IMG/VR virus record: IMGVR_UViG_3300000176_000015
Span: 1-48,431 of that record
DNA: 48,431 nucleotides
Origin: a virus
Reading direction: 5' to 3' (one strand)
The notes beneath the pieces were generated by a model. The model did not search any database, was not told where the DNA came from, and was given only the letters and a program-made list of their open reading frames with translations. Positions within the stretch are counted from its first letter, which is position 1. Every line of letters begins with the position of its first letter. The translations under genes were made by a program, and so were the position numbers. This document shows, one piece after another, positions 1-48,431 of this stretch.

Positions 1-451
1 AGATCGACTGGTAGCCTTGAATCTTGTTGGTCACTACGTTGCGCATGGGGATCAACAGCTTGTTGTCCAAAACCAACATTTTCTCGTCAGGGAAGCCTTT
101 GATCTGAAGGTAAGGGTGCGTACTGGGCTTGGCGTTGCGCAAGGTGATCATGGCGCGTTCGGCTGCCAGCTCATACGACCGATCTTTGTCGGCGTTGGCA
201 GTCTGGCGCTTGAGTGCCCAATCACGCTTTTCTTGGTCTGTCCAAGGCTTGGCGTGGGGGTCTTCGTACCAAACAACCCGAGCGTCACCGCTCCAATCTT
301 GAACCCAACCTCTACGGCCATCCCAAAAGAATGCGCCGTTGGTTGATCGGGGCTTGTCCACCGTGCCAGTGCGACGAATCTTGTCCGAGGCAAAAAACTT
401 GGACTGATCAATGTCAACGCCGTGGGCGCGTGCAAAAGCAATGAAACTCAT
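1..451 (-). CDS. Phage primase / TOPRIM-type protein, N-terminal part (cut by window edge)
   Basis: An open frame starts at ATG 449-451 and runs leftward off the window, giving 150 complete codons and no stop. The protein begins MSFIAFARAHGVDID and contains a WDGRRGWVQDWSGDA segment followed by a Trp/Asp/Lys-rich stretch. It then has LVLDNKLLIPMRN, which resembles the region leading into the TOPRIM domain of phage primases. The start overlaps the stop of the upstream 65-aa gene as ATGA, so translation is probably coupled. It would synthesise primers for phage DNA replication and fits the helicase in the same operon. The TOPRIM catalytic Glu and Asp residues lie outside the window, so the family call rests on the N-terminal part only. 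Confidence 0.6.
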   Translation of the reverse strand, partial: MSFIAFARAHGVDIDQSKFFASDKIRRTGTVDKPRSTNGAFFWDGRRGWVQDWSGDARVVWYEDPHAKPWTDQEKRDWALKRQTANADKDRSYELAAERAMITLRNAKPSTHPYLQIKGFPDEKMLVLDNKLLIPMRNVVTNKIQGYQSI

Positions 452-645
452 ATTGCACTCACTGGGTAAAAGGTCACTACATCGTCTTTCCAATGAATAG
501 TGGCTTTGCAGCCCAACTTCTTGGCTGTCTTCTCAATCCAGTGCTTGATCGCAGGCTCGTACATTAATTTTTCAAGCAAACCCAAACTGATAATCGCCTC
601 TTTGCCGCTATTCACCTTCTCGGCAATCCATGCTTCATAGTTCAT
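448..645 (-). CDS. Small hypothetical early protein (65 aa)
   Basis: This 65-aa protein starts MNYEAWIAEK and is not recognised. It is mixed in charge, with no membrane segment and one Cys. A GGGGAC sequence lies before the ATG. Its stop overlaps the primase ATG, and it follows the 89-aa gene with an ATGA overlap, so it sits inside the coupled leftward early operon. Such small genes between helicase and primase are usual in phages. Confidence 0.6.
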   Translation of the reverse strand: MNYEAWIAEKVNSGKEAIISLGLLEKLMYEPAIKHWIEKTAKKLGCKATIHWKDDVVTFYPVSAI

Positions 646-911
646 TCTTGTCCCCTTGCTCGGATTGCTGTGGCATTTGAGTAAAGATACATTTGTGCAA
701 AGCCATTTGACCTACAGGCATCTGCGTTTAATTCGACAATCAATGCACACGCCTCGCGTTCAGCCTCGACAGCCTTACGAATCTCTGCGTCAAATCCAGA
801 TTTTGACCACAGAGACATAGGCCCAAGCTCTGCCGTTACCTTTGAAATTGTGAGTTGACCTGCTGAAAATGCACGCAAAGTCTCAAGTTCTTTTTGTTCG
901 TCGTATGTCAT
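642..911 (-). CDS. Small hypothetical early protein (89 aa)
   Basis: This 89-aa protein begins MTYDEQKELE and is not assigned to a family. A central helix-rich segment (AVEAEREACALIVE) resembles the AEREAC helix seen in many small phage early proteins. The RBS GAGGTGAAGC lies inside the 3' end of the upstream HNH gene and the start overlaps that gene's stop (ATGA). The HNH gene therefore now supplies its translation signals. Confidence 0.6.
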   Translation of the reverse strand: MTYDEQKELETLRAFSAGQLTISKVTAELGPMSLWSKSGFDAEIRKAVEAEREACALIVELNADACRSNGFAQMYLYSNATAIRARGQE

Positions 912-1360
912 GCTTCACCTCTTTTTCTCAATGAATCGCAAGCCTTACAAAGCCGCCATCCTTGTTTTGTTTTCCATGTGTTTTCTGGCGTGAACTCATG
1001 TCCTCTTTTGCAATGCGTAAGGTTTGATTTGCCTATTGTGCAAACTCGCCTTTTAGTGGCGCAATCTCTCATGTTGTCTGTTCTATCGCCAAGAAAAAGA
1101 TGCTCTGGATTAACGCAAATGCGGTTATCGCATTTATGTAAAACCCATAATCCGTTTGGAATTTGTCCATTAACTATTTGCCAAGAGTAACGATGAGCGC
1201 CATGACATTTACGGCCTTCATCAATTAAATGTGTGAAGAAAGCGCCATATCCGTTTCCGCGAATTGCGCTAGTCCATTCCCAGCATCCGTTTTGCGCTTT
1301 CTTGTTGACCTTATCCCAAAACCTTTGACTTATTGGCTTCATTGCACGCTGCGTTTTCAT
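908..1360 (-). CDS. HNH homing-type endonuclease
   Basis: This 150-aa protein starts at ATG 1358-1360, chosen because TTGGAGTAAAC lies just upstream; longer starts lack an RBS. It carries the phage HNH pattern: NGCWEW near the start, GAHRYSW, then VLHKCDNRICVNPEHLF and DNMRD, which hold the HNH histidines, the asparagine and zinc-ligand cysteines. A later CKRGHEF...LCKACD region looks like a second zinc site. It should make site-specific double-strand breaks that drive its own spread. It overlaps the 3' end of the preceding 75-aa gene by about 50 bases and ends in ATGA over the start of the next gene, which suggests insertion into a pre-existing operon. Confidence 0.85.
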   Translation of the reverse strand: MKTQRAMKPISQRFWDKVNKKAQNGCWEWTSAIRGNGYGAFFTHLIDEGRKCHGAHRYSWQIVNGQIPNGLWVLHKCDNRICVNPEHLFLGDRTDNMRDCATKRRVCTIGKSNLTHCKRGHEFTPENTWKTKQGWRLCKACDSLRKRGEA

Positions 1361-1538
1361 GTTTACTCCAATTACATTGTTCGCACATTCTATCACGTTC
1401 TTTAGCTGCTGCACGTTCCTCTACCAGTTTGGCAAATCTCTCCATGAATGGATAAAAAGATTTCTCATTTTGTTCGCATGTATTGTGACCATAGCCACCA
1501 GCCTCACCGATCATTTCAATGATGTCTTGTTGTATCAT
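1311..1538 (-). CDS. Small hypothetical protein, 3' end overrun by HNH insertion
   Basis: This 75-aa protein starts at MIQQDIIEMI. The start is supported by AAGGAGCAGGCAA and overlaps the helicase stop (AAATGA). The middle reads EERAAAKERDRMCEQC, similar to the AEREAC helix of the 89-aa protein nearby. The last 17 or so codons run through the start of the HNH gene, so the present C-terminus may be new sequence created by that insertion. Function unknown. Confidence 0.5.
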   Translation of the reverse strand: MIQQDIIEMIGEAGGYGHNTCEQNEKSFYPFMERFAKLVEERAAAKERDRMCEQCNWSKHENAACNEANKSKVLG

Positions 1539-3064
1539 TTGCCTGCTCCTTTGCGCCATTGCATGTTCATCTGAGTAATTTTGTTGTAAACATTGCGGGT
1601 AATCTCAACCGTGGGCGCAGTCGTGAATCGCCATGTCGGGTCTTGCCCTGTGATCTTCTTGTAGAGGTGATACGCACGGCCTTGCTGGTTCTCGGGCTTG
1701 CTGTGGTGACGAGCGTATGAGACGCATTGATGCCAAAGGTGTTCAAGGTTGTCAGCCAGTTTCTTTTTGTTCTTGCCTTCACCAATGAAAATCTCTTGCA
1801 TCTGACCCGGCAGCGCCTCTTTCATGGCAGGCGACACCTTCTCATACCCGCACGCCATGCAGCGTTTATGGAATGGTTTGTAGCCACACTTGGGGCAACC
1901 CTTCAATTCGTAGTCTTCGTCTTTGCGAATCTTCTTGTCGAGCTTCTCGCCATCGTCCAGCTTGTCCAGACCGTTGAAAAACACTTCGGTAAAGTCTTCG
2001 GCAAAACGCACGATGTTGCCGCTGAAGTCGAGCAAGTAACAATCAGTCTTGCCAGTCTCAGGCGATGAGCGCAGGCCACGCCCCCACATCTGGATCGCCG
2101 TGGACAACGACTTGCGCAGAGGACGTGCATCGCACACACAACCAACGTCAGGCACATCAAACCCTTTAGCCAGAGCCTCCACGCTGATCAGCACCTTGAG
2201 GTAGCTGTCAGGCTTGCGATACTCTTTGAGCAGGATTTCACGCTCTTTGGCAGTCGTCTCGGATGTGAACACCGCGGCCATGACGCCGTGATCCATGAAC
2301 TGCTGGGCGATCTCTTTGCAGTGCTTGATCGTTGCGCCAAACACGATGGTCTTGCGGTTCTCAGCAAACTTCATCCACTCCAAGACAACATCGCCCACGA
2401 TGTCCAAGCCACGCTCTTCTGCGGCTTTGTCTGTCCACTCACCACCGCGTGTCTCAGCGCCTGCCATATCGGGCTTGGTGCAGCTAAAAATCCGCATGGG
2501 CACCAACACCCCTGACTCGGTCAGATCGTGCATTGTGGTGGCGTTGATGAGGTTTGAGAATATCTTTCCCAACCCTGCGCTGAATGGCGTCGCAGACAAG
2601 CCAATGAACGCCGCGCCGCTGGTCATGGCGTACTCAGTCCAGACCTTGAGCTGGGTATGGCATTCATCCACCACGATGACATCAGCCTTTGGCCAGTAGC
2701 CACGCTTGGCCACGGTCTGCGCCGATGCGATCTGCAACAGTTCATCGGGGCGACGACGCCAGTGGTTGGCTTGGACGATGCCGTGCGCCTCAAGGCCGTA
2801 GCCAATGGCCGCCTCGGACGTCTGGTTGATCAGCGTGGTGCGATCGCACAAGAAGATCGCACGCTTGCCGCGCTGCATGGCTTCGTTGCAGATGCGCAGG
2901 CCAAGGTAGGTCTTGCCAGCTCCCGTAGGAGCCATGATCAATTGGTTTTTGTGGCCATCTTTGAAACCTTGTCGCAAGGCTTGATGGGCGGTCATTTGAA
3001 AGGGACGAGGAGCAGGGAAAGTTGATCCGTCATCACCCTCACGCGGGGCTAGGACTGCACTCAT
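1535..3064 (-). CDS. SF2 DEAD/DEAH-box helicase with C-terminal zinc ribbon
   Basis: This 509-aa protein has motif I APTGAGKT (residues 45-52), motif II DECH (133-136) and motif III GLSATP. The second RecA-like domain holds the IQMWGRGLR motif. A four-cysteine zinc ribbon, CPKCGYKPFHKRCMACG, follows at about residues 390-410. This layout matches phage SF2 helicases of the UvsW/RecG-like or replicative type, which unwind or remodel DNA in an ATP-dependent way. The start overlaps the ParB-like gene stop (TAATG) and has an AAAAGG RBS. It is the likely replication or recombination helicase of the leftward early operon. Its precise role cannot be read from sequence. Confidence 0.88.
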   Translation of the reverse strand: MSAVLAPREGDDGSTFPAPRPFQMTAHQALRQGFKDGHKNQLIMAPTGAGKTYLGLRICNEAMQRGKRAIFLCDRTTLINQTSEAAIGYGLEAHGIVQANHWRRRPDELLQIASAQTVAKRGYWPKADVIVVDECHTQLKVWTEYAMTSGAAFIGLSATPFSAGLGKIFSNLINATTMHDLTESGVLVPMRIFSCTKPDMAGAETRGGEWTDKAAEERGLDIVGDVVLEWMKFAENRKTIVFGATIKHCKEIAQQFMDHGVMAAVFTSETTAKEREILLKEYRKPDSYLKVLISVEALAKGFDVPDVGCVCDARPLRKSLSTAIQMWGRGLRSSPETGKTDCYLLDFSGNIVRFAEDFTEVFFNGLDKLDDGEKLDKKIRKDEDYELKGCPKCGYKPFHKRCMACGYEKVSPAMKEALPGQMQEIFIGEGKNKKKLADNLEHLWHQCVSYARHHSKPENQQGRAYHLYKKITGQDPTWRFTTAPTVEITRNVYNKITQMNMQWRKGAGK

Positions 3065-3879
3065 TATTTTGCCTTTTTAAGTTTGTCGATTTGACTTTGA
3101 AGTTTCTTGCACTCTTTGATGAACTCGTTCTTCTCACGCATGAGCGAGTCGATGCGCACTTGCATCTGCGCCATGAGAAAGTTTTTCTTTTTCAACTCTT
3201 CGTGTGCAACCGCCAGTTTGTCGTCAGCCTCCAAGATGATGTTGAGCAACTCAATGTCGGCCTGCATGGCACGCTCGTTGGCCTCCAGCTCCTCGGCGCT
3301 TGGCTCGTTGCCATCGTGCAAAGAAGGCTTCGGTTCGTCTAAACCGTGCGAGTCGGTTGAACCGACTGAAACATCCGAATTAGCTACTTTATCAAGCAAC
3401 TTCTTTTCGTAGTGATGCTTTACTTTCTCTTTTTGCTTGGCTTTTGCCTCGGGATTTCGGATGGAAGCCACAAAAGTATCGGACACTTTGCACAATTTGG
3501 CGATGTGCGTGTTGGGCAATTCACGCAGCTCTTCGTCAGCCAAAGCCGCTTCGACGACCTTGCGCTTGGTGGCGTTGTTGCGTTGCAAGCCGTGCTTGTC
3601 ATTGACGCCCAATGAGGCAATGAAGGCGTCACGCTTGGTGCCGGGCTTGTAGTGCACCTCAATCTCTTTTTCGCCCAACTCGTGCACCGCAAAATAGCGG
3701 TGAAAGCCATCGTAGAGCCAGTAGTCTGTGCCGTCGAACATGACGTCGATGGGCGGGAAGATGTCGCCACCACGCATGGCTTCTTTGTAGACACCGACCA
3801 CTTCTTGGTTGATCTGGTCACGGAACTGCGTGTTGCCGTCGATCCGTATGCTGTCTAGTCTCACTTTACGTTTTGTCAT
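3064..3879 (-). CDS. ParB-like protein with N-terminal ParB domain, HTH and C-terminal coiled coil
   Basis: This 271-aa protein has a ParB/Srx-type N-terminal domain with DGFHRYFAVHELG at about residues 57-69. A helix-turn-helix-like region follows at about 105-140 (NTHIAKLCKVSDTFVASIR), and a long Lys/Glu-rich coiled coil fills the last 90 residues. GGAGAAAACA precedes the ATG. ParB-domain proteins bind palindromic DNA and in some cases hydrolyse CTP or cut DNA; which applies here is not known. The gene itself contains one copy of the 17-bp palindrome AGTCGGTTGAACCGACT, encoding VGSTDS between the HTH and the coiled coil. That makes this protein a natural candidate to bind the repeat, which is inference. 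Confidence 0.75.
   Translation of the reverse strand: MTKRKVRLDSIRIDGNTQFRDQINQEVVGVYKEAMRGGDIFPPIDVMFDGTDYWLYDGFHRYFAVHELGEKEIEVHYKPGTKRDAFIASLGVNDKHGLQRNNATKRKVVEAALADEELRELPNTHIAKLCKVSDTFVASIRNPEAKAKQKEKVKHHYEKKLLDKVANSDVSVGSTDSHGLDEPKPSLHDGNEPSAEELEANERAMQADIELLNIILEADDKLAVAHEELKKKNFLMAQMQVRIDSLMREKNEFIKECKKLQSQIDKLKKAK
3351..3367. repeat. 17-bp palindrome, copy 1 (inside ParB-like gene)
   Basis: AGTCGGTTGAACCGACT is a perfect 8-bp inverted repeat around one central base. Five further copies, two perfect and three with 13-bp cores, lie at 23403, 29945, 38293, 45486 and 48343. Here it encodes SVGSTD in the ParB-like protein. Confidence 0.9.
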
Positions 3880-3891
3880 TGTTTTCTCCAG

Positions 3892-4497
3892 TTATAAAAG
3901 AAAGCCCATTTGTTGCGCAAAATCAATGGGGTGTTTTGCACTTTTTTTGCGATTGCAAGTTGGGCAAAGCAATTGCAAATTTGTTTTGTCGTTTGTTCCA
4001 CCACGCGCCAGTGGCATGATGTGATCTACATGATGTTTTTGTTTTTTTAAACTTGTGTAGCACATTGCGCATAAATTTTTTTGCGCAATAAATAAAAATT
4101 TAATGTCCTCTCCATCATGAGAACCACTTGCATTACGTTTTAACGCTCTGTAGCGATGTCTTGCAGCGGCAATAATTTCGGGATTTTTTTCTCTATATAT
4201 CCGGTTTTTTTCTTTAATTTTCTCTACATTTTTAAAATAATATTTTGCATTGTTCTCGACAATTTTTTTAGGATTTTCAATGCGCCATTTTGCGCTCCAA
4301 TCATTAAATCTTGCAATATTTTTTTTGTTATTTTTTTTCTTTAATGCCAATGCCTTTTCTGGATTTTTTTCCATCCAATTTTTGGCATAGCCAATTTGGC
4401 ATTTTTTGCATTGGTAGCAATAACCATCAAGAGTTCTGTGATTTTTATAGAACTCTTCAAAAGGCTTTAAAGCCTTGCATGTGGAACATGTTTTCAT
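3892..4497 (-). CDS. HNH endonuclease with N-terminal zinc ribbon, AT-rich
   Basis: This 201-aa protein has two CxxC pairs at the N-terminus (MKTCSTC...YQCKKC), a Lys/Asn-rich middle and a C-terminal HNH nuclease domain. The domain carries CAMC, HHVDHIMPLARGG, NLQLLCPTCNRKK. It is a free-standing homing-type endonuclease. The DNA is visibly richer in A/T runs than the flanking helicase and ParB-like genes, which supports recent transfer. It is the first large gene of the leftward early transcript, just downstream of the promoter at 4593-4622, and it interrupts the route from promoter to ParB. Unlike the other homing genes here it does not overlap the next start. Confidence 0.85.
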   Translation of the reverse strand: MKTCSTCKALKPFEEFYKNHRTLDGYCYQCKKCQIGYAKNWMEKNPEKALALKKKNNKKNIARFNDWSAKWRIENPKKIVENNAKYYFKNVEKIKEKNRIYREKNPEIIAAARHRYRALKRNASGSHDGEDIKFLFIAQKNLCAMCYTSLKKQKHHVDHIMPLARGGTNDKTNLQLLCPTCNRKKSAKHPIDFAQQMGFLL

Positions 4498-4564
4498 CTA
4501 AACCTCGCAACCCTCCAGAAAGAAACACACGGCAGGTGGGAGGTTCACTTTTCCCGAAGTTCAT
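4457..4564 (-). CDS. Possible 35-aa leader ORF
   Basis: A short frame begins MNFGKSEPPTC with a strong GAAGGAGTC before the ATG and ends inside the start of the HNH gene in another frame. The RBS and start codon lie within a hairpin (CCGAAG...CTTCGG), which could limit its translation. It may be the remnant of a gene broken by the HNH insertion, a leader peptide, or chance. No family recognised. Confidence 0.3.
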   Translation of the reverse strand: MNFGKSEPPTCRVFLSGGLRGLDENMFHMQGFKAF

Positions 4565-4592
4565 GACTCCTTCGGTAGCCGGGTTTCAAAAA

Positions 4593-4622
4593 ATTATATC
4601 ACGCAAAAATGTCTGGACGCAA
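4593..4622 (-). promoter_or_regulatory. Candidate sigma70-type promoter for leftward early genes
   Basis: On the minus strand TTGCGT (4617-4622) and TATAAT (4593-4598) are separated by 18 bases. The -10 box is preceded by TGA, an extended -10-like form. It lies in the 3' end of the Cro-like gene and points toward the HNH, ParB-like and helicase genes. Confidence 0.55.
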
Positions 4623-4799
4623 CTCCTTGCGCTTGACCAGACCTTGCGTGGCCTTCTCAATCTTCTTGCATAGGCTTGCAGACGCACGGCGCTTGCCGCG
4701 GATCAGCATGGACAGCCAAACGTCAGAGATGCCCAAATACTGAGCCATCTCCACCTTTGCTCCCCGTGGTTCGCCTACAAAATACTCTTCCAGTGTCAC
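4599..4799 (-). CDS. Cro/YdaS-like helix-turn-helix repressor
   Basis: This 66-aa protein is best read from GTG 4797-4799, because TTGGAGAAACAT lies directly upstream. A longer ATG start at 4871 lacks an RBS. GAKVEMAQYLGISDVWLSMLIRG forms a lambda-Cro/YdaS type helix-turn-helix: the AQYLGIS turn is followed by a recognition helix and the basic KRRASASLCKKIE helix. It should bind operators as a small transcriptional repressor. It is transcribed away from the rightward early genes, and the control region at 5038-5089 holds two inverted repeats it could bind. No CI-like partner or integrase is seen, so it may time early expression rather than maintain lysogeny. Confidence 0.7.
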   Translation of the reverse strand: MTLEEYFVGEPRGAKVEMAQYLGISDVWLSMLIRGKRRASASLCKKIEKATQGLVKRKELRPDIFA

Positions 4800-5037
4800 A
4801 TGTTTCTCCAATAGGTTGTTGGTGGCATCCCAATAGCGCCGAGTCACCGAGTCGAACGGTAACCCCACCACTAGCCCATGAACGCCTTGTGCTTGGTTGC
4901 ACAGCCACCAACACGGCTGAGGACTGCTGATGTCTCACCTTAGTAAGTGTCCCGCATGAACTTAATCACTTGGGTCGGGCAGTCCACACAATCCTCATGC
5001 GTCTTGGTGTTGCACAGATTCTACAACAACACAAAGT

Positions 5038-5089
5038 TTAAAGAACAACTTTAATTTCGTGTTATAGTAACGGCACGACAATGTTGTCG
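5038..5089 (+). promoter_or_regulatory. Early control region: two inverted repeats flanking a -10-like box
   Basis: TTAAAG-AACAA-CTTTAA (5038-5054) is a perfect 6-bp inverted repeat. TATAGT (5063-5068) is a candidate -10 box for the rightward genes. CGACAA-TG-TTGTCG (5076-5089) is a second perfect 6-bp inverted repeat near the expected transcription start. GTCGGTTCA (5086-5094) also matches half of the genome-wide palindrome. The -35 box is not clear. The arrangement fits operators controlled by the Cro-like protein. Confidence 0.5.
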
Positions 5090-5105
5090 GTTCACTGGAG
5101 CACGA

Positions 5106-5195
5106 ATGTCTCTCAAACCCCATCAGGCGCTGATTTGCGTCTACATCCTCTCAATCCTCGTTGTCCTCATGGACGTCTTTTTCTGGAGAATCTAA
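5106..5195 (+). CDS. 29-aa single-pass membrane peptide
   Basis: ATG 5106-5108 follows CTGGAGCACGA, a good RBS. The peptide begins MSLKPHQALIC, has one hydrophobic helix (about residues 8-27) and ends FFWRI. Its stop overlaps the ATG of the SSB-like gene (TAATG), which argues that it is translated. It is the first gene of the rightward early transcript. Function unknown; tiny early membrane peptides in other phages alter the host envelope or exclude other phages. Confidence 0.5.
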   Translation: MSLKPHQALICVYILSILVVLMDVFFWRI

Positions 5196-5842
5196 TGTCT
5201 TTTTACGTTGAAAACAAAGGCGGTGACTTTGAAGCCACGCCACCCGGTATGCACCTCGCACGTTGCTACCGCATCGTTGATCTCGGCACGCAAAAATCCG
5301 AGTTCAAAGGCCAAGTCAAGTACCTGCGCAAAGTGATGCTCGGTTGGGAGCTGCACGGTGTCAAAGATGACGGCACGCCGCTCTTGATGAAGGACAAGCG
5401 ACCATTCGCTGCTTTCAAGAACTACACCCTCAGTTGGTCTGACAAAGCCACCTTGCGCATTGATTTGCAGTCTTGGCGTGGTAAGCCCTTCACCGCCGAA
5501 GAACTGCGCCGCTTTGACCTCAAGACGATCTTGGGTGCATGGTGCATGTTGAACATGGTCGAGAAGGCTGGCGACAACGGCAAGACCTACATCAACGTGG
5601 CCAATATCAGCCCCGTGCCTGCCGTGATCAAACAAGCTGGCCTGCCCACCGCGGTTAACGCCAATGAGGTGTTCAATCTAGATGAGCCAGATATGGCCAT
5701 GTTTGAGAAGTTCAGCGACAACCTCAAGACAAAAATCCAGTCTTCTCCAGAGTGGCAAAAGCTCCAAGGGAAAACACCTGTTGCGCCACAGCAACCCCAA
5801 GGTTCGCCCTCGTTTGACGAAGACGATGACATCCCATTTTGA
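5195..5842 (+). CDS. Probable single-stranded DNA-binding protein, SSB-like
   Basis: This 215-aa protein begins MSFYVENKGGDFEATPPG, with TCTGGAGAATCTA as RBS. Upstream starts would swallow the 29-aa peptide gene and have no better RBS. The body contains HLARCYRIVDLGTQ and basic, aromatic beta-strand-like segments. The tail is Gln/Pro-rich and ends DEDDDIPF, the acidic hydrophobic tip through which bacterial SSBs recruit partners. The family is common in phages beside exonuclease and recombination genes, as here. The assignment rests on this tip, the context and recalled family resemblance; an OB-fold cannot be proved by eye. Confidence 0.6.
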   Translation: MSFYVENKGGDFEATPPGMHLARCYRIVDLGTQKSEFKGQVKYLRKVMLGWELHGVKDDGTPLLMKDKRPFAAFKNYTLSWSDKATLRIDLQSWRGKPFTAEELRRFDLKTILGAWCMLNMVEKAGDNGKTYINVANISPVPAVIKQAGLPTAVNANEVFNLDEPDMAMFEKFSDNLKTKIQSSPEWQKLQGKTPVAPQQPQGSPSFDEDDDIPF

Positions 5843-5856
5843 ACTAAAGGATTAAT

Positions 5857-6162
5857 ATGTTTATTTCCAAAGCTGAGAAGCTGGCCATGCAAAAAGACAT
5901 CGCCAACCACCAAGACACCATTACTGGCCTGACGGTTGAGCTGTACCACGCAAAGGCAAGGATTGATTTGTTTGAAAAGTCGGAAAAGCAAATCGACGAA
6001 CTGATCAAGATTTGCAAAACCATGAACAAACGTATTGCCAAATTAGAAGGCGTCAAGATGGTTGACAGACGAACTCTGCCCAAGTCAGAGGAGACTCGTG
6101 AAAAACACCGTCTGGCTGTGAAAAAGTATTGGGCAGAGAAAAAAGCAAAGGAAGCTAAATGA
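5857..6162 (+). CDS. Coiled-coil early protein (101 aa)
   Basis: This 101-aa protein begins MFISKAEKLAMQKDI with AAAGGATTAAT as RBS. Heptad-like hydrophobic spacing runs over residues 5-65, followed by a very basic tail (REKHRLAVKKYWAEKKAK). No domain is recognised. Its stop once overlapped the start of the exonuclease gene (ATGA at 6159). That start is now a 13-codon remnant. Confidence 0.65.
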   Translation: MFISKAEKLAMQKDIANHQDTITGLTVELYHAKARIDLFEKSEKQIDELIKICKTMNKRIAKLEGVKMVDRRTLPKSEETREKHRLAVKKYWAEKKAKEAK

Positions 6163-6201
6163 CCACAATCATTGCAAGATCAGCTTCGGCATACCATTGA
6201 T
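6159..6201 (+). pseudogene. Remnant of original exonuclease start
   Basis: ATG 6159-6161 opens a 13-codon frame MTTIIARSASAYH ending in TGA. Its first nine residues equal the first nine of the exonuclease at 6714. The DNA differs at seven of 27 bases, and every change is synonymous. The TGA lies where the intact gene has a TGG Trp codon after His. This looks like the old 5' end, cut off by insertion of the HNH-AP2 gene. Confidence 0.75.
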
Positions 6202-6240
6202 AGGTATACAATGAAGTCTTGTTCATTGAAAGGCAAAGCC

Positions 6241-6717
6241 ATGACGCAACAAGATTTCATCGACAGGTTTGAGTACCAAGACGGCAAATTGTTTTACAAA
6301 AAATCGGAAGGGTGCATGAAGCAAGGCTCCGAAGTTGGTACGGTAGACAAAGGTGGATATTTGAAAACTTTGATTAAACGCAAGCCATATCGTTTGCACA
6401 GAATCATTTTCATGATGCACCACGGATACCTGCCAAAGTTTATTGACCATATTGACGGCGACCCAGCCAACAATCGGATTGAGAACTTGAGGCCAGCAAC
6501 AGCATCCCAAAACAATTTGAATCGCGGGAAACACAAACGAAACACCTCTGGATACAAGGGTGTCACATGGGTAGCAACCGAAGGTCGTTACTCAGCACGG
6601 ATTGCAATTGGCCAAAAACGTCTTTTCCTTGGGTATTTTGAAGACCCTAAAAAAGCACATGAAGCCTACTGCGATGCCGCCCAAAAACATCAACCGCAAT
6701 ATGTGAGAACACAATGA
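6241..6717 (+). CDS. HNH-AP2 homing endonuclease
   Basis: This 158-aa protein starts MTQQDFIDRF, with AAAGGCAAAGCC upstream; an in-frame ATG at 6211 is possible. The HNH core reads LHRIIFMMHHGYLPKFIDHIDG followed by NNRIENLRPATASQNNLN, the classic HNH_3/NUMOD-like layout. The C-terminus is an AP2-type DNA-binding domain (SGYKGVTW...YSARI..LGYF.....AHEAYCDAA). It should cut a site near the exonuclease start and promote its own spread. Its TGA overlaps the regenerated exonuclease ATG, so coupling is preserved. Confidence 0.9.
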   Translation: MTQQDFIDRFEYQDGKLFYKKSEGCMKQGSEVGTVDKGGYLKTLIKRKPYRLHRIIFMMHHGYLPKFIDHIDGDPANNRIENLRPATASQNNLNRGKHKRNTSGYKGVTWVATEGRYSARIAIGQKRLFLGYFEDPKKAHEAYCDAAQKHQPQYVRTQ

Positions 6718-7499
6718 CGACGATTATTGCAAGAAGTGCAGAAAATACACACTGGTACGGCCAAGACGGCTCACCAGCCTACACCGTCAAAGCAAAGGAC
6801 GGCTCAGACCGTCCTACAACGCTCAGAGACGCACGAAAACTTAACTTGGTGCCTTCGGTATCAACCATCATGCGCGTGGCTGCAAAGCCCGGTTTGGACG
6901 TTTGGAAGAACGAACAACTGCTCTTGGCCGCCTTGACCTTACCCAAGGTAGAAGGCGAGACTGAGCAGGCGTACATCGCCCGTGTGGTGGCCGACTCCAA
7001 AGAGACTGGCAAACGTGCGGCCGAGCGTGGCACGTTGATCCATGAGTCCATTGAGCGTCACTACCGTGGCCAGCAAACCGACCATCCAGTCATCGTCAAA
7101 GCGTTTGAGGAAGCCGTGTTTGAGCACTTCAAGACCCACCCATTCCAGAAGTGGGAGACAGAGGTGTCATTCAGCCACCCCATGGGCTTTGGCGGCAAGA
7201 CCGACTTGTTCACCCGCCCCGATGAGTCTGCGCCGCTGGGCATCATGCTTGACGCAAAGACCAAAGAGTTTGACGAGGACGACAAGATCGACGTCTATGA
7301 CGAGCACCTCATGCAACTGGCTGCATACCGACAAGGTGTTGGAATGCTCCACGCTCGATGCGCAAACGTCTTCGTCTCTGTGAGCAATCCCGGCTTGATC
7401 AAAGTCGTGGAGCACAGCGAGGAAGACCTTCAACGTGGGTGGCTGATGTTCCAGTCACTCTTCAATTTTTGGATCGTTAAAAACAAATTTGGAGCTTAA
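6714..7499 (+). CDS. PD-(D/E)XK exonuclease, RecB/Cas4-like
   Basis: This 261-aa protein shows the nuclease core in order: GTLIHES (residues 106-112), GFGGKTDL with Asp164, MLDAKTK with Asp180 and Lys182, and QLAAYRQG at about 201. These are the metal-binding and catalytic elements of RecB-like exonucleases. Such phage enzymes degrade DNA ends for recombination or recycle host DNA, and the SSB-like gene upstream suggests a recombination pair. The start overlaps the HNH-AP2 stop (ATGA). Its first nine codons are duplicated, in recoded form, at 6159 before the inserted endonuclease. Confidence 0.85.
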   Translation: MTTIIARSAENTHWYGQDGSPAYTVKAKDGSDRPTTLRDARKLNLVPSVSTIMRVAAKPGLDVWKNEQLLLAALTLPKVEGETEQAYIARVVADSKETGKRAAERGTLIHESIERHYRGQQTDHPVIVKAFEEAVFEHFKTHPFQKWETEVSFSHPMGFGGKTDLFTRPDESAPLGIMLDAKTKEFDEDDKIDVYDEHLMQLAAYRQGVGMLHARCANVFVSVSNPGLIKVVEHSEEDLQRGWLMFQSLFNFWIVKNKFGA

Positions 7500-7501
7500 C
7501 C

Positions 7502-7708
7502 ATGGCATCACGCATCTACGTTGTCGGCGGACCGCAAGGCATCCGCTTGGTCAACGCAACCACCCGCTCACAAGCCATTGCGCATGTGGCCAACACCACC
7601 ATCAAAGCCCACGTGGCCAGCCAACAAGACTTGGTTGATCTTTTGACCAAAGGTTTGAGCGTGGAGCAATACAAACCCGCCAACATGGAACTTGACTTAG
7701 GAGAATGA
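7502..7708 (+). CDS. Small hypothetical phage protein (68 aa)
   Basis: This 68-aa protein begins MASRIYVVGGPQGIRLV, two bases after the exonuclease stop. The pattern of a short strand, RLVNATTRSQAIAHVA and a helical tail resembles small conserved phage proteins of unknown function often found beside recombination genes. No catalytic motif or membrane segment is visible. Confidence 0.65.
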   Translation: MASRIYVVGGPQGIRLVNATTRSQAIAHVANTTIKAHVASQQDLVDLLTKGLSVEQYKPANMELDLGE

Positions 7709-7709
7709 C

Positions 7710-8069
7710 ATGACGCAAGTTGAAACAATCGCATTGCAAAGAGCATTGGTGCTGTTGAATTCTATAAATGTTCAATATGCCATCATTGATTCAGATGGAA
7801 AAAAATATGGGACGTTGGAATTGGCTACGCCAAAAGCTCGTCAGCGTGCTGAGAGTGAATTTCCTGTGGGCGAACTTCGAACATATATTCGACCCTTTGT
7901 TGAAAACCTTGAAATAGGAGGCATGGTTGATTTACCAGCATCAAAATTCAAAATTGAAAAAGTTCAATCTGGTGTAGGTTCTTGGTTCAACCAAAAGAAC
8001 GGTAAAGGTAGCGCTATAACGTCTATAAACCGTGACAAAAATGTTGTTGAAGTTTTGCGTGTTTTTTAA
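7710..8069 (+). CDS. Hypothetical early protein (119 aa)
   Basis: This 119-aa protein begins MTQVETIALQRALVLL, with TAGGAGAATGAC before the ATG. The middle (ELRTYIRPFVENLEIGGMVDLP) and the ending TSINRDKNVVEVLRVF suggest a small mixed alpha/beta or winged-helix-like DNA-binding fold, but no family is recognised. It sits between two unknown genes of the rightward early operon. Confidence 0.6.
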   Translation: MTQVETIALQRALVLLNSINVQYAIIDSDGKKYGTLELATPKARQRAESEFPVGELRTYIRPFVENLEIGGMVDLPASKFKIEKVQSGVGSWFNQKNGKGSAITSINRDKNVVEVLRVF

Positions 8070-8080
8070 GGAGAAACAGA

Positions 8081-8434
8081 ATGACAATTAACATCACACT
8101 AACAAAAGCAGAGCTTCTCTTCATGCGTGAAGCAATGAGCGAAAAATTCAATTCTTGGATGGAAGAGTTGGACGACGCCGAGGAAGAGCACGACGCAGCT
8201 CCTGCATTTTCTTTGAATGCACAACAAGTTCAAGCCATGAAAGATGTTGGTGTTTGGGATGACCCAATCGAACGCTCGGAAATCATTCAAAAATACCAAA
8301 ACGCCATAATTCGCAACCATCTTGATGAACACATCAAAATTCACGAAGAGGTTACAAAACCCAAGAAGCCGCACTGGACTCAAACCGCCAAAGGCAAAAA
8401 AATCTTGGCAGCACGCAAGAAAGCAAAAAAATGA
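8081..8434 (+). CDS. Hypothetical protein with AMKDxGxW motif (117 aa)
   Basis: This 117-aa protein begins MTINITLTKAELLFM and has AAGGAGAAACAGA as RBS. It is acidic in the middle and very basic at the end. Residues of about 44-75 include FSLNAQQVQAMKDVGVWDDP, which closely parallels the C-terminus of the scaffold protein (LTPERVKAMKDAGAWENP). The motif could be a shared interaction peptide, for example for a common partner. Function unknown. Confidence 0.6.
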   Translation: MTINITLTKAELLFMREAMSEKFNSWMEELDDAEEEHDAAPAFSLNAQQVQAMKDVGVWDDPIERSEIIQKYQNAIIRNHLDEHIKIHEEVTKPKKPHWTQTAKGKKILAARKKAKK

Positions 8435-8637
8435 TCCTCAACAAAACCGAAGTCAACAAGCTGTTCCATGCGGTCAACCTTGAAGAGAACTACAACTTTC
8501 TTGAAGATGACTTGGTGAAGCTGGCCAACGTCTTTGCCGATGCTGGTGCTCGTCATGAGCTGAAGGCATGTGTGAAGGTCGCCACAGACCTCAACCGTGT
8601 GGTCGGTGAGAAGCTAGCTCAGGTGAGGAGCAAGTGA
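8431..8637 (+). CDS. Small hypothetical protein (68 aa)
   Basis: This 68-aa protein begins MILNKTEVNKLFHAV and is predicted helical. Its start overlaps the previous stop (ATGA). The 3' end contains GAGGAGCAAG, the RBS of the following 22-aa peptide. No family recognised. Confidence 0.6.
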   Translation: MILNKTEVNKLFHAVNLEENYNFLEDDLVKLANVFADAGARHELKACVKVATDLNRVVGEKLAQVRSK

Positions 8638-8705
8638 TGGCAACCCTTATTACTTTTATGTTTTGGGGTTTAGTCTTCACCGTGGTTATTGCAAGTTGCA
8701 GCTAA
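8637..8705 (+). CDS. 22-aa membrane peptide, lipobox-like end
   Basis: ATG 8637-8639 overlaps the previous stop and follows GAGGAGCAAGT. The peptide MATLITFMFWGLVFTVVIASCS is almost entirely hydrophobic and ends in IASCS, which resembles a lipobox Cys. It is the last gene before the terminator. It may be an inner-membrane or lipid-anchored micro-protein; this is inferred from composition only. Confidence 0.45.
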   Translation: MATLITFMFWGLVFTVVIASCS

Positions 8706-8709
8706 CCAA

Positions 8710-8739
8710 AAAGTCCCCCCAACCAAAACGGCTGGGGGG
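8710..8739 (-). terminator. Terminator between converging early and late transcripts
   Basis: CCCCCCAACC (8715-8724) and GGCTGGGGGG (8730-8739) form a strong hairpin with one mismatch. On the minus strand it is followed by ACTTTTTGG, so it should stop the leftward late transcript after the last ejection gene. On the plus strand there is no T-run, so it may only weakly stop the early transcript. Confidence 0.75.
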
Positions 8740-8787
8740 CAAATAAGGCAACTGCTTGCCTTCACGTCAGGGAGACAACCAACGTGA

Positions 8788-9717
8788 TCATGGATTTGCA
8801 AAATATTTTTTGGCGTATGGATAGGCAATTGAACCAGCCTGAAGAGCAGCGCCAAGACCTTCAGTCAAAGGGGTTGGGACGGCCATCATTGCGCCACCTA
8901 AGCCTCCAACAAGTTGGGTCATGTTCTCTTCATTTGCGCCGTGCGAATAAATGTCTTTGCCAGCGTTGTACAAATCGTAAGCACCAAGTCCGCCGCCAAG
9001 CGCACCAATTCCAATTTTGGTCAAACCAGACTTCAATGCTTTTGCGCGTGCTGCATCTTCAATAGCTTTTTGTTCGGCATGTTTAAGCGCAAGTTCTTCC
9101 GCTTCTTTTGCAGCTTTTGCTTTTTCAGCCATCACTTTTTGCTTGGCCGCTTCTCGCAACAAACGATCTTCTTCTTCGCGTGCAAAAGCTACTGGGACTG
9201 CAAGACCATATCGAGTTGTTACCATCGGGCCAGTTTTGACTAATTCACGAGCCGCGCCGGGTTTAGCAAGACTTTCCTCTTGTGCCAAGCGCAAGCGGTT
9301 GCTCTCTTGATTGTGAGTATTTTCAATTTGGCGGCCAGTCAACTGATTTTGACCTCTCATGCTTTGCATCATCTGATCAATTTCAGATTCGGAAGGCTGC
9401 ATAGATGCAGGAGCGGGAGCTGGAGTTGGTGCGGGTGTGCTTGCGCGAGGCGCAGAGAAGACACCTTGGCCGGGTCTAAACATATTGTTCACGGCATTGG
9501 TTCCAACACCTTTGAAGCTGCCGTAAGCGCCCACGGCCGCGCCGCCAGCAGGAATCAATGGCGATGTACCAGATTGGCCTTGAGGGGATGCACTTGGCTG
9601 ATTTGAAGGCGCTGGTGCAGATTCCGCTTCAGAAGGGTTTGGGAGCGATTGAAGATGCGCCAGAATTTCATCGGCGCTTTTCAATCTATCGGAGTTGTCA
9701 TTTAATTCATCAGGCAT
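8788..9717 (-). CDS. Probable DNA ejection / internal virion protein (309 aa)
   Basis: This 309-aa protein has a Pro/Ala/Ser-rich disordered N-terminal third, then a long charged helical segment (about residues 170-235, REEEDRLLREAAKQKV and AKEAEELALKHAEQ). The C-terminus is Gly/Ala-rich (GIGALGGGLGAYDLYN, VGGLGGAMMAVP) and could insert in membrane. This composition and its position as last gene of the late operon, after three similar proteins, fit podoviral ejection proteins that leave the head and form a channel. No enzymatic motif is seen. AAGGAGTAAAAA precedes the start. Confidence 0.6.
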   Translation of the reverse strand: MPDELNDNSDRLKSADEILAHLQSLPNPSEAESAPAPSNQPSASPQGQSGTSPLIPAGGAAVGAYGSFKGVGTNAVNNMFRPGQGVFSAPRASTPAPTPAPAPASMQPSESEIDQMMQSMRGQNQLTGRQIENTHNQESNRLRLAQEESLAKPGAARELVKTGPMVTTRYGLAVPVAFAREEEDRLLREAAKQKVMAEKAKAAKEAEELALKHAEQKAIEDAARAKALKSGLTKIGIGALGGGLGAYDLYNAGKDIYSHGANEENMTQLVGGLGGAMMAVPTPLTEGLGAALQAGSIAYPYAKKYFANP

Positions 9718-9727
9718 TTTTTACTCC

Positions 9728-11332
9728 TTAGTCAGCAAGACGTTTTGCCTTCATCAATTTAGGCTCATACGACTTGATCAAATCCTTGTATGGTTTGCTG
9801 TGAAAGAAAATGGAAATTGGTTTGCCAGCATTTTGAGGGCTGTTGATCCAATCGCCATAAACTTCGTAAAGTTTTTCGTTCTTTTCATTTTCTAACGAGC
9901 GAGTTCCAACCAAGCCCTTCAAAATTCCAAAGGGATCAGAGCCTGTGGCAATTTGATTCATCACAGATGAAAATTCAGCTTGATTCAAATGACCGCCGCC
10001 GATAGAAGCCACGCCTTTTCTCAAATCGTCACTTGCTTCATCTCGCAACAACATTTGGAATTCACGCAATTGTTTTTGCTCTTCTGGTTTCAATTGAGTT
10101 TTTGTCATAGCGTTTTCAACTGGGAATGACAAATTGAAACCAGCGCCACCGCCTGGAGTGCTTATGCTTGCGTGAGCACCTTCCGACAAAGAACTTGTGA
10201 TGGCAGACAAAATGCCCTGATCTTTGTATAGCAATCCCGTGCCTTTTTGAACTCCGGGTGTTGCCAAAAGTTCAGCAAGTCTATTGTGGCGAACATGAGC
10301 AGCAGATGTTGACTGAGGATCAAATTGCATGATCTTTTGTTCAATTGGTGCATAGTTTGCATTCAACTTTTCCAATTGTGTTTTGGTCAATTCATTTGCA
10401 GCAGAACCAGTTGCACCAAGGCTTTCGTATGTTGCCGAAGGTTTTTCTGGTTCTGATTTTTGCCAATGATTTGGGTCTTTATTTGGCATTGGCTGCGAAT
10501 AACCCATAGCCCTCAACATGCCACGTTGTTCAGGCGTAAGGTTTTTAGTATCAACATCAATTGCATTTCCTAATTCATGTTGGCTAGTTCCGGGTGGTGC
10601 AACAGGATTTGGATTGGTTGCTCTGTTAGCATACAACTCAGCTTGTTTTTCTTTATCACGCACCCCACTAATAATTGGCACACCAAGTTGTTGCAATTTA
10701 TATTGCTCATCATTTAAAACTACGCCATTTGGCATGGTGTGCATTTGTGCTTGATGAACATTTTCAAGCGACGGATTCTTTAAAGAAGTGTTTTGCTTCA
10801 ATTGAGCCAGTTCATTTGCCCATTGAGCTTTTGTGATTGCGCCAGATTCATATTGATCATGCAAGACTTGACGAGCTTGCGCTTGTGTGTCCATGCTGGT
10901 TTTCAATTGAGCAGCGGCAGCTTTGGTTGACGGTGCATCTGGTGCAATACGCATCAACTCCTTGACCAACTCGTCATCGACGGGGCCTTTGTGACTTGCC
11001 AATAAATCAGCAGCCTTTTGGTTTTGACCCATTGCAATCTTGGATTGAGCCAACTGTGTGCGCATCTGAGCAATTGGCAACTGAGACTCACGTTGTTTCT
11101 CAATGTTTTCACCCAAAGCATCAGCAGCAGACCCCAAAGAAGCCGTAAAACCTCCCAATTGAGGCTTGGCAAAGCCAGCAGCCACCTTGAACCAGTTGGG
11201 TTGAGCGTAGCGTTGCTCAAGTGCGCTGATTTGCGATTCAAGAGATTTTTGGTACTCTTGAAGATCGGACTCTTCGGCGCCAGCAGGGTTGATCTTTGAG
11301 GGATCAGTAATTAATGTAGGTGCAGTAGCCAT
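9728..11332 (-). CDS. Ejection protein with embedded M15 (VanY-type) peptidoglycan peptidase
   Basis: This 534-aa protein has helical flanks that resemble internal virion proteins. Residues of about 205-292 form an M15 D-Ala-D-Ala peptidase domain: GVRDKEKQAELYANR, then SQHELGNAIDVD giving the S-x-H-x-x-G-x-A-x-D zinc motif (Ser250, His252, Asp259), and a distal HW (His289). All key residues are present. It probably cuts peptide cross-links in host peptidoglycan during genome entry, with the flanking helices forming part of the ejected complex. AAGGAGTAAAGC precedes the start. The enzyme call is strong; the virion location is inferred from neighbours. Confidence 0.78.
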   Translation of the reverse strand: MATAPTLITDPSKINPAGAEESDLQEYQKSLESQISALEQRYAQPNWFKVAAGFAKPQLGGFTASLGSAADALGENIEKQRESQLPIAQMRTQLAQSKIAMGQNQKAADLLASHKGPVDDELVKELMRIAPDAPSTKAAAAQLKTSMDTQAQARQVLHDQYESGAITKAQWANELAQLKQNTSLKNPSLENVHQAQMHTMPNGVVLNDEQYKLQQLGVPIISGVRDKEKQAELYANRATNPNPVAPPGTSQHELGNAIDVDTKNLTPEQRGMLRAMGYSQPMPNKDPNHWQKSEPEKPSATYESLGATGSAANELTKTQLEKLNANYAPIEQKIMQFDPQSTSAAHVRHNRLAELLATPGVQKGTGLLYKDQGILSAITSSLSEGAHASISTPGGGAGFNLSFPVENAMTKTQLKPEEQKQLREFQMLLRDEASDDLRKGVASIGGGHLNQAEFSSVMNQIATGSDPFGILKGLVGTRSLENEKNEKLYEVYGDWINSPQNAGKPISIFFHSKPYKDLIKSYEPKLMKAKRLAD

Positions 11333-11342
11333 GCTTTACTCC

Positions 11343-12521
11343 TTAACCTTCTGGGTCAAAACTATTTTTATCTGGATTCCAAGAGAATGCAGAGTTGGTG
11401 TTTGGATCAATGTACGTACCAGATGCTGGATCGTAGATGTAACCATTATTAGCGGCAGCCGTAGCAGCATCAGTGGTCGGAATGACCGTATCAGGAGCCG
11501 CTGGATTGCTTGGGCTTGCTGGTTGTGGTGTTGAGGCAAACGGATTAAGCGCTTTGACCAAACCAGACAAGCTGGAAATATTCGATCCGACAAGTTGACT
11601 AGCCAAGTTGGTGGTGACTTTATCTGCGCCTGTTCCTGTTGTGATTGGTGAGAACAATCCTTGAACGCCAGATGCAACAGCCGCTGCACCAGACAATGGA
11701 GAAGCGTTCATCGTTGTCTCTGTCGAAGTTGGAACAGTTTGACCTTGCAGCAACCCAGCCACTTTGGACAAGGTGTCCAGTGGGAACAACTGTTGGTTTT
11801 GGGCAATCGTTTGTTGCTGTTGACCCAGCGTAGACAAAGCGTTGATGTCGGACAAACCAAGGTTTTGGTTTTGCGCAGCCAAGTTGCCTTGAGCTTGTCC
11901 AGCCGTTGTGAGGTTTGACTGGCCTGTGCCAGCAGCAGACGCAGCAGTCGAGCCAGCTTGGTTGGCCACTTGGTTTTGCTGAATTGCTGAATTGAGGGCG
12001 TTTTGGTAGCCTGTGTTGAGCAGGTTTGCAATTTGGCTGTTGGTCTGTTGGTTGGCCAGCACATCGGCTTGGCCAATTGCTTGGTTGGCTCGACTTGAGC
12101 CGAACTGACCTGAACCAGTGGCTGCGGCAAGCACAGATGGGTTCAGGTTCATGTTGATGTTGTTTTGATTGATGTCCGACAAGCTCTGAGCCGCAGGCAT
12201 CAAGTAGCTGCTCAGATACTGATTGGCTTCAGCGGCAGGATTTGTGGTTGCTTGACTCAGGTATGGCGAGGCCGCCGCCAAAGGCGATGTAGCGTTTGTG
12301 GCGGAATTGAGCGTGTTTCCAGCGGCTGTCAGCGTGGGTTGATATGCCGATGCCGCACCAGTCACATCTTGGAATGCTTGCTGTTGCAGAGGCTGCGCAC
12401 CAACGTATTGAGCATTTGTGCCAGCGGCTGTGCCTGCGTTAGCAAGGTTGCTCAAATAGTTGGTGTAATACGACGGCGCGTTGGTTGATACAAGTTGTGA
12501 GGACTGGAGCAAATTTGCCAT
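11343..12521 (-). CDS. Probable DNA ejection protein, Gln/Asn/Ala-rich (392 aa)
   Basis: This 392-aa protein begins MANLLQSSQLVSTNAP and is rich in Gln, Asn, Ala and Ser. The segment TGSGQFGSSRANQAIGQADVLANQQ matches the pattern of phage DNA injection and internal core proteins. The C-terminal part is low-complexity (TPQPASPSNPAAPDT), followed by a short NNGYIYDPASGTYIDP motif. It should be packed inside the head or tail lumen and ejected with the DNA. It follows the 641-aa protein by two bases. Confidence 0.65.
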   Translation of the reverse strand: MANLLQSSQLVSTNAPSYYTNYLSNLANAGTAAGTNAQYVGAQPLQQQAFQDVTGAASAYQPTLTAAGNTLNSATNATSPLAAASPYLSQATTNPAAEANQYLSSYLMPAAQSLSDINQNNINMNLNPSVLAAATGSGQFGSSRANQAIGQADVLANQQTNSQIANLLNTGYQNALNSAIQQNQVANQAGSTAASAAGTGQSNLTTAGQAQGNLAAQNQNLGLSDINALSTLGQQQQTIAQNQQLFPLDTLSKVAGLLQGQTVPTSTETTMNASPLSGAAAVASGVQGLFSPITTGTGADKVTTNLASQLVGSNISSLSGLVKALNPFASTPQPASPSNPAAPDTVIPTTDAATAAANNGYIYDPASGTYIDPNTNSAFSWNPDKNSFDPEG

Positions 12522-12523
12522 GA

Positions 12524-14449
12524 TTAACCTTTCATCGCCATCTTGAGGTATTCAAGCGGAGACTTTGCCTTTGCTGGGATTTTAGTGTCTGGAGCCGCTC
12601 TTTTGTGAGCACGGATTTCTTCACGCATCTTGTCGAGCAATTTGGCACCCGCCTTGTTGTCTCCATGGCCAATAGCGGTCACAAAGTTGGCTGGGAATAC
12701 ATATTCCCCGTCGGCGATCTGAGCAGGCACTGGATGGCCTCCTGCGCCTTCGTGATGGGGTACGCTGCGGCGGAAGTGTTCGAGGGCTTGTGCGCCTGCC
12801 TTGCTTGATCCATCGCCCAAGGCAGCCACTAGGTCGGCGTCAGCCACGTAGTCGCCGTCATGGAGCATGGCGGGAATGTCGTCCGATTGACCTGTGCCGC
12901 CGCCATGGGCGTAATAGCCTGTCACGCCCGTGATGAACTCAGGGTGATGACCTTCAGGGGCTGCATCTTCATATTTGTGGATGTCGCCACCATGAGCGCG
13001 GTGAATCATTCCGCTGAGTGGACCTTGCCCCATTTGACGCAATTGCGTCATTGGTGCGGCAGGCTGATGTCCTTGAGGACGCAAAACTTGTGGCTCAGTT
13101 GGTTTGACGAATGCAGGATTCAACATTTTGTTGATCTCAGCCAAACCACCTTCTGCGTATTTTGCATTCGACAAACCAGTGTCAAGCACTGTGTTTGATG
13201 GGTTAACCAAAATGGAAGCCAGCTCAGGCACAAGGGATGAGTAAAGCTGTTTCAATTGATCTGGAGTCAATGCTTGTTCACCGCTTGCTGTGAATTCAGA
13301 AGGGGCATTTGACATTGTGGGGTCTTGATAGCTAAAAGTTCCAGTTTTGTCAGAAGTGGAACTGGAACTTTGTTTGGATGAATTCGATGAAGTTGTGGTG
13401 GGCAAAATTGCATTTGCAAAATTAAGTTTCGGCAAAACAAGATTGTTGGATGTGTCAGTTGGTGCCACATCCGTGCCAAGCACATCTGGATTGTTAATGA
13501 ATGAACTTGGATCGCCAAGATTGGCTGAGGAATCTGGTGTGGTTGTGCCCAGAGCGCCCGTTGTCCCTTGGTCATTGGTAACCGTTGCTCCTTGACCGCC
13601 ACCCATTGAATTGATATTGGCCGAAGTTGATAACGTAGCGCCGCTGTTATCTGTTGGCGTAGCTATGGTCGAAAGACTTGATGATGTGTCTGGAGTTGCC
13701 TGCACACCAAAATTTGATTTAGCACCAGACGTCAGACTTGTGTCCAATGGTGTTGTATCGACATCGGCTGAACTCAATGGACTTGTTGTCAATGAAGCGG
13801 GAATAGTTGCACCGCTTCCAGTGGATGTGTCTGTCTCAGATGGTGCGATCAGATTGGTTGAAGACGAAGTATCTGGGGTTAATTGAACTCCAGGTGTTGT
13901 GTCTTGGCCTGTTGAAAGACTTGTATCTAATGGCGTTGTATCTGGAGTGGCCAAATTTAAAGGAGAGCCGCCAGATGAACTGGTTGAATTCACCAGATTA
14001 CTCAGACTTGAGTTGCCCAAATTGTTGATCGTGGCAGACAAAGCCCCAGTAATTGGGTTTTGGCCAGTCAATGCAGCTTGTGTGGCTCCAGATGCAGCAG
14101 AGCCAGAGAGATTGCTTCCAGTTTCAGCGCTGACACCTGAACCAACTTGTCCTGCCACGTATGACTCGCCAGCACTCAATGCTGCTTGTTCAAGGCTTGC
14201 GCCATGAGCTACTGCATCTGCGGCTGAAATTGCTGGAAGCAACTCAGGCTGACCTGCCGCAACTGCCGCAACTTTAGCCATGGTTCCAATTGGGTCTGCA
14301 ATTGCTGCTTTAACTGTATTGGTTACGGTGTTTGCTACGGGTTTAACAACATTATCAACAATAACCGTTCCAACGTCTGATACAGCATTACCAACGCTAT
14401 GAACTGCACCACCGACAACATCTGAAATGGTATTTACTACGCTGCTCAT
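12524..14449 (-). CDS. Large low-complexity virion / ejection protein with duplicated C-terminal domain
   Basis: This 641-aa protein begins with valine/alanine-rich amphipathic repeats (residues 1-110). Ser/Thr/Asp-rich disorder follows, with two copies of TPLDTSL...GVQ.TPDTSSS, and then an ordered C-terminal third. There, PAMLHDGDYVADADLVAALG and PAQIADGEYVFPANFVTAIG are two copies of one unit, each followed by KAGA..L...R. Short AEGGLAEINKML, RAHGGDIH and YAHGGG elements precede them. Similar units occur in phage virion proteins of unknown role. Location in the ejection block suggests an internal or ejected protein. TAGGAGATTAAG precedes the start. Confidence 0.6.
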   Translation of the reverse strand: MSSVVNTISDVVGGAVHSVGNAVSDVGTVIVDNVVKPVANTVTNTVKAAIADPIGTMAKVAAVAAGQPELLPAISAADAVAHGASLEQAALSAGESYVAGQVGSGVSAETGSNLSGSAASGATQAALTGQNPITGALSATINNLGNSSLSNLVNSTSSSGGSPLNLATPDTTPLDTSLSTGQDTTPGVQLTPDTSSSTNLIAPSETDTSTGSGATIPASLTTSPLSSADVDTTPLDTSLTSGAKSNFGVQATPDTSSSLSTIATPTDNSGATLSTSANINSMGGGQGATVTNDQGTTGALGTTTPDSSANLGDPSSFINNPDVLGTDVAPTDTSNNLVLPKLNFANAILPTTTSSNSSKQSSSSTSDKTGTFSYQDPTMSNAPSEFTASGEQALTPDQLKQLYSSLVPELASILVNPSNTVLDTGLSNAKYAEGGLAEINKMLNPAFVKPTEPQVLRPQGHQPAAPMTQLRQMGQGPLSGMIHRAHGGDIHKYEDAAPEGHHPEFITGVTGYYAHGGGTGQSDDIPAMLHDGDYVADADLVAALGDGSSKAGAQALEHFRRSVPHHEGAGGHPVPAQIADGEYVFPANFVTAIGHGDNKAGAKLLDKMREEIRAHKRAAPDTKIPAKAKSPLEYLKMAMKG

Positions 14450-14450
14450 C

Positions 14451-14885
14451 TTAATCTCCTAAATTCAAAACAATTCGAGTTCCACCATTTGCTGTGTTGT
14501 AGGCTTTGTAGCCCATGCCCGGCATTGGAGGTCTGATTGAAATGATTTTGAATAACTGTTTTAAAGACGGGTCTTGGAATTCAGTGACGAGAACTTTTAA
14601 GCCAAGTAATCTGCGTGCCCAGACACAAAACATTTTGCTGTTTTCTACAAAGTTTGGGCCAGTGTCTGCATTGAATGATTTGAAAAATGCTTGATCGCCA
14701 TGGCCAGTGATCACTTCAAACAAAGTGTTTCCAATTTGTTTTGTCTTGACATTTGGTTGGCTGAGTTCAGTCAAAATTGCAGGCAACATGACTTGCGGAG
14801 GATGTGACTGATCTGTGTTCTTGAGAAAAATTGAGATGATTTGTCCGCTGTTTAACTTTTGTTTCTTTGAATCTACATAATCCAT
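14451..14885 (-). CDS. Conserved phage protein of unknown function after the ketosynthase
   Basis: This 144-aa protein is read from MDYVDSKKQK at 14885, because CGGAGATATGAC places an RBS directly before it. An upstream in-frame ATG would overlap the ketosynthase further and lacks an RBS. Segments SFNADTGPNFVENSKMF, KVLVTEFQDP and SIRPPMPGMGYKAY recall a conserved phage protein found near ejection genes, of unknown fold and possibly acyltransferase-like. It is probably co-translated with the ketosynthase and is a candidate third member of that cassette, but it may also be an independent virion gene. Confidence 0.55.
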   Translation of the reverse strand: MDYVDSKKQKLNSGQIISIFLKNTDQSHPPQVMLPAILTELSQPNVKTKQIGNTLFEVITGHGDQAFFKSFNADTGPNFVENSKMFCVWARRLLGLKVLVTEFQDPSLKQLFKIISIRPPMPGMGYKAYNTANGGTRIVLNLGD

Positions 14886-14886
14886 G

Positions 14887-16002
14887 TCATATCTCCGTTG
14901 ACAGCACCGCTGCCGAATAAACATTGCCCATGCCTGCCGCCAAACTCATGATCAATCCGCTTGGAGCTTGGACGTCGTGAGACAAAAACTTGCTGTCCTC
15001 TTGCGTTCTGTTTTCAATCTTGGGAACAAATCCGTTTGCAAGATCGTCAATGAGCATACAAGTCTCAAGCAAACCACTCACACCCATCGTGTGACCAATT
15101 TTTTGTTTGTAGCTTGTAGCCACATACTCGCTCAAGACATTTTCCAGCGCTGATTTCTCAGACACATTGTTGGATTTTGTGCCAGTGCCATGTGTCTTCA
15201 CAATGCTGACTTGGCTTGCTTTTGCTCTGGCTTTCCATAAAGCGCCTTCCATGGCGTTTCGGAATCCTTGCCCATCTTCTCTTTGACCAATTGCATTGCC
15301 GCAATCTTCGCTGGCCGTATACGCACCCAACAACGCCGCCTTGGGCATCTTGTCGCCCCGCATCGCTACCTTGCCAGATTCAAATACCGCCAGACAAGCA
15401 CCTTGCGCCACATAAAACCCATGGTTTTTGTCATCAAACGCTGATGGCATTATCCCTGTTTGCTCTTCTTTCCACAACAAAGACGCCTGCGCTTCGCCAA
15501 AAAACTCCAGCACTGAATTGCTGACTTGGTCTTCAATCGCCAACACAATCACGCGGTCAAACCCAAAATTCTGTATAAGGTTTTCCACATCCATGAGCAC
15601 TTTCATGCTGCTGGCGCAAGCCGTGGCATCTGTGACAATGTGATCTGTGGCTCCAAACGATTGTGCGGTGCGGCCAGCGAACACCTGAGTCAGCGAAAAA
15701 GGCAAAAATTTGTAATCGTAGGTCAGGCGTGTTGGCTGTGTTTTGCGGGGGTTGATGCCTGCAAAATGAGCATTGCCAGATGCCAAAATAAAAGCAGTCT
15801 TGCCAATTTTGTTTTCACGAATGTTTTTGACCAATTCTGGGTCTAAAACCATCTCAGCCACTTTGTGTGGCGGGTAGGTCATGCCAAGTTTTACGCGGTT
15901 GTAGGTTTCAGGAAACCATTGAACTTTTTGCGGAAAAACAATATCGTCCAGCAAGTCAATTTGGCCGGGCTTGGTGATTCGGTAGTCGGTCAAATAAATC
16001 AT
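14887..16002 (-). CDS. Beta-ketoacyl-ACP synthase (ketosynthase), FabF/KAS-II-like
   Basis: This 371-aa protein starts at ATG 16000-16002, with GGAGCTGATCAA as RBS, and overlaps the ACP stop as ATGA. The thiolase-fold catalytic set is complete: Cys129 in TDATACASSMK, His271 in VKTHGTGTKSNN, Lys299 and His304 in QKIGHTMGVSGLLE, plus the late SLAAGMGN glycine loop. It should condense an acyl group held on Cys129 with a malonyl-type extender on an ACP. At 371 aa it is somewhat shorter than bacterial FabF (about 410). It lies between the tail hub and ejection genes, with its own ACP directly upstream. No ketoreductase, dehydratase or acyltransferase is in the window, so host enzymes would have to supply other steps. 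Confidence 0.85.
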   Translation of the reverse strand: MIYLTDYRITKPGQIDLLDDIVFPQKVQWFPETYNRVKLGMTYPPHKVAEMVLDPELVKNIRENKIGKTAFILASGNAHFAGINPRKTQPTRLTYDYKFLPFSLTQVFAGRTAQSFGATDHIVTDATACASSMKVLMDVENLIQNFGFDRVIVLAIEDQVSNSVLEFFGEAQASLLWKEEQTGIMPSAFDDKNHGFYVAQGACLAVFESGKVAMRGDKMPKAALLGAYTASEDCGNAIGQREDGQGFRNAMEGALWKARAKASQVSIVKTHGTGTKSNNVSEKSALENVLSEYVATSYKQKIGHTMGVSGLLETCMLIDDLANGFVPKIENRTQEDSKFLSHDVQAPSGLIMSLAAGMGNVYSAAVLSTEI

Positions 16003-16280
16003 TTGATCAGCTCCATTGCCCATTCGATTGATTCGCATTCCCGTTTTTTATTGGTTTGCACAAATTCCAACATTGCGGCTGGCGTCGTGGGTACAAAATC
16101 TCTGACAACCGCATCGTCAATGTCGTAAATAATTGCCATGTACATACCAATCATGATCATGTCTAAAGAATCAAAACAAGATTCTTCAAACAGCTCATCC
16201 ATGGTGCTCATCGGAATAAATTCATGATGGGCTGGTCTGGCAACTCGTGCTACTTTGTTCAACAGTTCAAGAAAGTCCAT
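15999..16280 (-). CDS. Acyl carrier protein-like
   Basis: This 93-aa acidic helical protein has the 4'-phosphopantetheine site FDSLDMIMIGMYMAII, with Ser38 in the D-S-L motif. It is placed as in AcpP, at the start of helix II and followed by a hydrophobic helix. Length and charge fit a discrete type II ACP. TAGGAGCACGAC precedes the ATG, and the stop overlaps the ketosynthase start, so both are probably made together. No phosphopantetheinyl transferase is present, so host AcpS or Sfp would have to load it. Confidence 0.75.
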   Translation of the reverse strand: MDFLELLNKVARVARPAHHEFIPMSTMDELFEESCFDSLDMIMIGMYMAIIYDIDDAVVRDFVPTTPAAMLEFVQTNKKRECESIEWAMELIK

Positions 16281-16293
16281 GTCGTGCTCCTAT

Positions 16294-16527
16294 TTATGCT
16301 TGTATCGACATGATACCTATCATGCTCTCAGCCCATTCTTGCCAAGTTGCAAATTGCCTGTGATCAGGTACGCCCGATTGGACAAAGTACCCGATGCCGT
16401 TCATTCCATCGACCCAGTCGCGCCACTTGTCTTCGGTCACATGACCAAGCTGCTGTGGTGCAAATAGCTCTTCCATCAGCTTGCAATACTGATCCCATGT
16501 CATTCCGCGAGGGTCGTATGTAACCAT
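16294..16527 (-). CDS. Small hypothetical protein (77 aa), Trp-rich
   Basis: This 77-aa protein begins MVTYDPRGMTWDQYC and has five Trp in spaced positions (WDQY, WRDWVDG, ATWQEWAESM). Its start overlaps the tail hub stop (TAATG). It resembles small conserved phage proteins between tail and ejection genes. Function unknown; whether it belongs to the ACP/ketosynthase cassette is open. Confidence 0.6.
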   Translation of the reverse strand: MVTYDPRGMTWDQYCKLMEELFAPQQLGHVTEDKWRDWVDGMNGIGYFVQSGVPDHRQFATWQEWAESMIGIMSIQA

Positions 16528-18539
16528 TACGGATTTCCCGTCGAGCGGCTGTCACCAACGTCAAGACTCAAGAGCACTTTGCCCATGAAATAATTTCCGC
16601 CAGTGGTGTTGGAGGTGAAGCGCAAACGCATCTCGCGGCGTTGTTCGCGCATGTCCACCTTCAGCGTGGTGGGGTCAAAGTTGTAAGGGTTTGAAGTGAT
16701 GTCACTGTCGTCGGCGTAGCCCTTACCAGTCACGGTGACGCTCATCGTGCCAGACTGGACAAAGTCAGGTTCAATCCGTTCGCAGCGCGTCCAGACGTTG
16801 TCGCCGGGCTGCTGAACCGCACCCACAAGTCCACCCAGCACGCCGAGCGCGGGGGTTTCAAAATACGAGTTGATGGCCGTGACTTGGTCGGTGTAAATTT
16901 GGTCTGTGCCAATCTCGTGTTGCCACAAGGTGTAGGACTGCGCGGTGGTCAAACTCACCGTCAGGCCAGTGCCAGTTGAGGGCGACCGCGCCGATGTGGT
17001 GTACGTGCCAGATGGAGCCGGGTTGTACGAGCCAGCGGCCACCACGGTCAATCCCGTGACGGCACTGCCAGACACGGTGGTGACTTTGAGCGATGCGGGT
17101 GCACCAGAGTCGCCCAAGACGGTCACAATGTCGCCCACGGCATACGATGCACCGCCGCTGATGATGGTTGCGCCAGTGGCCTCATATCCCGATGCGGTGT
17201 TGCCGCCCCACACGGGGTAGCGGAACACTTCGCTGAATGCCCCTGCCGAGCGCTGCGCACCAAGTGATTGGCCTGCGTCATACCAAGTTTTTTCGCGCAC
17301 GTTGTAGATGATGGCATCCGTGCATTCGGTGGCGTCACCACGGGGGTAGAAGAACCAAATCTCGCCCCAGCGCGGCACTTTGCTTACCCACACCTTTTGG
17401 CGTTGCTGATAGTTCAAATTGTCAAAGAACCAGTTTTGGTTTTGACTATTTGGGACTTCTTGCACCGCGCCGTTGTACATCAAGAAGCGGTCAGTTCCGA
17501 CCCAGTAGTAGATGCCGTCATACTCAATGACGCACTGGCTCGACATGATGGACGACTGTTGCGTCACCAAGTCATAGCGCCAGTAATAAGTCAGGTTGCC
17601 CACAGTCTGCGGCGCGTAGCTCACGCGAATCAACGAGTCCAGCGTCCAAAACAAGCCACTTGGCACTGTTGTGCCGCCGCGCACGGGCAGGCCTTTGACC
17701 ACCTTGGTGGCCGCGACGTTGTTGGAGTTGGCGTCAGAGCTTGTCCAGTTGGTGAAGTCACCTGCTGCGCAGTTTTGGATCAGGCCATTGTTGCCGTACA
17801 CAAAGAGGTACGGGTAAAGCATCACCACGCCACCCGAAACACTGATGTTGTTGTCGAAGGTGAAGGTGTAAGTGCCTGATGCTGTTGCGTTATTGCTCAA
17901 AGTCGCCGTGTAAACGCCGCCCGTGATGATGGCCGACAGCACCGTGGTGTTTGCAGGGATGCCCGTGCCAGTCACCGACACACCCGCGCCCACGCCTAAA
18001 TTGGTCGCTGGGAAGGTCATGGTGGCCGTGCCAGTGGAGATTGTGGCCGAAGCGGTGAAGACGCCCACGGGCGCGAGCGTTGTGCCAGTCAATGGCCCAA
18101 ACAATGGGCGGGTGTTGACCGTGCTTGAGATGTCCGCCAAGTTCTGGCCGGGGTGCGCAATCAAATTCAAATTTGCGCCGCCAGTGGAGTCGTAGCCAAT
18201 GTCTAGCTGCCACAAGTTGTTGGCATTGGCCGTAAACCCACTGGAGAAGGTGTACGCCAGCGGCCCAGTTCCCACGCCAGCATAGTTGGCCGTCACCCAT
18301 TGCTCTAGGCCGTTGGAGTAGCCTGAAATGACGTAGTTTGAGCCGTTGTTGGACTGCATGATCATGCCGCGAGAGATGCCCGAGGCATTCAAGAACATGC
18401 TGTTGTAGCCGCCGATCTTGCGAGGCAAACCATTTTGGAAGCGCACCCACTGGCCGTCCACGTAGGAGGCGGACATGAATCTCGTGCCATCACGTTGGAT
18501 GCCCGGTTTGACTTGGAGTACGGCAACCTTTGCGGTCAT
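16527..18539 (-). CDS. Tail hub / packaged-DNA stabilisation protein, P22 gp10-like
   Basis: This 670-aa protein begins with PGIQRDGTRFMSASYVDGQW and GLPRKIGGY, the start typical of P22 gp10-type stabilisation or tail-hub proteins. Beta-rich repeats follow, including YYWVGTDRFLMYNGAVQEVPN. Two inserted Gly/Thr-rich beta modules lie at about residues 155-230 and 455-530; the first resembles a module in the capsid-associated protein at 34247. It should plug the tail beneath the adaptor and hold packaged DNA. This is the main sign of a podovirus rather than a siphovirus plan. Confidence 0.68.
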   Translation of the reverse strand: MTAKVAVLQVKPGIQRDGTRFMSASYVDGQWVRFQNGLPRKIGGYNSMFLNASGISRGMIMQSNNGSNYVISGYSNGLEQWVTANYAGVGTGPLAYTFSSGFTANANNLWQLDIGYDSTGGANLNLIAHPGQNLADISSTVNTRPLFGPLTGTTLAPVGVFTASATISTGTATMTFPATNLGVGAGVSVTGTGIPANTTVLSAIITGGVYTATLSNNATASGTYTFTFDNNISVSGGVVMLYPYLFVYGNNGLIQNCAAGDFTNWTSSDANSNNVAATKVVKGLPVRGGTTVPSGLFWTLDSLIRVSYAPQTVGNLTYYWRYDLVTQQSSIMSSQCVIEYDGIYYWVGTDRFLMYNGAVQEVPNSQNQNWFFDNLNYQQRQKVWVSKVPRWGEIWFFYPRGDATECTDAIIYNVREKTWYDAGQSLGAQRSAGAFSEVFRYPVWGGNTASGYEATGATIISGGASYAVGDIVTVLGDSGAPASLKVTTVSGSAVTGLTVVAAGSYNPAPSGTYTTSARSPSTGTGLTVSLTTAQSYTLWQHEIGTDQIYTDQVTAINSYFETPALGVLGGLVGAVQQPGDNVWTRCERIEPDFVQSGTMSVTVTGKGYADDSDITSNPYNFDPTTLKVDMREQRREMRLRFTSNTTGGNYFMGKVLLSLDVGDSRSTGNP

Positions 18540-19778
18540 TTAGAAGCCCCCGCCAAGAATTCCGCCCAAAGCCGTGACTTGGTTCTGCACCGTCAGGCCT
18601 GTTGAAGCATTCAATGTCATGCCGTTTGAACCGCCAACAGCAAAGCCGAGCTGCCCACTGGCAACCAAGTAGACGCCCGTCGTAGTATCACCAGAGAAGT
18701 TCAATGACGGTGCAGCAGAAGAGCCATTTGACACAGTTAAAGAAGCCAGCGAAGACGATGCGGCAGTTTGTGCGTTGTAGACGTTTGTGCCATCGCAAAT
18801 CGCAATGATCGTTTGTCCTTGTGGCAGTGTGAGCGTTGTGCCGCCCGATGCCGATGTCTTGAAGGTCAATGTGTACGAGCCAGTCGTTTTGTTTTGCAGC
18901 GAGTACAACTGGACGGTTTGGGGCAAGATCACAAATTGGTTGGACGTCAAAGTGCCAAGATACTCTTGAATCGTATTTGAGGCCTGAGCAGACGTGAGCG
19001 TGGTTGTGCCGCCCGTCACAGTCACTTGCAACTGGGTGTAGAAAAACGTGTTTGAGCGGCCGTAGGCAAAGGTGTTGAATCCCGTGCCGTTGGAGACGAT
19101 CACCAGCGACTCGGTGGGCTGCAATTGAGCGCTTGGGTTGCCATCAATGGTGTCTGTGCCTTGGGGAACCAAGTTCAAGATGCCCGTGCCGTTGTTGCGG
19201 ATCATCACAAACCAGTTGTTGCCCACGCTTGCCGAAGTAGGCATGGTCAGCGTGCCAGCGCCGCCGCCCCACACATAAAACGATGAGCGATCAGACGCCA
19301 AGAAGGTGTACCCAGCCGTCACGTTGTTGACGGTGTAGGACTGATTCAGCGTCGCGCCGATGGCGGTTAGGCCGTACCCAGCCAGCGTGGCCGCATTGGC
19401 AGACGATGTGCCTGAGCCAAACGTCACCACCGCCCACGTACCATTTGTCGTGGTGTTGTCGGTCAAGTAAATGAAGTCAGCCAAGCCAGACGCAATGCTG
19501 GCGATGGTGTTGCCGCTTGTGTCCGTCACCGTGAAAGTGTTGGAGCCAATGTTGCGCACAATGACGTTTTGGCCGCTTGACACTTGCGTGGCTGGCGGCA
19601 TGAACAACTTCAGGCCAGTCGTGGTGGCCGTGACTTCGATGATGTTGGCTGCAACATTTGAGGTGTTGCCATTGATCGGCCATTGCAGCACGGTGTTGCT
19701 ACTGATGGATAAATTCTCGTAACCCACCGTTGATGGGTTGATGGTTAAACCTGTGAAGGCGTCGATGTATGTTGTCAT
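18540..19778 (-). CDS. Fibre-like virion protein (412 aa)
   Basis: This 412-aa protein begins MTTYIDAFTGLTINPSTV. It is built of Thr/Ser/Gly/Asn-rich beta segments such as LFMPPATQVSSGQNVIVRNI and WFVMIRNNGTGILNLVPQG, a pattern common in phage tail spike or fibre proteins. It ends GGILGGGF, like the GGAF and AGF ends of the other two fibre-like proteins. Its start overlaps the GIY-YIG gene stop (ATGA). Receptor or tail-surface role is inferred. Confidence 0.6.
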   Translation of the reverse strand: MTTYIDAFTGLTINPSTVGYENLSISSNTVLQWPINGNTSNVAANIIEVTATTTGLKLFMPPATQVSSGQNVIVRNIGSNTFTVTDTSGNTIASIASGLADFIYLTDNTTTNGTWAVVTFGSGTSSANAATLAGYGLTAIGATLNQSYTVNNVTAGYTFLASDRSSFYVWGGGAGTLTMPTSASVGNNWFVMIRNNGTGILNLVPQGTDTIDGNPSAQLQPTESLVIVSNGTGFNTFAYGRSNTFFYTQLQVTVTGGTTTLTSAQASNTIQEYLGTLTSNQFVILPQTVQLYSLQNKTTGSYTLTFKTSASGGTTLTLPQGQTIIAICDGTNVYNAQTAASSSLASLTVSNGSSAAPSLNFSGDTTTGVYLVASGQLGFAVGGSNGMTLNASTGLTVQNQVTALGGILGGGF

Positions 19779-20332
19779 GCTAATTCCTGCATCAATTTTT
19801 TGGCTTTATTGATTGCTCGCGTTGCTTTTCTTTTTGCAATTGTTTCTGGAGAATCTTTTCTGCCAAGTGAATTTTTGTTTCCTTTTAAAGCTGCGCCAAC
19901 TTTGGCATTGTGCTCCAAAGATTTTGGTTTTCCTAAACCTCTGCTTTTTCCTAAATTGCTTGCAGAAATTTTTGCTTTATGTTCTTCGCTTTTCTTTTTG
20001 CCCTTGCGCATTAAAGAATATTTAATTCTGGTTTCTTCTGATGGATTTAATCCACCTTCTCCGCCATCTGTCATGTTATATCCACAAGGATATTTTGTAT
20101 TGTGCTCAACAATTAAAAGTTGTTCAATTTTGCATGCAGACTCATGATCAAAAGCATTTGCAATATGAGAAAAAGCAAAATTTTCTATCCCATGTTTTTT
20201 AATTGATGCGTGCAAAGCTGGGCAATCGCCAGTTGCCTTGCGATGTTTTGCCCATCTTTGTTTAATATTTGATGTAATACCAACATATTGTTTGGCATTC
20301 ACAAGATTGGTGATTATGTAAATTGCGTACAT
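19775..20332 (-). CDS. GIY-YIG homing endonuclease with NUMOD3-like DNA-binding repeats
   Basis: This 185-aa protein is read from MYAIYIITNLVNAKQYVGIT, which begins just after the adaptor stop. It holds the IYIIT..YVGIT core of the GIY-YIG fold and the conserved Arg in IKQRWAKHR. The catalytic Glu is probably in CKIEQLLI, and the conserved CGYNMTDGGEGG follows. The basic C-terminus has repeated NUMOD3-type motifs (TRIKYSLMRKGKKKSEEHKAKIS and similar). It is a free-standing homing endonuclease whose stop overlaps the next gene start. Confidence 0.88.
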   Translation of the reverse strand: MYAIYIITNLVNAKQYVGITSNIKQRWAKHRKATGDCPALHASIKKHGIENFAFSHIANAFDHESACKIEQLLIVEHNTKYPCGYNMTDGGEGGLNPSEETRIKYSLMRKGKKKSEEHKAKISASNLGKSRGLGKPKSLEHNAKVGAALKGNKNSLGRKDSPETIAKRKATRAINKAKKLMQELA

Positions 20333-20333
20333 A

Positions 20334-20993
20334 TTAACTGTCCACGGCAACGGCTGACCTATCCCCAACTCTTGCGACGTCTTCTGTTTTCAAGGCGTTT
20401 ATCGCCTCTGAATATTTTTGTTGGAAAACGGCTCGATTGTCGTTCTTCAAAAACAACATGGCCTGCAACAGCGTGCCATACAGCATGGCGTTGGGCGCAT
20501 ACTGGGTCAGCCAGTTGGTTTGGTTGACCGAACTCAGCGGCTGGATGCGCTCGTAGTACAAGATTTCGAAGCTGTACGCTTGATCTGGTGTCGGTGCCAA
20601 GTACCAATGCTGGTAGTCCGAGTCGGCATAAAACAGCGGCGTAGAGGTTTGAGTGGCGTTTGGCCAATAATTCTCAAGATACTCCAGCTTGCGCAACAAG
20701 ACGGGCTGTTGTGTGCCATCGGACTTGGTCAAGGTCATGGAGACAGTTTTGCGCCAGCGTGCAGGCTTGGCCAGCACTGGGTTGTTGGCCGACATGGTTG
20801 CCGTGGCAACAGCCATTTGACCTAAGGTTTTGATCTCTTGGGCAATTTCAAACTCAGCCAAAGTGATGAAGGTGGGGATAGCGTTAATGGTCGCTTGATC
20901 ACTGCGCTCCAAATACTGGAGCACCATCGTCGTCAGATTGTCATAGGTCATCGCCCATGACGGAGTTATTGTGGCTGGGGTAACGGTCGCCAT
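20334..20993 (-). CDS. Phage adaptor / head-tail connector protein
   Basis: This 219-aa protein has N-terminal helices (TYDNLTTMVLQYLER and IPTFITLAEFEIAQEI) and a central beta domain (RWRKTVSMTL, LLRKLEYLENYWPN). A helical end follows, with NAMLYGTLLQAMLFLKNDNRA. This order is typical of gp11/gp4-type adaptors that sit under the portal. AAAGGACTCAC precedes the start. A second adaptor-like gene lies at 29566, so which occupies the portal ring is unclear. Confidence 0.65.
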   Translation of the reverse strand: MATVTPATITPSWAMTYDNLTTMVLQYLERSDQATINAIPTFITLAEFEIAQEIKTLGQMAVATATMSANNPVLAKPARWRKTVSMTLTKSDGTQQPVLLRKLEYLENYWPNATQTSTPLFYADSDYQHWYLAPTPDQAYSFEILYYERIQPLSSVNQTNWLTQYAPNAMLYGTLLQAMLFLKNDNRAVFQQKYSEAINALKTEDVARVGDRSAVAVDS

Positions 20994-21024
20994 GTGAGTC
21001 CTTTACGGTTGCGTGATTGTCCCA

Positions 21025-21624
21025 TTAAGCGCTTAGAACGGCAATAGCATGTTTTGTCAATGCTACCCGTTCGTCTAGCCCAAATGTGTCGCCGTTGATG
21101 ATTTTGGTGACTTTTGTCCAATCTTCTGCGGCCGCCGCAGCGTTCAGGTTGTGAGTTGACCAAAACCAGCCTGCACTCAGCGCAGCGTATTTAGGTGTGG
21201 ACACCAGATCGGGGTTGGCCACCAGATCGGCACCGATGGCCTGACCGCAATGCCAGTAGCTATCATGCCCGGTAAGCTGGATCGCACCCCGACCGCGGAA
21301 CCGATACCCGTCCCCAGACGCTTCGTCACGATTGCCCATGCGTGAGGCGTAAACTTTGTTGGCGATGCGTTGCGGCTGGTGCGAGTAGGCATTTGCAATC
21401 TCCATGGTTGGGAACCGTTGTGGCCAGAGTTTATGCAACGTCTCGGCCTTGTAGTTTAGATTCTCCTCCAAAGTCTTGAAGTGATTGCACTCATGGCTGC
21501 ACTGCCCGATGAACGCCGCCTGCTGATCCACGGTGGCAATGCCAAACTTGGCAAACGTCTCATTCAGTGGGCCAACCCACTCAATGCCAATGCCCAGTTG
21601 TTGCAGTTGGAGTGCATTAATCAT
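21025..21624 (-). CDS. Endolysin, glycoside hydrolase 19 (chitinase-like) family
   Basis: This 199-aa protein carries the GH19 catalytic region FIGQCSHECNHFKTLEENLNY, with Glu45 as likely acid. It also has NKVYASRMGNRDE and RFRGRGAIQLTGHDSYW, all standard in phage GH19 lysins. It cleaves the glycan strands of peptidoglycan. There is no signal peptide, so a holin should release it. The start overlaps the Rz-like stop (ATGA), placing it last in the lysis cassette before the adaptor gene. Confidence 0.88.
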   Translation of the reverse strand: MINALQLQQLGIGIEWVGPLNETFAKFGIATVDQQAAFIGQCSHECNHFKTLEENLNYKAETLHKLWPQRFPTMEIANAYSHQPQRIANKVYASRMGNRDEASGDGYRFRGRGAIQLTGHDSYWHCGQAIGADLVANPDLVSTPKYAALSAGWFWSTHNLNAAAAAEDWTKVTKIINGDTFGLDERVALTKHAIAVLSA

Positions 21625-22085
21625 TTCTTGCCCCCGTTAATCACTTTGAAGACGGTGTTGTAGGCATCGATGCAGGCGTTGAGCTGGCGGGTGTTGGCGT
21701 CTCCTTGGTCGGTGATGGCGACAAGAGATTGAGCAGCCGCTGGGTCAAGTTCGGCTCTTGCTTGAACGCTATTTCCGCAGGAAGAGGAGGCATCTGAGGA
21801 GGCTGGTACGGGGCGGGTGGCGATAGAAAGCCGCAACTGGCCAGAGGCAATAGCAGCATCACGCTTTTGTATTTGAACTTTGGCATCTTGGTTGGCCTTC
21901 ACAAGTTTGGTTGATAGGTCGGTGACGCGCTGGGCAGCTTCTTGTTCAAGCCCACGCGCCTTCTCGTTGAGTTTGGCAATCTCGGCTTCTTGCTCAAGAT
22001 AGGCAATGTGGTGCCCCTCAAAGAAGGAGGCCGCCACCAAGGCTGCGATGCCAATCAGGACGTAGGGGTTGAACAAGCTAAACAT
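21621..22085 (-). CDS. Rz-like inner-membrane spanin
   Basis: This 154-aa protein has an N-terminal signal-anchor (FSLFNPYVLIGIAALVAASFF, residues 2-22). A periplasmic coiled coil follows (YLEQEAEIAKLNEKARGLEQ and on), then a Pro/Ser region with a Cys. It matches i-spanins in length and layout. It should pair across the periplasm with the lipoprotein encoded inside it, at 21641-21886, to fuse inner and outer membranes at lysis. AAAGGCTGAT precedes the start. Confidence 0.75.
   Translation of the reverse strand: MFSLFNPYVLIGIAALVAASFFEGHHIAYLEQEAEIAKLNEKARGLEQEAAQRVTDLSTKLVKANQDAKVQIQKRDAAIASGQLRLSIATRPVPASSDASSSCGNSVQARAELDPAAAQSLVAITDQGDANTRQLNACIDAYNTVFKVINGGKK
21641..21886 (-). CDS. Rz1-like outer-membrane spanin lipoprotein, nested in Rz-like gene
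   Basis: This 81-aa protein lies entirely within the Rz-like gene in another frame. It starts MPKFKYKSVMLLLPLASCG, a short lipoprotein signal with lipobox LASC and Cys18. A Pro-rich mature part follows (FLSPPAPYQPPQMPPLP), ending Ser/Thr/Pro-rich. Nested position, lipobox and proline content are the hallmarks of Rz1 o-spanins. The RBS is weak (CAACCAAG), as is common for embedded Rz1 genes. Confidence 0.75.
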   Translation of the reverse strand: MPKFKYKSVMLLLPLASCGFLSPPAPYQPPQMPPLPAEIAFKQEPNLTQRLLNLLSPSPTKETPTPASSTPASMPTTPSSK

Positions 22086-22086
22086 A

Positions 22087-22560
22087 TCAGCCTTTCACGC
22101 TTTGACGGGCTTCTGCCATGGCTGAACGTTCTTCGTCAGACTCAAGATGATGCGGAGGCGTCATAGGGGCTGGTGGAGGCGTCCAGCCAGCCGTAGGAGC
22201 CATCATCACGACTGGGGCAGGCGGAGGTGGTGGTGGGGCGACGTAAGCCGCTGTGTTGGCCTTGGCCGCGTTCATCATGTCTTTGGCCTCATTGCTAACG
22301 CCTTTGGTCAAGATGCCGCCGATGCCGCCCACGATGAGCAGCACGATGTCGTTGAGCATCTTGGTGTACGCTTGATCAATCGGAGCCATCTGTTTGATTG
22401 GCTGGGTGACAAAGGTCACCGAGTACAGCAAGGCAAAGGTGATAAACGCAAAAATGAGCGTTACCATGATGACAACAAACGCCCGAACTCGGACGTCTAT
22501 CTCATCGGCACTGAGACGTGCATTGTTGCTGGACAGGAGCTTGAGCAGGATTTCCTTCAA
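22087..22560 (-). CDS. Candidate holin with two membrane segments and Pro-rich tail
   Basis: This 157-aa protein is read from a TTG start at 22560, with GGAGAAGAAAA upstream. Two hydrophobic helices are visible, at about residues 28-52 (FVVIMVTLIFAFITFALLYS) and 70-87 (MLNDIVLLIVGGIGGILTKG). They are followed by a Pro-rich cytoplasmic-type tail (AAYVAPPPPPPAPVV). Position just before the spanins and endolysin supports a holin role. Pore formation itself cannot be judged from sequence. Confidence 0.6.
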   Translation of the reverse strand: MKEILLKLLSSNNARLSADEIDVRVRAFVVIMVTLIFAFITFALLYSVTFVTQPIKQMAPIDQAYTKMLNDIVLLIVGGIGGILTKGVSNEAKDMMNAAKANTAAYVAPPPPPPAPVVMMAPTAGWTPPPAPMTPPHHLESDEERSAMAEARQSVKG

Positions 22561-22738
22561 TTTTCTTCTCCAAGATAGGGGCTACAAGATACTCGGTGCA
22601 AGTTTGCGAAAACTCGCAGGCGGGGTGCTGACATTGTTCGTCTTTGAAGTGCGCAGGGTCTTGGCATGCGTAGCGGTAACGATCGTCAAAACATCCAGTA
22701 AGTATCCAACACAAAAAAATAACTATACAAAGTTTCAT
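22502..22738 (-). CDS. Cys-rich lipoprotein of the lysis region (78 aa)
   Basis: This 78-aa protein begins MKLCIVIFLCWILTGCFDD: a short signal with lipobox LTGC and Cys16, then a Cys-rich mature part (YACQDPAHFKDEQCQHPAC). Its start overlaps the previous stop (ATGA) and its 3' end overlaps the holin candidate. Such phage lipoproteins may help lysis or block superinfection; no closer assignment is possible. Confidence 0.6.
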   Translation of the reverse strand: MKLCIVIFLCWILTGCFDDRYRYACQDPAHFKDEQCQHPACEFSQTCTEYLVAPILEKKIEGNPAQAPVQQQCTSQCR

Positions 22739-23028
22739 TCGTTGTCCTTTTTTTGCTTCAACTCAGCCCTGATCTTTTTTGCCTCGGCCAACGCTTCTTG
22801 CGACCTCACATTGGTGGTCTTGATGTCCATGAGCATCATCACCTCAATGGGTAAGAGGATGAAGCACACCACGGCGAACAAGACCATTCCAACGAGGAAG
22901 TAAGAAGAGTTTCTCTCCGCGAGGCGACGCCCAACAGCATTGTCCACAGAATCACGATCACCGTTGCCACCGCGACCAGAGCCATTGCCAAGTCGATTTG
23001 AAAGTTGCGCATTTCCTCGCGTAGCCAT
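22735..23028 (-). CDS. Membrane protein frame, possibly the 3' half of the upstream gene by frameshift
   Basis: The frame encodes 97 aa. Its first 35 residues are Gly/Asn/Arg-rich and look like out-of-frame sequence. From about residue 36 it gives RRLAERNSSYFLVGMVLFAVVCFILLP, a clear membrane segment, and then a Lys/Glu coiled coil ending KKIRAELKQKKDNE. It overlaps the 271-aa frame by 190 bases in the -1 frame. Either it is a separate gene with a weak start (AATCAAG), or its second half is the true end of the upstream protein, reached by frameshift. Confidence 0.45.
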   Translation of the reverse strand: MATRGNAQLSNRLGNGSGRGGNGDRDSVDNAVGRRLAERNSSYFLVGMVLFAVVCFILLPIEVMMLMDIKTTNVRSQEALAEAKKIRAELKQKKDNE

Positions 23029-23654
23029 CTTGATTCGTTTGCCTTTCTGAGTTGTTCAAGTCGGGCAAATTCCTGCTCATCGACAATCTGGTTGTACGCT
23101 TCAAGAAACCTCGTGTATATGTCCTTCAGCTCAGGGGGCGCATACACCATAGCCTCTCGAATTTGGGTGGTCAGTATCTCAAGCTGTAACCCCACGGTGA
23201 CACGCTGCACAGCACGAGTCGCAAGGTTTGCATGGGGGTCGTAGACGTCTTGCGAGTCCAGCTCCATGTCATGAAACTGCGTGGTGAGCTTTTGGTGGAT
23301 GTCAAAGAATACACCCAGTTGTTCGCTGACATCAACAATGACCTTAAACTGAAACTCTTCGTATGACAGCTCAGGTTCTTTTTGTGTTCTTTTTGGTGTT
23401 TTAGTCGGTTGAACCGACTGAGGCAACTGAACAACTTGAGAAACTTTTGGGGTAGGCTTGAAGCCAAATAGGCTTTTGACCCATCCCCAAAGTCCTGTGA
23501 CCTCTTTGAAGATTGCCTTGGCATCTCCAATGCCTTGCTCAATGGACTTTTTGAATCCGTCGATCTCAGCACGGCCTTCTCGGAGCATCTCGCAGCCCTT
23601 TTTGATCTGCCGCACTGCTGCGACAGCCGCCATGAGCATTGAGATGGGTTCCAC
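22839..23654 (-). CDS. Membrane-anchored coiled-coil protein of the lysis region (271 aa)
   Basis: This frame starts at GTG 23654 and gives 271 aa. An N-terminal helix (AAVAAVRQIKKGCEMLREGR) is followed by a linker holding a copy of the 17-bp palindrome (coding PQSVQPTKTPK). A helical domain spans about residues 95-215, and a membrane segment (LAMALVAVATVIVILWTMLL) lies near 225-245. The last 25 residues (LEWSCSPWCASSSYPLR) lie where the -1 frame looks more like protein, so the true C-terminus may differ. Function unknown. Confidence 0.5.
   Translation of the reverse strand: MEPISMLMAAVAAVRQIKKGCEMLREGRAEIDGFKKSIEQGIGDAKAIFKEVTGLWGWVKSLFGFKPTPKVSQVVQLPQSVQPTKTPKRTQKEPELSYEEFQFKVIVDVSEQLGVFFDIHQKLTTQFHDMELDSQDVYDPHANLATRAVQRVTVGLQLEILTTQIREAMVYAPPELKDIYTRFLEAYNQIVDEQEFARLEQLRKANESRWLREEMRNFQIDLAMALVAVATVIVILWTMLLGVASRRETLLTSSLEWSCSPWCASSSYPLR
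23403..23419. repeat. 17-bp palindrome, copy 2
   Basis: AGTCGGTTGAACCGACT, perfect copy inside the 271-aa gene. On the coding strand the similarity to copy 6 (48343-48359) continues for about 25 more bases, so both encode QSVxPxKTPKxTQK. Confidence 0.9.
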
Positions 23655-23657
23655 ATC

Positions 23658-23852
23658 TTAGACACCAAAGAGTTTGTGGATGACGGCAGCAGCCACCCCC
23701 GGACCAAGCAGCACGCAAGCAATGACCGCATACAAGAGGTATTCGATCTTTGTCATGCGCTTCTCGCCATCACTGAGCGAACCCTTGATGTGGGCATAAC
23801 GTTCGGCGCAGATTGCCTCATGTACAGCCAGCTTAGTCTCAGTGGTGTCCAT
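23658..23852 (-). CDS. Small membrane protein, XhlA-like layout (64 aa)
   Basis: This 64-aa protein has a charged helical N-terminus (LAVHEAICAERYAHIKGSL) and one membrane segment (IEYLLYAVIACVLLGPGVAAAV, about residues 36-57). This is the layout of XhlA/haemolysin-like phage lysis accessory proteins. GGAGTGAGGC precedes the ATG. It could be a holin, antiholin or accessory protein. Confidence 0.55.
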   Translation of the reverse strand: MDTTETKLAVHEAICAERYAHIKGSLSDGEKRMTKIEYLLYAVIACVLLGPGVAAAVIHKLFGV

Positions 23853-23855
23853 GCC

Positions 23856-24017
23856 TCACTCCGCTGCGGGTGTTTCAGCTTGAGCGGGTTGTGCGCCTTG
23901 GTCGGCGGCTTGCTTTTGAATGCCTTGGATCAGCCCAACGGTTTCCACGTAAGGACGATTGCCAAGGTATTGCAAAATTGCATTGACCAAGTCAGTTGAC
24001 AGTTTGATTTCGTTCAT
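23856..24017 (-). CDS. Small hypothetical protein (53 aa)
   Basis: ATG 24015-24017 follows TAGGAGAATGAG. The peptide begins MNEIKLSTDLVNAILQYLG and continues RPYVETVGLIQGIQKQ, then ends in an Ala/Gln/Pro-rich tail. The NAILQYLG.RPY.EV..LI..I pattern is common in phage proteins next to lysis genes. It lies five bases before the 64-aa membrane protein. Function unknown. Confidence 0.6.
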   Translation of the reverse strand: MNEIKLSTDLVNAILQYLGNRPYVETVGLIQGIQKQAADQGAQPAQAETPAAE

Positions 24018-24031
24018 CTCATTCTCCTAGT

Positions 24032-24053
24032 CCCGCTGTGTAGGGGCAGCGGG
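24032..24053. other. Hairpin between fibre and lysis genes
   Basis: CCCGCTG (24032-24038) and CAGCGGG (24047-24053) form a perfect 7-bp stem with an 8-base loop. No T-run follows on the minus strand, so it may be an RNA processing or stability element rather than a terminator. Confidence 0.4.
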
Positions 24054-24068
24054 TTGACCCCTTTCAAA

Positions 24069-24422
24069 TTATGCCGCAGTCCAAGGCAGAGGCGGTTGAA
24101 TAACGGCGGGGTTGATTTGAGAATTCAAGCTGGCGTTGACAGCAGCCTCGGTTGCAGCTTGATTGACGCCGTTTTCCCAGCACCAGCCAATCACTTGCGC
24201 TTGAGTCAATTGTGCATAGGGGGTAAATGAACCGCCAGCAGCAGGCTCAGGGAAAGAGCATGTGCCGTACACGCTGTCAGTAAATGTCACGGGCGGTGTG
24301 GCAGTGTTTGCCTCCGTACCTGTGCATCGCCAGCCGCAAGTCAATACGACCTCGCTGTAGCCGTTAATGGTTTGTGTGGATGCTTGGAGCCAGTCAATAG
24401 TCCAGTTGATTGTCGATGCCAT
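24069..24422 (-). CDS. Fibre-associated phage protein (117 aa)
   Basis: This 117-aa protein begins MASTINWTIDWLQ and contains YAQLTQAQVIGWCWENGVNQ. The pattern (start beta domain, F.PYA.LT..QVI.W) is common in small phage proteins encoded directly after tail fibres. Role may be fibre assembly or capping; not established. AAGGAAAAATC precedes the start. Confidence 0.6.
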   Translation of the reverse strand: MASTINWTIDWLQASTQTINGYSEVVLTCGWRCTGTEANTATPPVTFTDSVYGTCSFPEPAAGGSFTPYAQLTQAQVIGWCWENGVNQAATEAAVNASLNSQINPAVIQPPLPWTAA

Positions 24423-24431
24423 GATTTTTCC

Positions 24432-26528
24432 TTAGAAGCCAGCTACGCCAGCGGATTTGAGTTTAGCTTGCAAGTCTGTGATGATGGATTGCTGTTCTTG
24501 GATAGCTTTCACCAATGTTGGGATTAACTCCTCATAATTGATGTTCTTGTATTCAATACCATCAGCGCCAGCTTTAGATGTTCCAACAGAATCAGGAAAT
24601 ACTGTTTCAAACTCTTGAGCAATAAAGCCAGCAGCGTTTTTCTTGTCAAGACCTTTTCCTTCTTTCCAATCGTAACGGCGTGGTTTAAGCGCCATAACAG
24701 TAGAAAGACCTGTATCCAAATCACGGATATTTTCTTTTAAACGTTCATCAGAAATTGCTGTAATAACAATACTTGTGGCATGAATAGTTCCTGCCCAATC
24801 CACATAAAATCTAAAAGCTGATGCGCCAGTTGAATATGCTACAAAAGATTCACCTTGACCACTTGTAGTATATGAAGAAACACTTGAAATATGATTTGCA
24901 GTATCGTTTAAAAGTTTAATCCCAGTTCCAGATGAAATTGATGCGGTAGTTCCTCCCACCAGCAAGTTACCACTAGCATCAAGCGTCATTGTTGTTGTAA
25001 ATGATGGATTACCGCCAGCAGTACCAGAAGGGGCACTTTGCCAAACAAATCCCCCAGGCGTGTTTCCTACTGAAAAAATAGAAGGGGCAACACCTGTTGA
25101 TGTGTAAACATAACTGGTCCCGTTGTAGTACGCACCATTAATCAGTCGCATACTATCGGCACGCGCCCATATTGCGCAGCTATCATTGGCAGTTCCACCA
25201 GCAGTTGCAGTACTTAATTGAAGAACTTTAGCGCCAGATTCCCAAGCACTAGGAGTAACACCCAGTCCAAGGTTACCGCTGGAGTCGATACGGGCACGTT
25301 CGGAACCGTTTGTTACAAAAATAATTGGTGTTGCTCCAAGTGTTCCGATTCCATATTCAGAAGCAGAACCGCCTGTCAAGTATTTAGACGACCCAATGAG
25401 AAATGTGTTTGTTCCGCTGTTTTGTAATCTAATGGCTGTGCCGTTCGTGCCCGTTCCATTAAAGTTTGCTACGTTGGTGTTGGCAGATGTAATATCTAAT
25501 GCAGTTGCTGGAGAACTTGTACCAATACCCAGACCTGTGCTGGTCAGGCGCATTTGTTCGGCGTTGCTGACAGCAAAAGTAGTTGTTCCACCAACAGCAT
25601 TGAAGTTTAAATTCATGCCTGGGCCAGTTTGTAAATCAAACTGATTGGCAGTGCCTGCATAGCCGATATAACCTTTAGCGCCACCGCTATCATACCAGCG
25701 GATATAACCTGTTCCCGTGGTTGTAAAGTCGCCAGAAGAAAGCAGTTTTACTTGTTCACCACTAGACGAAACTAACAATTTGCTTCCATCAAACGTAAGC
25801 GCACTACCAGTAGTAAGCACCTTAGAGCCATTGAGATAGGCTACTCCGTTGGCTGTGCCGCCCGGCAAAGACACCGCACCAGCAGAACTGATTGTCATTG
25901 CGTCAGTTGTGCCGCTATTGACAATGAAATGGATTGCGTTAGAGCCGTATGTGCCAATAGCCAAGTCTGTCGATGCCGAAGCTAAATACGTCCAGCCTGC
26001 GGTGCTGAATCCAGAGCCTGAAAAACCAGATGAGTTGATGCCAAACTCACCATAGTTGGTTGTGGCAGAGCCTTGGTCGTTTGATACGTTGAAGTTGGTC
26101 GATGCTGTAGAACCAGAGTTGGTGTTTTGCAAAATGACCTGGTTGTACCCCGCAACGCTTGATGCAAAGCCAGCCAAAACGCCAGTGTCTGTGTATCCAA
26201 TTGTTCCAACTTGCAGTTGACCTTTTGAGGAAACTGGAGAGCCGCCAATGCCAAGATTTGTTCCGTCAAATGTCAAATTTGCTGAACCAGCCAATGCGCC
26301 ACTTGAGTTGTATTGGATTTGAGTGTTTGAACCGCCGATTGGTCCAGTTCCTTTTGTTGCCAACACTTGCACGTTGCCTGACGCATCTTTGTAGAACAAC
26401 TTGCCATCGAAGTAGTTCAGCGCCAATTCAGCGCCTTGAGAACTGCTTGTCAAGTTGGCGGCAGATGGAGAGTTTCCAGTTGTGCCACTTGCATAAATTA
26501 AAATTGGAGTAAATCCGCTTTGTGCCAT
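24432..26528 (-). CDS. Tail fibre/spike with C-terminal S74 intramolecular chaperone
   Basis: This 698-aa protein begins MAQSGFTPILIYASGTTGNSP. Most of it is Gly/Ser/Thr/Asn-rich beta repeats with GIGTSSPATALDI-type segments typical of trimeric phage fibres. The last 107 residues form the S74 peptidase/chaperone: SDERLKENI with the cleavage Ser593, YDWKEGK, AAGFIAQEFETVFPD and a coiled coil ending QEQQSIITDLQAKLK. It should trimerise the fibre and then cut itself off before Ser593. This is the most likely receptor-binding protein. AAGGAAAAAAA precedes the start. Confidence 0.85.
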   Translation of the reverse strand: MAQSGFTPILIYASGTTGNSPSAANLTSSSQGAELALNYFDGKLFYKDASGNVQVLATKGTGPIGGSNTQIQYNSSGALAGSANLTFDGTNLGIGGSPVSSKGQLQVGTIGYTDTGVLAGFASSVAGYNQVILQNTNSGSTASTNFNVSNDQGSATTNYGEFGINSSGFSGSGFSTAGWTYLASASTDLAIGTYGSNAIHFIVNSGTTDAMTISSAGAVSLPGGTANGVAYLNGSKVLTTGSALTFDGSKLLVSSSGEQVKLLSSGDFTTTGTGYIRWYDSGGAKGYIGYAGTANQFDLQTGPGMNLNFNAVGGTTTFAVSNAEQMRLTSTGLGIGTSSPATALDITSANTNVANFNGTGTNGTAIRLQNSGTNTFLIGSSKYLTGGSASEYGIGTLGATPIIFVTNGSERARIDSSGNLGLGVTPSAWESGAKVLQLSTATAGGTANDSCAIWARADSMRLINGAYYNGTSYVYTSTGVAPSIFSVGNTPGGFVWQSAPSGTAGGNPSFTTTMTLDASGNLLVGGTTASISSGTGIKLLNDTANHISSVSSYTTSGQGESFVAYSTGASAFRFYVDWAGTIHATSIVITAISDERLKENIRDLDTGLSTVMALKPRRYDWKEGKGLDKKNAAGFIAQEFETVFPDSVGTSKAGADGIEYKNINYEELIPTLVKAIQEQQSIITDLQAKLKSAGVAGF

Positions 26529-26537
26529 TTTTTTTCC

Positions 26538-29213
26538 TTAGAAAGCACCGCCAGAAACGCCACCCGTAATTGTGCCATTTGCTGCGTTGCAAGTTATTGA
26601 AGAGTTTACCAATTGTGGGAGGTTTCCACTAGTGGCAGTAACGAATGTCAGGTAGTTTGTTGCCCCTGTCGTTGCGGCGGTGATGCCAGTGTTTGTTGCA
26701 TTCGTTGCATTTGTGACTGCGGTTGAACCAATCACAGCAACAACTTGCGCAGCAGTTGCGGCAGTGAATGCCGATGTTCCGTTGCCATATGCCAAACCAG
26801 TCAGCGTTGCCACGCCAGTACCACCGTTGCCAACCACCAGCGTGCCAGCCACGGTCACCGCACCAGAAGTCGCTGTGGATGGCGTCAAACCCGTTGTGCC
26901 AAAGCTGATCGACGTGACGGGTGCTGTGCCACTTGAAGCCGCTGTCAGGCGGCCATAGGCGTCCACAGTGATGCTTGCGTTGGTGTATGAGCCTGCGGTC
27001 ACGGCGGTGGCAATCAGCGCCAGTGTGGGTGTTGTGCCGCCTGTGCTGCTGATCTGCGCCGCCGTGCCGCTGACTGAGGTCACATAGCTGCCAGCAGGCT
27101 GCTTGCCGTTGAAAGTGTTCCAGTCGGTGCTACTCAAGTAGCCGTTGGTGCTTGTCGTGGCCTGCGTGATGCCAATGGTGGGCGTTGTGCCGCCAGTCGA
27201 GGTGATTGGTGCGCTTACGCCAATTGACGTCACTGGTGCTGTGCCATTTGAAGCTGCTGTGATCTGGCCTTGCGCGTTGACGGTCAAGGACGCATTGGTG
27301 TAGCTGCCAGCCGTCACCGTGGTGTTGGATATGGCAATCGTCACTGCGCCAGAACCGTTGTAGCTCGTGCCAGACAATCCAGTGCCAATCGTTAGCGCGT
27401 TCAAATTTGAACCCAGCGCCACGCCAGAAATTGTTGAGTTAGCCAGTTGCGCATTGGTGATTGTGCCGCTCAATGCCGTGGTGGGTATCGTGGTTGATGC
27501 CGTCACTGCGCTGCTGCCGTTGGCGTACATATAGCCAGTCAGGCCAGTCACGGTCAAAGACGTGAAAGCCTCAGAGCTTGATCCGTTGATCTTCTCCCAA
27601 GCGTTGGTCGTTCCATTGAAGATTGCCCAATCGCCCACAGACCAAAGAGAAATTCCGTTCAACGTAGTTGTACCAGCGGTGGACACCACGTAGTAATTGT
27701 TGTTTGTGCCAACGCCCGAGGTCAGCGTGGGGCTATTGGTAGAAGCGTTCCATGTGCCTTGATAGGCAGGCGAGTTCAGCGGGTTGGTGCTGATGGAGGT
27801 GATCTGACCTTGCGCATTCACCGTGATGGATGGAATGGCTGTTGCGGTTCCATATGTGCCTGCACTCACGCCAGTGTTTGCAATTGCGATGGTGACTGGG
27901 GCGGAGCCATTGAAACTTGTTCCGCTCAGGCCTGTGCCAATCGTCAGCGTGCTGGTGGTGGATGCAGTCACCGTGGTTGATCCGCCCAGCGACACCGAGT
28001 TGCCATTGATGGTGATTGAGCTATTGGTCAACTGGCTGTTGCCAATCCCGCTCAACGTGCCGCCAAGGGTTAGGCTTCCGCTTGCCGTCACCGAGCCAGT
28101 GAGCGTGATGCCGTTAACCGAGCCTGTGCCAGCCACCGAAGTCACCGTGCCAACGCTCACAGAGCCACCAAGCGACGTCACATTACCGTTGATGGTGATG
28201 GTGCTATTGGTGAGCGAACCGTTGCCAATGTTGGTCAGCGTGTTGCTTGCGCCGCTGATCGTCTTGTTGGTCAGCGTTTGCGACCCAGCCAACGAAACTG
28301 CGTCGGTGATGCCGTACCCAGCAATTGTTGTTGGGGTTGACGTGATGGACGACCATGCAGGCGTCACCGTGGTGTTGCTGGCCGCAGTCAGTTGGCCTTG
28401 GGCGTTGACCGTGAAAATGCCGACTTGGGTGGCCGAGCCATACGTCCCAGCGGTCACGGCTGTGTTTGCCAGAGAAATAGTGCCAGACGATGTGATCGGC
28501 CCACCTGTGAGGCCAGTTCCCGTGTCAATTTCAGTTACCGTGCCACCAGCAATCGCCGATGCAGTGCTGATTGACGTGATGCGGCCAAAGGAATCAACCG
28601 TGACCACTGGAATTGCGGTTGTCGAACCAAAAGTGCCTGTTGATGTGCCAGTGGCAATTAAGTTGATGGTTGGATTGCCTGTGGAAGCATCTCCATTGGT
28701 CACGCCAATGTTGCCGCTTGTGCCAACAATCGCTCTTGACGTAAACGAACCGCCGCTTACGCCGAGCAAGCCAGTTGAACTAGACGTTGATTGAAAGCTG
28801 GTGAGGTATGAACCAAGATTGATTTGCGGGTTCGCAGCGACGGCATCGCCATTGGTGACTGCCAACCCATTGCCAACAGTGATTTGACGCGCTGTGAGCG
28901 TGTTTGTGGCCGTTTTTGCCATCAATCCATTGCCCACAGTGTTCAGACTTGGCACAGTTCCAGTCAAAGAGATGGCCAAAGTGTTTTGCGCACCGTTGTC
29001 GGTGATTGACAAACCACTGCCCACAGCCAAATAGCGCGAGTTGGCCAAGCCAGTTTGTTGCGTGGCCGTCAAAAAGGTGTATTGCTGATTTGGGACAGAT
29101 GCGATTGACCCCGTGCTTGTTTGCACGGTGACGCCGTTTTGAACAATCGGCACTGCTTCAGAACCCGTGAGGGCTAGAGCATTGGGTAAATCGGTGATTT
29201 TTACTTGTGCCAT
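26538..29213 (-). CDS. Large repeat-rich tail fibre protein (891 aa)
   Basis: This 891-aa protein has the fibre start VKITDLPNALALTGSEAVP, then long Thr/Gly/Ser/Asn beta repeats. A unit like AVTAGSYTNASLTVNAQGQI or AVTAGTYG...FTVNAQGQ recurs about five times, and GTAPVTSI and GLSGTS.NGS.PVTIAI also repeat. This architecture fits a long tail fibre or collar fibre. The repeat structure makes copy-number change by recombination plausible. It ends VSGGAF, just before the S74 fibre gene. Confidence 0.75.
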   Translation of the reverse strand: MAQVKITDLPNALALTGSEAVPIVQNGVTVQTSTGSIASVPNQQYTFLTATQQTGLANSRYLAVGSGLSITDNGAQNTLAISLTGTVPSLNTVGNGLMAKTATNTLTARQITVGNGLAVTNGDAVAANPQINLGSYLTSFQSTSSSTGLLGVSGGSFTSRAIVGTSGNIGVTNGDASTGNPTINLIATGTSTGTFGSTTAIPVVTVDSFGRITSISTASAIAGGTVTEIDTGTGLTGGPITSSGTISLANTAVTAGTYGSATQVGIFTVNAQGQLTAASNTTVTPAWSSITSTPTTIAGYGITDAVSLAGSQTLTNKTISGASNTLTNIGNGSLTNSTITINGNVTSLGGSVSVGTVTSVAGTGSVNGITLTGSVTASGSLTLGGTLSGIGNSQLTNSSITINGNSVSLGGSTTVTASTTSTLTIGTGLSGTSFNGSAPVTIAIANTGVSAGTYGTATAIPSITVNAQGQITSISTNPLNSPAYQGTWNASTNSPTLTSGVGTNNNYYVVSTAGTTTLNGISLWSVGDWAIFNGTTNAWEKINGSSSEAFTSLTVTGLTGYMYANGSSAVTASTTIPTTALSGTITNAQLANSTISGVALGSNLNALTIGTGLSGTSYNGSGAVTIAISNTTVTAGSYTNASLTVNAQGQITAASNGTAPVTSIGVSAPITSTGGTTPTIGITQATTSTNGYLSSTDWNTFNGKQPAGSYVTSVSGTAAQISSTGGTTPTLALIATAVTAGSYTNASITVDAYGRLTAASSGTAPVTSISFGTTGLTPSTATSGAVTVAGTLVVGNGGTGVATLTGLAYGNGTSAFTAATAAQVVAVIGSTAVTNATNATNTGITAATTGATNYLTFVTATSGNLPQLVNSSITCNAANGTITGGVSGGAF

Positions 29214-29214
29214 A

Positions 29215-29556
29215 TCACGGTTGCAGTTGGATCACGTCGATGTTGCCATCGTTCTCGGGATCGTTGGTGTTTTGCTCGGTGCTGATGATGTAATCATTAT
29301 CGCCCCCAGTCAAGATGTCGCTTGGATTAACTGCCACACTGACGTCAGGCCGTGGATAGGCCAAGTTAATGCGCTCAGTCTTGCGTGCTGGCAAGCGATA
29401 TGGGTCTTTTTCGTCGGCACAGCCCTGTTGACAGACACGCAAACCCGGAAAGTTGGGGTCAGGCATCTGCTCAATGATCGGGCGTTTCATTTTGCAGCGA
29501 TCGCAAATAAAAATTGCGATGACTGCATTGCCTTCAGTATTAAGAAATCTAGGCAT
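29215..29556 (-). CDS. Zinc-ribbon phage protein (113 aa)
   Basis: This 113-aa protein begins MPRFLNTEGNAVIAIFICDRCKMKRP. CDRC and CQQGCADE supply four zinc-ligand cysteines. The rest has a Pro/Asp-rich middle and an acidic end. Similar zinc-ribbon proteins lie between adaptor and fibre genes in other phages. Structural or assembly role is inferred from position. AAGGTATTAAA precedes the start. Confidence 0.6.
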   Translation of the reverse strand: MPRFLNTEGNAVIAIFICDRCKMKRPIIEQMPDPNFPGLRVCQQGCADEKDPYRLPARKTERINLAYPRPDVSVAVNPSDILTGGDNDYIISTEQNTNDPENDGNIDVIQLQP

Positions 29557-29565
29557 TTTAATACC

Positions 29566-30636
29566 TTAGCGTGTATATACACCTATATTTGGCGCAAAAT
29601 ATATCGGAGATTTGTCGCGTTCTTCCTGCTCTGCCATTTGGAAATATTTTTCAGCTTGTCCTTCCAAATATTGGATGCGTTGCAGTTGAATGGCAGGCAA
29701 AGTCTGGCTCATTTGGTGAGCCAGCATATTTTGAATGGCCATGAGCCATCGATCTGGTACAGCCAGTTGTCCGCTCAATGCACCTACGTCTTCCACTTGC
29801 GAAGAATACCAAACGGTCATCTGAACGAAGGGGTCGCTTGGCGTTGGCCACAGCGTGATGGTGGTTTGCGGAATGGTACGGTTTACCCAAAACTGAAACG
29901 GTTGGTTTGCAGTAAAGTTTTTGTTTGGTAAGTTCGTATAGTCGTCTCGGTTCAACCGACTCATTGTGACTTCGGTCGAATTGTTGCCAACGTAGAACTC
30001 AGCGACGTTCAATGTGCCGCCAGAGGTTTCTCTCATGCGGTAATACTGTGCAGTCACGCCGGGATCAATGTCGTACCACAGCCATTGGCCGCTCACCCAT
30101 TGGGTGACGCCAGTGTCCAATAACGTAGTCCATGTTGAACCATCGCTGGACGTCTCAAGCAGAATGTGAAAACTGCCAGATGTCGCAGGCAAGATGCCGA
30201 TTGAGCCAGCATAGATTGGGTTGTTTTGGCCGTAGTTGACACCGATGTAGCCATTGGGCGATGTCTGAGCGTCAGAGGTCAAGACGTTGTTGTCAAAGGC
30301 CAAACCTGTCACGCCCGACGAAGAAAAATACGAACCACCAGCGGCAGGGGTTGGTCGAGTCATCCAGCGATAGAGGGCGTTCAAGACGTCCACGCCACCC
30401 ACGGGGAGCAGGTATTCGTATTGGTCTGGATTGAGGCCGTAGACCTGCTTCTTGATGGCGAAGTATTGGATGCCTTGGTTGATCAAGTTGCTCAAGATCA
30501 AAAACAGCGACTGTTTGGCGCTTTGAACTTGCTCAACCGTCAGTTCCTCCGCCAGCTTTCCAGCACGACGCGCACCGTCATCAATTAAGTTTTGGACGGT
30601 GACGACTGTTTGCCCAACTGTGCCGCTATAAGCCAT
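29566..30636 (-). CDS. Adaptor-like structural protein with inserted discoidin-like domain
   Basis: This 356-aa protein has an adaptor-type start (VQNLIDDGARRAGKL...LFLILSNLINQGI) and end (WFLMAIQN-type helix then LEGQAEKYFQMAEQEERDK). It resembles tail tubular A/gp4 proteins. Between about residues 95 and 215 sits a beta domain (GSFHILLETSSDGSTWTTLL...YYRMRETSGGTLNVAEFYVG) resembling F5/8-type carbohydrate-binding domains. The palindrome copy at 29945-29961 encodes MSRLNR just after this insert. The insert may expose a sugar-binding face at the head-tail neck. Confidence 0.55.
   Translation of the reverse strand: MAYSGTVGQTVVTVQNLIDDGARRAGKLAEELTVEQVQSAKQSLFLILSNLINQGIQYFAIKKQVYGLNPDQYEYLLPVGGVDVLNALYRWMTRPTPAAGGSYFSSSGVTGLAFDNNVLTSDAQTSPNGYIGVNYGQNNPIYAGSIGILPATSGSFHILLETSSDGSTWTTLLDTGVTQWVSGQWLWYDIDPGVTAQYYRMRETSGGTLNVAEFYVGNNSTEVTMSRLNRDDYTNLPNKNFTANQPFQFWVNRTIPQTTITLWPTPSDPFVQMTVWYSSQVEDVGALSGQLAVPDRWLMAIQNMLAHQMSQTLPAIQLQRIQYLEGQAEKYFQMAEQEERDKSPIYFAPNIGVYTR
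29945..29961. repeat. 17-bp palindrome, copy 3 (one arm imperfect)
   Basis: TCTCGGTTCAACCGACT: the 13-bp core TCGGTTCAACCGA is a perfect inverted repeat and the outer two bases of one arm differ. Here it encodes MSRLNR, a different codon phase from copies 1 and 2. Confidence 0.8.
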
Positions 30637-30644
30637 TTTTTACC

Positions 30645-31043
30645 TCACCAACCGGGGCATTTCCAGCGCTTCAAAGAAGCCTTGGCACGCTCCGCATCGC
30701 CTTTTGAATGTTCAACCACGCCCGACATGCGTGCGCAGAAGCTGTCTTTTCGAGCACCGCCTTGAGGCTGTGGTGCTTTCAGGTGTGAACCTGTCTCACG
30801 ATTGTACTTATCCCGACCCTTTTGGGTAAGTCCTGCTCCACGTGAAACACTCAATTTTTCACCGCGTCCAACAGCCAGCGACACACCGCCGTCTTTCATC
30901 TTGGCAGTCTTTGCAGACTCCTTGAAAGCATCCGCGGTGGGTGCACCCTTGCTGCCGGGCTTGCGCATCTTCTCGCCAGAGCCATGAGCAATACGCTCCT
31001 GCTTGGCGTGAATTGCCGCGTACAAACCTTTCGGTTTTGTCAT
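30645..31043 (-). CDS. Small basic phage protein (132 aa)
   Basis: This 132-aa protein begins MTKPKGLYAAIHAKQERIA and is basic throughout. VSRGAGLTQKGRDKYNRETG and KDSFCARMSGVVEHSKGD match a recurrent phage protein pattern (GLT.KGR.KYNR.TGS and SFCARM.GV) usually found with virion genes. Its start overlaps the stop of the HNH gene (ATGA). Function unknown; DNA or RNA contact is plausible from its charge. Confidence 0.6.
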   Translation of the reverse strand: MTKPKGLYAAIHAKQERIAHGSGEKMRKPGSKGAPTADAFKESAKTAKMKDGGVSLAVGRGEKLSVSRGAGLTQKGRDKYNRETGSHLKAPQPQGGARKDSFCARMSGVVEHSKGDAERAKASLKRWKCPGW

Positions 31044-31537
31044 TTGTAACCTCCAACCGCAAGAACTAGATTCTCATCGCCCAAAAATGTAGAAACATCT
31101 CTGCACAAATTATAAAAATCTTCGTAAGAAAAGTCTGACTTCATGCGGTTTATAGCTTGGCACACCAAAATAGTGTTTTCTGGCACATATCCCTTAGAAC
31201 TGTCGATTCTTTCAATAGAAACAGTTTCAAGTTTTCCTGCTTCAAGTGTCATTTTCCGACCGCTATATGCACAAATTCCAAGCTGCTCTTCCCAGCATTT
31301 AACAATATCACCAATTACCAAATTAAATTCTTGGTTGCGTTTTTGAGCGCTTTTTTGGGCATTGAGCAAAAAAACTCTTGCTCTGCCTTCAATCGTTGAA
31401 TTGCGTTTGGTGCGTGATTTTTCGTTGCCTTGTTTGCAACATTCTTTGCACCAACTATGATAACCATCAGAAGTCTGGGCGTGCTTGAAAAACAAATCAA
31501 ACGATTTGTTTTCTTTGCACTTGAAGCAGGTTTTCAT
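31040..31537 (-). CDS. HNH-type homing endonuclease with zinc ribbon
   Basis: This 165-aa protein is read from MKTCFKCKENK, whose ATG overlaps the previous stop (TAATG). CFKC and CKECC give an N-terminal zinc ribbon. The nuclease part has GICAYSGRKM, VSIERIDSSKGYVPENTILVC and MKSDFS, the pattern of His-Me finger endonucleases in which the Asp and Asn after the first motif are kept. It separates two small basic virion genes that are neighbours in gene order, which suggests insertion. It ends in ATGA over the next start. Confidence 0.78.
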   Translation of the reverse strand: MKTCFKCKENKSFDLFFKHAQTSDGYHSWCKECCKQGNEKSRTKRNSTIEGRARVFLLNAQKSAQKRNQEFNLVIGDIVKCWEEQLGICAYSGRKMTLEAGKLETVSIERIDSSKGYVPENTILVCQAINRMKSDFSYEDFYNLCRDVSTFLGDENLVLAVGGYK

Positions 31538-32109
31538 TACCAGCACACCTTCCCGCCACCTTTGAAGGGTGCGGGTTTGCCTTTGCCAACTTTTTCTGAC
31601 CATTCCTTGCGGTGTGTGTCAGCCTTTGCTTTGTCACCACGTTTTTCAGCGGACTTGGCAAAGTCTCTCAAACGATTGGACTCGCCGCGTCGCTCCAAAC
31701 GACCAAATTGCTTTTCGGATTCTGCTTTGTTGCCAGAAGCCTTTGCAATGTCAGCCATTTGACGATTGGCTGTGAGTTTGTTCACAAGTTTTGTGCTCTT
31801 GTGTTTTTTGATCTCAGACATGCGAGGAGCTGTGTCTTCGCCTTCGTCATCTCCATCTCCACGAGGATCGCCAACTGCTTTGTAGAAGTCTACGTCGCTA
31901 TCGTAGTCATGAGGATTTGCATATCGACGAGGTTTAGGACGATCCTCATCAATGTCTGCCCAATCAATCTCACCGCCAGATGCTTTCTTGGCTTTGCGCT
32001 TGACCGCATACGCAATCGCCACCGCCTGTTTCTGGGGTTTGCCAGCACGCATTTCAGCTTCCACGTTGTGTGAAAAAGCCTTTTTGGATTTGGATTTGGT
32101 CAAGGGCAT
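31537..32109 (-). CDS. Basic virion-associated protein with recurrent N-terminal phage motif
   Basis: This 190-aa protein begins MPLTKSKSKKAFSHNVEAEM, then AGKPQKQAVAIAYAVKRKA, a short N-terminal module seen at the start of various phage proteins. KKASGGEID follows, then an acidic middle (DPRGDGDDEGED), a charged helical region and the end FKGGGKVCW. It is one of several proteins here that carry GG motifs. Role unknown, probably virion. Confidence 0.6.
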   Translation of the reverse strand: MPLTKSKSKKAFSHNVEAEMRAGKPQKQAVAIAYAVKRKAKKASGGEIDWADIDEDRPKPRRYANPHDYDSDVDFYKAVGDPRGDGDDEGEDTAPRMSEIKKHKSTKLVNKLTANRQMADIAKASGNKAESEKQFGRLERRGESNRLRDFAKSAEKRGDKAKADTHRKEWSEKVGKGKPAPFKGGGKVCW

Positions 32110-32111
32110 GA

Positions 32112-32906
32112 TCAGTTACCGGGTTGAGTTGTGTTGACGTTATTTTGAATCAACTTACCAATAATGATTGCGCCAGACAAAATAGCAGTTGAACTGGTTG
32201 TTGCAATCTGCCATTGAATGTCTGATTTTTGCGGGTATGCGAATGGAGCCGATGATCTATCAATCACATAAACAGAACTAAAACCTTGGGTCAATACGTT
32301 GTATTGAACGCCATTAACGGTTTGCTGCACGTTGTAATACATGCCATTGCCACTGCCCAAAGTGTTGTCTGAATTGACTTCAACGATGTTCAGATAAAAA
32401 GTGTATCCAGCGGGGACTGAATAAATACTGGCTTGGTTTTTGCCAACCTTTGGATTGATTTGAGCAACAATGTTGGTGCCTTGTTTAAAAGTGATTGTTC
32501 CAACATTGGTTACTTGAGATGTACCAGCAGATGCCATGATGACTGAGTTAACCCGGTAATAACTGTTTACCGATGTAACAGCATTTGTGCCATTCAAAGC
32601 AATTGTTTCTGAAAGTGGGTTGTAACTAGCATCTAAACCGCTGATTGTTACGGTAGCAGATGTGTTATCAGATGCAGATGAACTGACAATGGTCAATTGA
32701 GCAGCAGATGATGGGAATGTGTATGCAGTTGCATTTTCCCACATTGGAATTGGGGCAGTTGTTGGTGCAGAGGTAGAAGTTATACCGCCGTTATAACCAA
32801 ACAAACTAACGTCGCTGTGACCCAAAATCTGGTTGCGAGCAACCTGAAGATCGAATGGCTCATAGGTGCCAGCGCGAGTGATTGATGAAACGATTCCATT
32901 ACTCAT
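32112..32906 (-). CDS. Virion structural protein, beta-rich (264 aa)
   Basis: This 264-aa protein begins MSNGIVSSITRAGTYEPFDLQV and is dominated by Ser/Thr/Val beta strands such as ATVTISGLDASYNPLSETIAL. This is typical of head-decoration or tail-tip structural proteins. AAGGATAGATC precedes the start. It lies between the capsid module and the adaptor gene. Confidence 0.55.
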   Translation of the reverse strand: MSNGIVSSITRAGTYEPFDLQVARNQILGHSDVSLFGYNGGITSTSAPTTAPIPMWENATAYTFPSSAAQLTIVSSSASDNTSATVTISGLDASYNPLSETIALNGTNAVTSVNSYYRVNSVIMASAGTSQVTNVGTITFKQGTNIVAQINPKVGKNQASIYSVPAGYTFYLNIVEVNSDNTLGSGNGMYYNVQQTVNGVQYNVLTQGFSSVYVIDRSSAPFAYPQKSDIQWQIATTSSTAILSGAIIIGKLIQNNVNTTQPGN

Positions 32907-32913
32907 GATCTAT

Positions 32914-32944
32914 CCTTGAAAGAAGTGGGAGCCGAAGCCCCCAC
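32914..32944 (-). terminator. UUCG-loop hairpin, candidate terminator
   Basis: On the minus strand GTGGGGGC-TTCG-GCTCCCAC is an 8-bp stem (one wobble pair) closed by a UUCG tetraloop and followed by TTCTTTCAA. It lies between the His-rich gene and the 264-aa gene. It may end or process part of the late transcript. Confidence 0.55.
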
Positions 32945-32950
32945 CCAGTT

Positions 32951-34234
32951 TTAGCACATTCTGCCGCCGCGTTTTTTGTTGGGAGCAACCGTGACCGATT
33001 CTTTGGTCTTGGTCACAGCGCCGGGAGTCGATGGTGAGCCAGTGAGATAACTCTTGGCTTTGCCATACAACTCTTTGGCCATGCTTAACGGATTCAGAGC
33101 TTCTTCGAGTTCACGACTCGCTTTGTCTGAAACCGCTTTTGCATCAACATTACCGCCAACTTCTTTGTGAACCTTGCCACCTTTTTTAAAGGTGCCAGAT
33201 TGCAGGCTGTTGGCCACGGGTCGGCTGACGAAGTGACGGGGCATTTTTACTGCTTTACCGTCATCAACGACATTACCGCCCGTGGCGTAGTGCTTTTTTG
33301 CAGCGTGACCGCCATGCTTGTAGCCGCCAGCGTTGGCTTCACGAACACCACCAGTCATGCGGTTTTTGACGCCGCCTGTAGCTGTGTCAGCCGCACGATC
33401 TTCCCAGTCGCCACCTTCATATGTGTCGCCCTTTAAATGGCCTTCACGCATGTTTTTTTCGGTTGCGGCAGGAATAGCACCGCCAGTTGCTTTGTGGTGC
33501 TTCTTGGCGTGTCCACCGTGCTTGAAGCCGCCTGCATTGGACTCTTTGATGCCTTTGGTGCCGTGCGCTTTATCACGCTTGGCTTGGTGCATCTCGGTGT
33601 TCACGTAGTCGTGCTCATTGCCTTCGATGGTGCCGTGCATTTTGATCTTGCCTTTATTGACTTTCTCGTCAGTATCAGCAGGAATTGCGCCACCAGTTGC
33701 CTTGTGGTGCTTGTGGGCATGGCCGCCGTGCTTGTAGCCAGCGGGTTTGCCTTCCTTGATCATGCCAGTGCCATGGTGTTTGTCGTGCTTTTGACCGTCA
33801 ACCACTTTGGTTTTTTCGAATTTCTTCGCATTGCCTTCGATGGTTGTTTTGGTTTCGTCACGATCAATCTCGCCGCCCGAAGCCTTGTGAGCTTTGCCGC
33901 CGTGCTTCAAACCATGAGCATGTTTGGAATGCTCGTGATGTTTCAGCTCTTTTTCGACCTTGTGAATCTCTTTTTCAACCTTGCCGCCTTTGGCGTACAT
34001 GTTGGGATTCATGGCTTTGCGGCGTTCAGCCATAGAAGGCTTTTTGGGGGCTTTGCCATGTTCAGCTTCAAAAGCCTCATGAGCGCCGTGCATCATGCCG
34101 CCAGCGGCTTTGTGCATGGACATATGACCATGCTCACCGTGGTGCTTGGCTGCAACTTTGCCACCTTTTTTGAGTTTCAGAATAACTGAAGGCTCATCGG
34201 TGAACATTTTCACCATTGGTTTAAATTGACCCAT
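32951..34234 (-). CDS. His/Lys/Gly-rich repeat protein (427 aa)
   Basis: This 427-aa basic protein begins MGQFKPMVKMFTDEPSV. It is built of repeats such as YKHGGHAHKHHKATGGAIPA, FKHGGHAKKHHKATGGAIPA and YKHGGHAAKKHYATGG. The repeats are spaced 68 and 70 codons apart, with a more diverged fourth copy upstream. KKGGKV occurs at both ends. The His clusters could bind metal and the charge could bind DNA. It sits just after the capsid module, so a head-internal or DNA-associated role is possible. No enzyme motif. AATAGGAGGCCACA precedes the start. Confidence 0.65.
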   Translation of the reverse strand: MGQFKPMVKMFTDEPSVILKLKKGGKVAAKHHGEHGHMSMHKAAGGMMHGAHEAFEAEHGKAPKKPSMAERRKAMNPNMYAKGGKVEKEIHKVEKELKHHEHSKHAHGLKHGGKAHKASGGEIDRDETKTTIEGNAKKFEKTKVVDGQKHDKHHGTGMIKEGKPAGYKHGGHAHKHHKATGGAIPADTDEKVNKGKIKMHGTIEGNEHDYVNTEMHQAKRDKAHGTKGIKESNAGGFKHGGHAKKHHKATGGAIPAATEKNMREGHLKGDTYEGGDWEDRAADTATGGVKNRMTGGVREANAGGYKHGGHAAKKHYATGGNVVDDGKAVKMPRHFVSRPVANSLQSGTFKKGGKVHKEVGGNVDAKAVSDKASRELEEALNPLSMAKELYGKAKSYLTGSPSTPGAVTKTKESVTVAPNKKRGGRMC

Positions 34235-34246
34235 TGTGGCCTCCTA

Positions 34247-35239
34247 TTAGGCTTGAGTTACACCAAGAGCACCAGTGCGAGTCGCAGTGGGGCCTGTGGC
34301 AATACCGGGCAAAGCAATCACAGCCACCAAGCGTTTCACGCCGTTTGTAGCGGTGGAAGGCAGGTAAGTGCCTCGCACGTCGCCAGTGGTCGATGTAGCG
34401 GGTGTGGTCATGTCTGCGGCAGTGAATGTGCCTGTATCGTTTGCAAGGGTGTTGTTCCAACCCACGCGAACCATGTAGCCAGCATCAAATGTGCGCAATG
34501 GCAAGCCAAGGATATCAGTTGTGCCGACAGTAATTGCCACGGGCAATGCGCCGCTAATTGCAATGCTGGAGATTTGGTAGAACGCTTTTTTGCCAGAGAC
34601 GTTAGCCACGGCAGAAGAGGTTGTACCAGTTGCGATCACTTCGGTCATTGGTTGGCCGTAGTAGTCATAACCAGACACTGTCAAGTTGCGGCTTGTGCTG
34701 ATGGTGCCAGAAGCGGTGGTCAACTGAACAGCGCGTGCGACGTCCAATTGGATCACTGTGGTGCCGTCTGTGCGAACAACAGACTTGGCAGAGGTACCAG
34801 CAGTCAGCGTCAAGTTGCCAGCAGCAGCAGGGGTCTGCGAAGCGGCAATGTTTGCTGTTTGCAATGTTTGTGGAACCATGTCCCAAACGTACTCACGACC
34901 CAAAGGACCAACGCCAACTTCCATTGGTGAAGGATCGCCGAGGCCAGAGTTGCCAGAGGCAGTGATTGTGATCGAACCAGTGGCTGACGAAGAAGCACTC
35001 AAGTTGTAAGTGCCTGTGCCGCCTGCACCAGTGCCGAAAGAAGTGATGTATGACCCAGCAGTAATGCCAGTGCCAGACACGAATTGGCCGAGAACCAAAG
35101 AGTCACCAGAGTTCATGGCGGTCACAGTCATGACCGTGCCAGTCACCGAACCAGTGATCACCGCTTCAGAGTTTGTGTTGTTTGTACCAATGTAACCTTG
35201 GGCAGTACCCAAGAATAAGTCATCGCTAAATTGAGGCAT
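34247..35239 (-). CDS. Capsid-associated structural protein (330 aa)
   Basis: This 330-aa protein is read from MPQFSDDLFLG, with AAGGAAGAAAA upstream; earlier codons lack an RBS. An inserted Gly/Thr beta module (VTGTVMTVTAMNSGDSLVLG...GTGITAGSYITSF) lies at about residues 30-95. A conserved body follows (GPLGREYVWDMVPQ, VSGYDYYGQPMTEVI). It follows the capsid terminator and is a likely head decoration or head-completion protein. A related module occurs in the tail hub at 16527. Confidence 0.6.
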   Translation of the reverse strand: MPQFSDDLFLGTAQGYIGTNNTNSEAVITGSVTGTVMTVTAMNSGDSLVLGQFVSGTGITAGSYITSFGTGAGGTGTYNLSASSSATGSITITASGNSGLGDPSPMEVGVGPLGREYVWDMVPQTLQTANIAASQTPAAAGNLTLTAGTSAKSVVRTDGTTVIQLDVARAVQLTTASGTISTSRNLTVSGYDYYGQPMTEVIATGTTSSAVANVSGKKAFYQISSIAISGALPVAITVGTTDILGLPLRTFDAGYMVRVGWNNTLANDTGTFTAADMTTPATSTTGDVRGTYLPSTATNGVKRLVAVIALPGIATGPTATRTGALGVTQA

Positions 35240-35273
35240 TTTTTTCTTCCTTGTGGCTTGAACCACTCAGGGT

Positions 35274-35306
35274 TTAAAAAAAGGGCTGGCTTTTTAGACC
35301 AGCCCT
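35274..35306 (-). terminator. Intrinsic terminator after major capsid gene
   Basis: On the minus strand AGGGCTGG (35306-35299) and CCAGCCCT (35289-35282) form a perfect 8-bp stem with a 9-base loop. A run of seven T (35282-35276) follows. Placed just after the capsid stop, it probably sets capsid mRNA level relative to the genes downstream. Confidence 0.88.
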
Positions 35307-35313
35307 GTTTGGT

Positions 35314-36228
35314 TTAGACGCCGGGTGTACCGTAGGCACAACGGGGGTCTGTGAAGCCAACGTCATAACGCTCTGTGGCTTTGTAGCGCATAGAGTCAGT
35401 TTCGAAGTCACCTTCCATGGTTTTCTCCAGACGACGGCGCATCAAGAGCTTGAAGCCCTCGGGAGCGTCGGTCTGCACCCACCATGCTGTCGAGCTGGTC
35501 AAACGGCTCAACACAGCAGCGCCTTCGTCCAACAAACCAATGGATTTCACTGGGTTGATGTCGTTGTTGGCGTTACCAGTGCGGAGCACAGATTTCAACA
35601 GAACTTCAGCTTGGAAGATGTTGCCGGGAGCCACGATCAATTGACGTGGAACCAAACGGATTTTTTTACCGTTGTTGTCAACAGCTTGACGGATTTGGAT
35701 CAGCATTTGTTCCAAAGAAGTTTGGGACAAAACAGCGGCGGTGGCCAACTGGTTGCTGAAAGTGCCGTTCACGATGGGGTGAGCAGTGTTGATCAAAGAA
35801 ACACCATCACCGCCAGCGTATGTGCTGTTGAAAGCGGTATTGAGCACGTTGGCTGACAACAATTCTTTGGTTTCCACCAAAGACTGTGCCAAGTGGCGTG
35901 CATAGACTTGACCCAAACGAATGTGGTCACCATCCTCGACCAACACTTTGGTCAAAGCGAAGGCCAAGCCATACACTTTGTACACATAGCGTTTCAAGAA
36001 CAGAACACCACCTTGTTGGTAGGTCACTGGAGTACCGTCGGGCAACTGGGGAGCTGCACCGAACCCGTACAAAACGGGTTCTTCGTGGTAGTTACGTGGA
36101 ATGCCGTCTTCTTCACGGAACACACGGCTCCATTCGTCGGCACGTTGGTCATAGACTCCGTCGAAACATTCGTTGAGGATAGGCTCAACAATTGAACGGA
36201 AGTCCGTACTGCGCATCGGGGCTGCCAT
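35314..36228 (-). CDS. Major capsid protein (HK97-like)
   Basis: This 304-aa protein shows the HK97-type order: an N-terminal arm (RSTDFRSIVEPILNECFDG), a beta segment (YVYKVYGLAFALTKVLVED), a spine helix (LAQSLVETKELLSANVLNTAF) and an A-domain stretch (LVPRQLIVAPGNIFQAEVLLKS). It ends with RYDVGFTDPRCAYGTPGV, typical of Mu-like and P22-group capsid relatives. AAGGAGCTAACAA precedes the start and a strong terminator follows. It should form the head shell with the scaffold upstream. Confidence 0.82.
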   Translation of the reverse strand: MAAPMRSTDFRSIVEPILNECFDGVYDQRADEWSRVFREEDGIPRNYHEEPVLYGFGAAPQLPDGTPVTYQQGGVLFLKRYVYKVYGLAFALTKVLVEDGDHIRLGQVYARHLAQSLVETKELLSANVLNTAFNSTYAGGDGVSLINTAHPIVNGTFSNQLATAAVLSQTSLEQMLIQIRQAVDNNGKKIRLVPRQLIVAPGNIFQAEVLLKSVLRTGNANNDINPVKSIGLLDEGAAVLSRLTSSTAWWVQTDAPEGFKLLMRRRLEKTMEGDFETDSMRYKATERYDVGFTDPRCAYGTPGV

Positions 36229-36243
36229 TTGTTAGCTCCTTAA

Positions 36244-36876
36244 TTAAACAACTGCTGTAGTAGCAGCAACAAATTGAACATACGGCAATGTCACACGAAC
36301 GATCGTGTAGCTATCACCCCAAGCGTTGTCCACGTATGGAGCCAAGTCAACCACGCGCATTTGACCTTGTGCACCGACCGTTTGAGCGGATGCAACAGCC
36401 AAAGTAGCTTGCGACAGACCAGTGGTTGTGGAACCAGCGGTGATGTTGCTGAAGTTGTACTCGTTACCAATAGAGGTTTGCGCCAAAGAACCATCGGCTT
36501 GAATTTCGTACACGATTTTTTCGTCGTTGTAGAAGTAAGCAACGCAAGAACCGGTTTGGTATGCGGTGCCAGAAGGCCAGTAGTTCGAAATGCGGCGACG
36601 ACCTGTGGTGTCAGTCCACTCAACACCAGCGAATGCGCCTGCGACTTGGTAGCCAGAGGTAGCAGCGCTGTTGCCGGGTGTGCCAGCAGGGATGATGGTG
36701 CCGTTAGCAGCACCAGTTGAACCGACGGTAGCGGCGGTTGTGTAGACGACTGGTTGGCCTTTCAAAATGTTGACAGCCAAACCCGAAGTGATACCGTTTG
36801 CGAGCGCCTGAGCGCGATCCAGACCAGAGGGGTGGAACGCAGGACGCAAGCCAAACGGAGCAGAGGTTGCACTCAT
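36244..36876 (-). CDS. Head structural/decoration protein (210 aa)
   Basis: This 210-aa protein begins MSATSAPFGLRPAFHPSGLDRA. Its beta-rich body includes GYQVAGAFAGVEWTDTTGRR and YWPSGTAYQTGSCVAYFYND. The start and the GVEWTD segment are common in phage head proteins next to the major capsid gene. It may be a decoration or cement protein. TAGGAGTATTCA precedes the start. Confidence 0.6.
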   Translation of the reverse strand: MSATSAPFGLRPAFHPSGLDRAQALANGITSGLAVNILKGQPVVYTTAATVGSTGAANGTIIPAGTPGNSAATSGYQVAGAFAGVEWTDTTGRRRISNYWPSGTAYQTGSCVAYFYNDEKIVYEIQADGSLAQTSIGNEYNFSNITAGSTTTGLSQATLAVASAQTVGAQGQMRVVDLAPYVDNAWGDSYTIVRVTLPYVQFVAATTAVV

Positions 36877-36892
36877 TGAATACTCCTAAAGG

Positions 36893-37438
36893 TTAACCCG
36901 AAAATACGGGCGTTTTGCTTGGTTGATTATCAAAACTGCCAATTCCGTCGCCCTCGACATCCACGAGACGTTTGCCATTGCTATCGCGTTGACCTTGGAG
37001 GCTTTCCAGTTGAACACGGACTTTATCCGCTTCTTCTTGAGGCTTCTCATGATGTTGATACAACATGATTTCCTGATACACATCCATGGGCAATTTGAAC
37101 AACAACATTTCGTTGCACGAGATATACCCAACATGCTCACCCGCCTTCACACGATAATTTTCATAGCCAGGCAACTCTTCCGATTTAACGGGAACGTAAC
37201 CGAGGCGAATCCTTTTATCAATGGAGTCGTAGCTGTTGGTTGTCGAAAGCCAGCAGAGATGCCACCCATCCATGTTGGGCAGCTTTGGCAATGCTGATTG
37301 CGTCCACTCCTCGCTCCACATCTTGCGACGTTCCTGCGTAGAAATGAACTTATCTTCAGGCGCTGCGTGGGATGCTTCCCCGTTCGAACGGTCTTGGCGA
37401 CCACCAGCGTTGAGAGATTTTTTGAGACGTGATTCCAT
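36893..37438 (-). CDS. Conserved hypothetical protein between scaffold and capsid (181 aa)
   Basis: This 181-aa protein is read from MESRLKKSL, because TTGGAGAACATA lies directly before this ATG; an upstream TTG would include the RBS itself. HLCWLSTTNSYDSIDKRIRLGYVPVKSEEL is a conserved-looking core in similarly placed podoviral genes. A helical end follows (QEIMLYQHHEKPQEEADKVR). It may act in head assembly; function unknown. Confidence 0.6.
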   Translation of the reverse strand: MESRLKKSLNAGGRQDRSNGEASHAAPEDKFISTQERRKMWSEEWTQSALPKLPNMDGWHLCWLSTTNSYDSIDKRIRLGYVPVKSEELPGYENYRVKAGEHVGYISCNEMLLFKLPMDVYQEIMLYQHHEKPQEEADKVRVQLESLQGQRDSNGKRLVDVEGDGIGSFDNQPSKTPVFSG

Positions 37439-37453
37439 TATGTTCTCCAAGTA

Positions 37454-38446
37454 TTAGTTGCGGTTTTGACGGTCGAATTTGATGAAGTTTTCAATCATCT
37501 TGGCTTTGCGTGTGGGGTTTTCCCACGCGCCAGCATCTTTCATTGCCTTGACACGCTCAGGTGTCAAAACAAACTTAGAGCGGTTACTGCCCCCAAATGA
37601 TGCTGAAGCCTCACGACCAGAACTAGCCACAGTGTTCCTCGGTTTGCGAACGTCAGAATTAACGTCTTTGGACACATTGTAGCGGTGTGGTAATGCTTTT
37701 TGCAAGCGGCTGTCAAGTTCTTGCCAATAATCTGGATCAGAAGCGTCCCAGCCCTCGGCAATCAGTGCTTCATCGTGCTTTTTGGCGATCAATGAATCAC
37801 GATCGGTTGCGTTGGGGTTGTACCAGCCATTGCGCTTGATCCACTCTGCGGCATTACGCTGCACAGCAGGATCAGGAAGCTGAATATCGTTACGTTGCTG
37901 GGGTTGTTGGCGTTGTTGATCGACGGCTGCACGCTTGTATTGGCTCAACTGGGCAATCTCTTGCTTGGCTTGATCCAAAAGCTCTTGCGCCTCCACCATG
38001 GCATGGCCATCATTGCCGCTCACAGCCTCCGCCAGCTTCATTTTGGCGTATTCGTAGCGGACTTGGCTGTCTTCAATGCCTTTGTCGATGCGTGCAAGGT
38101 CGTTTTGGCGTGTGCGGTCTTCCACACTGGCCAAACGGCGCTTGAACTCTTCGTTTTCACGTTGAAGTTGTTGCAAACGAAGGTCTTTTTCCTCGTTTGT
38201 CTTGCGAATCAGGTCTTTTTTGGCTCGGCGACGTGCTCGTTTGGCTTCACGCACGGCATCTGAGTCATCTGGATGGTCTGCTTCGTCTGTTGAGTCGGTT
38301 GAACCGACTGGTTCATCCTTTTGTACTGCTTCTTGAGGCGTATCCTCATCATCAGTTATAAAGTTTTCGGGCAAATCAATGACTGCGGAGCCATCTTGAG
38401 CCTCGGAAACTTGCAGTTCTACTGCTTTTTCGTCTTTTTCTGACAT
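37454..38446 (-). CDS. Scaffold protein
   Basis: This 330-aa protein is highly charged and helical. It has an acidic N-terminus (residues 1-65), a long Arg/Lys/Glu coiled coil (about 65-185), a Gln-rich middle, and a basic C-terminus ending SKFVLTPERVKAMKDAG...MIENFIKFDRQNRN. Size, composition and position directly before capsid fit an internal scaffold whose basic C-terminal helix binds coat protein. Palindrome copy 4 encodes GSTDSTD in the acidic part. AAGGAAAAACC precedes the start. Confidence 0.7.
   Translation of the reverse strand: MSEKDEKAVELQVSEAQDGSAVIDLPENFITDDEDTPQEAVQKDEPVGSTDSTDEADHPDDSDAVREAKRARRRAKKDLIRKTNEEKDLRLQQLQRENEEFKRRLASVEDRTRQNDLARIDKGIEDSQVRYEYAKMKLAEAVSGNDGHAMVEAQELLDQAKQEIAQLSQYKRAAVDQQRQQPQQRNDIQLPDPAVQRNAAEWIKRNGWYNPNATDRDSLIAKKHDEALIAEGWDASDPDYWQELDSRLQKALPHRYNVSKDVNSDVRKPRNTVASSGREASASFGGSNRSKFVLTPERVKAMKDAGAWENPTRKAKMIENFIKFDRQNRN
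38293..38309. repeat. 17-bp palindrome, copy 4
   Basis: AGTCGGTTGAACCGACT, perfect copy inside the scaffold gene, coding VGSTDS in the same codon phase as copy 1 but otherwise in an unrelated protein context. Confidence 0.9.
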
Positions 38447-38458
38447 GGTTTTTCCTTG

Positions 38459-38914
38459 TTAGACAAATGTTTTGAATGACAGTGGGTTGTCGGTGATCCT
38501 AGCGATCAACTCGTGGTCGTTGATAGTCATGAAGAGCACTGGGTCTTCGCCATCTTTGGTGTCAGGTGCAGGTCGATCCCAACGGTCGCCACCCCAACGA
38601 GGCACGCGCACAAAGTCGCCCACCTCTGCCCATGCGCCTTCAGTCCATGGCTGCATGGTGTCGCGGTTTTTGAACGCCAATGGTCCAAGCGCCACGACCT
38701 TGCCGATCATGTTGTTCCACTTCTCGTTCTCTTTTGTCTCGTCAACGATGATGATGCGGCCAGACGTCTTTTTGATTCGACGCAGTTGCACAATCACTCG
38801 ACCGCCAAAGGGTGCTTGCCCCGGCTTGACGTTAGGAAATGCCCATGCCAGTTGATCTGGATCAGGCACGCTATCGTCCCCCTCAATCGTGGGGATCGGG
38901 TCTTTCTCACTCAT
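38459..38914 (-). CDS. GroES-like co-chaperonin
   Basis: This 151-aa protein is read from MSEKDPIPTI, with AAGGAGTGAGT just upstream. FGGRVIVQLRRIKKTSGRIIIVDE, GKVVALGPLAFKN, WAEVGDFVRVP and LFMTINDHELIARI follow the GroES order (strand, mobile-loop region, VxAVGPG-like turn, VGDxV, hxxxxDILAxh). An N-terminal extension of about 40 residues is added. It may help host GroEL fold phage capsid, like T4 gp31 or similar podoviral proteins, which fits its place beside scaffold and capsid. The loop that would contact GroEL has no clear IVL motif, so activity is uncertain. Confidence 0.68.
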   Translation of the reverse strand: MSEKDPIPTIEGDDSVPDPDQLAWAFPNVKPGQAPFGGRVIVQLRRIKKTSGRIIIVDETKENEKWNNMIGKVVALGPLAFKNRDTMQPWTEGAWAEVGDFVRVPRWGGDRWDRPAPDTKDGEDPVLFMTINDHELIARITDNPLSFKTFV

Positions 38915-38955
38915 ACTCACTCCTTTTGACACCATATTGCAGGTGCATCGTTAAA

Positions 38956-38995
38956 GCGCTTTGCAGCGCGGCCTCAGACCCAAGGACTAGGGTCT
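38956..38995 (-). other. Two adjacent hairpins before GroES-like gene
   Basis: On the minus strand AGACCC...GGGTCT (38995-38976) and then GCGCT-GCAA-AGCGC (38969-38956) form two hairpins, followed by TTTAA. They lie in the gap between the 59-aa gene and the GroES-like gene. Weak terminator or processing site. Confidence 0.45.
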
Positions 38996-39174
38996 TATTC
39001 TTTGTTTTCTTCTTCGTCCGCCATACGGTCAAACGAGTCAAGGACGTATTTCAGCCCTTGCGCTTCGCCCACCATACGCTGGTACGCCTCAAACGTGACG
39101 GCATTGCCTGCCATCAACGATTGCGCAATCTCTTGCTGGCGCACCTTGATCACATGGATCAGTTGTTCAATCAT
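38995..39174 (-). CDS. Small helical hypothetical protein (59 aa)
   Basis: ATG 39172-39174 overlaps the stop of the 48-aa gene (ATGA). The protein begins MIEQLIHVIKVRQQEIAQSL, continues AYQRMVGEAQGLKYVLDSF and ends EEENKE. The pattern (two amphipathic helices, Y..L.G...GL) occurs in small phage proteins beside portals. The frame is closed by TAA at 38995-38997. Function unknown. Confidence 0.65.
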   Translation of the reverse strand: MIEQLIHVIKVRQQEIAQSLMAGNAVTFEAYQRMVGEAQGLKYVLDSFDRMADEEENKE

Positions 39175-39317
39175 TTATGTTTCTTTGGCACGTGAGCCAA
39201 GCCACCTTGTTTTTTCTGGCCTGTGTCTTTCATGCTTTGACCGTTGATGGGCGCACCTTGAGCCAAGCGTTTGTGCTGTGGCACGTTGATGCTGCGTTGT
39301 TCGTTATCAGATGCCAT
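39171..39317 (-). CDS. Small basic hypothetical protein (48 aa)
   Basis: ATG 39315-39317 lies within the last codons of the portal gene and the frame overlaps it. The protein begins MASDNEQRSINVPQHKRLAQG and ends GGLAHVPKKHK. It is basic and probably disordered. Coupled positions on both sides support translation. The GAPINGQSMKDTGQ segment recalls small phage proteins found next to portals. Confidence 0.6.
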   Translation of the reverse strand: MASDNEQRSINVPQHKRLAQGAPINGQSMKDTGQKKQGGLAHVPKKHK

Positions 39318-41787
39318 TTGGCGCTCCTTGAGGTTGTGGTGCAGCAGGTGCTGCGGGTTGCGCCGCGGGTTGCGGCATGGATGGTGCGGGTTGCACCATG
39401 TTTGAAATTGCTTCGTGCGTCAGCTTGGCGTTTTCAATGGCAATCTTTGTTTGATTGTCCATGGCGTGCTTTTGCATGTCCGCTTGCAATTTTTGTTGCT
39501 CGTACTGGTGGTTCGCAGCATCGTCTTGAGTCTTGCGCTGAGTCTCTGCCATGCTGGTGTCTTTGACGACCTGTGCATCGGGCGGCAGTTGACCTTGAGC
39601 AGCTTGAGCTTTTTGCTGGGCTTGCTGGATGAGTTTTTGGAAGGCTGGAATGAACTGCTGGAACACTTCCCCCGTGTCAAGTAAGACATGGCCGCCAACG
39701 GTCGTGTAGAGCTTGTCAATGGTTGCTGTGAGCGCTGGATCGTCGTAGTTGTCCACGGGTTTGCCGCGGTTGGCTTTGGCCACATAAGTGTTCGAGCGGT
39801 TCAAGTACCACAGCGTCATGTGTTGCTTGATGTGCTCGATCAAGTTGTTGAGGTAATTTGGATCGGCAAACGGCGACTGACCCAAGAATGGGTTGAGGCC
39901 AAATTGCAAGTGATCTTGGATGTGCGCAATGTGGTCTTGCTGCATGTAAGCATAGGACGGCTGACCTAACAACATGGCGGCGTTCTCATCCGCACTGGTG
40001 CGTTGCTCTGGAGCTGGCGTGTCTTTCATCAACTCGTTGATGTTGGGCACCTTCATCTGCTTCAGGAAACGTGACATGACCGCCTGCATGTTGAACTGGT
40101 CTGGGTGCTTCTCAGCCAGCGCCAACACAGCTTGGTTTTGAGCCATGCGCTGGGTTTCGCTAAAGATGTGCGGGTCAGAGACGGGCACCACGTCGGTGTT
40201 GCGTGAGAAGTCTTCTCGGTTGATTTCCAAATCGGCAACGATCTCACCCTTTTGCATCTCGTCCAAGTGCCAGCGGTTCAAGCGGCAAAGGATTTTGAGC
40301 ACACGGGCTTGGGACTCGTGCAAGCGTGCGTGGATGGCGCTAAACACCGCGGCGCCTTGCTCAATCAGGGCTTGGGTGGTGCCCACGGGTGCGTTGTTGC
40401 TGATGTCGGCAATTTTCTCTTCGCTGGTGCTCACCACGCCTTTGGCGGCCGTGTCCAGCCAGCCAAGCAACTGGAACAGCACTTGGCTGGGCGGGTTGAA
40501 CGGCATAGGCATGGCGATCTGACGAATGTCGTTCACGCCCGGTGCGCCTTCAATTTCCACGATCTGCGTGACGTCAACTTGTTGGCTTTGACCGCTGATC
40601 TTCGCTCCCTTGAGCTTGAGCATGGTCGCCGCGTTGTTGATGTGCGCAGAGTCTAAAAGAGCACGTAAAGAGCCAGTAAGAGCAGCAGATAAGCCACCGA
40701 TAAGATGAGGCAAACCAATAGCATATGCGCCCCTCCAAGGGATAAATTTGAACTCGACGATCCAGTCCAGCTTGGTCATCGTCTTGTCTTGCTCTTCCCA
40801 GTTGCGGTACAAGCCAAGGACTTCGTTGTCCAGTTCGTCCAGCATCAGGATGTAAGGTGCCATCTTGCCTTTGCTGTACTTATCGTCTTCCAGCTCAAGC
40901 CATGTGTAGATGTGGTAAATCTTGCGCACGCCATCTTCGTTGTCTTGGCCATTGCGGCCTTCGATCTTGTTGTTGGCCTGCTCAGGCTTGGTGGGATCAG
41001 GGGCTTGCGTCGAGCGGACAACGTCTACGTCTCTGTACATGCCGCTGGCAATGCGTCGGTTAAACTCCCAATGGGTAATCTCATGCACTTCCGTGGCACG
41101 CTGTGCCGTGTAGAAGTTGCTGGCCGCAAAGGGAATGATCACACGGTCAATTGGCAAAAACTCCACGCATGGACGTTTTTTCTCTTCGTCAAACCACAGC
41201 TTGAAGTATTGTGAGCCGCCCAATGGCAACTGGGTCAGCAACTGCTCTTGCTCGTCACGGAACTCTTCGATCTGCTCGGTGAGTTGCCAGTTCATGAAGT
41301 CACGTTTGCGCTCAGAGCGTTCGGCCTTGATGTCGTCCATCTTGCCAAGAATCTTGGTGCGGACGGGGCCATCTGGCGGGAACATCTCTTTGATGGCGCG
41401 TGCGGCAAAGTCCACACATCCTTCAGCCATGGCGGGGTGCACCACCTTGCTGGCACCCATGAAGGTCGCACCGCCGGGGGCGTCGTTGCCCATGCCAGTA
41501 CGCTTCAGACCCTCTTCATACTTCTTGTCCCGCTCTTCACGTGCGTCTTTGTCTTTCTTGACCAAGTCGGTGTAGCGCATACCCAAAGACGACAAAGCAT
41601 AGTTGTCGTACTCTTCAGCCATGTTGGCGTAGAAGTCTGGGTTCTCTTCGGGGCCTTCTTCTGTGAAGTTAACAATGGCCGAGCCGTCGGGAAGCTCCTC
41701 GATGTCGGTATCAATGTCAGGCATCGTGACATCAGCACTGCCGTCTTCGTTCTCGACGATGTCGGGTTGGTTCAGTTCATCCATCAT
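39307..41787 (-). CDS. Portal protein
   Basis: This 826-aa protein has an acidic N-terminus (1-50), then a portal body with SSLGMRYTDLVKKDKDAREE, ATFMGASKVVHPAMAEGCVDF, CVEFLPIDRVIIPF and IGLPHLIGGLSAALTGSLRALLDS. This order is shared by large podoviral portals. The C-terminal 200 residues are Gln/Ala-rich coiled coil, the likely barrel. As the dodecameric ring at the head vertex it takes DNA from the terminase. The start overlaps the polyvalent gene stop (ATGA). It is larger than typical siphovirus portals because of the barrel. Confidence 0.8.
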   Translation of the reverse strand: MMDELNQPDIVENEDGSADVTMPDIDTDIEELPDGSAIVNFTEEGPEENPDFYANMAEEYDNYALSSLGMRYTDLVKKDKDAREERDKKYEEGLKRTGMGNDAPGGATFMGASKVVHPAMAEGCVDFAARAIKEMFPPDGPVRTKILGKMDDIKAERSERKRDFMNWQLTEQIEEFRDEQEQLLTQLPLGGSQYFKLWFDEEKKRPCVEFLPIDRVIIPFAASNFYTAQRATEVHEITHWEFNRRIASGMYRDVDVVRSTQAPDPTKPEQANNKIEGRNGQDNEDGVRKIYHIYTWLELEDDKYSKGKMAPYILMLDELDNEVLGLYRNWEEQDKTMTKLDWIVEFKFIPWRGAYAIGLPHLIGGLSAALTGSLRALLDSAHINNAATMLKLKGAKISGQSQQVDVTQIVEIEGAPGVNDIRQIAMPMPFNPPSQVLFQLLGWLDTAAKGVVSTSEEKIADISNNAPVGTTQALIEQGAAVFSAIHARLHESQARVLKILCRLNRWHLDEMQKGEIVADLEINREDFSRNTDVVPVSDPHIFSETQRMAQNQAVLALAEKHPDQFNMQAVMSRFLKQMKVPNINELMKDTPAPEQRTSADENAAMLLGQPSYAYMQQDHIAHIQDHLQFGLNPFLGQSPFADPNYLNNLIEHIKQHMTLWYLNRSNTYVAKANRGKPVDNYDDPALTATIDKLYTTVGGHVLLDTGEVFQQFIPAFQKLIQQAQQKAQAAQGQLPPDAQVVKDTSMAETQRKTQDDAANHQYEQQKLQADMQKHAMDNQTKIAIENAKLTHEAISNMVQPAPSMPQPAAQPAAPAAPQPQGAPNGI

Positions 41788-44660
41788 TTAGCCTTCTTCT
41801 TTGAATTTTTTGTTAAAGCAAGACGCATAGTGTCGAGATTATCCTTCACTTTGCCGCCCTTCTTGTGACCTGCTTTTTGCAAGCTGGTCAAAAACTTCTC
41901 GGTGATGTGTTGCGACGGCGTGTTGCGCGTCAAGTCCATAAAGCCCACCTTGCGGCCTTTGGTGTTTTTGATGTGCTCATGAAACTCTGGCAGCATCAAT
42001 TCTTTGGGTACTGGGTGGAACATCTCGCCCAAGTCTTCGCCGTGCAAGATGTGGGGGAAGGCTGGGTGAATCTCAGGTTGATACGAACGCAAGCCGCTCA
42101 ACTGAAACAAGCGTGGCCCAATAGCGTGGGTTGGTGCACCCAACAACTCAGGTTCGGTTGTATCGGCCACGGTCTTGTCGTAGTCAATGATTTGGCCTTT
42201 CTTGCCGCCAACACCCAATCCGCCCATCAAGTTTGCCATCTCACGACGTTGATCAAATGTCTTGAGGTTTTTGAAAAAGTTTTTGTTGGCAATGTTGTCG
42301 TTGCCTTCAAAGTAGCGGTTGCCTTCATTGTCTGTGAACATAGCCAGCTTGGCATTGATGGCATCACGCAACTCGGGCGTCATCTTGCCTGCTTTGATGG
42401 CGGCTTTGAACTGCTTGAGCAACATGTCAAACACCATTTGGTTTGATGTGTGTTGGTTTGGAGCGCCGAGCAAGGTTGACCAAAGCACATCGCCTTCAGG
42501 GTGCGCTCTGGTTGCATTCACCAACTTGCTGGCTGCCGATGGATGGTTGACGCCCCATGCCAAGCCAGCGTAGTCAGGATCAACGTGCTGCAATGATGAA
42601 AAGCCCGGACCACCCAAAAAGCCTTCGCCAACCTTGGTGCGGTCAGCTTGTGTCACCTTGAGATGTTTACCTTCATGCTGGCCAAGCACCTCAGACGCTT
42701 TTTTTGCTACGGGCTTGTATTTGGGCGACAACATTATGCGCATCTCTTCAACCGATGGCTGGCCACCCTTTGCCAAACCTTGAGGCTGCTGGGGCGGTGT
42801 CATGGCGTTCATGGCCTGCCCTTGGCGTGTCATCTGCAAGATGTTGCTGGGCGGCTGCTGTGCGGGGCTGGATGCGCCTGCACTAGGTGGCTGGCCGCCT
42901 TGCTGTGGTTGATTCTTGGTTGGGTCGAGGTTGGGCTGGGCTTGCATCAGTTGCATACCCGGCTGCATGGCATTCATGTCTACACCGCCCATGCCGTCTT
43001 GGCCGCCTTCGTTCACATACACCTTGGTGTCAAGCTGTGGCGCTTCTTGTGCGCCAACTGACTTGAGGTCGGACGCTGGCACAGCAAACTTGTTTTCCAT
43101 CAGCGCTGTGCGCATTTGATTGATTGATGGTTGCACTGTGCCTCCTATGGCTTTGTGGATCATGCCGCCTTCTTTGTACAGTGGCAGACCGTTTTTGAGA
43201 ATGTCTTGACGCATTGGCTCGGTGATAGGGAAGTGATGCAAATGAGTTCCGATTTCTTTTGCGGCTTGAGGGCTTTGTTTCAAAAATTCATCCCAATTTG
43301 TTCTTCCTTGGACATACTCTTCACCGCCGGGGTATCCAAGAACTTTGGTTGAGTCCTTGGATGGCATTGGAACTTTCATGACCCCAGTCTTCACGCCGTG
43401 CTTCTTGCCGATGGCGTTGAGAATATTGGGAACCTTTTTGTCGTAGAACGCCTTCATGCCTTCGCCGCCCATTTGAAGTTGTTCACCTTCTAAAAAATGA
43501 TGATCTCCAACTTTTGGAGCTTTCAAAAGTCTTTCTGCGGCTTCTTTACCAATCAATTCAGAGATACGTTCAGGCGTGACACCCCGTTCATTCATGACCG
43601 TTTCTCTGTTTGGTTTAAATGCTTGGAATCTTTGCTCTTCAGGATGGTAAGCAACCATGCCAACATGCTTGGCCAAGCTATACCGATCAGCTTGCACGTC
43701 GCCGGGCGTCACCACCAAGCCGTGGTAGCCCTTCTCGGCTGCATGGTGCATCAAGCGTTTGAGCGCCATCTCTTCCCAGTTCTTTTTGAATGGGGCGTCT
43801 GGCACTTTGTCTTCTTGTAATCGTGCAGACACTTTATCAATGATTTGCCTATCTGTGCCAAAACGATTAGTTCCAGTCCATACAGGTTTGCCATCTTGGT
43901 TATACACGATAACTTCGTTTGGCTCATAAGGATTTGGCGACTTTACGCTCCAGCCTTCGGTGCTTGTGTTGCCCTTGTAACCCTTCTCACGCCCTTGTTG
44001 GTGCCAGTCCGACTGCAACTCTTCAAGGTGCAACAACTTCTCACCGTTAGGACCAGTGCGATCTTTGAGGCGCATACTGGCTAAGATGCCGGGTTCGCCA
44101 CCAAAGTGCTGAGACACGCCGGGGAATTCATCTCCGCCTTTGGGAGCTTTGATCAGCATCTCTCGGTAACGCTCTCCGCCTGGCAATGTGTACTGGTCAT
44201 GGGCAGTTGGGTTTTGATTCAGGTCTGAGTATGTGTTGCGCCATATCTGATCCCAAATGGTTGGACGGTTTCTTTTGATGTTGTTGGCGTAACCTTCCAG
44301 CTCTTGCTCAATTTCCTTCTTGCTATAACCCTGAGACTTCAGCTCTTCAGCTTCGGTCTTTTCAAGTTTTTTCCTAACCGCCTTTTCGACATCGTCGGCG
44401 GTTGGATTTTTCAAAATCTTTTCACGGATGGCTGGCGCTGGCTTGGCCGCCAAGTGGGTCAAGAACTCTTCATGCGTCATGCGTGGCGCATTCATCAAGC
44501 CTTCAAGGTTGCGCTCCTTCAGCTCGGTTGGCTTGACGCCGGGCAACGCCATCAGCTCTTTCAAGAACTCTGAGCCTGTGCCCACTTTACGCTTGAGCGC
44601 CTTGGCGGCCATGTCCATTGCCGAGTAAAACGGCTTGCCTTTTCCGACGAGGTCTTTCAT
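41784..44660 (-). CDS. Large polyvalent protein (958 aa)
   Basis: This 958-aa protein begins with helices like SAMDMAAKALKRK and MALPGVKPTELKE. The conserved polyvalent core follows: YREMLIKAPKG, SQHFGGEPGILASMRLKDR, LLHLEELQSDWHQQGREKGY and YHGLVVTPGDVQADRY. Its middle and second half are Gln/Pro-rich with repeated GG-containing motifs (AIGGTVQPSINQMRTAL, AKGGQPSVEEMRIML, KKGGKVKDNLDTMRLAL at the very end). Polyvalent proteins are thought to be injected with phage DNA to act on the host. No clear catalytic centre is read here. Start overlaps the ART gene stop (ATGA). Confidence 0.68.
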   Translation of the reverse strand: MKDLVGKGKPFYSAMDMAAKALKRKVGTGSEFLKELMALPGVKPTELKERNLEGLMNAPRMTHEEFLTHLAAKPAPAIREKILKNPTADDVEKAVRKKLEKTEAEELKSQGYSKKEIEQELEGYANNIKRNRPTIWDQIWRNTYSDLNQNPTAHDQYTLPGGERYREMLIKAPKGGDEFPGVSQHFGGEPGILASMRLKDRTGPNGEKLLHLEELQSDWHQQGREKGYKGNTSTEGWSVKSPNPYEPNEVIVYNQDGKPVWTGTNRFGTDRQIIDKVSARLQEDKVPDAPFKKNWEEMALKRLMHHAAEKGYHGLVVTPGDVQADRYSLAKHVGMVAYHPEEQRFQAFKPNRETVMNERGVTPERISELIGKEAAERLLKAPKVGDHHFLEGEQLQMGGEGMKAFYDKKVPNILNAIGKKHGVKTGVMKVPMPSKDSTKVLGYPGGEEYVQGRTNWDEFLKQSPQAAKEIGTHLHHFPITEPMRQDILKNGLPLYKEGGMIHKAIGGTVQPSINQMRTALMENKFAVPASDLKSVGAQEAPQLDTKVYVNEGGQDGMGGVDMNAMQPGMQLMQAQPNLDPTKNQPQQGGQPPSAGASSPAQQPPSNILQMTRQGQAMNAMTPPQQPQGLAKGGQPSVEEMRIMLSPKYKPVAKKASEVLGQHEGKHLKVTQADRTKVGEGFLGGPGFSSLQHVDPDYAGLAWGVNHPSAASKLVNATRAHPEGDVLWSTLLGAPNQHTSNQMVFDMLLKQFKAAIKAGKMTPELRDAINAKLAMFTDNEGNRYFEGNDNIANKNFFKNLKTFDQRREMANLMGGLGVGGKKGQIIDYDKTVADTTEPELLGAPTHAIGPRLFQLSGLRSYQPEIHPAFPHILHGEDLGEMFHPVPKELMLPEFHEHIKNTKGRKVGFMDLTRNTPSQHITEKFLTSLQKAGHKKGGKVKDNLDTMRLALTKNSKKKAK

Positions 44661-45427
44661 AGTGGGCGCTCTTCTATTTCAAGGTGATGGGCGTGGGTGA
44701 CTGAGCCACCATTTGCGGCAAGCAAATGAGTTTCGTGCTCTCTTGCTGGATCAAATGCTGCGAATCGTGAACGCATGTGCGAAGGATCAAACGTAACTGC
44801 GGTTTGCATCTCAGGACGATAGACACCTTTGTCGCCACGCTCTCTGTGGCTATTGATGGTGTTGATGTCAAACCGAGACATGCCTTTGTGAGATGCGGAT
44901 TTCAACAACAATGGGATTATGTTTGGTGCGCTTTTTTCACCAGCTCGTTTCTTATTGTCTTCGGCATAGCGAGATGCAGTTCGTGGATGGGTGGTTGAGA
45001 ACACACCTTTCACTACTTTAGTGCGCTCTGGATCAAGTGATTCAATGTCTGGATGATCTGTGCCGTGGAATGTTTCCAAGTCAAAACCCATTGCTTTGGC
45101 TCGGTCTGCCGCCGTGTTGTGCTCATGTAACCCAAGCATTTTGATTGCATTCAATCTTGCTTTTTCATGTGCATCCGCATAAGGATACTGTCCGCCCTTG
45201 TTCATCAGCGCAAGTCGCATGGCGTCGATGTTCCCGCCGTCGGCTTTCTTTGGCATCCAATTGGGATTGGGTTGAATGACTGGCGTGTACTGGCGATCAG
45301 TTTGCCGTGAATACTGAGCGTCCTGCTTGGCTTTTTCAGCAGCTTGCTGGCGAAGTATGTCAAGTTTTGCCGCAATGTCTGGTGGTGGTGTGGCCATGTC
45401 AACCTCAATGGGGGAAATTGCCGTCAT
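44657..45427 (-). CDS. ADP-ribosyltransferase-like (ART-PolyVal type) protein
   Basis: This 256-aa protein has a helical N-terminus with KKADGGNIDAMRLALMNKGG at about residues 60-79. The ART-like core reads ETFHGTDHPDIESLD, VFSTTHPRTASRYAED, YRPEMQTAVTFDPSHMRSRF and AAFDPAREHETHLLAANGG. The HGT near the start, FST strand and RSRFAAFDP ending fit ART domains of polyvalent phage proteins, which modify host proteins with NAD. The catalytic Glu is not certain. Start 45427 (AAGG) or 45397 (GAGG) are both possible. It is coupled to the polyvalent gene that follows. Confidence 0.65.
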   Translation of the reverse strand: MTAISPIEVDMATPPPDIAAKLDILRQQAAEKAKQDAQYSRQTDRQYTPVIQPNPNWMPKKADGGNIDAMRLALMNKGGQYPYADAHEKARLNAIKMLGLHEHNTAADRAKAMGFDLETFHGTDHPDIESLDPERTKVVKGVFSTTHPRTASRYAEDNKKRAGEKSAPNIIPLLLKSASHKGMSRFDINTINSHRERGDKGVYRPEMQTAVTFDPSHMRSRFAAFDPAREHETHLLAANGGSVTHAHHLEIEERPL

Positions 45428-45485
45428 TATGCCTTCGCACGCCCTGTACGTCTACAGCAAGGTGTTGTAAGTTTCATGCAAGTTT

Positions 45486-45502
45486 GCTCGGTTCAACCGA
45501 CT
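45486..45502. repeat. 17-bp palindrome, copy 5 (one arm imperfect), over terL stop
   Basis: GCTCGGTTCAACCGACT: the 13-bp core TCGGTTCAACCGA (45488-45500) is perfect. It overlaps the TAG stop of the large terminase gene (45501-45503), so most of it is untranslated. That argues for a DNA or RNA role. Confidence 0.85.
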
Positions 45503-46940
45503 AAACGGCATATGGGTTGGTCAACTGGGAGCGCTTGTTGAAGTCCAAGGCGTCGATGACGTCCTCTGGATCGTAGTCGTCCCGTGGTGGTGCGTCGATG
45601 CTGATCCAGCCACCATCACGCAGGTATCTCAAGCCTTGGCTGATGCAGTCTACGAACTCGTCGTGTATTGTGCCTTCGGGGAATGAGCATATCTGGCTGA
45701 CCATGCCCTCCGCCCAGTCACGCACGAATCCCTTCTTGACGCCAGACTCTGGCACCCACACACGGCCAGCTCTGATGATGTTGGCCACGATGGACAGCCG
45801 CTGTATCTTGTCAGCCCTGCCGGGGTTGTAGGCATGGACGGGCAAGTGGGCTTGGTGCAAGTCTTGGATCAGGCTGATGCCTGCGCTCTTGTCCTCCACC
45901 AGCAGCAAGTCCACGCGCTTTTTGTTCTTGCCTTCGCCGTACACCACCTCGTACTCGTCGATGACCTTTGGCCGCAACTGTGGGTATTGCAGGTGCTCTT
46001 GCCAGCAGTCGAGGATGATGACACACATCCCGCCGTCCAATGGCTTGAACACGCCCATGGTGATGCAGCCAGTCGGGTCGTTGTGCGTCTTGTCCGATGT
46101 GGCGCAGTCGTAGCTCTGGATGATGTACTCCAGTTTGGGGAAGGGTTTGCCGTCTGGCCAGAGCCTGAACCATTCACGCTTAACGATGCCGCCCTCTTCG
46201 GGGTCAATGATCTCGGCGTGAATCTCCTGCCGACCGAGCTTGGTGCCCTCGTACTGGAGAATCTGCTGTTGGAAGCTGGGCGCAAGGTTGGCGATGTTGA
46301 CGTAAGTCGAGGCTTTGGTCACCACGACGTCCTTGCCCTCTCTGTCCAACAAGTCCATAATCAATGGTTTGGGCTTTGGCGTGGTGGAGCACAGTATCTT
46401 GGTGCCACGCTTACCCTTCAGACGCACAGAGAACTGGATCATGTCCCATGTCTCTTGCAGGTAGTCCCATGCCGCCAGCTCGTCCAGCCATGCCCCGTGG
46501 TACTGACCACCACGGTGGCGCTCAGGCTCTGAGGCCGGCACGCCGGTGATGATGGAGCCATTCCACAGCTTGATCTGGTGCAAGCTCTTGTTGTAGTCGA
46601 GGATCAATGCGGAGGGGATCACAGCCAGCAGGCCAGACTCACCCTCAAAGCAGGTGTTGCGCAGGTCCATCGATGTTGGCGCTGATACCAACCATCGTGT
46701 GTTGGGCTCACTTGCGGCCCAGTAGCCCAGAGTCTCGGCTGAGGTGCGTGTCTTGCCTGATCCACGGCCTCCCAGCATCAACCAGATATTCCACCAGTCG
46801 CCTGGTGGTTCAAGCTGGAACTTGTGTGCCTTGGTGTTCCACTTGGCACGCCATTGGATCGTTAGTTGTTGGCGTGGGTCAAGCTTCTTGAACCGCTCTC
46901 TGGTGTCTGGGTCTTTCAGTAGCTCTACAACCGTGCTCAT
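45501..46940 (-). CDS. terL: Terminase large subunit
   Basis: This 479-aa protein has Walker A GGRGSGKT (residues 57-64), Walker B WLDELAA with Asp153 and Glu154, and coupling motif LCSTTPKPKP. A RuvC-like nuclease follows, with DCATSDK, LLLVEDKSAG and HDEFVDCIS carrying the metal-binding acids. It should pump DNA into the prohead and cut concatemers. Its ATG overlaps the stop of the 103-aa gene (ATGA). The stop TAG overlaps palindrome copy 5. Confidence 0.92.
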   Translation of the reverse strand: MSTVVELLKDPDTRERFKKLDPRQQLTIQWRAKWNTKAHKFQLEPPGDWWNIWLMLGGRGSGKTRTSAETLGYWAASEPNTRWLVSAPTSMDLRNTCFEGESGLLAVIPSALILDYNKSLHQIKLWNGSIITGVPASEPERHRGGQYHGAWLDELAAWDYLQETWDMIQFSVRLKGKRGTKILCSTTPKPKPLIMDLLDREGKDVVVTKASTYVNIANLAPSFQQQILQYEGTKLGRQEIHAEIIDPEEGGIVKREWFRLWPDGKPFPKLEYIIQSYDCATSDKTHNDPTGCITMGVFKPLDGGMCVIILDCWQEHLQYPQLRPKVIDEYEVVYGEGKNKKRVDLLLVEDKSAGISLIQDLHQAHLPVHAYNPGRADKIQRLSIVANIIRAGRVWVPESGVKKGFVRDWAEGMVSQICSFPEGTIHDEFVDCISQGLRYLRDGGWISIDAPPRDDYDPEDVIDALDFNKRSQLTNPYAV

Positions 46941-47248
46941 AGGGGCTTGATAAGGGCGTAGGGCTCGTTGGTGCGCTTCTGGGTGCGCTCCATGGCATTG
47001 AGGTCTTCCAGCACCTCTTTGTGCACCAGCTCAAGGTCGTGAACCATCAGGTAGCTGTCGATCACATTGAACTTCTTGACCTCCCACATGATGCGCGGAG
47101 CCATGTGCAGGCGCACTCGTAGACGGTAGGTGGTGGCTGTCTGGGTTGCGAAGTCATACCAAGCCCACAGCATGCGAAAGCCGCCCGGTGCCCGGCTGAA
47201 GTTGAGCCCTAGCTTGATGTGATGTCCTTCGGGTGTGTGATGGATCAT
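46937..47248 (-). CDS. Hypothetical protein between terminase subunits (103 aa)
   Basis: This 103-aa protein begins MIHHTPEGHHIKLGLNFSRAPG and has FRMLWAWYDFATQTATTYRLRV as a beta-rich core, then a helical end (LELVHKEVLEDLNAMERTQ). No family recognised. Position between both terminase subunits suggests a packaging role. Its stop overlaps the terL start. Confidence 0.6.
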   Translation of the reverse strand: MIHHTPEGHHIKLGLNFSRAPGGFRMLWAWYDFATQTATTYRLRVRLHMAPRIMWEVKKFNVIDSYLMVHDLELVHKEVLEDLNAMERTQKRTNEPYALIKPL

Positions 47249-47251
47249 GGC

Positions 47252-47614
47252 TTACTCCTGCTCTTGGCGACTCATTGCATAGTGCTTGAGGAGCTCGTCA
47301 AACAGATCGAACTCGCCTTCCAGCTTGATCGGTGCCTCTGGGTCGCCTGCCACTTCCATGCGTGCCAGCTTGGGCACATGGTACTCAACCACGCTCTGGA
47401 ACATGTCGAAGGCTTTGGCTGGGTTTGGTGGGACGATAAACTTCTCTTCACCAGTCTCAGGGTCAATCGCCTTCACACCGTCTGCAACCCTATCGAGCCA
47501 TTCAGTGAGCCTGTGAGCGTTTCCGTCCACGAAGGTAGCTATGGCCTGCCGAGCTTCCGATGTGGCCTTGTTGGGGCTTCCAGCCGGTCTCCCGGCCCCT
47601 TTCTTAGCAGTCAT
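47252..47614 (-). CDS. terS: Probable terminase small subunit
   Basis: This 120-aa protein begins MTAKKGAGRPAGSPNKATSE, the GRPxGSPNK start frequent in phage small terminase subunits. A helical body (FVDGNAHRLTEWLDRVADG) and an acidic helical end follow. Small size and position shortly before terL fit a DNA-recognition subunit. AGGAGGGAGT precedes the start, and a 25-aa ORF overlaps it upstream. The lack of a clear HTH leaves some doubt. Confidence 0.65.
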   Translation of the reverse strand: MTAKKGAGRPAGSPNKATSEARQAIATFVDGNAHRLTEWLDRVADGVKAIDPETGEEKFIVPPNPAKAFDMFQSVVEYHVPKLARMEVAGDPEAPIKLEGEFDLFDELLKHYAMSRQEQE

Positions 47615-47688
47615 ACTCCCTCCTGAATATTTTTAAATTGTTTATTCAGTAAGTTAGTTGACACTAACATGTATTTCTCTCTGGTCAT
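47611..47688 (-). CDS. 25-aa ORF coupled to small terminase
   Basis: ATG 47686-47688 follows AAAGGACTGAAAT. The peptide begins MTREKYMLVSTNLLNK and ends IQEGV. Its stop overlaps the small terminase ATG as ATGA, which supports real translation or a leader role. No family recognised. Confidence 0.4.
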   Translation of the reverse strand: MTREKYMLVSTNLLNKQFKNIQEGV

Positions 47689-47735
47689 ATTTCAGTCCTT
47701 TCGCACATTCGTTTCAGTGCATTGTGAGCTGGAGT

Positions 47736-47927
47736 TTAACCTGAAGTTGTGGTTCTTGGGAAGACGCTGTCGATGTCGGCTTGCATGGCCTCTATGCCTT
47801 GCGGCGTGCCTTGCATTCGATAGACGGGTTCTCCTCCCATTTTGTCGTCTGTCTTGTATAGGCGGATTGCGTATTGGTTGCCAAATACCAGCTCAATGAA
47901 CCGTGGGGGTGTTTTATCTTGTGTCAT
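47736..47927 (-). CDS. Small hypothetical protein (63 aa)
   Basis: This 63-aa protein is read from MTQDKTPPRFIEL, as ATGGAGAAAGCA supplies its RBS and the ATG overlaps the previous stop (ATGA). FGNQYAIRLYKTDD and QAMQADIDSVF-like helical end suggest a small folded protein. About 47 bases between its stop and the 25-aa ORF hold no other clear gene. Function unknown. Confidence 0.6.
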   Translation of the reverse strand: MTQDKTPPRFIELVFGNQYAIRLYKTDDKMGGEPVYRMQGTPQGIEAMQADIDSVFPRTTTSG

Positions 47928-48133
47928 TGCTTTCTCCATTTGAGTGCTCTTGCGCGGCCACGAACTCCTCGGCGTTTGGACAGAACTTTTGGTGTGTACC
48001 AAACAATCTGTGTTTTTAATTCTTCAAGAGCCATGTTCACTGCTTCGCCAGTGTGTTTCATAGCTTTGGCCAATGACTCTGCAAATGTTCCAGCAATCTC
48101 TGCCGTCTCATCGTCATACATGATGATGTTCAT
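47924..48133 (-). CDS. Small hypothetical protein (69 aa)
   Basis: This 69-aa protein is read from MNIIMYDDETAEIAGTFAE, with TTGGAGTGACC upstream, two bases after the 85-aa gene. It has a helical middle (SLAKAMKHTGEAVNMALEEL) and a basic end (KRRGVRGRARALKW). Function unknown. Confidence 0.6.
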   Translation of the reverse strand: MNIIMYDDETAEIAGTFAESLAKAMKHTGEAVNMALEELKTQIVWYTPKVLSKRRGVRGRARALKWRKQ

Positions 48134-48135
48134 GG

Positions 48136-48393
48136 TCACTCCAAGCTCATTCCAAGAACACGCTGCTCCATGACCTTGTTGGCCATGCGCAATGCTTTGT
48201 TGTCGGCCTCCAAGCGATTGATCTTGGTTTGCATGTGCATCAATCGGCTGCTGGCTTGGTCGATCCAATCCTTCACTTCTTGCGGCATAGCGAATTCTTT
48301 TTCTACAGACTTCATTGGTTTCTGTGTACTTTTAGGGGTTTTGCTCGGTTCAACCGACTGTTTTTTGGCGGTTGTTTTTTTGGCGGTGGTCAT
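48136..48393 (-). CDS. Small Lys-rich coiled-coil protein (85 aa)
   Basis: This 85-aa protein begins MTTAKKTTAKKQSVEPSKTP, a basic histone-tail-like start that includes palindrome copy 6. A coiled coil follows (ASSRLMHMQTKINRLEADNK). The start overlaps the stop of a gene cut by the window edge (ATGA). It may bind DNA; role unknown. Confidence 0.6.
   Translation of the reverse strand: MTTAKKTTAKKQSVEPSKTPKSTQKPMKSVEKEFAMPQEVKDWIDQASSRLMHMQTKINRLEADNKALRMANKVMEQRVLGMSLE
48343..48359. repeat. 17-bp palindrome, copy 6 (one arm imperfect)
   Basis: GCTCGGTTCAACCGACT, identical to copy 5 over 20 bases including the TTT before it. On the coding strand it also resembles copy 2 for about 25 bases beyond the palindrome. 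It encodes QSVEPS. Confidence 0.88.
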
Positions 48394-48431
48394 TTGTTTG
48401 ATCCTGTGTTGCGGTCAAGGTTGCGGGTGAT
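48390..48431 (-). CDS. C-terminal end of a gene cut by the window edge
   Basis: Thirteen codons (ITRNLDRNTGSNK) and a TGA that overlaps the next ATG. The coupling suggests a real upstream gene; nothing else can be said. Confidence 0.35.
   Translation of the reverse strand: MTRNLDRNTGSNK

Follow-up and report, generated by a model that had tools for sequence, protein, structure and literature searches.

A free-standing phage HNH gene whose mobile unit likely includes a replacement 5' end for its target exonuclease gene

Homing endonuclease genes that are accompanied by a spare end of the gene they invade are known from fungi. The WHO elements of Torulaspora and Lachancea yeasts lie in FBA1, and their cleavage activity and the resistance of particular alleles have been proven. 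In the parts of that study drawn on here, WHO genes are free-standing homing endonuclease genes located beside an important host gene and associated with a duplicated, diverged gene end; homing replaces the end of the gene, the resident end remains as a fragment, and alleles are near-identical (99%) to one side of the cut and divergent (85%) beyond it, all of which has a likeness at the phage locus described below (Coughlan et al. 2020, eLife 9:e55336, PMC7282813). Nonetheless, WHO is a yeast nuclear system with an intein-derived protein carrying a zinc finger, about 400 bp of replaced 3' end and a clustered arrangement (PMC7282813), whereas the phage element encodes an HNH-AP2 protein, concerns about 36 nt at the 5' end and lies in an operon whose start and stop codons overlap. 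Mobile ORFs with replacement C-termini in fungal mitochondria (Allomyces atp6; Glomus atp6, atp9, cox2 and nad3) similarly join an endonuclease ORF to a foreign gene end, with the native end persisting as a fragment and many synonymous differences between the two; as far as the cited sections go, these differ in affecting the 3' end, in using LAGLIDADG or GIY-YIG enzymes and in being organellar (PMC3630166). Among phages, the T4-type endonucleases SegF, SegG, MobA and MobE are also free-standing, are expressed from host operons and in some cases lie inside coding sequence, but MobE and MobA each leave their target divided into two polypeptides, and a replacement gene start is not described in the portion of the source used (PMC2988022). 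Phage HNH-AP2 proteins (PHROG_99) share the domain order and the site beside a nucleotide-metabolism gene; again, the cited part of the source describes no replacement gene start (PMC10448857), and the present locus gives no intron signal. In the literature searched, which covers subscription journals sparsely, no phage element with a replacement 5' gene start was found.

The window, i.e., the whole 48.4-kb stretch of DNA that was analysed, is a phage record containing terminase, portal and tail genes. The region of interest begins with a gene at 5081-5842, which we take to be ssb-like from its DDDIPF end (its 5195-5839 part has no Pfam match), followed by a coiled-coil-like gene, the HNH-AP2 gene and the exonuclease gene (Table 1). 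The HNH gene matches Pfam HNH_3 (PF13392) at E 2.5e-17 (62.7 bits vs. a cutoff of 24.8) and the PHROG_99 HNH endonuclease at E 3e-61, with a weak AP2 match (PF00847; E 1e-4; 22.8 bits, below the cutoff of 33.3) placed after the HNH domain; no relative with a solved structure was found at E up to 0.01. Its start is more likely ATG 6241 (MTQQDF) than ATG 6211 (168 aa) or TTG 6172, because the frame from the position of 6211 stops early in the related loci L037 and L038 and begins with ATA in L035 (loci are designated by L numbers throughout). A group I intron was rejected, as Rfam matches at 5800-7000 with E up to 1 include no intron family and one sub-threshold snoRNA, and so was an intein, since stops follow in the frame of the remnant and the exonuclease starts from an ATG of its own. 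The window contains a second HNH gene (3892-4497, minus strand; PF01844, endonuclease VII-like PHROG_1035) directly before a ParB-like gene (3064-3879); inspection by eye showed no duplicated start there.

Table 1. Features of the HNH-exonuclease region, in window coordinates
Feature	Position	Strand	Evidence
Small coiled-coil-like gene, 101 aa	5857..6162	+	ORF; homologues at the corresponding position in L003 and L004
Orphaned remnant of the resident exonuclease start, 26 nt	6159..6184	+	26/26 nt identical to the intact start of L003
Junction bases TTCGGC	6185..6190	+	align with L003 only with a gap
Inferred mobile unit: leader, HNH gene and exonuclease codons 1-12	6191..6749	+	left edge; L033/L121 switch
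Leader with short inverted repeat ATACC (6191-6195) / GGTAT (6203-6207)	6191..6240	+	alignment of 8 leaders
HNH-AP2 homing endonuclease gene, 158 aa	6241..6717	+	PF13392, weak PF00847, PHROG_99
PD-(D/E)XK exonuclease gene, 261 aa	6714..7499	+	PF12705 (E 1.4e-5), PHROG_298 exonuclease
Putative replacement exonuclease start, codons 1-12 (MTTIIARSAENT)	6714..6749	+	0/33 nt differ from L004
Conserved HWY codons, putative 3' edge of the replaced segment	6750..6758	+	H13, W14 and Y15 invariant in the exonuclease alignment

The original prediction was that the peptide MTTIIARSA is encoded both before and after the HNH gene, and direct reading of the sequence confirms this. The two copies, ATGACCACAATCATTGCAAGATCAGCT (6159-6185) and ATGACGACGATTATTGCAAGAAGTGCA (6714-6740), differ at 7/27 nt; five codons are changed, all synonymously, including TCA/AGT for Ser. 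In the whole record, the degenerate 21-mer ATGACNACNATHATTGCAAGA matches twice, at these two copies. The ATGA overlap with the preceding gene, which had also been predicted, is present at both (stops at 6162 and 6717), and the coiled-coil-like gene, whose TGA overlaps the remnant ATG, was the predecessor of the exonuclease gene before the insertion. The TGA that the upstream copy meets in place of a TGG Trp codon proved to be incidental: it is no evidence of a mutated Trp codon, because the match to L003 ends after 26 nt (6159-6184), the TTCGGC that comes next is of doubtful exonuclease origin, and CATTGATAGG, which holds the TGA, belongs to a mobile leader common to eight elements.

When IMG/VR was scanned with the exonuclease, 29 loci were recovered, all without this HNH gene in front. 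One of the uninterrupted relatives continues from the upstream remnant into the exonuclease, as the prediction had required. In L003, which has no HNH gene and whose exonuclease is 99% identical to that of the window, the coiled-coil gene overlaps an exonuclease start that equals the window remnant over its 26 nt, the best match among all HNH-free starts, and then runs on into the gene. In L004, whose exonuclease is 97% identical and likewise lacks an HNH gene, the start is that of the window's working copy. Within codons 2-12, the window differs from L003 at 13/33 nt, compared with 23/747 nt (3.1%) in the rest of the gene (Fisher 1e-10, kinship ignored); L004 and L003 differ at 13/33 nt in this block vs. 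46/747 outside it. Because the remnant is that of L003, the working copy is that of L004 and the block stands out in this way, the window holds a dead resident start and a working foreign one. The L004-like tract continues to about 6944 (about 230 nt) and then becomes mixed and L003-like, as would be expected of a longer conversion tract; L003-like and L004-like stretches form a fine mosaic on both sides in the window.

L033 repeats this history independently and more cleanly. Its remnant is the start of L121 (29/29 nt), and outside the start block its exonuclease is 96.3% identical to that of L121 (3.7% different), against 15/33 nt different in codons 2-12 (Fisher 5e-12, kinship ignored), a block that differs by 1/33 nt from the distant phage L111. 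Fifteen sites in nt 6-36 of the gene tell L121 from L111, and 14 of these are L111-like, while nt 36 matches neither; from nt 46 on, the sites are L121-like with few exceptions, and the whole gene has 182 L121-like, 23 L111-like and 11 unassignable sites. In L034, the remnant is the start of L149 (29/29 nt), whereas the working start differs from it at 15/33 nt, compared with 17.2% in the rest of the gene (Fisher 2e-4, kinship ignored; elsewhere in this gene a window reaches 16 differences, so that the block is not the most divergent). The working start of L034 instead resembles that of the HNH carrier L032 (2/33 nt different), although the rest of the two exonucleases is just 76% identical. 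For reference, seven HNH-free Ser-Val pairs with identity of at least 93% differ on average at 0.7/33 nt, with a maximum of 3.

In the window, L033 and L034, the remnant matches the start of the nearest HNH-free relative as judged from the rest of the gene. Thus, in all three a diverged gene end has taken the place of the resident one, which is left behind as a fragment; the fragment is less clear in L036 (14 nt) and L037, whose remnants are short or match every sampled start poorly, and no convincing remnant was seen in L032, L035/L039, L038, L040 or L191-L194 (L191 and L192 have identical exonucleases, and L191, L192 and L194 may be one phage). The window element therefore works like WHO without being a WHO element, since its protein belongs to HNH_3 and its target is a phage exonuclease gene. 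L190 differs in that its HNH frame begins with MSLTAS, nearly the MTLTAS of the exonuclease, which suggests that the HNH gene uses the resident exonuclease start; its two copies differ at 1/18 nt, i.e., there is no recoding.

These comparisons also bear on the proposal that the endonuclease arrived with its own recoded start and left the protein unchanged. Arrival with a start of its own is favoured by the foreign start in three phages and by the shared ends of the elements, but recoding by the element is not needed, as HNH-free phages have the same spellings (L004 that of the window; L111 that of L033, with 1/33 nt different). Mutational recoding in place was rejected for the same reason. The protein is indeed unchanged over the nine residues, whereas codons 11-12 read Asn-Thr instead of the Ser-Val of L003.

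Eight elements, including that of the window, share a left edge (ATACCA) and a 50-nt leader, and their upstream flanks are different and unrelated. On the right, the return of L033 to L121-like sequence takes place after nt 36 and before nt 46 of its exonuclease gene, where the conserved HWY codons lie. From the shared left edge and this switch, we conclude that the mobile unit probably comprises the leader, the HNH gene and the first ~12 exonuclease codons, with the right edge taken from L033 because the donor-like tract of the window runs too far to fix it at codon 12. The inverted repeat ATACC...GGTAT at the left edge (window 6191-6207) is found in several elements. A conserved RNA hairpin in the leader was unconvincing, with fold z-scores against shuffles of -1.6 (window), -1.5 and -0.4. 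A search for solo copies with the leader pattern returned 30 stretches, seven of which are known HNH-exonuclease contigs; a local search found this HNH gene near none of the other 23. Twelve HNH-free records contained no other related HNH gene beyond matches of just 29-38% identity in three of them. In L032 (2985-3010), the ssb-like gene in front ends (ATACCATTC TAG, IPF*) where the left edge of the element lies, and the 8-nt overlap ATACCATT may represent junction microhomology.

The HNH relatives L032-L040 all lie in front of the same exonuclease family, and a wider HNH scan added L190-L194. All 14 relatives that are at least 55% identical and whose exonuclease side is visible have an exonuclease homologue 0-6 nt downstream; L195 (64% over 102 residues), whose contig ends at the gene, is outside this count. 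Between the window HNH gene and those of L032-L035, pN is 0.05-0.08 and pS 0.40-0.62, which indicates that the gene has been kept functional. In all ten pairs among the window, L032, L033, L034 and L035, pS is lower for the HNH gene (0.38-0.62) than for the exonuclease gene (0.66-0.86), so the HNH gene has spread between lineages after the phages diverged. With L036 and L038, which are more distant, the lower pS of the HNH gene does not hold consistently, the difference being lost or reversed in several pairs. Taken together, the 14/14 placement and the 10/10 pairs indicate mobility between genomes at a fixed site.

Where this site lies can be approached by comparing 102 exonuclease starts (L031, L037 and L194 were too short; duplicate contigs and unplaceable starts were left out). 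Ser-Val at codons 11-12 occurs in 0/13 HNH-bearing and 54/89 HNH-free exonucleases, the HNH-free ones including close relatives and kinship being ignored; among exonucleases at least 60% identical to the window protein, the counts are 0/4 and 53/60 (kinship ignored). This association fits a target that spans codons 8-15 and is absent from the replacement start, with the HWY codons as its probable edge, and loss of the cut site through the replacement start is plausible. Thr at codon 12 is found in seven HNH-free sequences near the clade (L004, L008, L029, L110, L111, L144 and L147) and in an eighth, L168, which is more distant. Some of these alleles may be scars left when the HNH gene was deleted between two starts. 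For L004, this is plausible in light of its contrast with L003 between block and rest; L110 and L111 could likewise be scars of lost elements, as they carry the L033-type start block. The "element" start is thus not confined to the element: L004, L110 and L111 have it without an HNH gene.

What the compared sequences show directly is a duplicated start, remnants identical to the starts of uninterrupted relatives, codons 2-12 of foreign origin in three phages, shared element ends and transfer of the HNH gene. These features likely belong to a free-standing HNH homing element that carries, as part of its mobile unit, a new 5' end for the gene it targets. The cleavage, its position, the immunity and the repair route that we infer would be as follows. 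The endonuclease would act on sensitive exonuclease genes, cutting in the vicinity of codons 9-12 (consensus around GCAGAGTCCGTTCATTGGTAC), and repair from an element-bearing phage would insert the leader, the HNH gene and diverged exonuclease codons 1-12, which would run in frame into the conserved HWY codons. The resident start would stay upstream as a short dead remnant, while the exonuclease would remain intact, translated from the ATG that overlaps the HNH stop. The element could thus enter the gene without destroying it, because it brings a differently spelled copy of the gene start, and this diverged start probably also renders the occupied allele uncuttable.

The foreign start might instead have no role in immunity and have hitchhiked by co-conversion from a diverged donor, or have served to repair the reading frame. 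The donor-like tract of about 230 nt in the window, the occurrence of the same starts in HNH-free phages and the almost identical copies of L190 would agree with this. However, Ser-Val, common in HNH-free exonucleases, is kept in none of the 13 HNH-bearing ones, and the foreign tract of L033 stops right after the presumed target, so that we regard hitchhiking as rather unlikely. The fine mosaic of the window also invites the thought that ordinary recombination brought an L003-like left side and an L004-like right side together, meeting at the HNH gene by chance, with an element that carries no start. This is distinctly improbable, because L033 and L034 acquired the structure separately and from different parents, and the carriers L032 and L034 share the block although their exonucleases are otherwise just 76% identical.

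Duplication of the start within a single phage, followed by landing of the HNH gene between the copies and their subsequent drift, would suit L190, with its single difference in 18 nt, but in the window and L033 it is contradicted by a working copy that matches another phage, with the closest relative matched by the remnant and by the remainder of the gene; we consider it very improbable. An assembly chimera of two alleles is hardly credible: all sequences are metagenomic contigs and both alleles occur in the same phage group, yet 14 other loci have the HNH-exonuclease junction as well, and the junction of remnant and leader is seen again in L033 and L034. The homing element with its own replacement start remains our preferred reading.

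Five HNH loci at other genes share this layout, which counts in favour of the preferred reading. A survey, for which a scan of genome contigs contributed six loci, covered 167 distinct HNH places, 139 of them with a gene start just downstream; this start is duplicated upstream of the HNH gene in 8/139 cases, compared with 2/276 for other ORFs at the same loci (Fisher 0.003), and in 5/126 (p 0.03) when the exonuclease loci are set aside. The five are L042 (DUF968-like), L058, L062 (FRASSLAEIM protein), L344 and L047/L048 (DUF5856). In L047/L048, ten residues (MEKSMALFLA) are encoded twice with 9/30 nt different, all synonymous, and the copies in L042 and L058 also show many synonymous differences. 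Among named phages, no close uninterrupted relatives were found for L042, L058, L344 or L047/L048, the best identities being 44-55%, and these cases are accordingly identified by duplication. In L047/L048 and L344, the HNH gene is fused in frame to the upstream start copy. The opening codons of the HNH frame are those of the downstream gene in L047/L048 (2977-3510), L344 (2023-2590) and L190 (2994-3500), where the HNH gene appears to use the start codon and ribosome site of the resident gene. In L314 (2340-3100), a gene end (DASEYGY..GWD) is repeated on both sides of an HNH gene; this looks like a mirror case, involving a gene end rather than a start, and resembles fungal C-terminal replacement.

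It is tempting to generalize, with a confidence that falls somewhat short of even, to a class of phage HNH genes that invade useful genes at their first codons by means of their own uncuttable starts, whose loss would leave resistant scars that cannot be invaded again (L004, L110/L111 and perhaps others) and some of which (L190, L047/L048 and L344) would use the resident start and ribosome site. If scar alleles do resist re-invasion, phage gene starts would record past invasions.

The arrangement explains how an endonuclease gene without an intron, and without splicing, can lodge at the beginning of a useful phage coding sequence at low cost, and it suggests how the endonuclease may protect itself from its own cut. 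Within this context, the window element is a 5'-end phage counterpart of the WHO elements, the presumed ancestors of yeast HO. The natural allele series L003/L004/window and L121/L111/L033 offer candidate substrates, sensitive and presumably resistant, for the endonuclease. More generally, where a phage gene adjoins an HNH gene, its first codons and its remainder can have separate histories, and a short orphan ORF preceding an HNH gene can turn out to be a dead gene start.

Follow-up and report, generated by a model that had tools for sequence, protein, structure and literature searches.

Genes for acyl carrier proteins (ACP) and ketosynthases (KS) have been described in phages. Rhodobacteraceae prophages carry a fabG-acpP-fabF set, which has a host-like operon order with FabG and is not described as a cassette of the ejection module (PMC8224337). 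A pelagimyophage carries fabF (PMC7029224). In both cases, the genes resemble those of the locus described here in being a phage-borne ketosynthase, and the prophage set also includes an ACP.

Toxin-activating acyltransferases of the RtxC/HlyC type have a GNAT fold that lacks the CoA-binding elements and work with acyl-ACP. The absence of these elements is the reason given for the use of acyl-ACP, and not acyl-CoA, by the GNAT-like ApxIC and HlyC, and the lysines that HlyC-type enzymes acylate belong to a toxin that inserts into membranes (PMC8339906). According to its database entry, PDB 8zt4 is a solved complex between a GNAT and a carrier protein, SbzI/SbzG.

The passage of the internal proteins of short-tailed phages through host membranes is an open question. 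In phage P22, gene 14 (gp14, DUF2824) separates the hub/needle genes from gene 7, the first of the ejection genes 7, 20, and 16, and there is no ACP or KS at that slot. In the phage DNA analyzed here, the matching position is taken by the GNAT-fold gene of a block of ACP, KS, and GNAT-fold genes. The enzyme folds are known ones, and it is their arrangement and location for which no earlier description was found: in the open-access literature (subscription papers fell outside the search), neither a phage ACP-ketosynthase of this kind nor an ACP-KS-GNAT unit in a virion module is described. One earlier annotation exists, in Caudoviricetes sp. ctpbd312 (MW202545, from Manatee Spring), where the KS is named 3-oxoacyl-ACP synthase and the ACP and GNAT-fold protein are "hypothetical." What might pass for a stray "metabolic" gene, with a single annotation to its name and elsewhere classed as unknown, is part of a conserved three-gene unit found in hundreds of phage contigs.

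The gene block and its neighbors

The window is the whole 48,431-nucleotide stretch of viral DNA in IMG/VR record IMGVR_UViG_3300000176_000015. Its major capsid protein shares 96% identity with the MW202545 protein and 78% with those of the Caulobacter phages RW, GB2A, RLK, and KcrB. The three genes of the putative acyl cassette lie on the minus strand in the order ACP (15999-16280), KS (14887-16002), and GNAT-fold protein (14451-14885). Upstream are a 670-amino acid tail hub or "phage stabilization" type structural protein (16527-18539, minus; phrog_3287, E 8e-27; 71% identical to its MW202545 counterpart) and a small Trp-rich protein of 77 amino acids (16294-16527, minus), whose homologue GP067 has the same place in Caulobacter phage RW.

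Downstream are four large genes of ejection type, the last three putative, all on the minus strand. The first (12524-14449) encodes a large internal virion protein of 641 amino acids that has a weak tape-measure-type match and a homologue, GP066, in phage RW. The second (11343-12521; 392 amino acids) is putatively assigned by position and by synteny with MW202545 and RW. The third (9728-11332; 534 amino acids) has a VanY-like, murein-hydrolase-type peptidase region (PF02557, E 1.2e-6), and the MW202545 counterpart of the fourth (8788-9717; 309 amino acids) is annotated as a transglycosylase SLT. This order of neighbors bears out the sequence-only reading of the DNA, which had placed the pair in a late module between hub and ejection genes. 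None of the four ejection-type proteins has a 19-residue window with a mean hydropathy above about 1.2, so they contain no obvious membrane helix. An acyl group added to them could matter. As a separate observation, the C-terminal part of ejection-type protein 1 has two DG(D/E)YV...A.G.G..KAGA repeats, and GP066 of phage RW has one.

MW202545 has the same ACP-KS-GNAT block at the same place, with a KS 66% identical to that of the window. In Caulobacter phage RW, the small protein is followed directly by the first ejection gene, with no ACP, KS, or GNAT gene between them, and no KS or ACP was found anywhere in the RW record.

The acyl carrier protein

The first gene of the block encodes 93 amino acids and has AGGAG ahead of its ATG. 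The stop codon and the KS start overlap as ATGA. Taken singly, the ACP of the window is too diverged for a Pfam PP-binding match and has none; 4 of 18 family members match PP-binding weakly. A profile of 18 relatives searched against the PDB returned ACPs in nearly all top rows, with a best E of 4e-4. The AlphaFold2 (AF2) model (pLDDT 92.9), built like that of the GNAT-fold protein from an alignment restricted to window and IMG/VR sequences, is a helical ACP fold in which the helix at 38-51 (helix II) begins with Ser38. Structural matches of the model are ACPs or other carrier proteins with Z of 7.0-8.7 over about 70-77 residues, values that are weak by themselves for small helical bundles, so the sequence profile carries the assignment. 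Ser38, in DSLD, is invariant, and all 117 distinct ACPs have the Ser motif. By predicted fold and family profile, the gene is assigned to the ACPs, in line with the earlier claim of a discrete ACP with Ser38 in DSLD and with the HMM search and structure prediction proposed along with it.

The phage ACP has a conserved C-terminal tail (window 15999-16050, minus), encoded directly ahead of the KS start and overlapping it. K78 and S84 are invariant in it among 18 relatives, and an extra short helix is predicted at 85-91. We know of no such conserved extra tail in ordinary ACPs. ACP acts as an assembly or folding partner in respiratory complex I, and a comparable role can be drawn for the phage pair, in which ACP, acylated or not, and KS would be partners in the assembly or folding of the ejection proteins and would form no pathway. 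The tail, the location of the cassette, and the altered C-terminal motif of the KS (below) fit this structural use. We nevertheless hold it to be highly unlikely, as the catalytic Cys, both His, and Lys are kept across all distinct full-length KS, and a purely structural role needs none of them.

The ketosynthase

The KS-type enzyme has 371 amino acids. Its longest open reading frame begins at 16038, and homologues favor the ATG at 16002. Both ketoacyl synthase domains of Pfam score above the curated cut-off of 20.8 bits (Ketoacyl-synt_C, 57.9 bits; N-terminal ketoacyl-synt, 31.5 bits), which answers the HMM search proposed for 14887-16002. The closest PDB relatives are KAS II enzymes (2e-20). 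Cys129, His271, Lys299, and His304, the residues claimed from the sequence, were found at those positions and align with Cys164, His304, Lys336, and His341 of E. coli FabF (numbering with Met1). All four are invariant in the first 8 homologues. Among 120 distinct full-length KS open reading frames, the Cys motif is present in every one, HGTGT in 119 (HGTVT in the other), and KxxIGHTMG in 118, the remaining two having (I/L)GHTL with the Lys and His kept. Pfam domains and catalytic residues place the protein, at the level of sequence, in the beta-ketoacyl synthase superfamily.

Though the domains and the aligned Cys-His-His and Lys residues are those of FabF and FabB, the phage KS differs from these enzymes in several ways. 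Its N-terminal part is shorter than in FabF. The C-terminal GFGGTN motif with the gating Phe is absent from the aligned phage KS, which have LAAGMGN instead, and the chemistry may therefore differ from that of FabF. Moreover, the phage KS has its own ACP in the same operon and no other fatty acid synthesis genes with it.

Origin of the ketosynthase and the missing partners

In a quick tree, the phage KS cluster together on a long stem (SH-aLRT 99), outside FabF, FabB, and polyketide synthase (PKS) KS, with long-branch warnings that leave the exact root unsure. With that caveat, the comparison with FabB, FabF, and PKS proposed by the sequence-only reading yields a separate clade outside FabF/FabB. 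A scan of genome contigs with two peptide patterns gave one close homologue, in a Balneolaceae metagenome-assembled genome (MAG), and that contig is itself a phage contig with terminase, portal, and major head genes. Matches on plasmids are FabF, about 28% identical. The KS also matches phrog_35856 (E 4e-36), a family of unknown function for which no partner is described. Recent acquisition of the KS from a host was rejected as the simple explanation: the one close homologue given by the two-pattern scan is from a phage, and the tree separates the phage KS from the sampled FabF, FabB, and PKS rows. The phage KS appears to be a long-standing, virus-specific family and not a recent acquisition of FabF or FabB; genes for a carrier protein and a ketosynthase can have a long history in viruses.

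A more distant, 300-amino acid phage-type KS was observed in a Sulfurospirillum MAG contig (L094, 7722-8624), where it adjoins a 498-amino acid internal-protein-like gene, lysis genes, and tail genes. This short KS also falls inside the phage group in the tree and matches phrog_35856. An ACP was not detected beside it, and no KS of this short type was found in IMG/VR.

Searches of 16 long related phage records, which may be incomplete, detected the controls and gave no AcpS-type phosphopantetheinyl transferase (PPTase), short-chain dehydrogenase/reductase of the FabG type, or malonyl transferase (FabD). The window has no PPTase match. The host would then supply the pantetheine, the malonyl groups, and any reduction.

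These observations bear on auxiliary metabolism, in which ACP and KS would enter host fatty acid synthesis and redirect or prolong its chains. The changed membrane lipids would serve lysis, entry exclusion, or energy, and the GNAT-fold gene would be unrelated. The suggestions of the sequence-only reading that the pair draws off host fatty acid synthesis or modifies the host membrane are open rivals of this kind. Intact KS catalytic residues and the fabF and acpP genes of other phages (PMC8224337, PMC7029224) are compatible with it. It is nonetheless unlikely: the ACP is a dedicated one, the KS belongs to a virus-specific clade far from host FabF/FabB, no other fatty acid synthesis gene was found in the related phage records, and the fixed site is the ejection module and not a set of early metabolic genes.

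The GNAT-fold protein

The gene after the KS encodes 144 amino acids and stands just before the ejection genes. No convincing Pfam match was found in any of 20 relatives, and no sequence match in the PDB. The AF2 model (pLDDT 94.6) has the strand and helix order of GNAT. All 50 VIA-align 2 rows for the model are GNAT, the best with a Z of 12.0 at 2.5 A over 125 residues, and Foldseek returned GNAT enzymes throughout. The product of 14451-14885 is therefore predicted to have a GNAT fold, and the fold alone does not establish acyl transfer. The earlier reading had seen no modifying enzymes at the locus, a statement that fails at the level of fold. Its suggestion that a virion protein is acylated fits better as a result, because the gene adjoining the KS is a GNAT-fold gene.

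From strand 4 to helix 3, the place of the CoA pyrophosphate loop, the Q/RxxGxG/A pattern is missing in all 103 distinct open reading frames of the family; the conserved residues of this region are N72, D74, and N78. The protein is for this reason called GNAT-fold here and not an acetyl-CoA-using GNAT. No His column is fully conserved, the best being present in 14 of 20 members. Membership in the toxin-activating acyltransferases was rejected on the missing catalytic His. Like RtxC/HlyC, the phage family pairs a predicted GNAT fold with the lack of a CoA-binding element; unlike them, it has no conserved catalytic His, shows no sequence relation that could be found, and comes with its own ACP and KS. 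The GNAT-fold protein may thus resemble HlyC-type enzymes in logic and not in membership.

KS enzymes give 3-oxoacyl thioesters directly, and the pairing of an ACP with a GNAT-fold protein is also what a small-molecule pathway might use. The GNAT-fold protein would then join an acyl or beta-ketoacyl thioester from KS and ACP to an amine or amino acid, as FeeM or LuxI do, and yield a signal or a membrane-active lipid. We give this little credence. The site is a virion gene block, no exporter or regulator was seen, and the 20 members of the GNAT-fold family have no Pfam match to FeeM/LuxI-type enzymes.

The GNAT-fold gene lies in the slot of P22 gene 14. No Pfam DUF2824 match was found in 20 family members, hhalign gave a probability of 0.1% for the family against P22 gp14/DUF2824, and the BFVD fold matches of the model include one phage protein with DUF2824 (TM 0.59, E 4e-3). 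Candidate sequence links to P22 gp14 and to the GNAT of phage CRP-901 were dismissed, as none was found.

Conservation, gain, and loss

A scan of IMG/VR with two patterns and a profile confirmed 528 KS relatives, of which the best 80 were returned. The ACP and KS genes overlap in 79 of these 80, mostly as ATGA; in the last, the contig sample cuts off the ACP. The coupling claimed for the window is thus common in its relatives. In the fetched contigs, all 233 ACP hits lie directly before a KS, and in 229 cases a KS lies directly before a GNAT-fold gene (overlapping samples of the same contigs are counted in both figures), with most of the other KS having no downstream sequence. The ACP-KS order is conserved in more than 100 contigs. 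Median pairwise dN/dS is 0.076 for KS and 0.097 for ACP. Both genes are functional and under strong purifying selection. A decayed or inactive pair is ruled out by these ratios and by the catalytic residues kept.

In three lineages, namely L113, L139, and L121/L122, the GNAT-fold gene stands with neither an ACP nor an intact KS. As the L113 contig is short and L139 incomplete, a copy of ACP and KS elsewhere in those genomes is possible. In the third, a 35-codon KS stub precedes the GNAT-fold gene (L121, 1664-1792, E 1.5e-10; L122, 5868-5996, E 6e-10). Its local score is 101, whereas 1000 shuffles reached no more than 38, and a Phe occupies the position of His304. The pair was lost from this lineage. 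The sequence-only reading would have been overturned by frames decayed or unrelated in homologous phages, and this lineage is the exception to a pattern of intact genes almost everywhere. Placed on a tree of the GNAT-fold family, presence and absence of ACP-KS requires three changes. ACP and KS therefore enter or leave the locus together, and the GNAT-fold gene can persist in their absence. The pattern of absence is therefore evidence for a linked ACP-KS pair and against a strict dependence of the GNAT-fold gene on it, which may leave room for use of a host ACP or for a non-enzymatic role of the GNAT-fold protein.

The same absences, including the lineage with the stub, could mean that the neighbors are unlinked, the GNAT-fold protein being an old morphogenesis factor in the P22 gp14 position and ACP-KS an accessory pair that was inserted there and serves a separate purpose late in infection. 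The position of P22 gene 14 next to gene 7 and that of the CRP-901 GNAT gene close to the CRP-901 ejection genes agree with this. Wherever it is found in the lineage, however, the ACP-KS pair is inserted at one junction, and the CoA loop is missing from the GNAT-fold protein, as it might be from an enzyme that uses ACP. We regard unlinked neighbors as quite unlikely.

Proposed acylation pathway

Tentatively, we favor a reading in which the phage ACP carries an acyl or beta-ketoacyl chain made by the KS, and the GNAT-fold protein hands this chain on, most probably to one of the ejection proteins or another protein of the virion. We infer every enzymatic step, the hand-over from ACP to the GNAT-fold protein, and the target. 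Host AcpS would place phosphopantetheine on Ser38 of the phage ACP, which would be loaded with host malonyl and acyl groups. The phage KS would condense these groups on the phage ACP into a beta-ketoacyl chain, with or without later reduction by host FabG, FabZ, and FabI. Lacking the CoA pyrophosphate loop, the GNAT-fold protein would take the chain from the ACP and pass it to a protein, most likely an ejection protein encoded next to the GNAT-fold gene. Acylation might help that protein to assemble or to insert into the host membrane.

This acylation reading is favored by the fixed ACP-KS-GNAT order, the gene overlap, the catalytic residues, dN/dS below 0.1, the predicted folds, and the absent CoA loop. 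The block also lies immediately upstream of internal-protein genes, one of which has the murein-hydrolase-type region. Precedents are the use of acyl-ACP by the GNAT-like ApxIC/HlyC group and the GNAT-carrier complex of 8zt4. It is weakened by the persistence of the GNAT-fold gene without ACP-KS in three lineages, by the lack of a conserved His like the catalytic His of HlyC, by Caulobacter phage RW, which has none of the three genes at the site, and by the loss of GFGGTN from the KS. Of the earlier interpretation, the intact and coupled ACP and complete KS, the late module, and the strong selection stand; the absence of modifying enzymes does not.

In its fullest form, the proposal is a virus-specific acyl-protein modification, in which the virus brings its own ACP and KS, a GNAT-fold enzyme without the CoA loop acylates an ejection or virion protein, and DNA delivery depends on this virus-built lipid modification. 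This form is possible and slightly more doubtful. The observations suggest that a widespread group of freshwater phages builds a fatty-type group and attaches it while particles assemble or enter the host. If true, virus-built acylation of internal proteins would be a new answer to how these proteins pass host membranes, and one within reach of standard mass spectrometry.

Other features of the window

Beside the terminase gene, 44657-45427 (minus) has a weak match, below the cut-off, to the ADP-ribosyltransferase of polyvalent proteins (PF18760, E 0.003). A GIY-YIG-like homing-type endonuclease gene lies beside the tail genes (19775-20368, minus), and three HNH homing-type endonuclease genes lie in the early region (908-1414, minus; 3892-4497, minus; 6172-6717, plus). 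The head gene block includes a gene for a GroES-like (Cpn10) protein (38459-38935, minus); MW202545, RW, CRP-901, HTVC023P, and DSL-LC04 likewise have genes annotated as GroES-like.
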